Of a stretch of 50,859 bases of DNA, positions 1-50,859 are shown in pieces. Positions within the stretch are counted from its first letter, which is position 1. Every line of letters begins with the position of its first letter. The DNA lies in the NCBI RefSeq assembly GCF_033962415.1, contig NZ_JAVIKH010000015.1:1-50859 (forward strand), read 5' to 3'. This stretch comes from Candidatus Cetobacterium colombiensis. GTDB taxonomy: Bacteria > Fusobacteriota > Fusobacteriia > Fusobacteriales > Fusobacteriaceae. The position numbers and the translations under genes are program-made. Under the pieces are notes generated by a model. That model made no database searches. It had not been told where the DNA came from and was given only the letters and a program-made list of their open reading frames with translations.

Positions 1-281
1 GTATCTTTTAAAGATTTTAAATATGCTTTTTTTCCTCTAATTAAATCTATTAATAAAAATAGATCATGAGTACTACGAGTAATTCTTGTTAAATCAGTTA
101 CATAAATAACATCTCCACATTCAATTTCTTTCAACATATTTTGTAATTCTAATCTATTCATTGTAGCTCCAGAAATTTTTTCTTCAAAAATAATATCCAT
201 CCCAATTTCTAGAAGTTGTTGTTTTTGCCTCGCTAAATTTTGATCTTCAGAACTCACACGAATATACCCTATTTTTCTCAT
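1..281 (-). CDS. tnpR: Tn3-family resolvase (serine recombinase), partial at window edge
   Basis: The minus-strand frame starts at ATG 281-279 behind an AGGAGG-type ribosome binding site and runs off the window after 93 codons. The N-terminus reads MRKIGYIRVSSEDQNLARQ, the typical start of the resolvase/invertase catalytic domain, and the nucleophile serine sits in the VRVSS stretch (residue 10 or 11). Further on come EKISGAT and DLTRITRSTHDL, where resolvases carry the conserved DRLxRxxxDL motif. It is divergent from the transposase at 413, with res-like repeats between them, the usual Tn3 arrangement. The C-terminal DNA-binding domain is not visible. It would resolve cointegrates formed during replicative transposition. 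Confidence 0.9.
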   Translation of the reverse strand, partial: MRKIGYIRVSSEDQNLARQKQQLLEIGMDIIFEEKISGATMNRLELQNMLKEIECGDVIYVTDLTRITRSTHDLFLLIDLIRGKKAYLKSLKD

Positions 282-298
282 TTTTATTCCTCCTCTTT

Positions 299-380
299 GA
301 GACAAGTCTTATGAGACTCTACAAACCTATATTTTATCACGGTTCTTATTTTGTATCAATAGAGTCTACTCTATTGATAT
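299..380. promoter_or_regulatory. res-like site between resolvase and transposase
   Basis: Two inverted repeats lie in the divergent gap. One is AGTCT-TATG-AGACT at 305-318. The other is a perfect 11-bp pair, TATCAATAGAG (354-364) and CTCTATTGATA (369-379), around TCTA. Dimer-sized inverted sites between divergent tnpR and tnpA genes are the expected layout of a Tn3-family resolution site, which usually also holds both promoters. Subsite boundaries are my reading of the symmetry; no binding data are available. Confidence 0.6.
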
Positions 381-412
381 AATATTAAAAATACAATTAA
401 AGGAGTTACAAT

Positions 413-3379
413 ATGTCATTAAGAGGAAAAGAGTTATTTTCTCAAGAGCAAAGAGAAATGTTCATGAAAATACCTGAAGATGAATTATCTTTAGCAAGAT
501 ATTACACATTTTCAAAATATGATTTAGAAATTATTCAAAGACATAGAAGAGATGAAAATAAAATAGGATTTGCTTTGCAATTAGCAGTATTGAGATATCC
601 CGGTTGGCCATATAGCTACATTAAGTCTATTCCAAAGATAGTAATAAGTTATATTGCAAAACAAATAGGGACTGGAATAGTACCTGCTAGAAGATACCCA
701 CAAAGAGATAATACTCTTTGGCAACATATGAAAGAGATTAAAGAGGAATATGGTTTTATTTCTTTTGGTGAAGTTGAACACAAAAAAGTATTTAACTATA
801 TCTACAAATTAAGTTTAGAAAATGAAGATACCTTATATCTTTTTGATGAGTGTTTGAATTTTTTTAGAAAAAATAAAATTATACTTCCTGGTATAACTAC
901 TATTGAGAACCTAATATGGGAAGCTAAAAACGAAGCAGAAAAAATACTTTTTGATACTTTAAATAATTCTCTTTCAGAAGAGCAAAAAGAAAAGTTAAAT
1001 TCTACTCTATTAGTTCAGCCTAATATAGAGGAGCGAAGCAGAACAACCCTTGGTTGGTTAAAAACTCCAACTGGCTTTCCTTCTCCAGAAACTTTTTTAA
1101 AGTTGGCTGATAAAATCGAGTATATAAAAGATTTACATCTTGATATTTCTTTAGTTCAACATTTTCACTCAAATAGATTATTACAACTCTATAGAATGGC
1201 TATGAGATATGAACCTTATGCTTTTAGAGATTTCAAAGAAAATAAAAGATATGCACTATTAACAATTCTTTTAATAAATCTTTCTAAAGACCTGATAGAT
1301 AAGGCTTTTGAAGTTCATGATAGACAAATGTTAACACTGATTTCAAAAGGAAGAAAAGCTCAAGAAGAGATACAAAAAAATAATGGGAAAAAGTTAAATG
1401 AAAAAATAGTTCAATTTGCAAGTATAGGAAAATCTTTAATTAAAGCCAAAGAGGAAGGGATAGATCCGTTTAAAGCTCTTGAAACTATTGTTAATTGGGA
1501 AAATTTTGTTTTATCTGTAAATGAAGCTGAGAAATTAGCAAGGCCAGTAGATTATGATTATTTAGATTTATTAGAAAAAAGATTTTATTTTTTAAGAAGA
1601 TATACTCCAAAATTTTTACATCTATTAGAATTTAAATCTACAAAAGCTAATGAATCTTTAATTGAAGGAATTGATATACTTAAAGATATTAACGAGAGTG
1701 GGAAAAGGAAAATTCCTGAAGATGCTCCAATAGATTTTATCTCTAAAAGATGGAGTAAATATGTATTTGAAAAAGATAACAGTATCAATAGACATTACTA
1801 CGAAATGGCCGTTCTCTCTGAACTTAGAGAACATATTAGAGCTGGAGATATATCTATTTCTGGAAGTAGACAGTATATGGATTTTGAAGAGTATCTATTT
1901 TCAAAAGATGAATGGCAAGAATCTAAAATTTTTTCTAGATTAGCTGTGAGCTTAGAATTGGAAGATTATTTTACCGAGAGAAAATTAAGCATGGATAAAA
2001 GGCTGAGATGGTTTTCTAAAAATATTAATCAAATAAAAGGAATCTCTATTGAAAATGGAAAAATTTCAATTTCAAGATTGGAAAAAAATATTCCTCTAGA
2101 AGCAGAACAACTGAGTTCAAAATTATATAAACTTATACCCAGAATTAATTTAACAGATCTTTTAATAGATGTTGTAAATATAACAGGATTCCATGAAGAG
2201 TTTATTCATGCATCAACGAATAAAAAGCCAGATAACAGTGAAAAAATAACTCTAATAGCAGCTTTAATAGGAATGGGAACAAATATAGGTCTTACAAAAA
2301 TGGCAGATGCTGCTTCAGGGATATCGTATAAGCAAATGGCATATATTTCACAGTGGAGAATGCATGAAGATGCTTTAAATAGAGCTCAAGTTAACCTTGT
2401 TAATTTTCATACTAAACTAAACATGTCAAAATATTGGGGTGATGGAACTACTTCATCTTCGGATGGGATGCGTATGCAATTAGGAGTTACATCGCTTCAT
2501 GCTGATTCTAATCCTCACTATGGGACTGGAAAAGGTGCTACTATTTATAGATTTACAAGTGACCAATTTTCATCTTTCTATACGAAAGTAATTAATACAA
2601 ATTCTAGAGATGCTACTCATGTTTTAGATGGGCTTTTAAATCATGAAACTGATTTAAATATATTAGAACACTACACAGATACAGCTGGATATACTGATCA
2701 AGTATTTGGACTTACTCATCTTTTAGGATTCAGATTTGCTCCTAGAATACGTGATTTATCCGATGTAAAATTATTTTCTTTAAGTGAAACAAAGGTATCC
2801 AAAAATCTTGAAAGTATTTTAAAGGGCAAAATTAATGAAAAGATTATAAAAGAAAATTATGATGATGTTTTAAGATTAGCATCCTCAATTAGAGAAGGTA
2901 AAGTTAGCTCTTCACTAATATTAAGTAAATTAGGATCTTACTCTCGGCAAAATAGTATTTCTACAGCATTAAGAGAGATGGGGAAAATAGAAAAAACTAT
3001 TTTTATTTTAGATTACTTATCAGATGAAAAGTTAAGAAGAAAAATTCATAGAGGTTTAAATAAAGGAGAAGCTATGAATGGTTTAGCAAGAGCTATTTTC
3101 TTTGGAAAGCAAGGTGAATTGAGAGAAAGGACTATCCAAAATCAACTTCAAAGAGCAAGTACACTTAATATTATTATAAATGCTATTAGTATTTGGAATA
3201 CGATTTACTTAGAAAAGGCTGTTCAATATTTAAAAACTATTGAAGAGGTTGATGAGGCTTTGTTAAGCAACATATCTCCACTTGCTTGGGAGCATATTAA
3301 TTTTTTAGGGGAATATAAATTTGATTCAGATTGTTGTACAACTTCTTTAGAATTTTTAAGAGAGCTAAATATAGATTAA
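413..3379 (+). CDS. tnpA: Tn3-family transposase TnpA
   Basis: A 988-aa protein, the full length for Tn3-family transposases. The start ATG has AAAGGAG seven bases upstream. The N-terminus (SLRGKELFSQEQREMFMKIP) and the following DUF4158-like region match the family. The C-terminal half carries the DDE signature regions: GDGTTSSSDGMRMQ near residue 685, HYTDTAGYTDQVFGL near 755, and the GLNKGEAMNGLARAIFFGKQGEL block near 885, where the catalytic glutamate is expected. No frameshift or stop is visible, so it is probably active. It ends 39 bp before the right terminal repeat. Confidence 0.95.
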   Translation: MSLRGKELFSQEQREMFMKIPEDELSLARYYTFSKYDLEIIQRHRRDENKIGFALQLAVLRYPGWPYSYIKSIPKIVISYIAKQIGTGIVPARRYPQRDNTLWQHMKEIKEEYGFISFGEVEHKKVFNYIYKLSLENEDTLYLFDECLNFFRKNKIILPGITTIENLIWEAKNEAEKILFDTLNNSLSEEQKEKLNSTLLVQPNIEERSRTTLGWLKTPTGFPSPETFLKLADKIEYIKDLHLDISLVQHFHSNRLLQLYRMAMRYEPYAFRDFKENKRYALLTILLINLSKDLIDKAFEVHDRQMLTLISKGRKAQEEIQKNNGKKLNEKIVQFASIGKSLIKAKEEGIDPFKALETIVNWENFVLSVNEAEKLARPVDYDYLDLLEKRFYFLRRYTPKFLHLLEFKSTKANESLIEGIDILKDINESGKRKIPEDAPIDFISKRWSKYVFEKDNSINRHYYEMAVLSELREHIRAGDISISGSRQYMDFEEYLFSKDEWQESKIFSRLAVSLELEDYFTERKLSMDKRLRWFSKNINQIKGISIENGKISISRLEKNIPLEAEQLSSKLYKLIPRINLTDLLIDVVNITGFHEEFIHASTNKKPDNSEKITLIAALIGMGTNIGLTKMADAASGISYKQMAYISQWRMHEDALNRAQVNLVNFHTKLNMSKYWGDGTTSSSDGMRMQLGVTSLHADSNPHYGTGKGATIYRFTSDQFSSFYTKVINTNSRDATHVLDGLLNHETDLNILEHYTDTAGYTDQVFGLTHLLGFRFAPRIRDLSDVKLFSLSETKVSKNLESILKGKINEKIIKENYDDVLRLASSIREGKVSSSLILSKLGSYSRQNSISTALREMGKIEKTIFILDYLSDEKLRRKIHRGLNKGEAMNGLARAIFFGKQGELRERTIQNQLQRASTLNIIINAISIWNTIYLEKAVQYLKTIEEVDEALLSNISPLAWEHINFLGEYKFDSDCCTTSLEFLRELNID

Positions 3380-3418
3380 GCATTGAAAATAAAGGGGTCA
3401 TAGATGGTCAGGAAAATC

Positions 3419-3456
3419 CTTAGCGTTGTTATTCCGCGTTTTCCTGACGGGACCCC
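3419..3456 (+). repeat. Tn3-family right terminal inverted repeat (38 bp)
   Basis: On the plus strand the block starts CTTAGCGTTGTTATT and ends GACGGGACCCC. Read inward it begins GGGGTC and ends CTAAG, and it is exactly 38 bp, the Tn3-family standard. Coding similarity to ACR3 begins at the very next base, so this is the outer end of the element. The left end lies outside the window. Confidence 0.92.
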
Positions 3457-3844
3457 TATAACAGGTTTACTACTAACATTAATAATTATTTTCTCTTTCC
3501 AAGGAAGAAAAATAATCGATAATCCAATGGATATATTACTTATATCTATTCCATTAACAATCCAAACATTCTTTATATTCTTCTTTGCATATGGATGGGC
3601 TAAAATTTGGAAGCTACCTCATGAGATTGCTTCACCTGCAGGAATGATTGGAGCAAGTAATTTCTTTGAACTTGCAGTAGCTGTATCAATATCTTTATTT
3701 GGATTAAATTCTGGAGCAACTTTAGCTACAGTAGTTGGAGTTCTTGTTGAAGTACCTATTATGCTTATATTAGTTAATATATCTAATAGAACAAGAGGAT
3801 ATTTTATAGAAAACTGTAAAGAAGAGAAAATCATAAAAATTTAG
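3457..3844 (+). pseudogene. ACR3-family arsenite permease, C-terminal fragment
   Basis: The residual frame encodes about 128 residues of an ACR3 (arsB-2 type) arsenite efflux permease: [60 protein letters not shown] is typical of its last three membrane helices (only short motifs such as [11 protein letters not shown] are needed to recognise it). Similarity starts exactly at the outer edge of the transposon repeat, so the insertion removed roughly the first two thirds. An in-frame ATG inside the transposon (3404) makes an artificial 146-aa frame. The remnant lacks most membrane helices and should not transport. Its frame is undamaged after the break, which suggests recent insertion. Confidence 0.85.
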
Positions 3845-3858
3845 GAGGATTTATAAAA

Positions 3859-4248
3859 ATGAAAACAATCGCTTTTGTATGTAAAGGAAACTCTTTTAAA
3901 AGTATAATTTGTGAGAGATTTGCAAAGGAATTAACAAATGATTTTATAATAGTTAGTGCTGGTACAAACCCTGCAGACAAAGTAAATGCAGAAGGTGCTA
4001 GAATTATGGACGCAAGAGGACTTTCTATGGATGGATATAAACCTCATTCTTTGGATGAACTTCCACAAAATATAGATTATTTAGTTAAAATGGGATGTGC
4101 TGTAGAGTGTCCATTTGTTCCTGCTAAAGAAACTATTGATTTTGATATGGATAAATACCCTGCGAAAACTTTTGAAGAGAAAGAGATTGTAGTAGATCTT
4201 TTAGAAAAGAAAGTTAAAGAGTTTATAGAAACAATTTTAAATAGATAA
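3859..4248 (+). CDS. arsC: Arsenate reductase, low-molecular-weight phosphatase fold
   Basis: A 129-aa cytosolic protein with AGGAGG upstream, 14 bp after the broken permease. The N-terminal P-loop reads VCKGNSFKS, with catalytic Cys8. The second and third redox cysteines are in MGCAVECP (Cys80, Cys84), the pattern of thioredoxin-linked ArsC proteins from anaerobes and methanogens. It would reduce arsenate to arsenite for the permease, which is now truncated. The P-loop residue normally arginine in the CX5R motif is Lys14, which could weaken oxyanion binding. Expression may now depend on transcription entering from the transposon, because the native upstream region is gone. A generic tyrosine phosphatase is less likely given the cysteine pattern. 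Confidence 0.8.
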   Translation: MKTIAFVCKGNSFKSIICERFAKELTNDFIIVSAGTNPADKVNAEGARIMDARGLSMDGYKPHSLDELPQNIDYLVKMGCAVECPFVPAKETIDFDMDKYPAKTFEEKEIVVDLLEKKVKEFIETILNR

Positions 4249-4257
4249 AAAATGCTA

Positions 4258-4286
4258 AGGCTGACCTTATTGGTCAGCCTCTTATT
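4258..4286 (+). terminator. Rho-independent terminator after arsC
   Basis: A perfect 9-bp stem, AGGCTGACC / GGTCAGCCT, with loop TTATT is followed by CTTATTAATTTT. It separates the ars remnant from the convergent hicAB unit. Confidence 0.85.
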
Positions 4287-4305
4287 AATTTTAAATAGGG
4301 GATTT

Positions 4306-4704
4306 TTACAAACCTAATTTAGCTTTTAAGCTACTTTCCAAAATAGCAGACACGTTAATCTTATTTTTCTTAGCTAAATCATTAAGCCATTTAGGCAATG
4401 TTACATTTCTTCTAACACATTTATTATTTTCATCATCTCTAATAGGAGTCATAAAAACTTCAATTAACTGAACAAATTCTGTTGAATCTACTTTTATATT
4501 TTGAGGTTTACTTGGATTAGGAAGATCTAATCCTCTAGATTCTAAAGAATATAAATATAATCCTAAACAATCTTTAGCCATAAATAAAGCTTCTTCTAAG
4601 CTATCACCACATGTAAATGCTCCAGGTAAATCTGGAAAAGAAATATTAAATCCTTCATCCTCTTGCTGAAAAATTGCAGGATAAATATATCTATCTTTTT
4701 TCAT
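4306..4704 (-). CDS. hicB: HicB-family antitoxin
   Basis: A 132-aa protein with the HicB partial RNase H-like fold at the N-terminus (RYIYPAIFQQEDEGFNISFPDLPGAFTCGDSLEEAL is the classic pattern; FPDLPGAFTCG is diagnostic). A C-terminal ribbon-helix-helix segment follows (NVTLPKWLNDLAKKNKINVSAILE). The start is taken at ATG 4704 because GAGGTGAGGAG sits directly upstream; a GTG nine bases earlier overlaps that site. It lies downstream of hicA in one operon and should neutralise HicA and repress the shared promoter at 4951-4979. Confidence 0.9.
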   Translation of the reverse strand: MKKDRYIYPAIFQQEDEGFNISFPDLPGAFTCGDSLEEALFMAKDCLGLYLYSLESRGLDLPNPSKPQNIKVDSTEFVQLIEVFMTPIRDDENNKCVRRNVTLPKWLNDLAKKNKINVSAILESSLKAKLGL

Positions 4705-4747
4705 TCTCCTCACCTCTAAATTATATTGATATATAAGGTTAGCGGGA

Positions 4748-4930
4748 TTATTTTAATCCCGCAGCCTTCAAGATAGAAAGATACGTACCCTTTTTCATAT
4801 CTTTTCTAGGATGAGGAACTACTATAGTCACGCTTCCTTTATAAAAAATATGATGAGAACCATTAATTCTATCTAAAATCCAACCATTATTTTTTAATAG
4901 TTGAATGAGGTCTTTTGAGTTATATGACAT
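4748..4930 (-). CDS. hicA: HicA mRNA interferase toxin
   Basis: A 60-aa protein with the compact double-stranded-RNA-binding-like fold of HicA: SKDLIQLLKNNGWILDRINGSHHIFYKG, then VVPHPRKDMKKGTYLSILKAAGL. The catalytic histidine is in GSHH. The length is normal and the gene intact, with GAGGTGA upstream of the ATG. Toxin-before-antitoxin order is usual for hicAB. The pair probably contributes to plasmid maintenance. Confidence 0.92.
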   Translation of the reverse strand: MSYNSKDLIQLLKNNGWILDRINGSHHIFYKGSVTIVVPHPRKDMKKGTYLSILKAAGLK

Positions 4931-4950
4931 GTCTATTCACCTCATATAAC

Positions 4951-4979
4951 ATTATACACATTTATAGTGTGTATGTCAA
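4951..4979 (-). promoter_or_regulatory. hicAB promoter with operator in the spacer
   Basis: On the minus strand TTGACA (4979-4974) and TATAAT (4956-4951) are separated by 17 bp, a consensus sigma70 promoter. The spacer holds an imperfect palindrome, TACAC-N9-GTGTA (4955-4973), placed where a ribbon-helix-helix repressor such as HicB would block polymerase. The promoter is seen directly; repressor identity is inferred. Confidence 0.85.
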
Positions 4980-5022
4980 AGCTATTTTCATAATTAAAAA
5001 GCTACGCGAGGCCTTATCTAAT

Positions 5023-5071
5023 CTCTAGTTTACAAAATGTAATTATAGTAACTAGAAAATTCATATTTATT
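5023..5071. repeat. Repeat A: putative tyrosine-recombinase site
   Basis: The block begins CTCTAGTTTACAAAAT and continues to GTAACTAGAAAATTCATATT. It contains the inverted pair CTAGTT (5025-5030) and AACTAG (about 5050-5055). Close copies are at 7035 (B) and 18477 (C). It marks the left border of the flavin-reductase module. Confidence 0.6.
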
Positions 5072-5101
5072 ACTTTAGAATTCAAGTATATACATCCTTA
5101 A

Positions 5102-5145
5102 TACCTTGACAAATAAAAAATTATAAGGTAATTAAATAGTATAAT
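5102..5145 (+). promoter_or_regulatory. Promoter region of the flavin reductase gene
   Basis: TTGACA at 5106-5111 overlaps an inverted repeat, TACCTT (5102-5107) and AAGGTA (5125-5130). A TATAAT box is at 5140-5145, but it is 28 bp from that TTGACA, too far for a normal pair. The true -35 may be weak, or TAATTA at 5129-5134 may serve as -10. The inverted repeat could be an operator. Confidence 0.45.
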
Positions 5146-5172
5146 TTTTTAATTTAGGGGGAGGACTATAAA

Positions 5173-6906
5173 ATGAAAACAAAATTTTTAAGTTACTTTT
5201 TAATTTCTACAATTTTATTAGGAAATGGAATGAAAGATGGAGTTTATATTGGAACGGGGAAAGGGTACAAATCAGATATTAAAACTGAAGTAATAATAAA
5301 AAATCAAAAAATAGAAGATATTAAAGTTATTTCAAGTAGTGATACAAGTATAATTTCCGACGCAGCTTTTAATAATATAAAAAAAGATATAATAGAAACT
5401 CAAGGTTTAGGTGTTGATATGGTGGCTGGAGCAACATCATCAAGTAATGGATTTTATAGAAGTATTATAGAAGCACTTAAAAGTTCAGGTGCTAATATTT
5501 CAGAATTAAGAAAAATTAAAAAAGAAAAAGTATTAAAAAAAGAAAAGAGAGAATTAAATACAGATGTTTTAGTTATTGGAGGAGGAGGAGCTGGACTAGC
5601 TGCTGCTTCATCTGCTACTGAAAATGGGGCTAATGTTATTCTAGTTGAAAAAATGAGTTTTTTAGGTGGAAATACTATTTTAGCTGGAGGAGCTTACAAT
5701 GCTGTAGATCCTAAAAGACAAAAACCAATGAATATTGAAGATTCAAATGAACTTTTTTATAAACAAACTTTTGAAGGTGGGGATAAGAAAGGGAACCCTA
5801 AGCTTGTTAAAATTTTAACTGATAATGCTTATTCAGGTATTGAATGGCTTGAGGGTAAGGGAATGAAATTTAAAGATGATGTATTTACAGTTTTAGGTGC
5901 TCTTTATCCAAGAAGTCATAAGCCTATAGATCCCGTTGGAACTGGTTTTATCTTAACTTATGAAAAGTTTTTAAAAGAAAACAATGTTCCAATCTTACTA
6001 GATACACAAGCTAAAGAACTAATTATTGAAAATAATCGAGTTGTTGGTGCTGTAGTTGAAACTCCTGAAGAGATATTAACTATTAAGAGCAAAAATGGTG
6101 TTATTTTAGCCACTGGAGGTTTTTCTAAAAATATTGAGTATAGAACAAAGTATAACCCTAAATTAACAGAAAATATATTATCTACTAATACTCCAGCTGC
6201 CACAGGAGATGGAATTAACCTTTCACAAATGGCCAATGCTAATCTAATAGGAATGGAAGATATTCAAATGCTACCATTAGGAGATCCTAAAACAGGAAGT
6301 TTAAGTGGAAATATTGAAACAACTGTTGAAGATAGAATTTTTATAAATAAAAAAGGGAAACGATTTGTTGCTGAAGATGAGAGAAGAGATGTTATGACCA
6401 ATGCTCTTTTAAATCAACCAGATGCATTATTATATGTTATTGTAGATTCACAAGTCTATCCAAATGAAAATGATAAAAATAATTTTAATGAAAGCATTAA
6501 AGAGTTAGTTGATGAAAATAGAGCTATTAAGGCTGATTCTTTAGATGAATTAGCTAAAAAACTTGAGATAGATCCTGAAGTTTTAATAAAAACAATAAAG
6601 GATTACAACTTAGCTGTTGATAAAAAATCTGATGAATTTGGTAGAAAATTATTTGGTAAAAAAATAGAAAAAGCACCATTTTATGCTGGAGCTAGAATTC
6701 CAACAATTCATCATACAATGGGTGGAGTTGAAATTAATGAAAATGCTGAAGTTTTAAATAAAAATGGAGAGATTATAGAAGGGTTATTTGCTGCTGGTGA
6801 AGTTACAGGTGGTATTCATGGAACAAATAGACTTGGTGGAAATGCCTTAGCTGATATAACTGTATTTGGAAGAATTGCTGGAGAAAAAGCTGCTAATAAT
6901 AAATAA
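5173..6906 (+). CDS. FMN/FAD flavoprotein reductase, fumarate/urocanate reductase superfamily
   Basis: A 577-aa protein preceded by GGGGGAGG. A hydrophobic N-terminus (residues 5-17) suggests export. An FMN-binding domain follows, ending in VAGATSS (Thr88 is the likely covalent flavin site, which would need an ApbE flavin transferase not seen here). From residue 131 comes an FAD domain with the dinucleotide motif VIGGGGAGLAAA. The active-site region keeps DERRDVM, the HHTMGGVEIN loop and GTNRLGGNALADI. The histidine/proline usual in fumarate reductases (HPT) is replaced by MLPLGDPKTG, so the acceptor is probably not fumarate; urocanate-, acrylate- or other enoate reductases are options. It would be an extracytoplasmic terminal reductase in an anaerobe. 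It stands alone between repeats A and B. Confidence 0.85.
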   Translation: MKTKFLSYFLISTILLGNGMKDGVYIGTGKGYKSDIKTEVIIKNQKIEDIKVISSSDTSIISDAAFNNIKKDIIETQGLGVDMVAGATSSSNGFYRSIIEALKSSGANISELRKIKKEKVLKKEKRELNTDVLVIGGGGAGLAAASSATENGANVILVEKMSFLGGNTILAGGAYNAVDPKRQKPMNIEDSNELFYKQTFEGGDKKGNPKLVKILTDNAYSGIEWLEGKGMKFKDDVFTVLGALYPRSHKPIDPVGTGFILTYEKFLKENNVPILLDTQAKELIIENNRVVGAVVETPEEILTIKSKNGVILATGGFSKNIEYRTKYNPKLTENILSTNTPAATGDGINLSQMANANLIGMEDIQMLPLGDPKTGSLSGNIETTVEDRIFINKKGKRFVAEDERRDVMTNALLNQPDALLYVIVDSQVYPNENDKNNFNESIKELVDENRAIKADSLDELAKKLEIDPEVLIKTIKDYNLAVDKKSDEFGRKLFGKKIEKAPFYAGARIPTIHHTMGGVEINENAEVLNKNGEIIEGLFAAGEVTGGIHGTNRLGGNALADITVFGRIAGEKAANNK

Positions 6907-6929
6907 CTAAAAAATTTAGAGTAATATTT

Positions 6930-7068
6930 TATATTTTTAGGGATGATTAAAAAAATCATCCCTTTATTAATTTTAGATTTTTTTTATAAATATACTTGAA
7001 ATTATAAAATCTAAACTATTTTTTATTACCTTAACTCTAGTTTATAAAATACAATTATCTTAACTAAA
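6930..7068. repeat. Repeat B: about 138-bp direct repeat, left border of the sugar island
   Basis: This stretch (terminator hairpin, TTTTAGATTTTTT, ATCTAAACTATTTTTTATTA, then CTCTAGTTTATAAAATACAAT) matches 18371-18508 with few differences. The CTCTAG core at 7035 is the shared element with repeat A. The right part is less conserved than in A and C: AACTAAACA in place of AACTAGAAA. B and C together enclose the 11-kb sugar island. Confidence 0.7.
6940..6968 (+). terminator. Terminator after the flavin reductase
   Basis: The stem GGGATGATT / AATCATCCC (6940-6948, 6954-6962) has an A-rich loop and a downstream TTTATTAATTTT. The same hairpin recurs at 18381-18403 as part of the larger B/C repeat. 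Confidence 0.8.
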
Positions 7069-7166
7069 CATCTTATACTATCTTTGACTAGTGTAAATGT
7101 TAAAATAAAATTATTGACTTTTACACTTTCTTGGAAAATATATATTTGAAGAAAGAAAAATAGAAG

Positions 7167-7382
7167 TCAAGCATTAGGACATAATTCAGTCATATCTTTG
7201 CAAATATCTAAAATAATAGGAATAGTCCTAGGAGCTTTTGCAAATCTATTTGTACTATTTGTCTCTTGTTCAATCATGCCATATCTTATAAGATAATCAG
7301 GACTGGAAATAGGATTTTGTTTCAAAAATTCTCTCACTTTAATTCTTTTTTGCTTTTCTTCTTCAGACATATTTCTTCTCAT
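7167..7382 (-). CDS. Small hypothetical protein
   Basis: A 71-aa charged protein (MRRNMSEEEKQKRIKVREFL...ELCPNA) with GGAGG seven bases before the ATG. It lies 115 bp downstream of the porin gene on the same strand, in a segment whose far side holds the inverted pair AGTGTAAA / TTTACACT at about 7090-7127. I do not recognise a family. Codon use resembles its neighbours and there is a good ribosome binding site, so translation is plausible. It could equally be a remnant of a larger gene next to repeat B. Confidence 0.5.
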   Translation of the reverse strand: MRRNMSEEEKQKRIKVREFLKQNPISSPDYLIRYGMIEQETNSTNRFAKAPRTIPIILDICKDMTELCPNA

Positions 7383-7497
7383 AAAAAAACCTCCAAGTTA
7401 GATAATTTAATATTACCCCAACTTGAAAGTTTATATAAATATTTAATTAGATTCAGATGATTTATATTGAGTGTATATAGGATATATAATTTTTTGA

Positions 7498-8493
7498 TTA
7501 ATTAAATTTATAAGTTAAGCCAATATATCCACACCACATATTATGTGATTGTTTTCCATTAACTCCACCAAAGTATTTAGAGTTTTTGAAGTCTCTTTTT
7601 TCATTTTCATATCCAATGCTTATGAAAGTTGAGAAATCTTCATTTATGATATAGTTAGCCATTAATTCATATCTGATTCTATTTCCAAATGTAGCATCCC
7701 AGCTTTTTTTGTAATTACCATCAATTTTGTCGTCTACATTTTTATCTAAAGTTAATCTGATTCTAGGCATAACTGTTAATTTTTCATTAACAACATAAGG
7801 TGTCATAATTCTAATTTGGGTTTCAACCATTTCGTAGTTATCATAAAATTCTCCAATATTATAAATTGTAGGATTTATAGAAAGTTTTTCAGTTAAAGAA
7901 AAAGTTGGACCAAATTCAAATTCCCAGAAGTTTCCTTTTGAATTTTTACCATTGCTTTTATCTTTATCATGACCAATAACAGCCCACCCAGTAAACATAT
8001 TATCATAGTAGTTCCAGTCAGTTCCAAGTTCAATCCTATCTCTCCTGAAATTATCAGCTTGTTCATTTCTGTATTTAATATGAAAACCTTGCTTTTCAAA
8101 GAGTTGATACCTAACTTTCCAATCAACTTTAGTCATATCTCTTGTAGATTCTTTAAAAGAGTATACATCCCCATTGTATCTTCTTTCAACATTTAAATCT
8201 AAAGTTAGTCTGTCTTTTGAAGCAGCAACCCCAGTCCCTAAGAAAAGTCCATCTTCAGAATTACCAACTTTCTCCATTTTATTTGGAGCTCTTCTGACTT
8301 TAGATGAGTTTTGAATATCCTCTGTTTCTAAATAAAGTCTTCCAGTAAAATACCATTTACTATCTTGAGGAATAATGATTTCAGATAAAACCTCAGTTTG
8401 GGTATTATAAATTTCCTCAGTTAAAGTTGTTTCAGCAAAAGTGGTATTACTGATTACAGCTAAGGCTGCAAGTAAATAAAGTGATTTTTTCAT
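7498..8493 (-). CDS. Outer-membrane beta-barrel protein, probable sugar porin
   Basis: A 331-aa protein with a clear signal peptide (MKKSLYLLAALAVISNTTFA, cleavage before ETTL). It contains many alternating aromatic/polar strands (WYFTGRLYLETED, LTLDLNVERRY, VDWKVRYQLF, WEFEFGPTF, IRYELMANYII) and ends GYIGLTYKFN, close to the aromatic end of barrel proteins. It lies 24 bp after the alpha-galactosidase gene in the same direction, behind GGGAG. Position in a raffinose-type operon suggests a dedicated outer-membrane channel, by analogy with oligosaccharide porins such as RafY or KdgM. Specificity is inferred from context only. Confidence 0.75.
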   Translation of the reverse strand: MKKSLYLLAALAVISNTTFAETTLTEEIYNTQTEVLSEIIIPQDSKWYFTGRLYLETEDIQNSSKVRRAPNKMEKVGNSEDGLFLGTGVAASKDRLTLDLNVERRYNGDVYSFKESTRDMTKVDWKVRYQLFEKQGFHIKYRNEQADNFRRDRIELGTDWNYYDNMFTGWAVIGHDKDKSNGKNSKGNFWEFEFGPTFSLTEKLSINPTIYNIGEFYDNYEMVETQIRIMTPYVVNEKLTVMPRIRLTLDKNVDDKIDGNYKKSWDATFGNRIRYELMANYIINEDFSTFISIGYENEKRDFKNSKYFGGVNGKQSHNMWCGYIGLTYKFN

Positions 8494-8517
8494 AGTTTTT
8501 TCTCCCGTGTTTTAAAT

Positions 8518-10764
8518 CTATATTTTTGTTATCTTGATAATTTTGCTACTATAATCTCCAAGGTTTTCTAAATTCTTAGAATCATGAGTATCTATACCAA
8601 TTTTTCTAAATTTAATACCAGAATACATAAGTTCATCTCCGTAGAAAATTTCTCCTAAGATGTCTTCATGCTCAATTTTATATTTAAAATCTGGATTTAA
8701 TCCAGCAGCGAAAGCTTTATCAAAACCTGGATTTGGAATAGAATGAATTCTATAAACACCTAAGATAGCTTCTGATTGATCTTTATTTACCATAATCCAA
8801 GATACATTTTGGAACCCATTTTCAAATGGTGATTCAATTCTATGGAAAGTTCCAAATTGTAATAATTCTCTATTTTCTTTAAAAAATTCTATTTGTCTTT
8901 TAACAGAATTAGCTTCATCATCCGTTATATGATTTAAATCAAGTTCATAACCGAAAGCACCAAAGAATGCAACATTTGCTCTAGTATCAATAGATGTGAT
9001 TCTACCTGTTTGATGATTAGGAACAGCTGATACATGAGCTCCCATAGACGATATAGGATAAATTATTGATGTACCATATTGTATTTTTAATCTTTCAACA
9101 GCATCAGTATCATCACTTGTCCATATCTGTGGCATATAATAAAGCATACCAGCATCAAATCTATTTCCACCACCAGCACAAGATTCAAATAAAATATGAG
9201 GGAACTCAGTAGTTAATCTTTCCATTAAGTCATATACTCCAAGAATATATCTATGTGCGGTTTCACCCTGTCTTTTACCTTCTAAAACACCAGACCATAC
9301 ATCAGTCATATTTCTATTCATATCCCACTTAATGTAAGATATTTTAGATTCTCTTAATATTTTTGAAAGTTTTTCATAAAGGTAATCTCTAACTTCAGCT
9401 CTACCTAAATCTAGGGTTAACTGATTTCTACTTAAAGTTGGTTTTCTATTTGGTATAGAAAGAGCCCACTCAGGATGCTGTCTATAAAGATCTGTGTCAG
9501 GATTTACCATTTCAGGTTCAAACCAAAGACCAAATTTCATACCCATTTCATCTATTTTTTTAGAAAGTCCTTCTACACCACTAGGTAATTTTGATAAATT
9601 ACTCCACCAGTCACCTAGTCCAGAAGTATCTCCATTTCTAGTACCAAACCAACCATCATCTAAAACAAAAAGTTCTACTCCTAATTCTTTTGCTTTTATA
9701 GCTATTTGAACTATTTTATCTTCATCAAAATCAAAATATGTAGCTTCCCAATTATTTATTAAAATAGGTCTAGCTTTATGTTTCCATTCTCCTCTAATAA
9801 GATTATTTTGATAGAATTTATGATAATTTTGACTAAGTGCATTAAGTCCAGAGTCTGAGTAACACATAACAACTTCAGGTGCTTCAAAAGTTTCATCTTT
9901 TTCTAAAATCCACGAGAAATTAAAAGGATTTATTCCCATATTAATTCTAATATTATCGTAGTGATCTTTTTCAACTTGAGCTAAGAAGTTTCCACTATAA
10001 ACAAGGTTAACTCCAATGTATTCACCTTTAAATTCATCAGCACCAATCTCTTTTAATGCTATAAAAGGGTTATTATTAGAACTACTAGCTCCTCTTTTAC
10101 TATCAATAGATATTCTATTTTGATTTATAGGTGTTGTAACAACATGTCTTTCTCTAGCCCAAGCGCCAGAAAGATGCATAAATTCATAATTTTTTTGTGG
10201 AATATCCATGTTAAAACTTAAAAATCTTTCTAAAGTTAAAGGAGAAGATCCATTATTTATAATATTAGAGTTTCTTGTAATAATTGGATAATTTTTATAT
10301 ATAGTATATGATAATATAATCTCTGAATTTAAGTGCTTATCTTTTAATGTTATCTGTAATGTTTTAGCTTCATCATCATTTTCAACATAAGTTTGTGGGA
10401 GACCTTTTAAGCTTGGTTTTCTATTAAAAATCTCATATTTAGAAAATTTATAATCAGTAACTCTACTACCGTTTTCTTGTAATATTACATATGCTGGCTC
10501 TCTGTAGTCACCTGTTCCAAAAGCTGGAAACTCTTGTTTTAAAGTATCTAAAGCAAATCCAGATACACCATCAATTTGTTCAGGAGTATAAGGAACTTGA
10601 TGTTCAAATATTTGAAGCATATTTGAGAAATTTTCTCTGTGATTTAATCTTTTACCAAAATATAGATGACCTAAATCACCAGTCCCTAAAACTTTTATAA
10701 TATAACTAATCTTATCATTTTGTAAATGAAACTCCATGTTATTAGAATTAAAAAATATATTCAT
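8518..10764 (-). CDS. aga: Alpha-galactosidase, GH36 family
   Basis: A 748-aa cytoplasmic enzyme, typical of bacterial GH36 group I. Diagnostic segments are NNWEATYFDFDE (338-349), VLDDGWFGTRN (367-377), WFEPEMV (414-420), IKWDMNR with the nucleophile Asp481, ESCAGGGNRFD (527-537) and TSDDTDAVERL with acid/base Asp551. The 70-residue spacing of the two aspartates equals that known for AgaA-type enzymes. There is no signal peptide, so it acts on sugars already imported, releasing galactose from raffinose or melibiose. AAGGAG precedes the ATG. It sits 10 bp after the binding-protein gene and 24 bp before the porin gene. Confidence 0.96.
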   Translation of the reverse strand: MNIFFNSNNMEFHLQNDKISYIIKVLGTGDLGHLYFGKRLNHRENFSNMLQIFEHQVPYTPEQIDGVSGFALDTLKQEFPAFGTGDYREPAYVILQENGSRVTDYKFSKYEIFNRKPSLKGLPQTYVENDDEAKTLQITLKDKHLNSEIILSYTIYKNYPIITRNSNIINNGSSPLTLERFLSFNMDIPQKNYEFMHLSGAWARERHVVTTPINQNRISIDSKRGASSSNNNPFIALKEIGADEFKGEYIGVNLVYSGNFLAQVEKDHYDNIRINMGINPFNFSWILEKDETFEAPEVVMCYSDSGLNALSQNYHKFYQNNLIRGEWKHKARPILINNWEATYFDFDEDKIVQIAIKAKELGVELFVLDDGWFGTRNGDTSGLGDWWSNLSKLPSGVEGLSKKIDEMGMKFGLWFEPEMVNPDTDLYRQHPEWALSIPNRKPTLSRNQLTLDLGRAEVRDYLYEKLSKILRESKISYIKWDMNRNMTDVWSGVLEGKRQGETAHRYILGVYDLMERLTTEFPHILFESCAGGGNRFDAGMLYYMPQIWTSDDTDAVERLKIQYGTSIIYPISSMGAHVSAVPNHQTGRITSIDTRANVAFFGAFGYELDLNHITDDEANSVKRQIEFFKENRELLQFGTFHRIESPFENGFQNVSWIMVNKDQSEAILGVYRIHSIPNPGFDKAFAAGLNPDFKYKIEHEDILGEIFYGDELMYSGIKFRKIGIDTHDSKNLENLGDYSSKIIKITKI

Positions 10765-10774
10765 CTTATACTCC

Positions 10775-12013
10775 TTATTTATTTTTTTTCAATTTATCAA
10801 AATCTTCTTTCATTTTTTTAGAAGCTTCAGAAACAGTCATTTGTCCAGATATAATAGAAGCTCCAATAGAACAAAGAGTTTCCCAAGCTCCACTAGGTAA
10901 GTACTCTCTATCAAAGAAACCAACATATTGATATTGATCTCCTAAATTGTAACTATCTTCAAACTTTCCAAGATCACTTTTAGCATTTGTAAGTCCAGTA
11001 GGTAAAATATTTGCGGTTGCCATTTTAGATACATTTTCTGGTTTTGCTAAATAATCTAAGAATTCTAAAGCTTCTTTTTTGTTTGGAGAATCTTTCCAAA
11101 CACCAAGGGCCATTCTTTCACCAGTAATAAAATATGATTTTTGATCTCTATCTTTAGTGGGTAATGCAATAAAATCAAGTCTAGCATTAGGATTATAGCT
11201 ATTTCCTTCATTAATCATAGAAGTTCCAAAGAATAAAAATGCAGCTTTTCCAGTTCCAAGAGCTCTAGCAGCCTCATTTCCTGTTAATGCATCTCTATTT
11301 ATATAACCATTATCTACAAGAGTTTTAATAAATTCACCAGTTTGATTCCAAGCTTTTTCATCAAAAATTCCATTTTTAAGGTTTTCACCTTGTGGATTAT
11401 CATTAGTTAAGATAATAAGACCTGGAGCTATCCAGTCATATATATTTCCAACAGAAGCAGAATCTTTTCCTCCTATATATATTGGTGTTACGCCAATTTG
11501 TTTTACTTTTTCAAGAGCAGCAATAAAATCATCGGTAGTTTTAATCTCTTTTGGATTTACTCCAGCAGCTTCTAAAACATCTAAGTTATAAGGTAGCCCA
11601 ACTATATCAACATCAAGAGGTAATATATAAAATTTATCATTTTCATCGGTAATAACAGGAGCAATAGCTGGACTTAAATATTTTGCCCACTCTCTATTAT
11701 TTAAAGGCTCTAGATATTCTTTATATCTATTTACAGACCAACCATGGGTACCAAATATATCAGGTAAAGAGTTTGTAGCCATTTTGGTTTTCATAGTTTC
11801 TTCATAATCTGAAGATCCTGGTATAAATTCGATATTAACTTCTGGATTATTTTGATTATATTCTTTTATAATTTCTTCTAAAGCAACAGAAGATGGCTCA
11901 CCATTGTGAGAATTACTTGTGACAACTATATTTTTCTTTTTAGCTTTAGGCTCTTTATCACCACATGCAGTAAGAAGACCCAAAAGTGCCAATGATAGAA
12001 CTATTTTTTTCAT
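10775..12013 (-). CDS. ABC sugar-binding lipoprotein
   Basis: A 412-aa extracellular solute-binding protein (family 1, MalE/MsmE-like) with lipoprotein signal MKKIVLSLALLGLLTAC and lipidation cysteine 17. The fold signature includes INTNSLPDIFG-type and NGEPSSVALEEIIKEYNQNNP segments near the N-terminus and LEFLDYLAKPENVSKMA near 330. It lies between the permease genes and the alpha-galactosidase gene in one minus-strand operon, preceded by AAGGAGTG. It probably binds raffinose-family oligosaccharides in the periplasm. Confidence 0.93.
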   Translation of the reverse strand: MKKIVLSLALLGLLTACGDKEPKAKKKNIVVTSNSHNGEPSSVALEEIIKEYNQNNPEVNIEFIPGSSDYEETMKTKMATNSLPDIFGTHGWSVNRYKEYLEPLNNREWAKYLSPAIAPVITDENDKFYILPLDVDIVGLPYNLDVLEAAGVNPKEIKTTDDFIAALEKVKQIGVTPIYIGGKDSASVGNIYDWIAPGLIILTNDNPQGENLKNGIFDEKAWNQTGEFIKTLVDNGYINRDALTGNEAARALGTGKAAFLFFGTSMINEGNSYNPNARLDFIALPTKDRDQKSYFITGERMALGVWKDSPNKKEALEFLDYLAKPENVSKMATANILPTGLTNAKSDLGKFEDSYNLGDQYQYVGFFDREYLPSGAWETLCSIGASIISGQMTVSEASKKMKEDFDKLKKNK

Positions 12014-12035
12014 AATTTATTCACTCCTTAAATTT

Positions 12036-12863
12036 TTATTTTATTGATCCACTTGTCATTCCAGCAATGAAATATCTTTGTAGGAATATATATAAAACAA
12101 TTACAGGTAAAACAGCAATAATTGCTCCAGCAGCAGCAGCTCCTAGATTTGATGAAGATGTACTAAAAAATGATGATATAGCTAAAGTAACGACTTTCAT
12201 CTTTTGTGATTGTAAAAGATAAACTGAAAATTGGTAGTCATTCCAAATTCCAACACCAGTTAATATAATAACAGTAGCTGTTATAGGTTTTAAAAGTGGA
12301 AATATAACTGTACGGAAAGTTCTAAATTTACTACAACCATCAATCATAGCAGCTTCCTCTAACTCTTTTGGTATAGTATGAATAAAGTTACTGTATAAGA
12401 AAATACTAAGTGGTAGATTAAAAGTTGTTAATGTTAAAATAATTCCCCAATAAGTATTTATTCCATGAATTCTTGTTAAGGTAGTTAATAAAGGTACCAA
12501 AATACTAAGCGGTGGAACCATCATAACCGCTAGAATTAAATTTAGAATAACTTTGTTTGTAACACTTTTATGTCTTGCTAATGGATATGCAGCTAATGCT
12601 CCAAGTGTAGTTATTAAAACTATAGAACAAGCAGTTATAATAAAACTATTTTTCATAGCAAGAAGTAGTTCAGCTTTTTCAAAAGCATGTATAAAGTTAT
12701 CAAAATATAATTCCGTAGGTAAAAGCCATCTAGAGCTTAAATCTGTTTTTTTCTTAAAAGCAACTGTTGTAGTTATATATATAGGTATTAGATGAATAGA
12801 ACCAAGAATAATTACAAAAGCTCCAAAAATTAATTTTTTTAAATTATGTTTAATAAAGTTCAC
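12036..12863 (-). CDS. ABC sugar permease, MalG type
   Basis: A 275-aa inner-membrane protein with six predicted helices. The EAA loop that docks the ATPase reads EELEEAAMIDGCSKFRTFRTVIFPLLKP. The start is GTG 12863-12861, overlapping the stop of the upstream permease by one base (TAGTG), a sign of translational coupling. It pairs with the MalF-type permease to form the channel. No ATPase gene is in the operon or window, so a shared MsmK-like ATPase from elsewhere must energise it. Confidence 0.93.
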   Translation of the reverse strand: MNFIKHNLKKLIFGAFVIILGSIHLIPIYITTTVAFKKKTDLSSRWLLPTELYFDNFIHAFEKAELLLAMKNSFIITACSIVLITTLGALAAYPLARHKSVTNKVILNLILAVMMVPPLSILVPLLTTLTRIHGINTYWGIILTLTTFNLPLSIFLYSNFIHTIPKELEEAAMIDGCSKFRTFRTVIFPLLKPITATVIILTGVGIWNDYQFSVYLLQSQKMKVVTLAISSFFSTSSSNLGAAAAGAIIAVLPVIVLYIFLQRYFIAGMTSGSIK

Positions 12864-13735
12864 TATAATTCACCCTCTTTAACAGTAAATTTCTTTTGAA
12901 TAATTATTGTTATAAAAACTATAAATATAAATAAAGCAAGTCCCATAGAAGAAGCATATCCAGCCATTTGTGATCTAAAGTATGCAACATTAACAAGAGT
13001 TGAAATAGAGTTTGATGAATATCCGGGTCCTCCATTTGTTAAAGCTTTTATAGCATCAAATAATTTTAAACCACCGATTAAGTTTATAGTAAAACTTGTT
13101 ATAATAGCTGGTTTTAAAAGAGGTAACGTTATGTTGAAAAACTTTTGTATAGCAGTAGCACCATCTATATCAGCTGCTTCATAATAAGATTTAGATATAG
13201 ATTGAAGACCTGCAAGATATATAACCATAGAAACACCACAATATTGAATACTATTAACGAATACAATTATCCATACACCAAATTTAGGGTCACCTAACCA
13301 ATCATTAGCTTCCTTATTAAAGTATAAAAGTATATCATTTAAAGCACCATCACTATATTGGAAAATGAAGTACCACATATATCCCATAATAAGTCCAGAA
13401 ATTAGAACAGGTAGATATATAACTGCTCTTAAAAGATTTCTTCCTTTAAAATCTTTATTTAAAAGTAAAGCATAACTAATACCGATTACTTGTTGAAGTA
13501 TTGTACTTCCAACTCCATAAATAATAGTATTTTTAAAAGATATAAAAAAGTTATTATCAATAAAAAGTCTTTTAAAATTTGCCATTCCCACATAATTATA
13601 TCCTTGAGAAAATCCATTCCAGTCAGTAAAAGATATTCTTATTCCATGGGCAAACGGATAGAAAACCAAAGCTATAAAAAGTATAAGAGATGGCCAATAC
13701 ATCCAGTTAATTGTTTTAAAGTTTTTAAAATTCAT
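12863..13735 (-). CDS. ABC sugar permease, MalF type
   Basis: A 290-aa membrane protein starting MNFKNFKTINWMYWPSLILF. The ATG at 13735 is chosen because GGAGGG lies just upstream; a frame extending 15 codons further would run through the operator. It shows six helices and the EAA-type loop SKSYYEAADIDGATAIQKFFNITLPLLKP, then TNGGPGYSS, typical of MalF/UgpA/MsmF proteins. It is the first gene of the raffinose-type operon and is controlled by the operator in its leader. Confidence 0.92.
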   Translation of the reverse strand: MNFKNFKTINWMYWPSLILFIALVFYPFAHGIRISFTDWNGFSQGYNYVGMANFKRLFIDNNFFISFKNTIIYGVGSTILQQVIGISYALLLNKDFKGRNLLRAVIYLPVLISGLIMGYMWYFIFQYSDGALNDILLYFNKEANDWLGDPKFGVWIIVFVNSIQYCGVSMVIYLAGLQSISKSYYEAADIDGATAIQKFFNITLPLLKPAIITSFTINLIGGLKLFDAIKALTNGGPGYSSNSISTLVNVAYFRSQMAGYASSMGLALFIFIVFITIIIQKKFTVKEGEL

Positions 13736-13758
13736 ATTACCCTCCTTTTTCTTACATA

Positions 13759-13774
13759 ATGAAAGCGATTTCAT
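13759..13774 (-). promoter_or_regulatory. LacI/GalR-type operator in the leader of the ABC operon
   Basis: ATGAAAGCGATTTCAT is a near-perfect palindrome with a central CG and fits the general LacI-family/cre pattern TGNAANCGNTNNCA. It sits about 25 bp before the first gene's start, downstream of the promoter, where a bound repressor would act as a roadblock. The regulator gene is adjacent and divergent. Confidence 0.8.
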
Positions 13775-13819
13775 AGTCATATAAAAAAATATTATGTTCG
13801 TTTATTGTTTATATAATCA

Positions 13820-13848
13820 TTTATAACACATAATATTTTTATATGCAA
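13820..13848 (-). promoter_or_regulatory. Promoter of the ABC/alpha-galactosidase operon
   Basis: On the minus strand TTGCAT (13848-13843) and TATAAA (13825-13820) are 17 bp apart. It fires toward the permease genes, with the operator at 13759-13774 downstream. Confidence 0.65.
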
Positions 13849-13895
13849 CATAAATTTTATAAAAAAATAATTTTTATTAAAAAAATTAAAAAATG

Positions 13896-13960
13896 TTGCA
13901 AAAATAAACTTTTGGTATTATAATAAAATCAAATATTTATTAAAAGTATGCGTTTTCATA
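13896..13960 (+). promoter_or_regulatory. Promoter and operator of the LacI-family regulator
   Basis: TTGCAA (13896-13901), a 17-bp spacer and TATAAT (13919-13924) form a good promoter. Downstream, TATGCGTTTTCATA (13947-13960) resembles the other two operator sites of this island (CG core, TATG/CATA ends), which suggests autoregulation. Confidence 0.75.
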
Positions 13961-13977
13961 CAGAAAGGAGTTTTTTC

Positions 13978-14973
13978 ATGGTTAAGATGAAAGATGTAGC
14001 TTTGAAAGCTGAAGTTTCTCAAGCAACAGTTTCAAGAGTTATAAATGGTAGTACATATGTTGAACCATATACGAGACAAAAAGTTTTAGATGTAATAGAA
14101 GAACTTGGTTACAAAGTAAATAGTGCTGCTAAAGCCTTATCAAGTAAAAAAAGTTCTGTAATAGCTGTTATATTACCTGATATATCAAATCCATATTTTG
14201 CTGAAATTTTGAATGTAATAGAAAATGAAGCTTATCAAAGTGGCTATAAAGTAATTTTTATGAATAGTCAAGGAAATGAACATAAAGAAAAAAAATTGAT
14301 AGACAATATATTAAAGTATAAGCCATTAGGAGTAGTGTTATCACCTTTAGATGATGAAGAAAACTATTCAAAAAAGTTAATTGAAAATAAGATTCCAGTT
14401 GTGACTATGGGGAAATTATCACAAAATTTTTCTGGAGTATCAATTAATCATAAAGTTGGTGGAGAACTTTTAGCAAAACATTTTGTAAGTTTAGGACATG
14501 AAAAAATTGGATATATAGGAAATAAAGATGATAAATTTAAAGGTTTCAAAGATGGCTTAGCAAGTTTAAATGTAAATTTAAAAGATGAAAATTGTATAGA
14601 TTTCTATAATTATTCATCTATTAATATAAAAGAAGCTGTATATAGTTCTTTAGAAAAATATTTAAAAAAGCATAAGAAGTTTGATTTTACGGCTATATTT
14701 ACAGGAAATGATATTGTTGCTATGGAAGTTATAAACTTTTTTAGAGACAAGGGGATAAAAGTTCCAGAGGATATTGCAGTAGCAGGTTTTGATAATATAA
14801 GCTTTACAAGTTATTTATCTATAACAACAGTAGCACAGCCAGTAAGGGAGATTGCATTTTTGGCATTTGAAAGGTTAATGATGGAAGCGAAAAGTGGTAA
14901 TAAAGAGATAAAGCATATAGAGATATTACCTAGATTGATTCCAAGAGATTCAACAGTAAAATTCTTTAAATAA
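13978..14973 (+). CDS. LacI-family transcriptional regulator
   Basis: A 331-aa repressor. The helix-turn-helix is at the N-terminus (MVKMKDVALKAEVSQATVSRVING), followed by the hinge helix region (AAKALSSKKS) and a periplasmic-binding-protein-like sensor (VIAVILPDISNPYFAEIL onward). The ATG at 13978 with AAAGGAG is chosen; a frame opening at 13948 would start inside the operator. It lies between the divergent ABC operon and the symporter-sucrase operon. Similar palindromes at 13759, 13947 and 15014 suggest it controls all three units, probably released by a sugar of the raffinose/sucrose pathway. Confidence 0.93.
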   Translation: MVKMKDVALKAEVSQATVSRVINGSTYVEPYTRQKVLDVIEELGYKVNSAAKALSSKKSSVIAVILPDISNPYFAEILNVIENEAYQSGYKVIFMNSQGNEHKEKKLIDNILKYKPLGVVLSPLDDEENYSKKLIENKIPVVTMGKLSQNFSGVSINHKVGGELLAKHFVSLGHEKIGYIGNKDDKFKGFKDGLASLNVNLKDENCIDFYNYSSINIKEAVYSSLEKYLKKHKKFDFTAIFTGNDIVAMEVINFFRDKGIKVPEDIAVAGFDNISFTSYLSITTVAQPVREIAFLAFERLMMEAKSGNKEIKHIEILPRLIPRDSTVKFFK

Positions 14974-14976
14974 ATT

Positions 14977-15007
14977 AAAGATAAGAGATTCTTATCTTTT
15001 AATTTTT
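14977..15007 (+). terminator. Terminator after the regulator gene
   Basis: The stem AAAGATAAGA / TCTTATCTTT (14977-14986, 14990-14999) is followed by TAATTTTT. It slightly precedes the next promoter. Confidence 0.7.
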
Positions 15008-15033
15008 ACAGCATATGAATTCGTTTACATAAT
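15005..15033 (+). promoter_or_regulatory. Promoter with embedded operator for the symporter-sucrase operon
   Basis: TTTACA (15005-15010), a 17-bp spacer and CATAAT (15028-15033) form the promoter. The spacer and -10 carry TATGAATTCGTTTACATA (15014-15031), an imperfect palindrome with a CG centre like the other island operators. Binding there would directly compete with polymerase. Confidence 0.72.
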
Positions 15034-15079
15034 ATTCATACAATTTCAAAAAATAAATTAACAGGGGGGTAACAAAAAG

Positions 15080-16798
15080 ATGTTAATGATAATATCTTTC
15101 ATTTTTTTCACATTGTTAGTAGCAACACTAACATATTTTAAAACAAAAGGTGATAACCTAACAACAAATGACGGGTACTTTTTGGGTGGAAGGAGTTTAA
15201 CAGGTGGTTTCATAGCAGGATCTTTAATGCTTACAAATTTAAGTCCAGTAAATTTTTCAGGAATGAGTGCACAATCTTATGTATATAATATGTCAGTTAT
15301 GGGTTGGGAAGTTTGTTCTGGAATAACTCTAGTTCTAGTTGCAATGTTTTTAGTTCCAAGATATTTAAAAGGAGGACTTACGACTATACCAGAATTTTTA
15401 GAAGAACGATTCGATTCTAGTGTTAGGCAATTTGTAACTTATCTTTTTCTAGTAAGTTATTTACTCAGTGCATTACCACCAACTTTATACGCAGGTGCTT
15501 TAGTTTTAAGTCAACTATTTGATATTCCAGGAATGCTAAATGTAAGTCATACAGCAAGTATTTGGATAACAGTTTGGGCAATTGGAATAATAGGTGCAAT
15601 CTATGCTATATTTGGTGGATTAAAAGCGGTAGCTTTTTCAGATACATTAAATGGAATAGGACTTATAATTGGAGGATTGGCTGTTCCATATTTAGGATTT
15701 AAATTTATAGGTAAGGGTGATTTTTTTCATGGAGTTATAAAACTTGTAGAATCTCATCCAGAAAAATTTGATGCTATAGGAAAAAGTAGCGATTCATTAC
15801 CGTTTTCAACACTCTTTACTGGAATGATTTTAGTTAACTTATATTATTGGGGTACAGATCAAGGAATAATTCAAAGAGCTTTAGGAGCTAAGAATTTAAA
15901 AGAGGGACAAAAAGGAGTTATGATAGCAGGATTTTTAAAGATATTAACACCTTTAATGGTTATTATTCCTGGAATAATTGGCTATCATATATATGGTGAT
16001 ACAATCTCTGATGCAGATTTAACTTATTCTTATTTAGTAAGAGATCTGATGCCAAATTATCTTTTAGGATTCTTTGCTGCAGTTATGTTTGGAGCAGTTT
16101 TAAGTTCATATAATAGTGTTTTAAATAGTGCTGCAACTCTTTTTAGTTTAAATATATATAAACCGAAGTTTGGAAAAAATAAAAGTGACTTAGAGATTGT
16201 AAATAAAGGCAAACTATTTGGATTTTTAGTAGCATTGATATCGATGTTTATAGCACCTATGATAATGAATGCTCCAAATGGCCTTTTCCAATATTTGCAA
16301 ACAGTAAATGGATTTTTTAGTGTACCAATATTTACAATAATATTTATTGGATATACAACAAAAAGAGTTCCTGCAATAGCAGCAAAAATTGCTTTAATTA
16401 TTTTTGTTTCATCATATGCAATGTTACAACTTGTAGTAAAACCAGATTTACATTTTTTACATCAATTGGCAATTTTATTTGTAATTTGTTGTGGAATAAT
16501 GTTAGCTATTGGAAAAAAATACCCAAGAAAAGAGCCTTTTATTTTAAAAGATAAAAATGTAGTTGAATTAACACCTTGGGATAAGCAATATGAAGTTGCA
16601 ACGTTAATAGTAACATTTATGATTTCGTTTTACTTAATATTCTCAAAATTAGGTTTAGTAACACAAAATTATAGTAATTTAAAAAGTTACTTAATGATAT
16701 TATGGACAGTTGCTATAATGATTGCACTGTTCTTTAGAAAAAGAAGATTAAGAAAAATAGAGTTAGAAAGTATTAAAATTATACAAGGAGAAGCCTAA
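15080..16798 (+). CDS. Sodium:solute symporter (SSS family), probable sugar transporter
   Basis: A 572-aa inner-membrane protein with about 13-14 hydrophobic segments. The family pattern is clear: DGYFLGGRSLTGGFIAGSLMLTN, GLTTIPEFLEERFDSSVRQF, GAIYAIFGGLKAVAFSDTLNG, YWGTDQGIIQRALGAKNLKEG and FAAVMFGAVLSSYNSVLNSAATLF, close to the SglT/glucose group. The G-run upstream (15063-15068) is the only ribosome binding site candidate and lies slightly far from the ATG. The stop overlaps the next start (TAATG). The partner enzyme suggests sucrose or a related fructoside, but glucose or galactose cannot be excluded. Confidence 0.9.
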   Translation: MLMIISFIFFTLLVATLTYFKTKGDNLTTNDGYFLGGRSLTGGFIAGSLMLTNLSPVNFSGMSAQSYVYNMSVMGWEVCSGITLVLVAMFLVPRYLKGGLTTIPEFLEERFDSSVRQFVTYLFLVSYLLSALPPTLYAGALVLSQLFDIPGMLNVSHTASIWITVWAIGIIGAIYAIFGGLKAVAFSDTLNGIGLIIGGLAVPYLGFKFIGKGDFFHGVIKLVESHPEKFDAIGKSSDSLPFSTLFTGMILVNLYYWGTDQGIIQRALGAKNLKEGQKGVMIAGFLKILTPLMVIIPGIIGYHIYGDTISDADLTYSYLVRDLMPNYLLGFFAAVMFGAVLSSYNSVLNSAATLFSLNIYKPKFGKNKSDLEIVNKGKLFGFLVALISMFIAPMIMNAPNGLFQYLQTVNGFFSVPIFTIIFIGYTTKRVPAIAAKIALIIFVSSYAMLQLVVKPDLHFLHQLAILFVICCGIMLAIGKKYPRKEPFILKDKNVVELTPWDKQYEVATLIVTFMISFYLIFSKLGLVTQNYSNLKSYLMILWTVAIMIALFFRKRRLRKIELESIKIIQGEA

Positions 16799-18165
16799 TG
16801 AGTAAAAGACCATTATTTCATTTTACACCAGAAAAAAATTGGATGAATGACCCAAATGGGTTATCACATTTTAATGGAGAGTATCATATATTTTATCAAC
16901 ATAATCCAGAAAATTGTTATTGGGGAAATATGACTTGGGGGCATGCTAAAAGTAAGGATCTTTTTGCATGGGAACATCTAGAACATGCATTATATCCTGA
17001 TAGTAAAGAGCTTGGTGACATTGATGGATGTTTCTCTGGAAGTGCTTTTGTGAAAGATAATGAATTACATCTATTTTATACAGGTGTAGAAATGACTACT
17101 AAAAGATTAAATGAATTTGGAAATACAATAACAGTAGGAGATGATGACTTAATATCAACTCAAATTTTAGCTAAATCAAAAGATGGAATTAATTTTGAAA
17201 AAGTTGCAAAATTAGAAGTACCAATTCCAGAAAAAACTTGTACAGCTCATATAAGAGATCCAAAAGTATGGGAAACAGATGGAAAATACTATATGGTTTT
17301 AGGGGCAAAAGATCAAGCTGGTGGAAAAATACTTATGTATGAATCAGATGATTTAAAAAATTGGAATATTTTTACAGAGTTAAAAGAACCCAATATGGGA
17401 TTTATGTGGGAGTGTCCAGATCTATTTGAAATTGGTGGAAAAGAAGTTCTTGTATTTAGTCCTCAAGGAATTGGAACAGATGGTCAAGTTCATATAGCAG
17501 GTTATTATTTAGGTGATTTTGATTATGAGAAAAAAGAGTTTATTCATAGTGATTTAAAAAGGTTAGACAATGGATTTGAATTCTATGCACCTCAAAGTTT
17601 TTTAGATGAAAAAGGTAGAAGAGTTTTAATCGGATGGTTAGTAAACCATGCACCTTTACCAGGTGAAAACTTTACAGGAATAATGACAATTCCAAGAGAG
17701 TTAAATTATAAAGATGGGAAATTATATCAAATGCCAGTAAAGGAGATAGAAAAATATAGAAATAAAGAACTTGGAGAGTTTTCAGAATTAGATAATAAAA
17801 ATCAGTATGATTTAAATTTAAAAATAGGTACAGATAAAGATTTTACTTTGATATTATTTGAGAATAATGGAGTTGGATTAAAGTTACATTTTGATTTTAA
17901 AGAGAATAAAATTATTTTAGATAGAAGTGATATTATAAATGATTTTAAAGTATTAGAAACATTTGGATTAAAAAGAGAACTAAATTTAGAAATAAAAGAA
18001 CCAAGCATTGAGTTAAGAGTTATAGTAGACAAATGTGTAGCAGAAATCTATATAAATAATGGAGAATATGTTATGAGTGCAGTTGTAAATCCAAAACTAA
18101 ATCAAAATAAAGTTATATTGATAGGAGAGATTTTAGAAAAAAATATATATGAATTAAAAAGATAA
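16798..18165 (+). CDS. Beta-fructofuranosidase / sucrose hydrolase, GH32
   Basis: A 455-aa enzyme without signal peptide. Catalytic signatures are NWMNDPNG with the nucleophile Asp18, HIRDPKVW with the transition-state stabiliser Asp154, and WECPDLF with acid/base Glu205. A C-terminal beta-sandwich follows the five-blade propeller, so the length is normal. It should split sucrose left after galactose removal from raffinose, or sucrose (perhaps sucrose-6-phosphate) brought in by other routes. No phosphotransferase or fructokinase gene is nearby, so free sucrose is the likelier substrate here. It is translationally coupled to the symporter gene. Confidence 0.94.
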   Translation: MSKRPLFHFTPEKNWMNDPNGLSHFNGEYHIFYQHNPENCYWGNMTWGHAKSKDLFAWEHLEHALYPDSKELGDIDGCFSGSAFVKDNELHLFYTGVEMTTKRLNEFGNTITVGDDDLISTQILAKSKDGINFEKVAKLEVPIPEKTCTAHIRDPKVWETDGKYYMVLGAKDQAGGKILMYESDDLKNWNIFTELKEPNMGFMWECPDLFEIGGKEVLVFSPQGIGTDGQVHIAGYYLGDFDYEKKEFIHSDLKRLDNGFEFYAPQSFLDEKGRRVLIGWLVNHAPLPGENFTGIMTIPRELNYKDGKLYQMPVKEIEKYRNKELGEFSELDNKNQYDLNLKIGTDKDFTLILFENNGVGLKLHFDFKENKIILDRSDIINDFKVLETFGLKRELNLEIKEPSIELRVIVDKCVAEIYINNGEYVMSAVVNPKLNQNKVILIGEILEKNIYELKR

Positions 18166-18370
18166 ATAAAAGAGATTGAGTTAAGTAGAGGTAAAAATAT
18201 AAAAAAATTTTAATAAGAAGAAATTATTTTAGATGAAAATATGGTAGCTATCTAAATTTACAAGAAAAATTACTAATATGCATATGTGAGCATTTAGAGT
18301 ATGCATTCATAATGATGTTATATAAGAAAAATGAAAAACGACGGATATTATTTTGTGAGCTACTATCTTT
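18166..18370. other. Non-coding stretch after the sucrase gene
   Basis: No reading frame with a credible start is visible, and no strong hairpin, until the B/C repeat at 18371. It is AT-rich with short ATGCAT-containing repeats around 18277-18310. The stretch to the next gene (18166-18605) therefore holds only this spacer, repeat C and the recombinase promoter. Confidence 0.5.
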
Positions 18371-18508
18371 TATATTTTTAGGGATGATTAAAAAAATCAT
18401 CCCTTTATTAATTTTAGATTTTTTCTTTAAAATATATTTAAGATTATAAAATCTAAACTATTTTTTATTATCTCAGCTCTAGTTTACAAAATACAATTAT
18501 AGCAACTA
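18371..18508. repeat. Repeat C: direct repeat at the right border of the sugar island
   Basis: It matches 6930-7068 nearly base for base, including the GGGATGATT / AATCATCCC terminator hairpin (18381-18403). It ends in the CTCTAGTTTACAAAATACAA core, which continues to AACTAG at 18504-18509 and is even closer to repeat A. It lies about 100 bp before a tyrosine recombinase gene. A further half-site, GTAAACTAG, is at 18573-18581. Confidence 0.75.
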
Positions 18509-18524
18509 GAAAACTCATATTTTA

Positions 18525-18553
18525 TTGACTACTTGCCTTATTGCCTGTATAAT
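18525..18553 (+). promoter_or_regulatory. Promoter of the tyrosine recombinase gene
   Basis: TTGACT (18525-18530), a 17-bp spacer and TATAAT (18548-18553) fit a strong promoter. It lies between repeat C and the half-site at 18573-18581, so recombinase bound at these sites could repress its own gene. Confidence 0.75.
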
Positions 18554-18605
18554 CTATTTTATAGATAAAAACGTAAACTAGAAATATCAATAAAATAAGG
18601 ATGTT

Positions 18606-19205
18606 GTGAAAATCATGAAAAATACTGTTGAAGGGTTTAAAAATGAGATAGATTTAAAAATATTTGAAAGTAGATTAGCTGAAATTAATCCTACTTGTTT
18701 CCTGGTATGGAAAGTTGGAGTTAATTTAGCTCTTAGAGTTTCTGATGTTTTAAAAATTACTGTAGATCAAGCTAAAAATTATCTTTTAACTGGAAACTAT
18801 CTAGCCGTTGATAGGAAAACTGGAAAAGTTAATCATGTAAAAATAAATGAAAATACATCTATAGCTCTTAAAGAAGCTCTTGAATTAAGAAAAAAAGCTA
18901 TAGTATCTGAAGATAATCCATTTCTTTTTGTTGGAGAAGGGAATAGAACTAGTAAAAGTAAAAATCATATAACTAGACAGGCAGTTGATAAATATTTTAA
19001 AATAGCGGTATTTGATGAAAATTTAAATATTCGTGTAGGAACTCATACCATGAGAAAAACTTGGGGAAATTTGGCTTATTCTAAAGGATATAAGTTAGAA
19101 CTTATCATGAAAAGATTAAATCATAGTAGTCAATCTACTACACTTTTATATTTAGGTATTACTGATAGCGATATGAATAAAGTTGTTGCGGAACTTAACA
19201 TTTAA
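18606..19205 (+). CDS. Small tyrosine recombinase (phage-integrase family)
   Basis: A 199-aa protein that is little more than the catalytic domain. All core residues are visible: Arg44 (LALRVSD), Lys71 (DRKTGK), His147 and Arg150 (HTMRKTWG), His173 (LNHSS) and nucleophile Tyr182 (LLYLGI). The start is taken as GTG 18606 because AAGGA lies at good spacing; ATG 18615 is the alternative. Such short integrases act in plasmid dimer resolution or cassette rearrangement. Here the gene is directly downstream of repeat C, and related repeats lie at module borders at 5.02 and 7.04 kb, which makes these its probable sites. Confidence 0.92.
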   Translation: MKIMKNTVEGFKNEIDLKIFESRLAEINPTCFLVWKVGVNLALRVSDVLKITVDQAKNYLLTGNYLAVDRKTGKVNHVKINENTSIALKEALELRKKAIVSEDNPFLFVGEGNRTSKSKNHITRQAVDKYFKIAVFDENLNIRVGTHTMRKTWGNLAYSKGYKLELIMKRLNHSSQSTTLLYLGITDSDMNKVVAELNI

Positions 19206-19292
19206 AGTGTAAATTTCTATTAATAATTAAATTTAAAAAAAGCTGAAAAAAACGACCTCGTAAAATCGATTTTAAGGCCTTTGAAAAGATAA

Positions 19293-19320
19293 GGGTATAC
19301 AAATGTATACCCTATTTTTT
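19293..19320 (+). terminator. Terminator after the tyrosine recombinase
   Basis: A perfect stem, GGGTATAC / GTATACCC, with loop AAAT is followed by TATTTTTT. It closes the recombinase transcript 88 bp after the stop. Confidence 0.85.
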
Positions 19321-19466
19321 ATAATAAATAAAAAATTTAATCTAAAATTAATTTCTTTATTCATATATTTTTATTATAGGTGTTTATTCAATTTTTGTTG
19401 ATTTTTATTATATAGTATAGTATTATTATAAATAATATAAAATTAATAATACAAAAGGAGTTTTTT

Positions 19467-20036
19467 ATGATAAAGTATTATGTTAGAGTTTCTACTGTAG
19501 AACAAAAATTAGAAAGGCAACTTTTGGGTTATGATAAAGCCGACATTATTTATAGTGATAAAGTATCTGGAAAAAATAAAGAAAGACCTCAGTTAAAAGT
19601 TATGCTAGAAGGATTACAAAAGGATGATGTAGTTGTTGTTAAATCTTTAGATAGATTAAGTCGTAGTACAATGGATCTATTAGAAATAACTAAGGAAATT
19701 GAAGATAAAGGAGCTACTCTAAAAGTTTTAGATAAAGATATTGATACAGGAACAGCTATTGGTAAATTCTTTTTAACTATAATTGGAGCAGTTGCAGAAT
19801 TAGAAAGAGAAAATATCAATCAGAGAGTTAGAGAAGGGGTCGCCATTGCTAAGGCTGAAGGAAAATACAAAGGCAGAAAAAAAGGTAGCATTGAATTAAA
19901 AGGTGATAGTTTAAATAGATTTAAGATGTTTTATAATAAGGGATTTAATAAGACTGAGTTATCGAAAGAATTTGGAGTTCCAAGAGCTACTATTTATAGA
20001 TGGGAAAAGGTTCTTAAAGAAAGAGGAGAGTTATAA
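19467..20036 (+). CDS. Serine recombinase / resolvase
   Basis: A complete 189-aa resolvase-family protein. Nucleophile Ser9 is in YYVRVST; then come KVSGKNKERPQL, VVVKSLDRLSRSTMDL and AVAELERENINQRVREGVAIAKAEGKYKGRKKG. A C-terminal helix-turn-helix reads NKTELSKEFGVPRATIYRW. AAAGGAG precedes the ATG. It differs from the resolvase at the left edge, so it belongs to another element. It is followed by a nuclease gene and then by the decayed end of a Tn3-family transposase, so it is probably the resolvase of that older transposon. Confidence 0.93.
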   Translation: MIKYYVRVSTVEQKLERQLLGYDKADIIYSDKVSGKNKERPQLKVMLEGLQKDDVVVVKSLDRLSRSTMDLLEITKEIEDKGATLKVLDKDIDTGTAIGKFFLTIIGAVAELERENINQRVREGVAIAKAEGKYKGRKKGSIELKGDSLNRFKMFYNKGFNKTELSKEFGVPRATIYRWEKVLKERGEL

Positions 20037-20059
20037 TAAAATAATAATGGAGATATATT

Positions 20060-21100
20060 ATGGAAAATAACGAAATAAAGAATTTAGATATTCAAGGGAA
20101 TTATAGTTATATCATAAGCTTAATAGAGACTTCAAAATCTAGTACTTTAAAAAGTATAAATTCAGAGCTAATAATTCTATATTGGAAGATAGGAAAATAT
20201 ATTCAAAAAGATATTTTAGATAAAGCAGATAAAATATATGGCGAGAATATTGTTGTAGAATTATCTAAACGTTTAACCTCTAATTATGGCAGAGGTTTTA
20301 GTAAAAGTGGTCTTTCAAGAATGATTAATTTTTATAGAAAATTTAAAGATTTTGAGATTGTTGCGACACTGTCGCAACAATTATCTTGGTCACATTTTGT
20401 TGAATTAATTAAAATAGAGAATGAATTAAAAAGAGAGTTTTATGTAGCAATGGCTATAAATGAAGGATGGTCTGTCAGAGTTTTTAAAGAGAGAATTAAT
20501 TCCATGTTATTTGAGAGAACTGCAATTTCTAAAAAACCAGAAGAAACAATAAAAAAAGATTTAGAGCTTTTATCCAATCAAAAAATAATGACTGAATCTC
20601 TTTTTATCAAAGATCCATATATTTTAGATTTTTTAGGTTTAGAAGATAGTTATTCTGAAAAAGATTTAGAGAATAGAATTTTACAAGAGTTGGAGAAATT
20701 TCTTTTAGAATTTGGAAGTGATTTTGCCTTTATGGGAAGACAAAAAAGAATTCAAATAGGGAATAAAGACTATTATTTAGACCTCCTTTTTTATCATAGA
20801 AAAATGAGGAGATTAGTTTTAATAGAGTTAAAGTTAGGGGAATTTGAACCTCAATATAAAGGACAGGTTGAACTTTATCTAAAATGGTTAAGTAAATATG
20901 AAAAGCAAGAATTTGAAGAAGAACCTATTGCTATAATACTTTGTGCAAGTAAAGACTCAGAAGAGATAGAACTTTTAGGACTTACAGAAGGAAATATACG
21001 AGTTTCTGAGTATTTAGCAAGTTTACCACCTAAAAAATTATTAGAAGAAAAATTGCATAAAGCTGTATTAGAAGCTAAGGAATTAGCTATTCAAAAATAG
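20060..21100 (+). CDS. DUF1016 (YhcG-like) PD-(D/E)XK nuclease
   Basis: A 346-aa protein with both family domains. The N-terminal DUF1016 winged-helix region contains LIILYWKIGKYIQ, YGENIVVELSKRL, GFSKSGLSRMINFY and ATLSQQLSWSHFVELI. The C-terminal nuclease contains FLLEFGSDFAFMGRQKRI, YLDLLFYHRKMRRLVLIELKLGEF (D and ExK catalytic residues) and LYLKWLSKYEK. Proteins of this type occur near type I restriction systems and on mobile elements; their role in defence or DNA processing is not settled. It starts 23 bp after the serine recombinase and is likely co-transcribed. It is complete and uses codons like its neighbours. Confidence 0.93.
   Translation: MENNEIKNLDIQGNYSYIISLIETSKSSTLKSINSELIILYWKIGKYIQKDILDKADKIYGENIVVELSKRLTSNYGRGFSKSGLSRMINFYRKFKDFEIVATLSQQLSWSHFVELIKIENELKREFYVAMAINEGWSVRVFKERINSMLFERTAISKKPEETIKKDLELLSNQKIMTESLFIKDPYILDFLGLEDSYSEKDLENRILQELEKFLLEFGSDFAFMGRQKRIQIGNKDYYLDLLFYHRKMRRLVLIELKLGEFEPQYKGQVELYLKWLSKYEKQEFEEEPIAIILCASKDSEEIELLGLTEGNIRVSEYLASLPPKKLLEEKLHKAVLEAKELAIQK
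20357..20381. repeat. 25-bp perfect palindrome inside the DUF1016 gene
   Basis: Arms ATTGTTGCGACA (20357-20368) and TGTCGCAACAAT (20370-20381) flank a single C. It encodes the conserved IVATLSQQLSW segment. Its GC content is far above the surrounding DNA. Confidence 0.9.
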
Positions 21101-21139
21101 AAGTAGAACAAATGATTTTTAGAATTATTATCTTTTTTT

Positions 21140-21263
21140 ATTACAACAATATTTAATATTTTTTAGAATATTAAATCTAGATTGAAGCTTTTAAAATAAT
21201 GGAGGCATAGCTGATCAAAAAAATACTTAGCGTTGTTATTCTGCGTTTTTCTGATGAGACCCC
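21140..21263 (+). mobile_element. Decayed right end of a second Tn3-family element
   Basis: The last 38 bases (21226-21263) match the right repeat at 3419-3456 with four differences (CTTAGCGTTGTTATT, then GAGACCCC at the end). Similarity continues leftward across GCATAG...ATCAAAAAAATA and the stretch corresponding to the transposase 3' end (TTTTTAGAATATTAAATC...AGATT versus the live tnpA tail), but the frame is broken. Orientation equals that of the intact element. No left end was found upstream. The resolvase at 19467 and the DUF1016 gene lie where the rest of this element would have been. Confidence 0.8.
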
Positions 21264-21330
21264 TAAATAGTTTTGAATAATATTATTGATTCCTATGAGA
21301 ATAGAGAAAAAGAATTAAAATTTAATAAAG

Positions 21331-21782
21331 ATGGGGGTAAACGAAATAACAAAAACGATTTATAACATTAGAGAGTATGATAAAGACGAATATAATCAAT
21401 ATAGATTTACTAAAAGGTATAGTACATTAAATAAATATACATAAACTCTTTTTGACATAGAAGGATTTAATAAATATGGTTATGATATTATAGCTGGATA
21501 AGATGTAGAATTTGATATTAAAAACTTAGAAGATTAGCTAAGGCTCACGATGATAAATTTATAGACTCTTATCTCGATTTTAAGATCGTTGATCCTATGA
21601 ATCTCATACTTCAAGTTAAGAATAAGAAACTTGTTATATGGTGTCAATACTTTGGAATATAGCTTAAAGTACATGACAATTTAGAGGATATAAGAGCTAA
21701 AGGTTAAAATATCCATATAAATACTACATTTATAATAAACTCGTTAGGATATTTCGGGAATCTAGGTTATAACTTTAAATGA
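21331..21782 (+). pseudogene. Decayed gene of unknown function
   Basis: From ATG 21331 the frame reads MGVNEITKTIYNIREYDKDE and then meets in-frame stops (after NKYT, IIAG and NLED). A frameshift continues into AKAHDDKFIDSYLDFKIVDP, another stop (after CQYFGI), LKVHDNLEDIRAKG and a last stop before INSLGYFGNLGYNFK. The peptide stretches are coherent between the lesions, so this was once one gene of about 150 codons. I do not recognise the family. It begins 68 bp outside the decayed transposon end. Confidence 0.6.
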
Positions 21783-21800
21783 AAGGAAGGAAAGAGGAAA

Positions 21801-22739
21801 ATGAAACTAGAAAAACAACATTGTTTTTTCAATAAAAATCTATATAATTTAGAATTTATCAAAGAGAAAGAAGAAAAAAATTACTTTTTATTTAAAAAAA
21901 GTCACACAAGAAAATTTCATAATCATTTTATAGAAGATATTTATGATATTATGAAAATAAATAGTGGTGAAAAAACTATAATAGATCTAAGTCAATCAAA
22001 ATATAATATTTATAGCAATCTAATAATTGATTCTAAATTTTATGAAACATCCGAACAGTACGGAGGGTTAAGATTTACAACAAGGAATGACGAGAAAGTA
22101 AATATATACAGAACAGAAAACGACTTTGTGAGAGAATTTTTGCCAGAAGATCTTAATTTTCAAATAATTCATGAAACAGAAAGACAAGATAGAGATATTA
22201 TAAATAATAAAAAAACGGTTAATAATATAAAAATTCCTAGCCTATTGTTCGAAGCAACAGGAGTAAAAAAACAAGAAGTTATTGATTTTTTCTTATTCAA
22301 AGACAATAAACAGGCAATGATTTGTACAGTTAATGACTATTCTTCATTTATGATAGTAAAATGCATTGGACTTTATTCTGAATTAAGAGAATCTGTTCAT
22401 CATCGTTCTGATAGTGATTATGATTATTTAGAACGATGGATAGATAGAAAAATTTTATATGGTCCACATTTTAGAATAAAAATTAATAAAACGAAAGATT
22501 CTAATGAAAAAAATAATTTAATAAACGGTATATTTTTACTAAAAAATTTTAAATGTTACTCTTCTTCAAAAAAACTATATCTTACAATATCAAAACTATC
22601 GGAGAAATTAGAATGGCCTTCTTTTTATCGGCGTGAATTTGATGAACTTGACGGTAAAGCTATTTCGCTAGATTCTAAACTGGAAGTTCTAACTTCCCCA
22701 AATACTAAAATAGAATGGATTTACTCTGATGAAAAATAA
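21801..22739 (+). CDS. Hypothetical protein, unknown family
   Basis: A 312-aa soluble protein (MKLEKQHCFFNKNLYNLEF...IEWIYSDEK) with AAAGAGG upstream of the ATG. No signal peptide, membrane helix, nucleotide-binding loop or nuclease motif is evident. Conspicuous clusters are HETERQDRDI near residue 125, SVHHRSDSDYDYLERWIDRKI near 210 and WPSFYRREFDELDG near 280. It is intact, unlike the decayed gene just before it, and stands alone between a dead transposon end and the convergent restriction locus. A cargo or defence role is possible but unsupported. Confidence 0.65.
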   Translation: MKLEKQHCFFNKNLYNLEFIKEKEEKNYFLFKKSHTRKFHNHFIEDIYDIMKINSGEKTIIDLSQSKYNIYSNLIIDSKFYETSEQYGGLRFTTRNDEKVNIYRTENDFVREFLPEDLNFQIIHETERQDRDIINNKKTVNNIKIPSLLFEATGVKKQEVIDFFLFKDNKQAMICTVNDYSSFMIVKCIGLYSELRESVHHRSDSDYDYLERWIDRKILYGPHFRIKINKTKDSNEKNNLINGIFLLKNFKCYSSSKKLYLTISKLSEKLEWPSFYRREFDELDGKAISLDSKLEVLTSPNTKIEWIYSDEK

Positions 22740-23085
22740 CATAAGTGGTAGCTGTCATGACGATCATCAATCTAGCTTCTGAATCGAGGGTATCCTACTC
22801 TTTGTGTAAACTTCTAAATTATAGCAAACTTTTAATATAACTCAAGAATATCCTGGAATTGAAACCAAATCAGTTCCGGGAAAGTATATCCCTTATTTTT
22901 CAAATATGAAAGGCTGACATATTAATACTTAATCATTTAAACCTCCTTTCGTACTATTAAATTTACTTTTAATTTATGATACAATATATATGTAGAAAAA
23001 GCAAGAAAAACAGTGGAACTGAGGTATATTTTATATAAATTTCTATGTATTATTTATACTCTAGTCTAAATATAACACTAAAAGG
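22740..23085. other. Non-coding stretch between convergent genes
   Basis: No credible gene. On the minus strand GAAAGGAGG at about 22955 precedes ATGATTAAGTATTAA (MIKY, then stop), which resembles the start of a resolvase such as the one at 19467 but dies after four codons. The rest is featureless. Confidence 0.4.
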
Positions 23086-23119
23086 AAAAGAGGATAACTG
23101 GACTTGTTACCCTCTTTTT
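23086..23119 (-). terminator. Terminator after hsdR
   Basis: On the minus strand AAAAAGAGGGTAAC pairs with GTTATCCTCTTTT around a seven-base loop, followed by CCTTTTAG. It lies 17 bp beyond the hsdR stop. Confidence 0.75.
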
Positions 23120-23135
23120 AGTTTATTCGATTAAA

Positions 23136-26100
23136 TTATACTCTCCCACCAATTCCTTTAAACTTCTCTACAAAAGCTGATATTTTCTGGAATACAGTGC
23201 TTTTTTTAGTCAAGTAATTAGGATTAAGAGGACTCATCTTAGGAATGATTTCATTTAGCTCTGTTCCATTATTACTTGCCTGTTCTTTCTTTAAGGATGT
23301 CATTATATATCTTTTAGCTGCATCAGCATTAAGCTTCTCTTCAGCTATCAACTCTTCAGCTTCTTTCACTTGCTCTATTTGAGCAAATGAGAAAAAGGCA
23401 TCTATAATATTTGCTTTATCATCAAATGTATCTAAATCTGTGCTGTTAATAAAGTCAACTATTAGACTTTCTTTTGCACGATTTCCTGTACTTGACCTAA
23501 TTAAACGACGTACATCTCCAATTAATACATCTTTATCCTTTACCTTCTTATGCTTATCAAAAATCAACTCAAGAATATAGTCTAAGTTTATCTCCTGTGA
23601 TTTTAAAAGATCTATTTCAAAAACAACCTCATCCCATTCAAGTGCAGAATCCTCTTCAACTCCACGCTTCTTTTCACGACGTAGCCATTCACGAATATCA
23701 TTGTATGTAGAACGATAATCTTGAACCATTCTCTCTTTAGGCATCTCTATTTTCTGCATAGCAGCGATATCTTCATCACTTACATAATACGTAGCTTTGA
23801 ACTCTTCAACAGCATTTAAATCTTCCATATCTAGAGATTGTAAAGCTTTTAATCTTGTAAACTCATCATAATTTTGTAATATGTTCTCAACTCTTAAATA
23901 TTCACCAAAGAGTTTAGCAAAATCCTTTTTATCTTTTTCAGTAACTATATCATCAACATTAGGAAAACGAGAGTTTAACTCTCTAACTACTTCTATATAG
24001 CCACGACGTGCTGCACCAGTACTAATATCAGTGAATCCTTCCATATACTCTTTGTAACTTTTTTCAAGAACTACATTCTTTGTATTTTTATCACCAAATA
24101 GAGTTATAGCATCTATTGTAGCCTGTTCTAAATCTCTAAAAGTAACTATATTTCCAAAAGTTTTTGTGGAATCATAGATACGATTTGTTCTTGAAAATGC
24201 TTGTATTAATCCATGATAACGTAAATTTTTATCTACAAATAGTGTATTTAGTGTTGGAGCATCAAATCCTGTTAAAAACATTCCAACTACAATCAATAGA
24301 TCTATCTCTTGCTCTCTCACTCTATTAGCTAAATCACGATAATAGTTCTGAAACTCATTACTATCAACACCAAAGTTTGTTTTAAACATTGTATTATAAT
24401 CATTAATAGCAGAGTTCAAGAACTCCTTTGCACTTTGATTCATTGCTGAAGGTTCAAAAGTTTCATCAAGAATCTCTCCTATTGAATTTTGCTCTTCATT
24501 AGCTGCATAAGAGAATATAGTTGCTATCTTTAAAGGCTTTTTACTATCCTTTTGTAGATTCTTCAATGTTTCATAATAAAGTTTTGCTGCATCTACACTA
24601 CTTACAGTAAGCATTGCATTAAATCCTTTTTCAGCATTATATATACGATGAGTTTTAACTTTAAAGTTATTAAGAATATATTGAGAAATCTCTTTGATTC
24701 TTTCAGGATGTAAAAATGCTGCCTTTGCTTCTGCTGAACTTAATTTTTCTTCATCTTGTTCCATTTCAACAGATTTAAACTTAGGACGTACATCATTATA
24801 ATCAACTTTAAATTTAAGAACCTTCTCATCTCTAATTGCATCTGTAATAACATATGAATGTAACTCAGTACCAAATACACTTGCAGTAGTTTCAGAACCT
24901 AAAGCATTTTCAGGAAATATTGGTGTTCCAGTAAATCCAAACTGATAATACTTTTTAAACTTCTTAGCAATATTCTTTTGAGCTTCACCAAATTGTGAAC
25001 GGTGAGCTTCATCAAATATAAATACAACTTGTTGATTATAAAGTGGTAAATTAGCTTCACTCTTAATTAGGTTATTTAATTTTTGGATGGTAGTTACAAT
25101 AATTTTATTGTCATCCTTTTCAACATTTCTTTTAAGACCAGCAGTGTTTTCAGATCCATTAACACTATCTGGTGAAAAACGTTGGTACTCTTTCATTGTC
25201 TGATAATCTAAATCTTTTCTATCCACTACAAAGAATACTTTATCTATAAATTCCAACTCTGTAGCTAAACGAGCAGCCTTAAAACTTGTTAAAGTTTTTC
25301 CCGACCCAGTTGTATGCCAAATATATCCACCAGCATCTATAGTCTTCCATTTTTTAGCTAAATATGAGCTCTTTATCTTCCATAATATTCTTTCTGTTGC
25401 AGCTATTTGATACGGTCTCATAATTAGAAGTATATTATTTGAATCAAAAACGCAGTAATTCAATAGTACATTTAAAAGTGTGTTCTTTTGAAAAAACGTA
25501 GCTGTAAAGTCTTTTAAATCTCTAATAAGAGTATTGTCAGACTTAGCCCAGTTCATTGTAAAATCAAAACTGTTCTTATCTCTTTTAGTAGTGTTAGCAA
25601 AATATCTTGTATCTGTACCATTTGAAATTACACAAATCTGAAGGTATTTAAATAAAGAGTTATCAGAATTAAAACTCTCTTTGCTATATCTATTGATTTG
25701 ATTAAATGCTTCACGAATAGCAATTCCACGCTTTTTAAGTTCCACTTGAATTAAAGGTAATCCATTAACTAAAATTGTTACATCATAACGATTACTACTA
25801 GTTCCTGTTTGTTTAAACTGTGAAATAACCTGTAACTTATTTCTACTAATATTCTTTCTATCTAGTAGATAGATATTTTGAATATGTCCATCATCAAAGG
25901 TAAAATCATAGATATAGTCATCATGAATTTTACGAGTTTTATCTATGTAGTTATCACTTGGTTTATCTAAGTACTCTTCACAAAATCTTCTCCATTCAGA
26001 ATCTAAAAATTTAACACTGTTAAGAGCTTCTAATTGTACCCTAATGTTTTTTAACATCTCTTTTGTATTAATAAGCTTTGGTAAATATTCATAACCTTGA

Positions 26101-26234
26101 TTTTGTAAGTCCTGTAAAAGCTCCTCTTCCAATTGAGCTTCTGTTTGATAGCTTACCCCTTGTTCATCTATTTTGTTATATCTATCTAAAACTATAAAGT
26201 TATTAGTTTCTGCAATTGATTTATAGTCAGCCAT
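23136..26234 (-). CDS. hsdR: Type I restriction enzyme, R subunit
   Basis: A 1032-aa protein of normal HsdR length. The N-terminal nuclease shows Asp151 (YDVTILVNG) and the ExK pair at Glu165-Lys167 (VELKK). SF2 translocase motifs follow: Walker A TTGSGKT (308-314), DEAH (408-411), FGFTGTPIF (motif III region), then [20 protein letters not shown] and [11 protein letters not shown] (motifs V and VI). A helical C-terminus binds the methylase core. GAGGGG precedes the ATG. It starts 28 bp after the hepT stop, so hsdR may be co-transcribed with the toxin-antitoxin pair instead of with hsdM and hsdS, which lie 2.2 kb upstream beyond a replicon. Confidence 0.96.
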
Positions 26235-26262
26235 AAGTTTCCCCTCTTGTTTTCAGATTTGT

Positions 26263-26631
26263 TTAATTTTTTTCTAGCTCTCTTATCTTTTTTATATAAT
26301 CTAATAGCTCATCCATTTCATCCACAGAAATTTCATAGATCATTTGAATACTAGTTCCCCAATATTCATGTATTAATCTATTTCTAACTCCTTTTATTCC
26401 TTCCCAATAACTTTTATTATCGTAAGTTGTAGTTAAAATATCTTTATCTAACTTTTGGATTTGAGTAATAGCTTCTCCTATTTTTTCTAATTGTCTTTCT
26501 ATATATCCAACACTTTTTTTATCTAAAGCAAAATCGTTAAAGGATTTATTTGTCATCTCTTCTTGAATGTATCCAATAAACTCTTCAATATCATAAGTGA
26601 ACTGTATTATATTTCTTTTTACCTTAGACAT
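26263..26631 (-). CDS. hepT: HepT-like (DUF86) HEPN toxin
   Basis: A 122-aa all-helical HEPN protein. The ribonuclease-type motif Rx4H is present as RNRLIHEYWG near residue 90, and IGEAITQIQKLD is typical of DUF86. The ATG at 26631 is chosen, overlapping the partner gene's stop by eight bases; a GTG three codons earlier is possible. It pairs with the nucleotidyltransferase gene just upstream. In characterised MntA/HepT systems the antitoxin blocks the toxin by AMPylating it near the RxxxxH site. Confidence 0.88.
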   Translation of the reverse strand: MSKVKRNIIQFTYDIEEFIGYIQEEMTNKSFNDFALDKKSVGYIERQLEKIGEAITQIQKLDKDILTTTYDNKSYWEGIKGVRNRLIHEYWGTSIQMIYEISVDEMDELLDYIKKIRELEKN

Positions 26632-26950
26632 ATATAACACTTCCTAATATCTCTTCTTTAACTTTTTCTTTATAATCTTTTACATCTGGATTTTTAAACT
26701 TATAATCAAAAACACTTTTTTCAATTAAGTCTACTTTTTTTCCAAAAGTATTTTCTAACTCCTCTTGCAAAGCACAAAAATTTCTATACATGCCTTTTTT
26801 AAACTCTATTTTTACAATTATATCTATATCACTGCTATCAGTTTCTTCTTCTCTAGCATAACTTCCAAATAATCCAATTTCTAAAATTGAATATTTTTCT
26901 TTATCTAATGCTTTTAAAACAGATAAAATACTTTCTTTATTAATTTCCAT
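26624..26950 (-). CDS. mntA: MntA-like nucleotidyltransferase antitoxin
   Basis: A 108-aa minimal nucleotidyltransferase. The active-site pattern is LFGSYAREEETDSSDIDIIV (GSY plus two catalytic aspartates in SDIDI). It overlaps hepT and starts 42 bp after the replication gene on the same strand, so the three may share a transcript. It is predicted to inactivate HepT by adding AMP. Intact and of normal size. Confidence 0.88.
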   Translation of the reverse strand: MEINKESILSVLKALDKEKYSILEIGLFGSYAREEETDSSDIDIIVKIEFKKGMYRNFCALQEELENTFGKKVDLIEKSVFDYKFKNPDVKDYKEKVKEEILGSVIYV

Positions 26951-26992
26951 TTTATCACCTCATCTTTAAATATTATAACATGAATATACTTT

Positions 26993-28117
26993 CTATTTAA
27001 TCCTCTTTTCAAGTTCTTTTAGAACTTTCATATCCTCAATTACTGATAGTTCACCAAACAGTATAATTCTTTCTCTTGTTGGAAGTTTGCTGTTTAATAT
27101 TACTAATGATAATCTTTCTTTTTCAATATCAAGCTCACTTTTTTCTAAATCTTCAATTTCTGGTTCTGCTATTCTCACAGGTTCTTTTTTAACTTTTACT
27201 TTTTTAGAGTCTACTATATCTTTAATTTTAGAGTTTAAAATCTTAGAAAAACTTTCTATTTCATAATTATATTTATACAGTTCATTCAGCCCTTTTATAA
27301 TATCTGCTTCATCATACTTTAAAATCAATTTATCCATAGCCTTTTGTGAATAGACACTATCTAGATAAATATTCTTACGAGCTTTTAAAACAGCCTTTAA
27401 GAGCTTCTCAGACATACTATTTTCTTCAACCTCAATAGTATCTTTATCAACTTTGACGAATTTTATTTTATGAACTCTACGACTAATTTTTATCTCTTCA
27501 AAATCATACTCATATTTTTTATCAAATTTATTTAGTTCATCCATAGCCTTCCTTAGAACATGTACTTTAAAAGCTTTGTATTCTCCGTATTTATCAACTG
27601 TTCCTGTAATTTCTCTAATTTCATCTAATTCTAAAATAGGAATATTAATTTTTTCATACTTTTTAAAGAAGTCATAAAATATTAAACTATAAACACATCT
27701 GAACACTCTCTTTTCAAGAAGTTTTATCGTTGTATAATATAAACTATCTTTATTATCTTCTTCTGTTTTTAAAGCTTTATATATTGTTGGAGGAACAGCA
27801 ACAAAAACTCCATCTTCACACTTTCTATATTCTGCTAAAAGATTAAAAGCTCCCCAAAGTTTTCCTTTAGCATCTTTACTTTCAATCCTTATTTTTTGTA
27901 AAGAATCTAAATATAAATATATTTCTTCATAATTTCTATCAATTCCTATTGCTTTTGTTATCTCACCTAAAGACAAAACAATACTATCTGCTTTTTCTTG
28001 TTGTAATCTATGTAAAATATAATCATATGTTAAAAGCCCTTGAGTTGTTAATGGAGCACCTTTTATTTCAATCAGTTGATTTGGTTTAAATAACGTTAAA
28101 TCTTTCAATTTTTTCAA
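26993..28117 (-). CDS. repB: Rep_3 (RepB) family plasmid replication initiator, replicon 1
   Basis: A 374-aa initiator with the tandem winged-helix architecture of the Rep_3 superfamily: LLTYDYILHRLQQEKADSIVLSLGEITKAIG near the start, YSLIFYDFFKKYEKINIPILELDEIREITG near 150, and KVHVLRKAMDELNKFDKKYEYDFEEIKISRRVHKIKF after it. A C-terminal extension of about 140 residues is charged. Start chosen as TTG 28117-28115 because GAGGTGA sits at proper distance; GTG 28126 overlaps that site. Four 21-bp iterons lie directly upstream. It lies inside the restriction locus, between hsdS and the mntA-hepT-hsdR group. Confidence 0.88.
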   Translation of the reverse strand: MKKLKDLTLFKPNQLIEIKGAPLTTQGLLTYDYILHRLQQEKADSIVLSLGEITKAIGIDRNYEEIYLYLDSLQKIRIESKDAKGKLWGAFNLLAEYRKCEDGVFVAVPPTIYKALKTEEDNKDSLYYTTIKLLEKRVFRCVYSLIFYDFFKKYEKINIPILELDEIREITGTVDKYGEYKAFKVHVLRKAMDELNKFDKKYEYDFEEIKISRRVHKIKFVKVDKDTIEVEENSMSEKLLKAVLKARKNIYLDSVYSQKAMDKLILKYDEADIIKGLNELYKYNYEIESFSKILNSKIKDIVDSKKVKVKKEPVRIAEPEIEDLEKSELDIEKERLSLVILNSKLPTRERIILFGELSVIEDMKVLKELEKRIK

Positions 28118-28145
28118 AAAAATCACCTCAAATTATAATAACATT

Positions 28146-28266
28146 AAAGGTATAAAACATCAATATGCTTTATTATACTTATCTTCGTAATCTTTATACC
28201 TTTCTTCGTAATTTTTGCACTTACCTTCGTAATCTTTATACCTTTCTTCGTAATCTTTATACCTTT
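28146..28266. repeat. Origin 1: four tandem 21-bp iterons plus an inverted partial copy
   Basis: Units start at 28183, 28204, 28225 and 28246. Units 1, 3 and 4 are identical (CTTCGTAATCTTTATACC then TTT); unit 2 has changes in its right half. An 11-bp inverted partial copy, AAAGGTATAAA, at 28146-28156 is nearer the rep start and probably serves as the autoregulatory operator. The spacing of exactly two helical turns suits cooperative initiator binding. An AT-rich stretch follows on the far side. Confidence 0.9.
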
Positions 28267-28370
28267 AACTTTTTTTGCCTTTCGATAAGCATTGATTTTA
28301 TTGGGTTCGTAGCGTTTATGTTTTTGCCGTAAATCTTATAAATATTGTAAATATTACAAACAAGAAAAAA

Positions 28371-28389
28371 AGAGGAGAAAATCTCCTCT
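28371..28389 (-). terminator. Terminator after hsdS
   Basis: On the minus strand AGAGGAG / CTCCTCT forms a short stem followed by a T-rich run (TTTTTTTCTTG). It ends the hsdM-fic-hsdS transcript before origin 1. Confidence 0.75.
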
Positions 28390-28400
28390 AAAATCTAAAA

Positions 28401-29582
28401 TTAAACCTCTAACTTTTTAAATGTAAGTAGTTTATCTCTATAATACTCATACTGTTGCTTTCTTGCTTCTATCTCTGCTGGTAATCCCTCTTTAATATCA
28501 TTTACTAGAGTATCAAATCTATCAAGAATATCAACGATACGTTGTTGCTCATCTAAGGGTAAAATAGGAACTAAAATTTTAGATAATTTTGGACCTGTTA
28601 TCGATCCCCTTGTTGTAAAAGCTGAATATTTAATAATAGTTTTTCTAACTTTATTAGTTGAAAAATAATATGCTGAAAATTTAGGCAATAATAAATCAGT
28701 TATAGGCCTCGCTCTTATTGAAAATCCATTAAATACACAATTAGGAATATTTTCAATTAAAGCACTAGACATTCCTATATCTTCTTTTGTTTCTGACGTT
28801 CTAGTAAAAAAAACATCTCCTTTTCTAGCGCTGTAATTTTCAATCTCACTAGGATTTACATTTACTAATCCAGAAATTTTTTCATTTGTTAACCATCTAT
28901 TTTTATAAACATCAGTAAAATTAATAAACGGTTGTCCATGTCCAAAAGCACTTTTCTCTTTATTTAAACCATTTTTAAACTCAAAAAGTTCACCAACTGA
29001 TAAATATTGAATATTCCAATCTTTAAATTCAAAAAGTGAATTATGATAATATTCATACTGCTGCTTTCTCATTGTAAGCTCTGCTGTAAGCTCTGCTGTA
29101 AGCTCTGTAAATGTATCTAAAATACGCACAATCTCCTCTTGTACTACTAATGGAGGTAGGGGGATTTGAAGTTTGTATATTTCGTTAGATTTTAAAGCTG
29201 GAATCCCTGCTCCATGCTGACATTCCATTAATTTATTTTGCATACTTTTAACAAAATGGAAAACATAATTATTATTAAGAAAATTATAATCTGGCTGTAA
29301 ATAATAGCAATGTGCATTCGCCCAAAATTTAGTTTTTATAAATTGAACAAACCCAGCAGAAGCTCCTCCTTGGCTAATAATTATTGTATTAGCTTCTACA
29401 TTGTAATTATTTGTAAATCCTGAATAACTAGTTCCACCGTTGTAAGCAGGATAATCTCCTTCTTCTAGTAAATTTTCTTTATTTAACTGTTTTCCTTTTG
29501 ATATCTTACAATACAATCCTAAAGAAACATACTCCACCCCATTAGGACATAGCTCATTAATTAATTGCTCTAACTTACTCAT
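28401..29582 (-). CDS. hsdS: Type I restriction-modification specificity subunit, EcoR124-like
   Basis: A 393-aa protein with two target-recognition domains (about 1-150 and 195-345), each followed by a conserved coiled-coil segment: RKQQYEYYHNSLFEF after the first, RKQQYEYYRDKLLTF at the end. Between the first domain and its helix is LDTFTELTAELTAELTMRKQQ, the short repeat known from EcoR124-type HsdS, where repeat number sets the spacer length of the target. The ATG at 29582 with GAGGAGG is chosen over an upstream in-frame start. It follows fic by one base. The recognition sequence cannot be read from the protein. Confidence 0.94.
   Translation of the reverse strand: MSKLEQLINELCPNGVEYVSLGLYCKISKGKQLNKENLLEEGDYPAYNGGTSYSGFTNNYNVEANTIIISQGGASAGFVQFIKTKFWANAHCYYLQPDYNFLNNNYVFHFVKSMQNKLMECQHGAGIPALKSNEIYKLQIPLPPLVVQEEIVRILDTFTELTAELTAELTMRKQQYEYYHNSLFEFKDWNIQYLSVGELFEFKNGLNKEKSAFGHGQPFINFTDVYKNRWLTNEKISGLVNVNPSEIENYSARKGDVFFTRTSETKEDIGMSSALIENIPNCVFNGFSIRARPITDLLLPKFSAYYFSTNKVRKTIIKYSAFTTRGSITGPKLSKILVPILPLDEQQRIVDILDRFDTLVNDIKEGLPAEIEARKQQYEYYRDKLLTFKKLEV
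29077..29114. repeat. 12-bp tandem repeat encoding the TAEL spacer of HsdS
   Basis: The plus strand shows GTAAGCTCTGCT repeated two full times plus a partial copy, encoding TELTAELTAELT. A gain or loss of one 12-bp unit stays in frame and lengthens or shortens the helix between recognition domains. Confidence 0.85.
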
Positions 29583-29583
29583 C

Positions 29584-30189
29584 TTAGACCTCCTCTGTGT
29601 TGTATTCACTATAACCTTCATAGTAGTAACTTACATCAATACCTTTCATAAATAGATTACGGTCATTGATTTCAATAGTAAGAGCCTGTTTTAAAAGATG
29701 TTTAATTTCAATATCTTTAACTACACTTCTCTCCATAGCTGATAGATATTCATCTTTATCAACTAGATTCCAATCAATTACTACCTTGATATTTTCTTTT
29801 AATATAAGGTCAAGCCATATACGAGTTGATCTCCCATTTCCTTCACGAAAAGGGTGAGCAATATTCATCTCAACATATTTCTCAATAATCTCATCAAATG
29901 TATTTTGTGGCATCTTATCTATATATTCTAAAGAGGGTTTAAGATACATTAGTGGTGCAAAACGGAAATTTCCTTTAGCTATATTTACCTCTCTAACCTT
30001 TCCAGCAAACTCATACATATCTTCAAATAAGTATCTATGTATATATTGAAGCCCTTCAAATGTTCCTACCTTAACTTTATTTATATCTCCTGAATCAAAT
30101 AGTTGCTTAGCTTTTTGTTTACTAATTTTCTCTTCCACCTTTGAAAGTTCCACTTGATTAGTAATATTAAGCTTATTATCTAAAATCAT
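29584..30189 (-). CDS. fic: Fic-domain AMP-transferase, class III
   Basis: A 201-aa protein with the catalytic motif [10 protein letters not shown] (His112), preceded by the flap region ([14 protein letters not shown]). Near the C-terminus SYYYEG (Ser187-Glu191-Gly192) matches the inhibitory motif [S/T]xxxE[G/N] of class III Fic proteins such as NmFic, so activity is probably self-limited. It lies three bases after hsdM and one base before hsdS, so all three are translated together. Fic genes inside type I loci are recurrent; the target is unknown. Confidence 0.92.
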
Positions 30190-30192
30190 ACT

Positions 30193-31743
30193 TTATTCCA
30201 CCTCAATCTCTGCAACTATCTTATCTATTTCAATACGAAGTCTATCTATATTGCTCACTGTTGCTTTTATCTTGGCGTTTAGTTCCTTTATATCAATAAC
30301 CTCTCTTGTATCTTCAGCTTCTACATAAGTATTAACAGAAAGATTGTAACTCTCTTCAGCTATCTTTTCATTATCTACAGATTTTGAAACATACTCAATA
30401 TCCTCTTTAGTATCAAATATTCTTAGTATCTCCTCTATATGTTCCTCTGTTAAGATGTTGTTATTAGTTTCTTTCTTGAAGAAGTTTTCTCCACTAGCAT
30501 CTATAAATTGAGTTGTTGAATCCTTTTTAGACTTAGATAAAATTAAAATATTAACAGCTATTGAAGTTCCAAAGAAAAGATTAGGTGCTAACGATATAAC
30601 AGTTTCAACAAAGTTATTATCAATTAAGTACTTTCTAATCTTTTGCTCTGCTCCACCACGATAGAATATTCCAGGGAAACAAACTATAGCAGCACGACCT
30701 TTACTTGAAAGATAATTTAAACAGTGAAGTACAAAAGCAAAGTCAGCTTTAGATTTTGGTGCAAGTACTCCAGCTGGTGCAAAACGTTCATCATTAATAA
30801 GAGTTGGGTCATCACTACCAATCCAATTAACTGAATACGGAGGATTTGATACAATGGCATCAAAAGGCTTCTCATCTCCAAAGTGAGGATCTAAAAGTGT
30901 ATTTCCTAATGCAATATCAAATTTATCGTAGTTTACATTGTGTAAAAACATATTCATACGAGCAAGGTTATATGTTGTATGATTAATCTCTTGTCCATAG
31001 AAACCATCTTCAATAACATGATCATCAAACTGCTTCTTTGCTTGTAGTAGTAGTGAACCTGATCCAGCAGCAGGGTCATAAATCTTATTAATCGTTTCTT
31101 GTTTATGTGTTGCTAATTTTGCGATAAGCTTTGATACACTTTGAGGTGTAAAAAACTCTCCACCAGATTTACCAGCATTGGCAGCATAGTTAGAAATTAA
31201 AAACTCATAAGCATCACCAAATAGATCTATATGGTTATCTTCAAACTCTCCAAAATTAAGACCTTCAACACCTTTAATAACAGTAGCTAAACGACTATTC
31301 TTGTCTTTAACTGTATTTCCTAATCTATTGCTTGTTGTATCAAAATCAGCAAATAACCCTTTAATATCTGATTCTGATGGATAACCATTAGCAGAACCTT
31401 CAATAGCTGAAAATATTGCAGCTAAATCAGTATTTAAACTTTCATTAGTGTTTGCTCCTTTAGCAATGTTAACGAATAGTTGACTTGGATATATAAAATA
31501 TCCCTTTGTTTTTATTGCATCATCTTTGATTTCATCTGTTATAACATCATCACTTAAATCTGCATATTTAAAACTATCATCTCCAGCTTCAATATAGTTA
31601 GAGAAGTTTTCACTTATAAATCTATAAAATAACGTTCCTAAAACATATTGCTTAAAATCCCATCCATCTATTGAACCACGAACATCATTTGCTATCTTCC
31701 AAATTTGCGATTGTAATTCAGCTCTTTGTGCTATACTTGACAT
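30193..31743 (-). CDS. hsdM: Type I DNA methyltransferase subunit
   Basis: A 516-aa protein. The SAM-binding motif [13 protein letters not shown] is at about 223-235 and the catalytic NPPY of an N6-adenine methylase at 300-303. [18 protein letters not shown] and [17 protein letters not shown] are typical of HsdM. The start is ATG 31743, because GGAGG precedes it and lies inside a five-codon upstream extension. It is the first gene of hsdM-fic-hsdS. HsdM and HsdS would protect the host site recognised by the complex with HsdR. Confidence 0.96.
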
Positions 31744-31892
31744 TTTTAATTCCTCCATTTATATACAATAATTTTATACTCTACTAATGGTATAAAGTTA
31801 CTCAATTTAATTATAATTTATGCTTTATTATATCATAAAGCCTGTATAAATAACACCTTCAAGAGATGTTAAACTACTATTTAAATAGTGGT

Positions 31893-32810
31893 TTATTTCT
31901 TCAATACTGATTTTAAAGTCTTTATATAAATGCTTGGTGATTTTTTCTTTTGCTCATTTAGGATTTCATATCCAATACCTTGATTTTGAAGTATCTCTCT
32001 AGCTTCCATCTCTTCTTCTAAAGTTAGATCTAATTTTTTCTTTTTAGGTACGTCTTCATAGATAGCAAAATAAATCTCTATCTTTTCGATTTTTCTACGC
32101 CCTTTTCCTTTCAGTTCTTCAGGAAACTTATATATTTTTTTCTTCTCTAATTCAGCTTTAGCTTTTTTAGTAATAAACTTATTAACATCTCCAATTGTAT
32201 AAGCTTTTGGAACTTCTAAAACATCTCTAAATTGTTCTATCTCCATAACAAAATAACCTGTGCTTTCAAACTGCTTCAATAACATATACAACCTTTTAGC
32301 ATATTTTCCACTTATACCCTTTAATTCTGCATCTTCAAGCAGTAGTATCTCTTGTTTTTTATGTTTTAGTTCATTGTCCCAATAATCTAACTCTTTAACT
32401 GTTAGTGGCTCTTTTTTCTTAGCTTTATCTATTATGTGAATATCGTGTTTGTAGAAAAGAAATGGAATAAACAGTGATGGTATCTCTATCTTCAAAGTTT
32501 CTTCATCTATCTCTTGGGTTACAAATATACTTCCAGATATCCCATAGCCTTTTTCTTTATCAATCTCATATCTTTTAGAAACTGTTAATCCACGAATAAA
32601 CTCTTGAAATTCTTCTTTGGTGTATGGTCTAGTTGTAGATGCTTCCCATATTTCACGCTTTTTTATTGTTATAACTCTCTCTTTTATTTCTAGTCCCTTA
32701 TTCCATTTGTTAAACTTTTTCAATAGCCACCCAAAAGCATTTACAAAAATCTCTTTTTCAAAATATATTGGTAGTCTATTTAATTGCTTATTAAATCCTA
32801 TTTTCCCCAT
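31893..32810 (-). CDS. Rep_3-like plasmid replication initiator, replicon 2
   Basis: A 305-aa protein preceded by GAGGTGA. The winged-helix pattern of Rep_3 initiators is present (KLKIEIPSLFIPFLFYK-type core near 115, ISGKYAKRLYMLLKQFESTGYFVMEIEQFRDVLEVPKAYTIGDVNKFITKKAKAEL at about 170-225, then KIEKIEIYFAIYED). It is not closely similar to the initiator at 26993. Four iterons and an operator-like promoter lie upstream. The gene appears intact, so replicon 2 may still work. Confidence 0.85.
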   Translation of the reverse strand: MGKIGFNKQLNRLPIYFEKEIFVNAFGWLLKKFNKWNKGLEIKERVITIKKREIWEASTTRPYTKEEFQEFIRGLTVSKRYEIDKEKGYGISGSIFVTQEIDEETLKIEIPSLFIPFLFYKHDIHIIDKAKKKEPLTVKELDYWDNELKHKKQEILLLEDAELKGISGKYAKRLYMLLKQFESTGYFVMEIEQFRDVLEVPKAYTIGDVNKFITKKAKAELEKKKIYKFPEELKGKGRRKIEKIEIYFAIYEDVPKKKKLDLTLEEEMEAREILQNQGIGYEILNEQKKKSPSIYIKTLKSVLKK

Positions 32811-32841
32811 TTTTCACCTCAAATAATATTAAGAATAATTC

Positions 32842-32880
32842 ATTATAACATAAGTAGTTTTCATTTCAATAGCTACTTAT
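32842..32880 (-). promoter_or_regulatory. Promoter/operator of replicon 2 initiator
   Basis: On the minus strand TTGAAA (32869-32864) and TATAAT (32847-32842) are 16 bp apart. The -35 region is bracketed by the inverted pair ATAAGTAG (32850-32857) and CTACTTAT (32873-32880), which shares CTAC and CTTAT with the iterons. Autorepression by the initiator is likely. Confidence 0.78.
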
Positions 32881-32888
32881 AAATGTCA

Positions 32889-32974
32889 CTACAATTTACT
32901 CCTTATGTTTGCTACAATTTACCCCTTATCCTTACTACAATTTACTCCTTATGTCACTACAATTTACTCCTTAT
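32889..32974. repeat. Origin 2: four 18-bp iterons at 22-23 bp spacing
   Basis: CTACAATTTACTCCTTAT occurs at 32889, 32912 (one change, ACCCC), 32935 and 32957. They sit directly upstream of the replicon 2 promoter. No gene is present from 32811 to 33111; beyond the iterons the DNA holds only TAGTCTTTAA duplications near 33040. Confidence 0.9.
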
Positions 32975-33092
32975 AACTTTACCCCATCCCTTTTCAATCA
33001 TTGATTTTACTAAGCTAGATTGGTGTTCATTTTTCTCTAATAGTCTTTAATAGTCTTTAAGGGTATTTAAATAGTGAGAAGAACAAAATAAA

Positions 33093-33113
33093 AAGGATGC
33101 TTTTAGCACCCTT
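33093..33113 (-). terminator. Terminator overlapping the stop of the PC4-like gene
   Basis: On the minus strand AAGGGTGC / GCATCCTT with loop TAAAA is followed by TTTTATTTTG. It begins at the stop codon. Confidence 0.75.
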
Positions 33114-33357
33114 ACATATCTAAGTTTTCTATATCAATTGAATTTAAAATTTCTTTCAATGCTATTAATTCCCCTTTAGATAAAGTTATTCCTTTTCCCA
33201 TCTTCTCATGGTCTTCATCCCAATCACGAATATCTATTTTTGGTTTTCTAGAATTCCAAGAAATTAGATTAACTTCTTTTTTCCATCCCTTAGCACCTTC
33301 TCCAATTGTTCCTAAATTTTCAATAATCTCAAATTTTATTTCTGCCACATCATTCAC
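33112..33357 (-). CDS. YdbC/PC4-like single-stranded DNA-binding protein
   Basis: An 81-aa protein of the YdbC family (bacterial homologues of the PC4 transcription coactivator). The key pattern is KFEIIENLGTIGEGAKGWKKEVNLISWN, KPKIDIRDWDEDHEKMGKGITLSKGEL and a C-terminal helix. These form dimers that bind single-stranded DNA. On a plasmid it may act in replication, repair or transfer. Short gene, no membrane or secretion features; the length is normal for the family. Confidence 0.85.
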   Translation of the reverse strand: MNDVAEIKFEIIENLGTIGEGAKGWKKEVNLISWNSRKPKIDIRDWDEDHEKMGKGITLSKGELIALKEILNSIDIENLDM

Positions 33358-33383
33358 CCCTATTTAGTTTAAAATAATTTTAA

Positions 33384-34196
33384 TTAAGCCACATTCTTAG
33401 TCTTTAGATATTTCAATATATCATTTGGTATTTCATTATAACTCAATTGTAAAACCTCTTTAAAGTATAAATAATCCGTTATACGTTGAAGATTATAAAT
33501 ACACTCTTTATATCTTTCTATGAAAGTTATCTCTTCTTCTTTTACATCTATAGTTCTTAAAAGCATGTTCATTATTTTCAATACTTTTGCTATCTCTTCC
33601 ATGAAGTCATAATCTATTTTTCTAAGTTCTAAATATTTATATAAATTATCATCTTTGTTTTTTAATGTAACTAAAACCATCTCTTCCTTATCTAAAAATT
33701 CTATATCTTTACTCTTACAAGCAATTTCCTTAGTAAACTCTTTAACGTCTATTAATTTATATGGATAGTCCTCTGTTAAATCTGTAGTTATGTACTCAAC
33801 TGTAACTTCCTTACTCATAACCCATCTAAAAAAGTTAATAGACATAGCTTCTAAAACGCCTCTATTTAAAACCTCCATGTTGAAATCATGAGCTATATCT
33901 TTTGCTAATCTCTCAGATAGTTCTAAATATGTCTCAAAGCCAATATCGTTACTAAAAGCGACATCTTCTTTTAAATATTCCTCTATTTTTGCTATAGAAA
34001 CAACTAATGAATCAAAAGCTAAATATCTAAATTTTCGATCATAATAATGCTCAATTCCCTTGTATATTCTACCTAATATTTCTTTATCTAGTTTTCTTCT
34101 AGCTACACTATCTAATGAATTTAGATAAAACTCATATAAATCATCTATATTTTTCTTTTTGTTTTTATCAATTTTTACTTTTAACTTCCTTGCCAC
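33384..34196 (-). CDS. Hypothetical protein, unknown family
   Basis: A 270-aa, mostly helical, acidic protein with a lysine-rich first 15 residues (MARKLKVKIDKNKKKN). Helical blocks include DSLVVSIAKIEEYLKEDVAF near 65, YLELSERLAKDIAHDFNMEVL near 95 and MEEIAKVLKIMNMLLRTID near 205. It has a GGAGGA site upstream and lies 26 bp before the YdbC-like gene, so they are probably one unit. No known motif was recognised. The conserved-looking plasmid context suggests a maintenance function, without direct support. Confidence 0.65.
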   Translation of the reverse strand: MARKLKVKIDKNKKKNIDDLYEFYLNSLDSVARRKLDKEILGRIYKGIEHYYDRKFRYLAFDSLVVSIAKIEEYLKEDVAFSNDIGFETYLELSERLAKDIAHDFNMEVLNRGVLEAMSINFFRWVMSKEVTVEYITTDLTEDYPYKLIDVKEFTKEIACKSKDIEFLDKEEMVLVTLKNKDDNLYKYLELRKIDYDFMEEIAKVLKIMNMLLRTIDVKEEEITFIERYKECIYNLQRITDYLYFKEVLQLSYNEIPNDILKYLKTKNVA

Positions 34197-34230
34197 AAAT
34201 CCTCCTCCGACTTTTTATAATATAATAAAA

Positions 34231-34256
34231 AGGAAGTGATATATTCATCACTCCCT
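34231..34256 (-). terminator. Terminator after the second HEPN gene
   Basis: On the minus strand AGGGAGTGAT / ATCACTTCCT with a six-base loop is followed by TTTTATTATA. One mismatch in a 10-bp stem. Confidence 0.8.
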
Positions 34257-34297
34257 TTAATTATACTATTTTGCCACTTTTTCTACCAGTCCTTTTC

Positions 34298-34696
34298 CTA
34301 ATCTAAAATTTTAATAATTTTATTTTTAACAAAATTTAATATTTCTAATGCTTCAGTTTTTGCTTCTTCCAATATATCATGTGTAGGAACTAAACCATAT
34401 CCAGTATCCATATATCTAAATATTGTAGCATATGGTGTTAATTTTTCACAAGCATCATATAATACTTCAAAATCTAAATCTATATTTATGCAATTATCTA
34501 AAATACTTGTTAAATCATGAGTTTTAGGAACTTTATTTTTATGAAAAATTAAAAAAGCTTTTAATGCCTTTTCACCAGCCTGTTGATAATGATATATTGC
34601 TGATTCTTCAAGTTCATTTTCATATAAAATTTTTCCTGATTGAAAATCTCGCTCAGCTTTAAACAGCATTATTTCATAATCTTTAGTTGGCTTCAT
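34298..34696 (-). CDS. HEPN-domain protein, COG2250 type
   Basis: A 132-aa helical protein: LFKAERDFQSGKILYENELEESAIYHYQQAGEKALKAFLIF, then THDLTSIL and ATIFRYMDTGY. This is the HEPN type usually paired with small nucleotidyltransferases. The ribonuclease RxxxxxH motif is not obvious, so the biochemical role may differ from HepT. It overlaps the upstream nucleotidyltransferase gene by 14 bases. It belongs to the second HEPN/MNT pair of the plasmid. Confidence 0.85.
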   Translation of the reverse strand: MKPTKDYEIMLFKAERDFQSGKILYENELEESAIYHYQQAGEKALKAFLIFHKNKVPKTHDLTSILDNCINIDLDFEVLYDACEKLTPYATIFRYMDTGYGLVPTHDILEEAKTEALEILNFVKNKIIKILD

Positions 34697-35000
34697 ATAA
34701 TAAGTACCCCTTATTCAAAATTTCATTTTCTATCAAATGATTTTTTTTAGCATTATCTAAAAATTCTAATTCATTCTCTACAATTAAATCTTTTGGAAAT
34801 CCAATTCCTCTTAAAGCTTTTAATCCTTTTCTCATTTCTAATATTTTATTATCACATTTTTCTAAAATAACCATTATATCTAAATCGCTATCTTCATTAG
34901 GGATGCCCCAAGCATATGATCCAAATATATATATTTTTTTTGGATGAAATTCTTTAACTAATCTTTCTTTAACTTGCTCTATTTGCTTTAAATTAATCAT
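34683..35000 (-). CDS. Minimal nucleotidyltransferase, partner of HEPN protein
   Basis: A 105-aa MNT-domain protein with active-site pattern IYIFGSYAWGIPNEDSDLDIMVIL (GSY and SDLDI aspartates). GGAGG precedes the ATG. It is different in sequence from the MntA-like protein at 26624 (KKIYIFGS versus ILEIGLFGS), so the two pairs are separate acquisitions. The pair probably forms a toxin-antitoxin unit with the downstream HEPN gene and starts 54 bp after the parB-like stop. Confidence 0.87.
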   Translation of the reverse strand: MINLKQIEQVKERLVKEFHPKKIYIFGSYAWGIPNEDSDLDIMVILEKCDNKILEMRKGLKALRGIGFPKDLIVENELEFLDNAKKNHLIENEILNKGYLLYEAN

Positions 35001-35053
35001 TTTAAACCTCCAATTTCTTAAACTAACGTATAGAAATTAATTGTATAACAAAA

Positions 35054-35803
35054 TTAATTATTTACTATATTTTCTAATGATTTTAATAGTTCATTAACCC
35101 TTTTTAAGTCTTTATTTGATAAATTTTTTAAATTCTTTTTTACTTTTAAAATTCTTTTTTCTATTTCTAATAAATTTATTTCTTGTTTAATAGTTATATC
35201 TTCAACAATTTCAATTATTTCAGCATCCTGAATCGTTTCATTTCCCAAATCGAGAGCTCTCGATTTCAAATGATCTACTTCTAGAGTTCTTTTTCTCTCT
35301 TCCTTTACTTCTTTAGCGGTTTTTAACTCACCTTCTAAAACTTTCTTAACTATAGTTTCTGGTGTTTTTTTATTTATAGCTTCTTTTATCGTTGCATCTG
35401 AAAGTTTTAATATATTTTCTTTATACTCTGGTCTTTCTAAAGTTAATTTAAATCTACCTCTAAATAAATAAACTTGATCTTTATTAAACCCCATAGCTTT
35501 ATACCATGCTGCAAAGTTTATAGGCTCCTCTTCTGTTGAGTATCTTTTAAATACATCCCTAGCATTTTCTAAAGTTTCTCCTATTGCACATGCAATCTCT
35601 CCAATTCTTTTTCCTTGAAGTATTAAATTTTTTTCATATTCTATCAAAAAATTTTTATCTTCTATTTCCATCTCTAAAGAATCATAATCAAAGTTAGATT
35701 TTAAATTTCTTATATCACTACTAATCAATTGACCTAATCCAATTTCATCTTCTTGACTTTCTTCATACCTTTTTTTTATTTTTGCTAATCTATTTACTGT
35801 CAT
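35054..35803 (-). CDS. Putative ParB-like partition partner
   Basis: A 249-aa protein whose start overlaps the parA stop by 14 bases. It has a helix-turn-helix-like middle (RIGEIACAIGETLENARDVFKRY at about 85-107, INKKTPETIVKKVLEG near 150) and a lysine/leucine-rich coiled-coil tail. The canonical ParB CTPase box (GxRR) is not visible, so it may be a non-canonical centromere-binding protein. Position in a parA operon next to a replication initiator is the main evidence. It should bind a plasmid centromere, not identified here, and stimulate ParA. Confidence 0.65.
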   Translation of the reverse strand: MTVNRLAKIKKRYEESQEDEIGLGQLISSDIRNLKSNFDYDSLEMEIEDKNFLIEYEKNLILQGKRIGEIACAIGETLENARDVFKRYSTEEEPINFAAWYKAMGFNKDQVYLFRGRFKLTLERPEYKENILKLSDATIKEAINKKTPETIVKKVLEGELKTAKEVKEERKRTLEVDHLKSRALDLGNETIQDAEIIEIVEDITIKQEINLLEIEKRILKVKKNLKNLSNKDLKRVNELLKSLENIVNN

Positions 35804-36536
35804 TTAATATCACCTTAGCTACATTTAAATAGTCTTTTGCTCCATTTGAAGATTTATCTGCTTTAAAAATAGAAATTTTCTCTATTCCTATCTCACTTAA
35901 TTTACTATTTATTCTTATAGCCGGAAGTACTTTTGAATGAGTATTTAAAAGCATTTCATGTACTTCACCAGATATTTTCTTTCTTCCATCTAACTTAGTT
36001 GGTAATATTCCCAATAAATTTAACTCTGGATTTAAATGTTTAATAGGTGACTTTAAAACTTTCAATAATAGATTCAATCCCTCCATGGATGCTAATTCAC
36101 ATTCACAAGGAATAATTAAATCTGTTGATGTTGCTAATGCGTTTAAAGTAAATATAGAAAGACTTGGTGGACAATCAATTAATATAAAATCATATTTATC
36201 CTTTATTTTATCGATAGCTTTCTTTAATCTAAATTCTTTATTATAAGATGAATTTAACTCTAATTCTGCTAATGTTAATTCTATCGTACTTGGTAACAAG
36301 TCAAATTCTTCTAACTTCTCTACACAATTTTCTATATCTTTTTTTTCTGCTAAAACTTCCCAAACTGATAAGTTAGGAGAATCTTCCATAGAAAAAAAAG
36401 TTAAAGTCCCTTGTGGATCCATATCGACTAAAAGAACTTTTTTTTCAAAAGTAGAAAGTGCTGATCCTATAGAATGTGTTGATGTTGTTTTTCCAACTCC
36501 CCCTTTAAAATTAAGTAAACTAATAATTTTTGCCAT
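35790..36536 (-). CDS. parA: ParA partition ATPase
   Basis: A 248-aa ParA/Soj-type ATPase. The deviant Walker A reads FKGGVGKTTS at residues 10-19; Walker A' VLLVDMDPQG and Walker B FILIDCPPSLS follow. There is no long N-terminal DNA-binding extension, so it is the short type. The ATG at 36536 with AGGAGG is preferred to an upstream in-frame ATG at 36560. It lies between the large replication initiator (38 bp upstream) and its overlapping partner gene. It moves plasmid copies to daughter cells. Confidence 0.95.
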   Translation of the reverse strand: MAKIISLLNFKGGVGKTTSTHSIGSALSTFEKKVLLVDMDPQGTLTFFSMEDSPNLSVWEVLAEKKDIENCVEKLEEFDLLPSTIELTLAELELNSSYNKEFRLKKAIDKIKDKYDFILIDCPPSLSIFTLNALATSTDLIIPCECELASMEGLNLLLKVLKSPIKHLNPELNLLGILPTKLDGRKKISGEVHEMLLNTHSKVLPAIRINSKLSEIGIEKISIFKADKSSNGAKDYLNVAKVILNDSK

Positions 36537-36573
36537 TTTTCCTCCTAAATCTTTGAACATTATTTTGTGAATT

Positions 36574-38337
36574 CTACAAAAAATTACTTTTTATTATTTC
36601 TTTTAATTTTTCTATAGTTAGATTTCTACGAATAAAATAATCTGCACATTCCAATATAATTTTTCTTTTAATAATCTCAATATTATCATACTCTATTTTC
36701 ATTAAGTCTTGATATAATTCTACATATTCATCTATACACTCTTTTAACTTTTGTCTATCATTTATCATAGTATCTTCTATTCTGGGTGATTCATTTTCAC
36801 TTTTAATTTCTTTTTTACTCTCTAAAATTTGAGGATATCTTTCTAAATAATCACAGATTAATTTTTTCCTACTTCCCATAAAAGCTAGTTGTTGTATTTT
36901 AGTTTCCATTCCACACAATTCAATGTATTCTCGATAAACATATCCTTCTATACCGTTTTGAATATTTATAGGTAGTTTTTCAAATTTTTGATATAAATTA
37001 TCAATTATTTTTTCTTTTTTTAATCCCTCTAATGAGATATTTTCATTTTTAGATTCTTTTTTAGGAATGTTTACCTCTAAAACTTCTCCATCAAACCAAT
37101 TATTTTCTAATGATTTTAAAAAATAAGCTCTTGGACTCTTTAAATTTTTTTGTTTTTTTAAATATTGAACTGCTAGTAAAACCTTTTCTATTCCATAATG
37201 ATCAATAGAATCTTTTATTGTCTTAGGCATAGTTTTTAATTTTTTAGCAGCATTTGGAAGTTTATTTATAATTTCATTAATTACTTCTAACGTTATTTCT
37301 TCTTTTTTTTCTAATAAATTTTCAATAACGGGTTCATGCTCCATATCTGATATTGCTAAAGAGGTTGTCATTCTTTTAAAATCGTTTAAATCTGTATAAA
37401 ATCTATCTTGCTTTAATATTAAATTAGTTTCTGAGAAAAATATCTCAACTTCTGACTTTTCCCAAGTTGTATCTTTTATAAAATTAAAATTTTTAATTAA
37501 ATTTTTTTCTTTTAATTCTTCTAAACTTTTACCAATAGTCTGTATAGTTCTAGCAATATTTTTTTTATCATATTTTAATGGAATTCTCTTTATAAGAAAT
37601 AATATATCTACTTTTAAATATAAATCATTGAATCTTAATTTTTCAATAAGCATATATATGGTTCTAGAAGTCCCATTAGTAATGGTTAAAAGAGTGTCTG
37701 AATCGTAAACTAGATAACCTTTTGAAACTAGATTATCATAAAAATAATCTGAAACTGCAATTTCATAAGCCTCTTTTATTCTCTTATCAGAGATTTTTTC
37801 TTTTAAAGATTTATTTTTTTCATCTTCTAATTTTAATATTTCTAAGCTCATTATTGTTGTATGAACCTCTTTTGTTAATAAACTTTTTTCTTTATTTGAA
37901 TATAAAGTATTTTTAAACTGATAATTCGTCGAAGCTAATCTAATTAAAGCATCTTTAACTCTTTTTACATAATCTTTTGTATTCATATTTAATTCTTTTT
38001 TTAATTCATTTGCTGTTACAACAAATCTTCTTTGCATTCCTTTTTTTTTCATAAGCTTCATTAAAATTATAAATATTTTTTCTTCTAATTCACCTGGAAT
38101 ATAATTTCCATTCATTGGAACCACGTTGATATAAATATCTCTTTTCTGATTAAAAAAATACTTCACAATTTGATTGACTTTTCGCTTAGGATTTTTAGAA
38201 AACAGAGGATATTGTATGGCATTCATATCTACTCTTATTAGAGATTTATTTTTTAATAATTCTTCATCTAGATAGATATTTTCTTCAACTATTTCTGTTT
38301 CTGGCATATCAACAACTTCATCTTCTAACCAATTCAT
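36574..38337 (-). CDS. repA: Large plasmid replication initiator, replicon 3
   Basis: A 587-aa protein. The middle contains winged-helix-like initiator features: YIPGELEEKIFIILMKLMKKKGMQRRFVVTANELKKELNM at about 78-117, ALIRLASTNYQFKNTLY near 135, then TNGTSRTIYMLIEKLRFN and LIKRIPLKYDKKNIARTIQTIGKSLEEL. The C-terminus (350-587) is helical, perhaps helicase-loading. Assignment rests on this pattern, on location upstream of parA, and on six iterons plus inverted partial copies in front of the gene. GAGGAG and GGAAG precede the ATG. It resembles initiators of large fusobacterial and clostridial plasmids more than the two Rep_3 proteins here. Confidence 0.78.
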   Translation of the reverse strand: MNWLEDEVVDMPETEIVEENIYLDEELLKNKSLIRVDMNAIQYPLFSKNPKRKVNQIVKYFFNQKRDIYINVVPMNGNYIPGELEEKIFIILMKLMKKKGMQRRFVVTANELKKELNMNTKDYVKRVKDALIRLASTNYQFKNTLYSNKEKSLLTKEVHTTIMSLEILKLEDEKNKSLKEKISDKRIKEAYEIAVSDYFYDNLVSKGYLVYDSDTLLTITNGTSRTIYMLIEKLRFNDLYLKVDILFLIKRIPLKYDKKNIARTIQTIGKSLEELKEKNLIKNFNFIKDTTWEKSEVEIFFSETNLILKQDRFYTDLNDFKRMTTSLAISDMEHEPVIENLLEKKEEITLEVINEIINKLPNAAKKLKTMPKTIKDSIDHYGIEKVLLAVQYLKKQKNLKSPRAYFLKSLENNWFDGEVLEVNIPKKESKNENISLEGLKKEKIIDNLYQKFEKLPINIQNGIEGYVYREYIELCGMETKIQQLAFMGSRKKLICDYLERYPQILESKKEIKSENESPRIEDTMINDRQKLKECIDEYVELYQDLMKIEYDNIEIIKRKIILECADYFIRRNLTIEKLKEIIKSNFL

Positions 38338-38354
38338 AAATACAACTTCCTTTC

Positions 38355-38412
38355 TCCTCTTTGGTGAGGGTATTTCACTAAAAAATACTTATTTCCTCTT
38401 TAGTGAGGTGTA
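38355..38412. promoter_or_regulatory. Inverted partial iterons near the replicon 3 initiator start
   Basis: CCTCTTTGGTGAGGGTATT (38356-38374) and CCTCTTTAGTGAGGTGTATT (38395-38414) are close to the reverse complement of the iteron core (ATACCCCTCA...GAGG). Inverted iterons by the rep promoter are a common autoregulation device. Confidence 0.72.
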
Positions 38413-38468
38413 TTTTTACAATGATTTTAACATATTTTTTGATTAAAATCACTAAATTCTTAAAAAAT

Positions 38469-38600
38469 ACCCTCTATAACGAGGAACCCCCCAATAATGA
38501 GGAGAGATACCCCCTAGTAATGAGGATGAATACCCCTCAATGACGAGGAAAAAACCCCTCAGTAATGAGGAGAGATACCCCCCAGTAATGAGGAGAGGTA
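38469..38600. repeat. Origin 3: six iterons of about 22-23 bp
   Basis: Units with the form ACCCCYCARTAATGAGGA begin at 38469, 38486, 38509, 38532, 38554 and 38577. Spacing is 22-23 bp except the first pair (17 bp). These GC-rich units contrast with the AT-rich surroundings. The 380-bp gap between repA and the relaxase gene holds only these repeats, the inverted copies and AT-rich DNA (38610-38717) with AACAATATAA duplications that could be the melting region. Confidence 0.9.
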
Positions 38601-38717
38601 CTTTTTGCATTTAGCCTAATGTAATCAAGGTCTAATCAAGTGTTTTTTTTCATTTTTTTTGTTACCTAACAATATAAACAATATAACAATATAAAACAAC
38701 TATAAACAATGTAAATT

Positions 38718-40940
38718 TTAAAAATCCATACTAAAACTTTTTCTTTTCTTTTTCTCTATTTCAAAATCAACTAAATAGTTACCTAAAATTTTTCCTCTTA
38801 AATTAATATAGTTTGATTTTAAAGATGCTTTAGTAAATCTATTGGATATATCTTTTTCAAGATCTAATTCTCTTTTTAAGCTTTTTGTCTCTTTGATAAA
38901 AAATTCGTTAAGTTCAGATTTCTCTCTAAATATATTTCTCTGTTTATGATATCTATAACTAATACTATCTCTTAAATTATTAATTCTAGATATCTCTTTA
39001 TGAAGTTTTTCATCTCCAATTGATCTTTGAATATCTTTAAACTCTTTTTCTAATTTTAAAAGAGAGTTATTAACACTTTTAAGTTCTCTATTTACTCTAG
39101 ATAAAGATCCTAAATGCAATAATTTTTTAGATAAAGTTGAATATGAATTTTTTTCTATTTGTAACTCAATTCTTTTCTCATCTAAAACTTCATATTCTTT
39201 CATAGCTTTAAAGTATCTTCCCTTACTTAAACTGTTTAAAGCTAATCTTTCAATATATTCAAATTTCATATCTTTAAAATAATTATAAATCTCAGATGAC
39301 TTCGACTCTCTTAAACTTGATTTAAGGCGTTCTGATTTAACTTTTGATAAATAGTACTCAAAAACGCCGTCATCTACCTTAATGAGCTTTTTACGAAGAA
39401 TTAGAGCTATTATTTTTTTGTCTAATAGGATAGATTCTTGTAACTCTTTTTCTTTCAACAATTTTGCCTCTATACTTTTTTCAATTCTAATCTTTTTATT
39501 TTTCATTTCAGGAGTGGAATAATCGCTTTTTATTTTTTCAATTTGAGATAAAATAACTTTATTGGATTCGTTTAATATTTGAATCTCTTTTTTACAGAAA
39601 TTTAACTCTTTTTCATCACCAAATCTAAAGTTATTACAATAAGCTCTATGAAACATTAGATTTAATTCATTAGAATCCAATTGTCTTTTTAACTTAGAAT
39701 ACTCACCTTTAGTCAGAATATTTAAACTTGTAGTTTCTAAATTTTCTAGTTGTTTTGGAATATTTTTTAATATTTTTTCAGCTTTTTTTATTTCATAGTT
39801 ACTTTGATTAAATATATTAAACATAGTATTGAAACTATTTTTTAATTTTTCTTCTGCATAAACTTTAAATTCATTCTCTTGTATTGTTTCTTCAAATTGA
39901 TCCAAATACTTTTCTAAATTAAGTTTATCATTGTTTAAATTCTTCAATAATAGATTTAAAGAATCTAATCTATTTTTTTCCATGTTAAAGCTGCTTAAAA
40001 GCTCATATTCAACTTTTAAGATTTGTATATTTATTCCTTCTAATTTCTCATGAGTGTCTAAAATATCTTGGTATTTACTATCATTAAAACTATTTAACTC
40101 TAAATCAATCTCTTTAATTACATCTTTTTTCAAAGATTTTTCAGCTTCTAATCTTTCTAATTTTAGAATTTCATCTTTTAACTCTTTTATCTCTCTATTT
40201 AACTTAAAAGATTCAAGCTTATTTCTGTGATCTTCACTCAATTTCTCTTCAGGTTTTTTTAATAAGGCTCCATTAATATGAATAGGATTTCTATCTAAAG
40301 ATTCAGCTAAAAGATAATCTCCTTTTTCTAGAGCAATCTCTCTTTGTTTTTCTAAAGTTTCACATGAAACTCTCTCATTAATATTGGCATTTTCTAAATA
40401 TTTATTTTGCAAATCTTCCCATATTTTTCTTATCTCTAATAACTTTTCGATATTATTCCACTCTGTATTTTTCTTACATCCTCCAAGTTCTGGAGATTTA
40501 GCATTTGCTCTTTTAAAAAAAATATCTTTATTTCGCTCAATTCCATCAAGTTCTCTTGGGGAAAACATTATATGAGCATGAGTATTTAAAATCTCATTTT
40601 TATATGAACTTTCTTTACTATGAATAGATACAGAATAGTGATACTTCCCCTCTAAAATGGTATCTAGAAACTCATTTAGAAGCTCAATATTCTTATCTTC
40701 ATTTAGTTCATTAGGAAGAGATATTCTAATCTCTTTATACACTGTACCATTAATTCTTTCTTTCTCATCACCAGCTACCCAAAAATCTTTAGGAGATTTG
40801 CACCAATTAGGCAAATTGTGATTAGTATATTTAATCTCTTTTTCTTTATTAGCATATTTATTTTCTCCTAAAATATAGTCAATATGTGGTCCACCTTTTC
40901 CAACTTTACCATAAGATATATTCAAATGATAATTTGCCAT
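38718..40940 (-). CDS. mobA: MobA/MobL-family relaxase
   Basis: A 740-aa protein. The N-terminal 220 residues form the relaxase domain: MANYHLNISYGKVGKGGPHIDYI at the start, then VSIHSKES and the metal-binding HAHIMFSPRELDG at about 121-133, typical of the MOBQ group. The rest is a long, lysine/glutamate-rich coiled coil without a visible primase or helicase domain. The ATG at 40940 is chosen because AGGAGGTGA precedes it. It would nick the oriT-like region just upstream and carry the strand during mobilisation. No coupling protein or mating-pair genes are in the window, so transfer would need a helper. Confidence 0.93.
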   Translation of the reverse strand: MANYHLNISYGKVGKGGPHIDYILGENKYANKEKEIKYTNHNLPNWCKSPKDFWVAGDEKERINGTVYKEIRISLPNELNEDKNIELLNEFLDTILEGKYHYSVSIHSKESSYKNEILNTHAHIMFSPRELDGIERNKDIFFKRANAKSPELGGCKKNTEWNNIEKLLEIRKIWEDLQNKYLENANINERVSCETLEKQREIALEKGDYLLAESLDRNPIHINGALLKKPEEKLSEDHRNKLESFKLNREIKELKDEILKLERLEAEKSLKKDVIKEIDLELNSFNDSKYQDILDTHEKLEGINIQILKVEYELLSSFNMEKNRLDSLNLLLKNLNNDKLNLEKYLDQFEETIQENEFKVYAEEKLKNSFNTMFNIFNQSNYEIKKAEKILKNIPKQLENLETTSLNILTKGEYSKLKRQLDSNELNLMFHRAYCNNFRFGDEKELNFCKKEIQILNESNKVILSQIEKIKSDYSTPEMKNKKIRIEKSIEAKLLKEKELQESILLDKKIIALILRKKLIKVDDGVFEYYLSKVKSERLKSSLRESKSSEIYNYFKDMKFEYIERLALNSLSKGRYFKAMKEYEVLDEKRIELQIEKNSYSTLSKKLLHLGSLSRVNRELKSVNNSLLKLEKEFKDIQRSIGDEKLHKEISRINNLRDSISYRYHKQRNIFREKSELNEFFIKETKSLKRELDLEKDISNRFTKASLKSNYINLRGKILGNYLVDFEIEKKKRKSFSMDF

Positions 40941-40989
40941 GATTTTCACCTCCTAAAAAAGTCGAAGACACCTGAAAGGTCAGAAAACC

Positions 40990-41052
40990 TGTTCTAACAC
41001 GCAGTTTCTCACGATTTGCAAAGCAAATGTGAGAAACTATTAAGCGTGCACT
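40990..41052. other. oriT: Putative oriT with inverted repeat and nic-like sequence
   Basis: A near-perfect inverted repeat, AGTTTCTCACGATTTGC (41003-41019) against GCAAATGTGAGAAACT (41023-41038), has one bulged base. Directly after it stands TAAGCGTGCACT (41041-41052), which resembles the MOBQ nick consensus TAAGTGCGCCCT known from RSF1010-type plasmids. ACACGC before the hairpin and GCGTG after it extend the symmetry. It lies 50-110 bp in front of the relaxase start, the expected position. The nick position itself is inferred. Confidence 0.78.
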
Positions 41053-41675
41053 CTGGTGACTTTTGTTGCTCACTTATACCAAGCTAATGATCAATTCCTT
41101 TTATTTTTTTTGTTTTTAATTTGACCCAATAACTGAGCAAAAAATAAAAGAGCTTATATTCAAATATAGAAAAGAAAAATTATTGAATATTTAAAAATTA
41201 TAAGAAACGTGATATTCTAGAAGAGTTACAAGCCTCATATAGAGATATTTTTAAGACTATATTCCAAAGAAAATTTTTTTAAATATGATATTATAATGGG
41301 AAAAAACAATATAAAAATTATGAATTTAATTTGTAAAATTTATTGTATTATTTTTAAATAATGTGAAATTAGTCTGGTATTATTTATATGACTAAAATTT
41401 GAAAATAGTTTTAATCAAAATATTAAATCTAAAATAGTAGAAATTTGATTAATATAACTTATATCTAGAGGTATTAATAGGTTTTTAAGTAGATAGATTT
41501 AATATTTCCTTAATTATTATGAAAGGAAGCAGATATTTTTAAAGTATTTAAAATTAAAGAATATTGATATAGTTTTAGCATTAACAGATTACATTAACAG
41601 TTGGAATAATAGTCAAATTTTTTTAATTTAAACTTATTATATTAAGCATACTAAAATAAAAAAGGTAGGTGGAGA
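41053..41675. other. Non-coding AT-rich stretch between oriT and small genes
   Basis: I found no credible reading frame on either strand and no strong terminator. It contains T- and A-rich runs and a TATTATTTATATG / ATAATG-type composition. Promoters for the relaxase and for the small genes are presumably here, but none stands out. Confidence 0.4.
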
Positions 41676-41861
41676 ATGTATAGAGTGACTTTATTAGAAA
41701 AAGAGGTGATTTTATCATTAAAAGAGTTAAAAAATTATGAAAATACTTTTGCCTATATTGAATCTTTAATAAAGCAATTGGGAAAAAATAGAAAAATTAT
41801 AGTTCATGAAAAAAGAAATGATAAATGGGAAAAATTTGGGGAGTGGAAATTAGAACAATAA
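41676..41861 (+). CDS. Small hypothetical protein
   Basis: A 61-aa basic protein (MYRVTLLEKEVILSLKELKNYENTFAYIE...WKLEQ) with AGGTGGAG upstream of the ATG. It is first of three short genes spaced 13-23 bp apart, all with good ribosome binding sites, so they form an operon ending in the terminator at 42286. The family is not recognised. Its place between oriT and the terminator is compatible with a transfer or copy-control accessory. Confidence 0.6.
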   Translation: MYRVTLLEKEVILSLKELKNYENTFAYIESLIKQLGKNRKIIVHEKRNDKWEKFGEWKLEQ

Positions 41862-41874
41862 AAGAGGTGATTTT

Positions 41875-42021
41875 TTGATAAACTTAGAGTTAGAAAAGTT
41901 AATAAGAAAAATAGCTACTGAAATAGATGAAAAAATAAAAAATTTTGATTTTAAAGTTAAGGATATAACTTTTGATAAAAAAGATGATGAAATTTTAAAA
42001 ATAAGAATAACTAAAAAGTAA
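41875..42021 (+). CDS. Very small hypothetical protein with TTG start
   Basis: A 48-aa frame: TTG at 41875 with AGAGGTGA five bases upstream, reading MINLELEKLIRKIATEIDEK and ending KIRITKK. It begins 13 bp after the preceding stop and ends 23 bp before the next gene. Its good Shine-Dalgarno signal, tight spacing and coding-like composition argue that it is real. Function unknown; it is helical and charged. Confidence 0.55.
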   Translation: MINLELEKLIRKIATEIDEKIKNFDFKVKDITFDKKDDEILKIRITKK

Positions 42022-42044
42022 AGAATATACGAATGGAGGAAGTA

Positions 42045-42278
42045 GTGAAGTTAGAAAGCTTTAAAGATAAATATAGAGATGTAGTAGATGAGGGATGTGT
42101 ATTAAGTGGTTATTTAAATTCTTGTAAATTAACTATATTTGCAACCTATAAAAATGATGGAACTTCTATAGCAAATTATGTAATGCAATGTGAACTAGAA
42201 AGTGGTACTTCTAGTATTAAAACTTTTGAGAATTGGGAAGGATTAGTCCTTTTTGTAAAAAACTTAGAATCAATGTAA
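42045..42278 (+). CDS. Small hypothetical protein
   Basis: A 77-aa protein (KLESFKDKYRDVVDEGCVLSGYL...LFVKNLESM). GTG 42045 is chosen because GGAGG lies six bases upstream; ATG 42033 overlaps that site and would add four residues. A central beta-rich part (CKLTIFATYKNDGTSIANYVMQCEL) looks like a small sheet fold. Third gene of the short operon, directly before its terminator. Not recognised. Confidence 0.6.
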   Translation: MKLESFKDKYRDVVDEGCVLSGYLNSCKLTIFATYKNDGTSIANYVMQCELESGTSSIKTFENWEGLVLFVKNLESM

Positions 42279-42285
42279 AATAAAA

Positions 42286-42325
42286 ACCTTAGCTTTTGAA
42301 TTGAGGTCATTGGCTAAGGTTTTTA
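42286..42325 (+). terminator. Terminator of the small-gene operon
   Basis: AAAACCTTAGC (42283-42293) pairs with GCTAAGGTTTTT (42313-42324) around a 19-base loop; symmetric A and T flanks make it bidirectional in form. Confidence 0.8.
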
Positions 42326-42428
42326 TCTTGAAACATTTTTTTGTTTTTAAAATAGTTATTAAACTAATATTAATATAATTATATCTAAAACTAACTAAAG
42401 ATTCAAATAAAATTTACAAAAAATAGAA

Positions 42429-42476
42429 AGAACCTCTGGGGGGGATAGAGGTTCTACTATTTGGGGGGATTAAATT
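42429..42476. ncRNA. G-run hairpin, possible small structured RNA
   Basis: AGAACCTCT (42429-42437) and AGAGGTTCT (42447-42455) form a perfect 9-bp stem whose loop is a run of seven Gs plus AT. A second run of six Gs follows at 42463-42468. G-runs of this size are exceptional in this AT-rich window. No T-run follows, so it is not an ordinary terminator. It could be part of a regulatory RNA or of a conserved DNA structure; transcription is not shown. Confidence 0.35.
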
Positions 42477-42858
42477 ATTTATTACTTTTAACACTTTTTA
42501 TAATATTTAGACAAGAGATTATATAGAAAAAGTTTTAAAAAATATTTTATTTTTTTTAAACTTTTAATAAAAAAATAAACGTCTAAAAGTCATAATAATA
42601 GTTGGAAGGTAGAAAAGGATTTAGTAGTTTTAGAGTATTAAAAATAGCCATCACACAGTTTCAAAGATGTTTTAATTTTTAAAAATAAAGAGAGAGAATA
42701 TTTTAATTAATTTTAACAAATCATGAAGTTGTTTTTCTAACTATTATATGAGGTAATAGATTTAAAGTCAGTAAACTGTTTTACTATTAAGAGATTTAAA
42801 AGTTTTTTAAGAAAATGATTGAAAGTTTTAAAGTTATTAGAAGGTGATTTATTAGTGA

Positions 42859-42897
42859 AGTAGAGGGATTTGTGATGGTTGCCCTCTACTTTTTTTA
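42859..42897 (+). terminator. Strong terminator-like hairpin in the non-coding stretch
   Basis: AGTAGAGGG / CCCTCTACT with a 14-base loop is followed by seven Ts. No gene ends just upstream, so it may close a non-coding transcript coming from about 42.4-42.8 kb or be the leftover of a deleted gene. The remaining DNA from 42479 to 42858 shows nothing else. Confidence 0.75.
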
Positions 42898-42926
42898 TGG
42901 AAACTTATGATGTGAAACATAAGCAA

Positions 42927-42988
42927 AATTTATTGAGATGAGCCTTAATGACATCTTACAAGATTAAGTTTGACAAAAAGGCCGTAAA
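42927..42988 (+). pseudogene. relB/relE junction remnant
   Basis: These 62 bases match 50453-50514 with three differences. There they span the end of the antitoxin gene and the start of the toxin gene (GTGAGCCTTAATGACATC and GTTTGACAAAAAGGC). Here no intact frame surrounds them. This is a fragment of a second copy of the same toxin-antitoxin module. Confidence 0.8.
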
Positions 42989-43029
42989 AATCGATTTTTG
43001 AATAATGCTTCAAATAAATTGAGTAGAAT

Positions 43030-43065
43030 AAATCCTGTTTCTTTAGTAGATTCAGGATTTTTTTA
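43030..43065 (+). terminator. Terminator upstream of the helicase operon
   Basis: AAATCCTG / CAGGATTT with a 15-base loop is followed by TTTTTATTTTT. It insulates the promoter at 43093 from upstream transcription. Confidence 0.75.
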
Positions 43066-43092
43066 TTTTTAAAACTTTAGAATAAAAAGTTA

Positions 43093-43121
43093 TTGACAGG
43101 CCCGGGGCTCTAATATATCTT
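43093..43121 (+). promoter_or_regulatory. Promoter of the helicase operon with a GC-rich spacer
   Basis: TTGACA (43093-43098), a 17-bp spacer and TATCTT (43116-43121) fit a sigma70 promoter. The spacer begins GGCCCGGGGCTC, a GC-only, nearly palindromic block (CCCGGG core) in otherwise AT-rich DNA, well placed for a repressor. Confidence 0.75.
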
Positions 43122-43152
43122 GTTATTTATCACTGAAAGGAGAGTAGATATC

Positions 43153-46100
43153 ATGAAAATATTAATAAATGATTTTGTGAATAGAGTTGGAATTTCTAAA
43201 GATATAATCAAAAGACTAAAAGGATTAAAAACATTATCTCATGAATTAAAGGTGAATAATTCTATTCAAAATTTAAAAAATGGGAAGCTAGAAAATCCCT
43301 TGCTATTAGATGATAAAAGATATTTATACTTGGAAGATTTAAAAAAATTAATTGTGTATAGTTTAATAAGAACTAGAAAATCAATTCCAAAAGATGTAAT
43401 TTTAACTCAAGATATATTGAAGAAAGATGATATAGATAATCTTATAGCAAAATTGATTTTATCAGAAAATAAAAGATTTAAGTTGATGAAAGATAAAATT
43501 ATAAATGGATTAGATATAGAGGAGTGTTTAAAGGTATTAGAAGAACTTTATCCTAAAAAGATGGATGAGATTTATACCATCGATGATATGTTAGACTTTG
43601 AAACTATTGCAAATAAATATATTGAGATAAAAAGTACAGAAAGTAATAAAATTCAAAAGAGTGAGAAAAAACAAGAGTTAGAATCTACAGATAATATTTT
43701 AGAAGATATTTTTAAGAAATATTCGGAAGAACCATATGGTTATTTTCCGTTACAACACCCAACTGGAAATGGTAAAACTTTTCATCTAGAAAATTTTATT
43801 GTAAAAAATATAGTTGATGATTTTAAAAATTTAAAACACAATAAAATAATAATAATTACTAACAATAAAATTAATATAAATGAAATTTATAGAGGAATTG
43901 TTAGTAAATTAAAAGCACAGACTCAAGAAAGTAAAAAAGAGTGTATTTTTCAAATGAAATCAGTTGGTGATATATTAAATGACGCCAGGTTTTTAGATGA
44001 AATCTTAAATGATTTAGATAAAGATTTAAAATTTTATAATCTTTTTCAGTTCAAAGAAAGCTTTATAAGGAAATTTAAAGAAAAAATTAGGCTTTTAAAA
44101 GAACATGTAAATAAAAAATCACCATTAAATTCTAATGATTTTTTAAAAGAATATATGAGCGAAATAAAAAAATGTATGTTTAAATTTTTTAATTTAAAAG
44201 AAAAAAATGAAATTTATTATGAGGATATGAAGCTTCCCAATTTTTTATATAAACTATTTCCAATGATTATAGAGGAGAATCTTCAAAAGAGAATTCTTAT
44301 TATGACAACGGACAAATTTTTATATGGGTATGTTGGACGTAAAGGAACAGAGTATTTTTATGAAAATTTTAGAGATAATTTAATCTTTATAGATGAAATA
44401 GATTCAGCTAAAGACAAATTTTTAGATTTCATAAAAAATAGAAGAACTTTAAATATCCCAAATATAATAGATGTATTCAATGATAGATATAATTTATTTT
44501 CAGACATTCAAAATAATCAGTTGAATACTTTAATAGAAAAGCTATCTAAGTTTGAAAGTATGAGAGATGATTTAGATAAGCAAAATATAGAGAATAGAAA
44601 AATAAAGTTTCGGGAGAAAGTAAATTTCTTTATGGATAGAGGTAAATTTTTAAGAGAGAAGTATTTTACAACAGCAAAATATTTTGAACTTGAAAATGAA
44701 ACTAGAATAGATCTTTTTGAAAATGAAAATCACTATGTTCAGTCGGATAGAAAAAAACTTTATATTGATATAACTAATGATAGTTGTTTAATAACAGAAA
44801 GAAAAACTTCTTTAGAATTAACAGCGTTAATTGATGATCTTTTTAACTATAGTTACAATAAATTTTATAAATTGTTAAATGAAATTTACGACTATCATAT
44901 GTTATTAAAAGAAGATAATGAAATTGAAAAAGAGATAATAACTCATTTTGTATATAATTTAGAATCACAAAAAGAGATGTTGAATGAGTATAAAAACTAC
45001 TATATTCAAAAGATAAAAATATTACAAGATAATAAAAGTTTTATGGATAAGGAATATAGTTATATACATATATCAGAAATAAATCCTGATTATAAAACAA
45101 ATAGAAAAGTTAGAATAAAATGTCAGTATATGTATATAACTCCAGAGGAATTTTTATATAGTATTTGTAAAAATAACTTTGTTTTTGGAATATCAGCAAC
45201 TGCAAATATAGAAACATGTATAGGTAATTTTGATATAAAATATCTAAAAGATAGATTAAAAAACAACTATTTTCAAATGACTAGTTTAGAGAAAAAAGTT
45301 TTAAAAAAATCTCTTTTAAAAATAAATAGTTTTGAAAAAAATATTGAGCGAGAATTATCAGTTTTTAGAGATAATTCTATACTTTTAACAGATCAAAGCA
45401 AAGGATTTCAGAATATTAATACTTTTTTAAAAGATCCAAAGAAATATAGATTACAAAAGCTTATAAAAAATATATTTAATGGAGCTTTAGAAAGTGTAGA
45501 TGAGCAATTAGATGAGAATAAAAGAGATTTTCAAAAAAATTGTATTAGTTATGCTGTAACAGTTTTTTTAAATTTTTTATTAGATGAAGATACAAGTAGT
45601 TTATTATTTTTAAGTAATAGGCTTACTCATAAAGACATTTTAAAAAAGACAGCATTTGAACTAGGAAAGCATTTAAAGAAAAAAGTTTATTTTAATGCTT
45701 ATAGATCCAAAGAATTAGATGATATTTTAAAAAATAGTAATGAAAAAGATAATGAATTGATGGAAAATTTAAAAGATTATAAAACAAAAACTATAATATT
45801 CACAACTTATCAAAGTGCTGGAGTCGGAGTAAATATAAAGCATACTTATAGTAAAAGACTTGATAGTAAACTAATTAAATTAAACCAGGATATACAAAAA
45901 GAAACAGGAATCTCTTTAAAATATAAAGATATTGATGAGATAGCACTAGAGAATAAAACTAACATTGTTAGCTTAGAAGATCTGTTCAACGAAAAGATAG
46001 TTTTATTATACTATACCAACTTATTATTAAGATGTAAGGCTTTAACAAAGAGAGAGAGATCTTTACTTTTAAATAGATTTAATGATATTGATTTTAAGAA

Positions 46101-47253
46101 AGTTTATAAAAAAAGATATGATTATACTGAAAATGTGATTGGAAAAATTATTCAAGGAATAGGAAGGTGTAATAGAACCAAGGTTCGATGTAAAAAAAGA
46201 AATATATATTTAGATAATGATTGTTTTGAAGTTATTAAAAGTTTTAAAGATGCTGATAGATTATTTATTGACGATTTTAACTTTTTATTAACAGAGGCGT
46301 TTAAAGAAAAGGGAGATTTAAAAAATAACTTTCAACAAGAGTTATTGAGAAAAGACCGAGAAGTAAGAAGATATTTTGAAAATACATATTTAGATGAGAT
46401 ATCTATCAATAATCAGCTTATAAGAAATACAGAAGATGAAGATAAGAGATTAGATTATATAAATAGTTTTATGAATTTTTACAAAAAGTATGAAAGATTT
46501 AGAATGTATGTTTTAAAAAATCCTACAAGAGGTCTTGAGGAAATTGAAAGTGTAGCTTATTTTTCAGCTATGGAAAAAATTGATAATTATACCGTACTTG
46601 GAAGTGCTGGAGATAAAATTGATAATATACTATTTAATACAACAAATGGAAATATCTCTAAAAAAGATAGTCGTTTAGATGAACTAAAATCTATTCCGCT
46701 TTTAAAAGATATTTTAGAGAATAAAGTTGGTTTGTTTGAAAAAAATGATCAGATAGTTTTACCATATATTTATCAAGCCATATTTAAAGGAACTTTAGGT
46801 GAAGTTTTAATAAAAGAGATTTTTAGAATTTATGATATTAAACTCAAAAATATAGATGAGGTTTTATCTATAGGTATGTTAGAGATATTTGATGATATAA
46901 GTGAAAGTGGTATGTATATAGATTATAAAAATTATAATTTAGAAAAACTTAATAGTAGAGAGTTTTTCAACGATATAATCAGAGAGAAAGTTATTCAAAA
47001 GAGAAGATACATAAGCTCTGATAAAAAATTATTTATTGTAAACCTTATAAGTAATAAATCAAAGGTATTAAATAGAGATATAGCTTTTTATAAAATTCAA
47101 AATATTTACAACGAAAGTTACAAAACCTGTAAATATGAAGAGAGTGAAGTTGTTCTTATTTCAGGAGTTTTAAGGTATAGAGAAAATAGTGAAGAATTAG
47201 AAATAAATGAAGTTCTAGTGAATGATTTAAAAAAAATGTTGGAGAGAAAGTAA
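43153..47253 (+). CDS. SF2 (DExD/H-type) helicase, first gene of an uncharacterised operon
   Basis: A 1366-aa protein starting at ATG 43153 behind AAAGGAGAG. The SF2 motifs are all present: Walker A HPTGNGKT (202-209), motif II DEID (414-417) in FIDEIDS, motif III SAT (681-683), motif V TTYQSAGVGVN (884-894) and motif VI QGIGRCNRT (1001-1009). Long inserts separate motifs II and III (about 265 residues) and III and V. The first 190 residues look helical with a possible DNA-binding start (NRVGISKDIIKRLKG). The last 350 residues contain no motif I know. The stop overlaps the next start (TAATG). Outside the motor core I cannot place it in a named defence or repair family. Confidence 0.85.
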   Translation: MKILINDFVNRVGISKDIIKRLKGLKTLSHELKVNNSIQNLKNGKLENPLLLDDKRYLYLEDLKKLIVYSLIRTRKSIPKDVILTQDILKKDDIDNLIAKLILSENKRFKLMKDKIINGLDIEECLKVLEELYPKKMDEIYTIDDMLDFETIANKYIEIKSTESNKIQKSEKKQELESTDNILEDIFKKYSEEPYGYFPLQHPTGNGKTFHLENFIVKNIVDDFKNLKHNKIIIITNNKININEIYRGIVSKLKAQTQESKKECIFQMKSVGDILNDARFLDEILNDLDKDLKFYNLFQFKESFIRKFKEKIRLLKEHVNKKSPLNSNDFLKEYMSEIKKCMFKFFNLKEKNEIYYEDMKLPNFLYKLFPMIIEENLQKRILIMTTDKFLYGYVGRKGTEYFYENFRDNLIFIDEIDSAKDKFLDFIKNRRTLNIPNIIDVFNDRYNLFSDIQNNQLNTLIEKLSKFESMRDDLDKQNIENRKIKFREKVNFFMDRGKFLREKYFTTAKYFELENETRIDLFENENHYVQSDRKKLYIDITNDSCLITERKTSLELTALIDDLFNYSYNKFYKLLNEIYDYHMLLKEDNEIEKEIITHFVYNLESQKEMLNEYKNYYIQKIKILQDNKSFMDKEYSYIHISEINPDYKTNRKVRIKCQYMYITPEEFLYSICKNNFVFGISATANIETCIGNFDIKYLKDRLKNNYFQMTSLEKKVLKKSLLKINSFEKNIERELSVFRDNSILLTDQSKGFQNINTFLKDPKKYRLQKLIKNIFNGALESVDEQLDENKRDFQKNCISYAVTVFLNFLLDEDTSSLLFLSNRLTHKDILKKTAFELGKHLKKKVYFNAYRSKELDDILKNSNEKDNELMENLKDYKTKTIIFTTYQSAGVGVNIKHTYSKRLDSKLIKLNQDIQKETGISLKYKDIDEIALENKTNIVSLEDLFNEKIVLLYYTNLLLRCKALTKRERSLLLNRFNDIDFKKVYKKRYDYTENVIGKIIQGIGRCNRTKVRCKKRNIYLDNDCFEVIKSFKDADRLFIDDFNFLLTEAFKEKGDLKNNFQQELLRKDREVRRYFENTYLDEISINNQLIRNTEDEDKRLDYINSFMNFYKKYERFRMYVLKNPTRGLEEIESVAYFSAMEKIDNYTVLGSAGDKIDNILFNTTNGNISKKDSRLDELKSIPLLKDILENKVGLFEKNDQIVLPYIYQAIFKGTLGEVLIKEIFRIYDIKLKNIDEVLSIGMLEIFDDISESGMYIDYKNYNLEKLNSREFFNDIIREKVIQKRRYISSDKKLFIVNLISNKSKVLNRDIAFYKIQNIYNESYKTCKYEESEVVLISGVLRYRENSEELEINEVLVNDLKKMLERK

Positions 47254-49073
47254 TGAAAGAATATTTTTACGATGGTAGATTTAAAATAAAAAAAATAAAT
47301 TATGGCAAAATACTTAAAGATTTTAAAATTTATAAGGTTAATTTAGATATTGTTGGATTAAAAAAAGAGAGTAGTTTTAAAGAATATAGTTTATTTTTAA
47401 AGAAAATTCGAAGTTTAAAAGGAATAAAATCATTTTATATAAATAAAGACCTTTATATTTTAGGAGGACAAAATTTAGATATAGGTAGTTTAGATTTTTT
47501 AGAATCTTTCATAATAGGAGAGGCATATATGATTGATGAAGTAGAAGATTTAGAAAAAATTGAACCTTTGACACTTTTAAATCTTTTGATAAGATATTTA
47601 GCTTATGAAGATATTATGAAAATGGATAAAGATATAAAATATATTGATATTAACTCCATCTACTTTTTTATAAAAAAATTATCTAAAGATAAAATATATA
47701 AGTTTTTAAGATGTAGTTTTCAAAACTCCAATAACTTTGAGGAATATGTTTTAAATTTAACTCAAAAAACATTTACTCATGAATCTCTTTTTTATGATAA
47801 GTTTAAATTGAAAAGAAGTATGAAAATTGGTTATGATACTGCTACAAGATTACTTTTACCAAATGAAGACGGAAAATATTATGAAAAAAATCCTTTTTCT
47901 AAGAGTATAGAAACAAATTTTTTAGTTCAAACTCCTAATGATTTAACAAAACTTAAATCTTATTACTTTACACTTTTAAAAGATTTACTAGAAGAGTATT
48001 TATCAAAATATATAAAAGTAGAACTTTTGACATTAAAAAATTATGAGCATTTTGATAATAAAAGTAATAAATCATATTTTCAAAAAAACTTAAAAAAAAT
48101 CTCGAAAAATATAGATATATATTTGATTAAAGATAGATTTAAAGATGGAGAAGATATGATAGCTAAAGATAGTGGACAAGAGATTATTGAACTTGTGAAT
48201 AATTTAACTTTTGGAAAATATTCATTACAAAACAAGGGTATTGGAGAGATTACAACAGTATATAATAAGCAAAATTGGAATATATTCTTATTGAATACGA
48301 CAGATACAAATAAGTTACTTTATGATGGATATAGAGAGATAAAGAAAAGATGTGGTTTAATATCTAATGGTTTTAGCTTGGAGCAAACTGATAAAAATAA
48401 AAAAGTAGCTATTAAAAGAGTAATTGAAGAATTATTTATAAAAGAGCAACTACAAAATTTAGATATATCAAAACTTAATAGCAAATATAATATTTTTGAA
48501 GGAGTTAGTTGTATTCATTTTAAGAATGAAAAAATAAGAAAAATTACTGTATTAAAGAATGGAAAAATAAAAATTGAAAGCTGTCAAATTTATGAAAATA
48601 GCTCTTTAAAAGATGAATTTAACTTTCTTATTGAAAAGTTTAATATAAAAATTGACTATGATAAATCAAAAATAAAATGGTTAGATATTAAGTTTATGAA
48701 AATAGGAGAAAAATATATTTATATATTGGATACAGAGCTTAGAGTATATTTTGACAGTAATCAATTTATTAATTTTTATAAACAAAGTATAGAAAGTGGT
48801 ATGAAGGGAATTGCTAAAGGCTTAGATAGTTTTCTTGGAATGACAATGGCTATAAGATTAAATCGAAAAGAGCAGATGTACTACTCTTTCTATGATACTG
48901 GTATAGATGGGAAAGAGACATTCTCTCCAAATATAAAAAAATTGATTACAGACAAAAAGTTAAATGATAAAGAGTATGATATATTTTGTGAGAGCTTAGT
49001 ATTTAAATATATTTCAAATGCTCAAAGATTAGCAACTTATCCATTTTTCTTTAAATTGACAAGTGAGGTGTAG
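47253..49073 (+). CDS. Uncharacterised 606-aa protein coupled to the helicase
   Basis: A soluble protein with TAATG overlap to the helicase and GGAGAG as ribosome binding site. No Walker, nuclease, zinc or membrane motif is evident. Residues 357-380 (LYDGYREIKKRCGLISNGFS then LEQT) weakly recall the Y..IK..C..G..SQ pattern of Argonaute MID domains, but a PIWI catalytic tetrad is not visible; I treat this as a hint only. The C-terminus contains YILDTELRVYFDSNQFINFY and SFYDTGIDGKETF. Its obligate linkage with the helicase implies a shared function, perhaps substrate recognition. Confidence 0.7.
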   Translation: MKEYFYDGRFKIKKINYGKILKDFKIYKVNLDIVGLKKESSFKEYSLFLKKIRSLKGIKSFYINKDLYILGGQNLDIGSLDFLESFIIGEAYMIDEVEDLEKIEPLTLLNLLIRYLAYEDIMKMDKDIKYIDINSIYFFIKKLSKDKIYKFLRCSFQNSNNFEEYVLNLTQKTFTHESLFYDKFKLKRSMKIGYDTATRLLLPNEDGKYYEKNPFSKSIETNFLVQTPNDLTKLKSYYFTLLKDLLEEYLSKYIKVELLTLKNYEHFDNKSNKSYFQKNLKKISKNIDIYLIKDRFKDGEDMIAKDSGQEIIELVNNLTFGKYSLQNKGIGEITTVYNKQNWNIFLLNTTDTNKLLYDGYREIKKRCGLISNGFSLEQTDKNKKVAIKRVIEELFIKEQLQNLDISKLNSKYNIFEGVSCIHFKNEKIRKITVLKNGKIKIESCQIYENSSLKDEFNFLIEKFNIKIDYDKSKIKWLDIKFMKIGEKYIYILDTELRVYFDSNQFINFYKQSIESGMKGIAKGLDSFLGMTMAIRLNRKEQMYYSFYDTGIDGKETFSPNIKKLITDKKLNDKEYDIFCESLVFKYISNAQRLATYPFFFKLTSEV

Positions 49074-49074
49074 G

Positions 49075-49770
49075 ATGAGGAAAAATATTATTGGAGATAT
49101 AAAAAATGAAATATTAACTCTCTATAAAGAAAAAATTGTTATAGAAAATAGTATTAGAAGAAAAAATGAGAAACAAATGCAGTTTTTAAATAGTGTTAAA
49201 AATAGAGTACAGCTAAATGTGGTTAAAATATTAAAAAAAACAATTAAATTAAATGAATGTATAGCTATTTTAAACGATGAAGAAAATATAAAAAATTTAT
49301 TAACTCAAGTTAATAGAATAGATGAGAAGATAAAAAGTAAAGAAAAATTGAAAGGGGAGTTAGAAGCAAAGAGGAAAACTTTAGATTATTTATTTAATAA
49401 AGTTATATATTCAGAGAGCTTGACTGAAAATATACTTAAAGAAAAAATAGAGAAAAAAGTAGAGAGAAAAATAAATTTAAAAATAACAGAGCATGGATTG
49501 TTGAGATATATTGAAAGAGTTAAAAGAGTTAATATAGATTCAATCAAAGGCGAGATATTAGATATATTTGAAAAAGAGGATTTTAGAAAAAATGGTGTGT
49601 TTGAAAAAGATGGAGTTAGATACATTATTCAAGGAAATAAGATAGTAACTGTAATAAATAAAGTTCCATCTAAAGAAAAAGAGTTTAATAAGTATATACT
49701 TTATTATAGTAGGTATCGAAAGAATTTTCTTATTAAAAATTCATATAAGTATAATTTAAGAGTTTTATAA
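49075..49770 (+). CDS. Uncharacterised coiled-coil protein, third gene of the helicase operon
   Basis: A 231-aa protein; ATG 49075 is chosen, one base after the previous stop, with AGGTG inside the preceding codons. The first 120 residues are lysine/glutamate-rich and probably coiled coil. From about 145 a compact domain follows: KITEHGLLRYIERVKRVNIDSIKGEILDIF, YIIQGNKIVTVI. That end resembles small phage and plasmid proteins with an H..L.RY.ER pattern, some of which are RelE/HigB-like, but identity is unsure. It has no downstream partner; the next gene (49854) has its own promoter. Confidence 0.7.
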   Translation: MRKNIIGDIKNEILTLYKEKIVIENSIRRKNEKQMQFLNSVKNRVQLNVVKILKKTIKLNECIAILNDEENIKNLLTQVNRIDEKIKSKEKLKGELEAKRKTLDYLFNKVIYSESLTENILKEKIEKKVERKINLKITEHGLLRYIERVKRVNIDSIKGEILDIFEKEDFRKNGVFEKDGVRYIIQGNKIVTVINKVPSKEKEFNKYILYYSRYRKNFLIKNSYKYNLRVL

Positions 49771-49792
49771 TCAATTTAAATTTTAAAAAAAC

Positions 49793-49830
49793 TTGCATAT
49801 TAATCAATTAAGTAATGTAATTGTATTACA
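49793..49830 (+). promoter_or_regulatory. Promoter/operator of the orphan relB-like gene
   Basis: TTGCAT (49793-49798), 17 bp, TGTAAT (49816-49821). The -10 overlaps the palindrome TGTAATTGTATTACA (49816-49830), a fit site for autorepression by the antitoxin. Confidence 0.7.
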
Positions 49831-49853
49831 AATATGAATGAGGAGGTTTTAAT

Positions 49854-50084
49854 ATGTCTGTTATATCTGTTAGATTAAATGATGATGAAGAAACATTATT
49901 AAAAAAAGTTGCTAATTTTGAGGGAATGGGTCTTTCAAGCTATATAAAAAAAATTGTATTTGAGAGATTAGAGGAAGAATATGATTTAAAACTTGCTGAG
50001 AACACATATAAAGCTCATATAGAATCTAATCAAAAAACATACTCTTTTGAAAGTGTAGTAAAGGAATTAGGAATGGATCTATGA
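49854..50084 (+). CDS. RelB/DinJ-type antitoxin, partner toxin broken
   Basis: A 76-aa protein: an N-terminal ribbon-helix-helix (SVISVRLNDDEETLLKKVANFEGMGLSSYIKKIVFERLEEEYD) and a C-terminal tail that would hold the toxin (KTYSFESVVKELGMDL). AGGAGG precedes the ATG. Its stop overlaps the start of a toxin gene that is frameshifted and cut short. The antitoxin may still repress its promoter or guard against a related toxin. Confidence 0.85.
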   Translation: MSVISVRLNDDEETLLKKVANFEGMGLSSYIKKIVFERLEEEYDLKLAENTYKAHIESNQKTYSFESVVKELGMDL

Positions 50085-50139
50085 AAAATACAGGGTTGAA
50101 TTTTCAGAAATATCTTTAGGACACTTAAAAAAATTGTAA
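50081..50139 (+). pseudogene. relE-type toxin, frameshifted and truncated
   Basis: The ATG at 50081 leads out of frame, while the neighbouring frame reads EKYRVEFSEISLGHLKKL and then TAA (50137-50139). That peptide is the standard first strand and helix of RelE/ParE toxins. Loss of one A in the A-run after the ATG would explain the shift, and the early stop removes the rest. Confidence 0.75.
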
Positions 50140-50153
50140 AATAAAAAAAAAGC

Positions 50154-50183
50154 TTTACATATAATATGTATGATATGTATAAT
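50154..50183 (+). promoter_or_regulatory. Promoter/operator of the intact relBE pair
   Basis: TTTACA (50154-50159), 18 bp, TATAAT (50178-50183). The region is built of repeated ATATGT/ACATAT steps giving overlapping palindromes, as expected for an autoregulated antitoxin promoter. Confidence 0.75.
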
Positions 50184-50205
50184 ATGTAAAAAGGTGGTGT
50201 TTAAA

Positions 50206-50493
50206 ATGGCTCAGATATCTGAAAGAATAAATATAATGTTTAATAAAGATGATTTAATTCAAATCAAAGATTTTTGTAAGAAAAAAGGAATGTCTTTTAG
50301 TGAATTTGCAAGAAAAACTTTGATAAAAGAAGTTAAAGAACAAGAAGAAATGGATTTATTAAAATTTATTAACGAAAATTGTGGATTTGTTGAGGAGCAG
50401 GAAGAAAAAGAAATAATAGATTTCATGAAAACTTATAATGAATCAGAAGCAGAATTTATTGAGGTGAGCCTTAATGACATCTTACAGGATTAA
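50206..50493 (+). CDS. relB: RelB-type antitoxin
   Basis: A 95-aa protein beginning MAQISERINIMFNKDDLIQIK. ATG 50206 is chosen because AGGTGG lies upstream; an earlier in-frame ATG falls in the operator. The N-terminus is a ribbon-helix-helix (KKKGMSFSEFARKTLIKEV) and the C-terminus acidic, fit to wrap the toxin. It overlaps the toxin gene by 20 bases, implying coupled translation. Confidence 0.85.
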   Translation: MAQISERINIMFNKDDLIQIKDFCKKKGMSFSEFARKTLIKEVKEQEEMDLLKFINENCGFVEEQEEKEIIDFMKTYNESEAEFIEVSLNDILQD

Positions 50494-50740
50494 GTTTGAC
50501 AAAAAGGCTGTAAAGTTCATGAAAGAAAATAGAATGGTAGGTTTAAAATTTTATGAAGCCTTTACCGAGATTTCCAAAGATACAAAAATGATATCATTAT
50601 ATGATGTAAAAAATTTAAAGGGTATTAAAGATGTTAAAAGACTTAGGATAGGAAGTTATAGAGCTTTATTCAAAATAGTTAATAATGAATTAGTTATATT
50701 GGTTATCGATATTGGAAGTAGAGGCGATATATACAAATAA
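50474..50740 (+). CDS. relE: RelE/ParE-superfamily toxin
   Basis: An 88-aa protein with the family pattern: YRIKFDKKAVKFMKE at the start, VKNLKGIKDVKRLRIGSYRALFKIV in the middle and VIDIGSRGDIYK at the end. Arginines and lysines in KRLRIGSYR are the usual mRNA- or gyrase-directed surface. Complete, and overlapping relB. It probably cleaves ribosome-bound mRNA; a ParE-type gyrase poison is the alternative. Confidence 0.9.
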   Translation: MTSYRIKFDKKAVKFMKENRMVGLKFYEAFTEISKDTKMISLYDVKNLKGIKDVKRLRIGSYRALFKIVNNELVILVIDIGSRGDIYK

Positions 50741-50743
50741 ACT

Positions 50744-50768
50744 GGCAGGGGAAACCTTGCCTTTTTTT
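50744..50768 (+). terminator. Terminator after relBE
   Basis: GGCAGG / CCTTGCC forms a short stem with an A-bulge, followed by seven Ts. The remaining 91 bases to the window end show no feature. Confidence 0.7.
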
Positions 50769-50859
50769 ATTATTTAGGAAATTATAATTTTTTGAAATTG
50801 TTCTTAAAAACACTAAAAATTAAGATGTAGTTAAAAAATGTATTAAAAGTTAATCTATT

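What the first reader, a model, noticed from the sequence alone, without database searches (positions are those of the whole stretch)
29077..29114. TAEL-type spacer repeat in HsdS that could switch DNA target spacing
The 12-bp tandem unit encodes TELTAELTAELT between the recognition domains. In EcoR124-type enzymes, two versus three such repeats change the length of the non-specific spacer in the target by one base. Slippage here would keep the frame and yield a new specificity.
Basis: partly seen in the sequence, partly recalled or inferred. Interest (0 to 1): 0.52.

Follow-up and report, generated by a model that had tools for sequence, protein, structure and literature searches.

The report
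Spacer-length repeat in a plasmid restriction enzyme
A bacterial plasmid carries a DNA-cutting defence system whose target-reading protein contains a short repeated stretch that acts as a ruler, as in a well-studied E. coli enzyme; gaining or losing one repeat should shift the target by one base, and related E. coli plasmids already show exactly that change.

Summary
The repeat is real: 36 bases (29073-29108, minus strand) encode TELTAELTAELT in hsdS of a complete plasmid-borne type I restriction-modification system, most likely from Cetobacterium. HsdM and HsdR score 924 and 1720 bits against EcoR124 chains; HsdS aligns without a gap to EcoR124I across the repeat. That places it in the two-TAEL class, for which a 6-base target gap is predicted. 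A predicted structure puts the array inside one unbroken 38-residue helix joining the two target domains. In 68 related hsdS genes the linker is always 4, 8, 12 or 16 residues, and units within a gene are far more alike in DNA than units of different genes: repeated unit gain and loss. In E. coli plasmids, hsd loci with four variable sites in 6039 bases carry two or three units on both backgrounds, so the proposed change happens in close relatives. No variant of this very allele was found; its nearest relative has the same unit number and a swapped N-terminal target domain. Repeat-number change of specificity in type IC enzymes is textbook. New member of a known kind; low interest. One oddity: half of the genes encode Glu-Leu of the last unit by the same hexamer, GAGCTT.

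The parts
28404..29582 (-). hsdS, specificity subunit of a type IC restriction-modification system (stop codon at 28401-28403)
   Evidence: Pfam Methylase_S, 2 stretches, 2.2e-47; aligns over 393 residues with the EcoR124 S chain 7bst_A, 2.1e-37
29073..29108 (-). 12-bp tandem array encoding TELTAELTAELT (two full TAEL units plus the first TEL)
   Evidence: TRF; sequence and codons
29037..29150 (-). central helix (residues 145-182) that carries the array
   Evidence: AlphaFold2 model, mean pLDDT 91.4, helix H145-182 without a break
29151..29582 (-). N-terminal target-recognition domain (boundaries approximate)
   Evidence: Pfam, model; differs from C. somerae (54 of 152 aligned residues identical before the helix)
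28557..29036 (-). C-terminal target-recognition domain (boundaries approximate)
   Evidence: Pfam, model; from the conserved ILDTF motif in the helix onward 207 of 240 residues identical to C. somerae
28428..28556 (-). C-terminal conserved helices (residues 343-361 and 366-385), presumed partner of the central helix
   Evidence: model
29584..30189 (-). fic, protein adenylyltransferase of the NmFic class, between hsdM and hsdS
   Evidence: Pfam PF02661; NCBIfam NF046029 above its cut-off; HPFREGNGR motif
30193..31758 (-). hsdM, methyltransferase subunit
   Evidence: 924 bits to the EcoR124 M chain 7bst_D; TIGR00497 above its cut-off
23136..26234 (-). hsdR, restriction and translocation subunit
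   Evidence: 1720 bits to EcoR124 HsdR 2w00_A; Pfam EcoR124_C

Best explanation
This is the specificity subunit of a plasmid-borne type IC restriction-modification system, and the array is the ruler segment of the helix that holds its two target domains apart. Shown here: the array is a perfect 12-bp repeat, in frame, inside one continuous predicted helix; its length equals the two-TAEL form of EcoR124I; linkers in relatives change only in four-residue steps; near-identical E. coli hsd loci differ by exactly one unit. Inferred from EcoR124: two half-sites separated by about 6 bases (7 between the methylated adenines), and one added unit moving the domains by one base pair, so that a slip or unequal crossover makes a new specificity for both cutting and methylation at once. 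Also inferred: this is an occasional change on evolutionary or epidemiological time, not a fast programmed switch in this strain.
For: HsdS aligns with the EcoR124 S chain 7bst_A without a gap through the array (TELTAELTAELTMRKQQY versus TALTAELTAELNMRKKQY). HsdM 924 bits and HsdR 1720 bits to the EcoR124 chains; 407/514 and 772/1031 identical residues to an E. coli plasmid type I system of the same kind. Model: mean pLDDT 91.4, helix 145-182 spans the array at 159-170; fold match to 7bst_A, TM 0.75/0.77. Linker lengths of 68 hsdS genes: 4, 8, 12, 16 residues in 1, 3, 33, 31; the search pattern allowed any length from 4 to 30. Synonymous codons at equal unit positions agree in 792 of 856 comparisons within genes and 33396 of 69265 between genes; adjacent units with the same amino acids have identical DNA in 57 of 61 pairs, against 932 of 4161 between genes. 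Window and C. somerae: the two full units of each array are alike, yet differ from the other species at the same base in both units. E. coli: L124 and L125 hsdS have no mismatch and one 12-base gap at the array. Of 60 evenly spaced rows out of 1396 records, 14 cover all of that hsdS: 8 have the 3-unit length and 6 the 2-unit length. Eight such loci (4 of each length, chosen by me) differ at 4 sites in 6039 bases outside the array, and both lengths occur on both backgrounds.
Against: No variant of the window's own allele was found: the nearest relative, C. somerae, has the same number of units. No methylome, no reads, no protein. Model pTM is 0.67, so the relative placement of the two domains is not firmly predicted. 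A plasmid replication gene and a toxin-antitoxin-like pair lie between hsdS and hsdR; that hsdR is expressed with hsdM and hsdS is not shown. In the E. coli set, recombination between plasmids instead of a second slip cannot be excluded.
Confidence: 0.88

Rival explanations
1. A fast phase-variable switch: the array slips often within this strain, so that a clonal population holds both specificities (a phasevarion).
For: Unit number changes recurrently in E. coli relatives; in M. pneumoniae hsdS the 12-bp repeat number differs between passages of one strain (passages of PMC4537597).
Against: Only three units (35 perfect bases), a single sequence here, and no sign of mixed lengths; M. pneumoniae arrays reach far more copies (up to 33 in the part of the table shown).
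Confidence: 0.07
2. The main route of specificity change here is exchange of whole target domains, with the conserved central block, array included, serving as the crossover site; the unit number is a by-product.
For: Window versus C. somerae: the part before the helix motif is 54/152 identical, from there on 207/240, while HsdM is 493/516; the central block is nearly identical in DNA. Similar C-terminal domains pair with unlike N-terminal domains in many loci.
Against: Does not explain the E. coli pairs in which only the array differs, nor why linkers move only in four-residue steps. The two routes are compatible.
Confidence: 0.3
3. The array is only a coiled-coil filler with no effect on target spacing.
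For: No functional data for this protein.
Against: It aligns residue for residue with the segment whose unit number sets the gap in EcoR124; L165, E168, L169 and R172 in and next to it are invariant in an alignment of 32 sequences.
Confidence: 0.04

Closest known systems
EcoR124I / EcoR124II (type IC, plasmid R124)
   Same: HsdM and HsdR closely related; same position and length of the TAEL array as the two-repeat form; plasmid-borne; fold match
   Different: Target domains differ; first unit TEL instead of TAL; a fic gene between hsdM and hsdS; hsdR separated by a replication gene and a nucleotidyltransferase/HepT-like pair
hsd locus on the Cetobacterium somerae plasmid NZ_CP092521.1
   Same: HsdM 493/516, HsdR 938/1032, Fic 172/201 identical; same order M-fic-S and same unit number
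   Different: N-terminal target domain replaced; units are TTEL not TAEL; an AAA ATPase gene lies between hsdS and hsdR
12-bp AELS/TELS repeats of Mycoplasma pneumoniae hsdS genes (PMC4537597)
   Same: In-frame 12-bp repeat in the first dimerisation helix of HsdS, variable in number (passages read)
   Different: Ten hsdS genes, no working hsdR according to that paper, far longer arrays
NgoAV LEAT repeats of Neisseria gonorrhoeae (PMC6789123)
   Same: Four-residue repeats of HsdS whose number goes with the spacer in the methylated motif (passage read)
   Different: Effect combined with a truncating frameshift; other repeat sequence

Membership tests
Type IC restriction-modification (EcoR124 family) | HsdM and HsdR closely related to EcoR124 | tested here: met
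   924 bits (M) and 1720 bits (R) to EcoR124 chains, against 70 bits for EcoKI M
Type IC restriction-modification (EcoR124 family) | HsdS with two target domains and tetra-residue repeats in the central conserved helix | tested here: met
   Pfam two stretches, array, helix
Type IC restriction-modification (EcoR124 family) | Central and C-terminal conserved regions of HsdS alike | tested here: met
   MRKQQYEYYHNSLFE and ARKQQYEYYRDKLLT
Type IC restriction-modification (EcoR124 family) | Bipartite m6A target whose gap follows the unit number | not testable with these tools
   no methylome or assay
Type IC restriction-modification (EcoR124 family) | Contiguous hsdM-hsdS-hsdR genes (usual in the E. 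coli relatives, e.g.; not part of the published definition, which rests on complementation, antibodies and sequence) | tested here: inconclusive
   Order kept, but fic lies between M and S, and a Rep_3 gene plus a nucleotidyltransferase/HepT-like pair between S and R
Phase-variable type I system (phasevarion) | Reversible change of hsdS within a clone | not testable with these tools
   no reads; single sequence. Relatives show 1 to 4 units and 2 or 3 units on near-identical E. coli loci

The most novel reading that the evidence does not exclude
The array is kept by selection on its DNA as well as on its protein: across several phyla (Fusobacteriota, Bacillota, Bacteroidota, Pseudomonadota) type IC hsdS genes use the same hexamer GAGCTT for Glu-Leu of the unit, against their own codon habits. 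This would keep the units identical and ready to slip or to recombine with foreign hsdS genes: a shared specificity-changing module.
Probability: 0.15. Interest if true: 0.45.

Novelty: new member of a known kind. Interest (0 to 1): 0.24.

Why it matters
It extends the EcoR124-type ruler to a fusobacterial plasmid and shows, from public genomes, that one-unit changes recur on otherwise unchanged hsd loci of E. coli plasmids. Since restriction and methylation share HsdS, each such change would make a new barrier to plasmids and phages in one step. The principle itself is long established.

Tried and rejected
Looked for a second hsdS copy in the same genome: one match only. Looked for closer relatives in viral contigs (3 loci; none was found to cover the whole protein at high identity) and phage records (9 records, all below 60% identity). 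Looked for pairs with both target domains alike but different unit number: none; pairs sharing one domain with different unit numbers do exist, for example the C-terminal domain of L054 (2 units) and L056 (4 units), 0.99 identical. Rfam: nothing. End overlap of the contig as a sign of circularity: none.

Rows dropped: of 117 sequences scanned (116 loci and the window), 69 distinct ORFs gave a linker; L088 was dropped as a C-terminal helix read by mistake (68 left). L084 and L085 both counted there; their target domains are identical; L085 was dropped (67 genes). Loci whose linker was not parsed (truncated, interrupted, other sequence, or an unread run as in L083) are not in the counts.

Full report
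What is there. The minus strand of 23136-31758 holds hsdM (30193-31758), fic (29584-30189), hsdS (28404-29582) and hsdR (23136-26234). Between hsdS and hsdR lie a Rep_3-type initiator gene (26993-28126) and a nucleotidyltransferase/HepT-like pair (26263-26950). The window is contig C15 of a 2.8-Mb genome. It carries a ParA-like ATPase, a MobA/MobL relaxase and a Tn3 transposase, so it is most likely a plasmid (inference). A same-genus genome, G006, has its hsdS match at the same coordinates (57750-58973) as the Cetobacterium somerae plasmid NZ_CP092521.1, so the genus is most likely Cetobacterium (inference).

The repeat. The codons ACA GAG CTT, then two times ACA GCA GAG CTT, then ACA, run from 29108 down to 29073. 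The perfect period-12 stretch is 35 bases; codon shuffles of the gene never exceeded 23 in 2000 trials, and synonymous resampling reached 35 in 237 of 200,000. It encodes residues 159-170 of HsdS.

What family. HsdM matches the EcoR124 M chain with 924 bits, HsdR the EcoR124 R chain with 1720 bits, and HsdS the EcoR124 S chain with E = 2.1e-37. Through the array the HsdS alignment has no gap, and EcoR124I in that PDB chain reads TALTAELTAELN, so the window belongs to the two-TAEL length class. The review PMC3874165 (passages read) says that two repeats give a gap of 6 and three repeats a gap of 7 in EcoR124, the extra unit moving the domains by about one base pair; the same table gives 7 bases between methylated adenines for EcoR124I. 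The prediction for the window is therefore a gap of about 6; the half-sites are unknown.

Where the array sits. An AlphaFold2 model from 32 sequences (mean pLDDT 91.4, pTM 0.67) has a helix from residue 145 to 182 without a break, with the array in its middle, and C-terminal helices at 343-361 and 366-385. The model matches 7bst_A with TM-scores of 0.75 and 0.77.

Does the number vary in relatives? In the order, 9 of 96 genomes hold an array of at least three (T/A-type) TEL units as the pattern was written; the control pattern hit none. Two of the nine (G002, G022) give two matches 12 bases apart, that is four units; shorter arrays could not match that pattern. In 68 hsdS genes, the linker between the ILDxF-like motif and the xRKxQY-like motif is 4, 8, 12 or 16 residues (1, 3, 33 and 31 genes), although the pattern allowed any length from 4 to 30. 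The array is homogenised within genes: 792 of 856 synonymous comparisons agree within genes, 33396 of 69265 between genes; 57 of 61 adjacent units with equal amino acids have equal DNA, against 932 of 4161 between genes. The window and C. somerae arrays show the same on a small scale: both full units differ from the other species at the same base. This is what repeated gain and loss of units leaves behind.

Direct evidence of a one-unit change. In E. coli, 1305 of 5426 genomes have a match to one plasmid hsdS, and 320 have a place covering at least 80% of it. Two records, L124 and L125, have hsdS genes with no mismatch and one 12-base gap at the array. Of the 60 evenly spaced rows, 14 cover the gene fully: 8 with three units, 6 with two (by span in the record). 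I fetched eight loci, four of each length. Outside the array, hsdM-hsdS-hsdR is 6039 bases with four variable sites; on one background the unit numbers are 2, 3, 2, 3, on the other 3, 2, 3, 2. At least two changes, or one change and a recombination very near the array, are needed. The paper searches did not bring up this E. coli case, but I read passages of a few papers only and do not claim that it is unpublished.

What speaks against a switch in this strain. There is one sequence, three units and no reads. The nearest relative has the same number of units; what changed is the N-terminal target domain (54 of 152 residues identical before the helix motif, 207 of 240 from there on, while HsdM is 493 of 516). 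So domain exchange is at least as good an account of specificity change in this genus.

An oddity. In 67 genes with Glu-Leu in the last unit, 34 write it GAGCTT; codon use in the rest of the same genes predicts 4.3, and 20,000 simulations gave at most 14. Outside the array only 11 of 145 Glu-Leu pairs are GAGCTT. Leu codons of nearby conserved positions are shared less between genes (0.18-0.21) than those in the array (0.34-0.40). Most E. coli and Klebsiella arrays seen use GAGCTT too. Exchange of array DNA between distant hsdS genes, or selection on the DNA, would both fit; neither is tested, and the genes are not independent samples.

Known or new. Four-residue HsdS repeats that set or are thought to set the target gap are known in E. 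coli, Neisseria (PMC6789123, passage) and Mycoplasma (PMC4537597, passages; PMC8836594, passages). This is a new member of that kind.

Noticed in passing
window 29584-30189: A Fic adenylyltransferase gene of the NmFic class, with intact HPFREGNGR and a C-terminal SYYYEG (resembling the inhibitory motif, recalled), sits between hsdM and hsdS, one base from the hsdS start; same order in C. somerae. A Fic motif lies within 800 bases upstream of hsdS in only 2 of 74 loci checked.
   Followed up: partly
window 26263-28266: A Rep_3-type initiator gene with a 21-bp iteron-like array (28173-28266) and a nucleotidyltransferase/HepT-like pair split hsdS from hsdR; in C. somerae an AAA ATPase gene is there instead.
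   Followed up: no
window 32882-32974 and 38486-38601: Two further iteron-like arrays (periods 23/46 and 23/45) next to genes without Pfam match at 31893-32810 and 36574-38337, so the plasmid may carry three replication modules.
   Followed up: no
window 34298-35000: A second HEPN/nucleotidyltransferase pair on the same contig.
   Followed up: no
67 hsdS arrays, e.g. window 29073-29108: Glu-Leu of the last repeat unit is GAGCTT in 34 of 67 genes from several phyla, 4.3 expected from the genes' own codon use.
   Followed up: partly
L129-L136 (E. coli plasmids): Near-identical hsd loci (4 variable sites in 6039 bases) carry 2 or 3 TAEL units on both backgrounds.
   Followed up: yes
window 43120-49073: Two large ORFs (1377 and 606 aa) without a Pfam match.
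   Followed up: no
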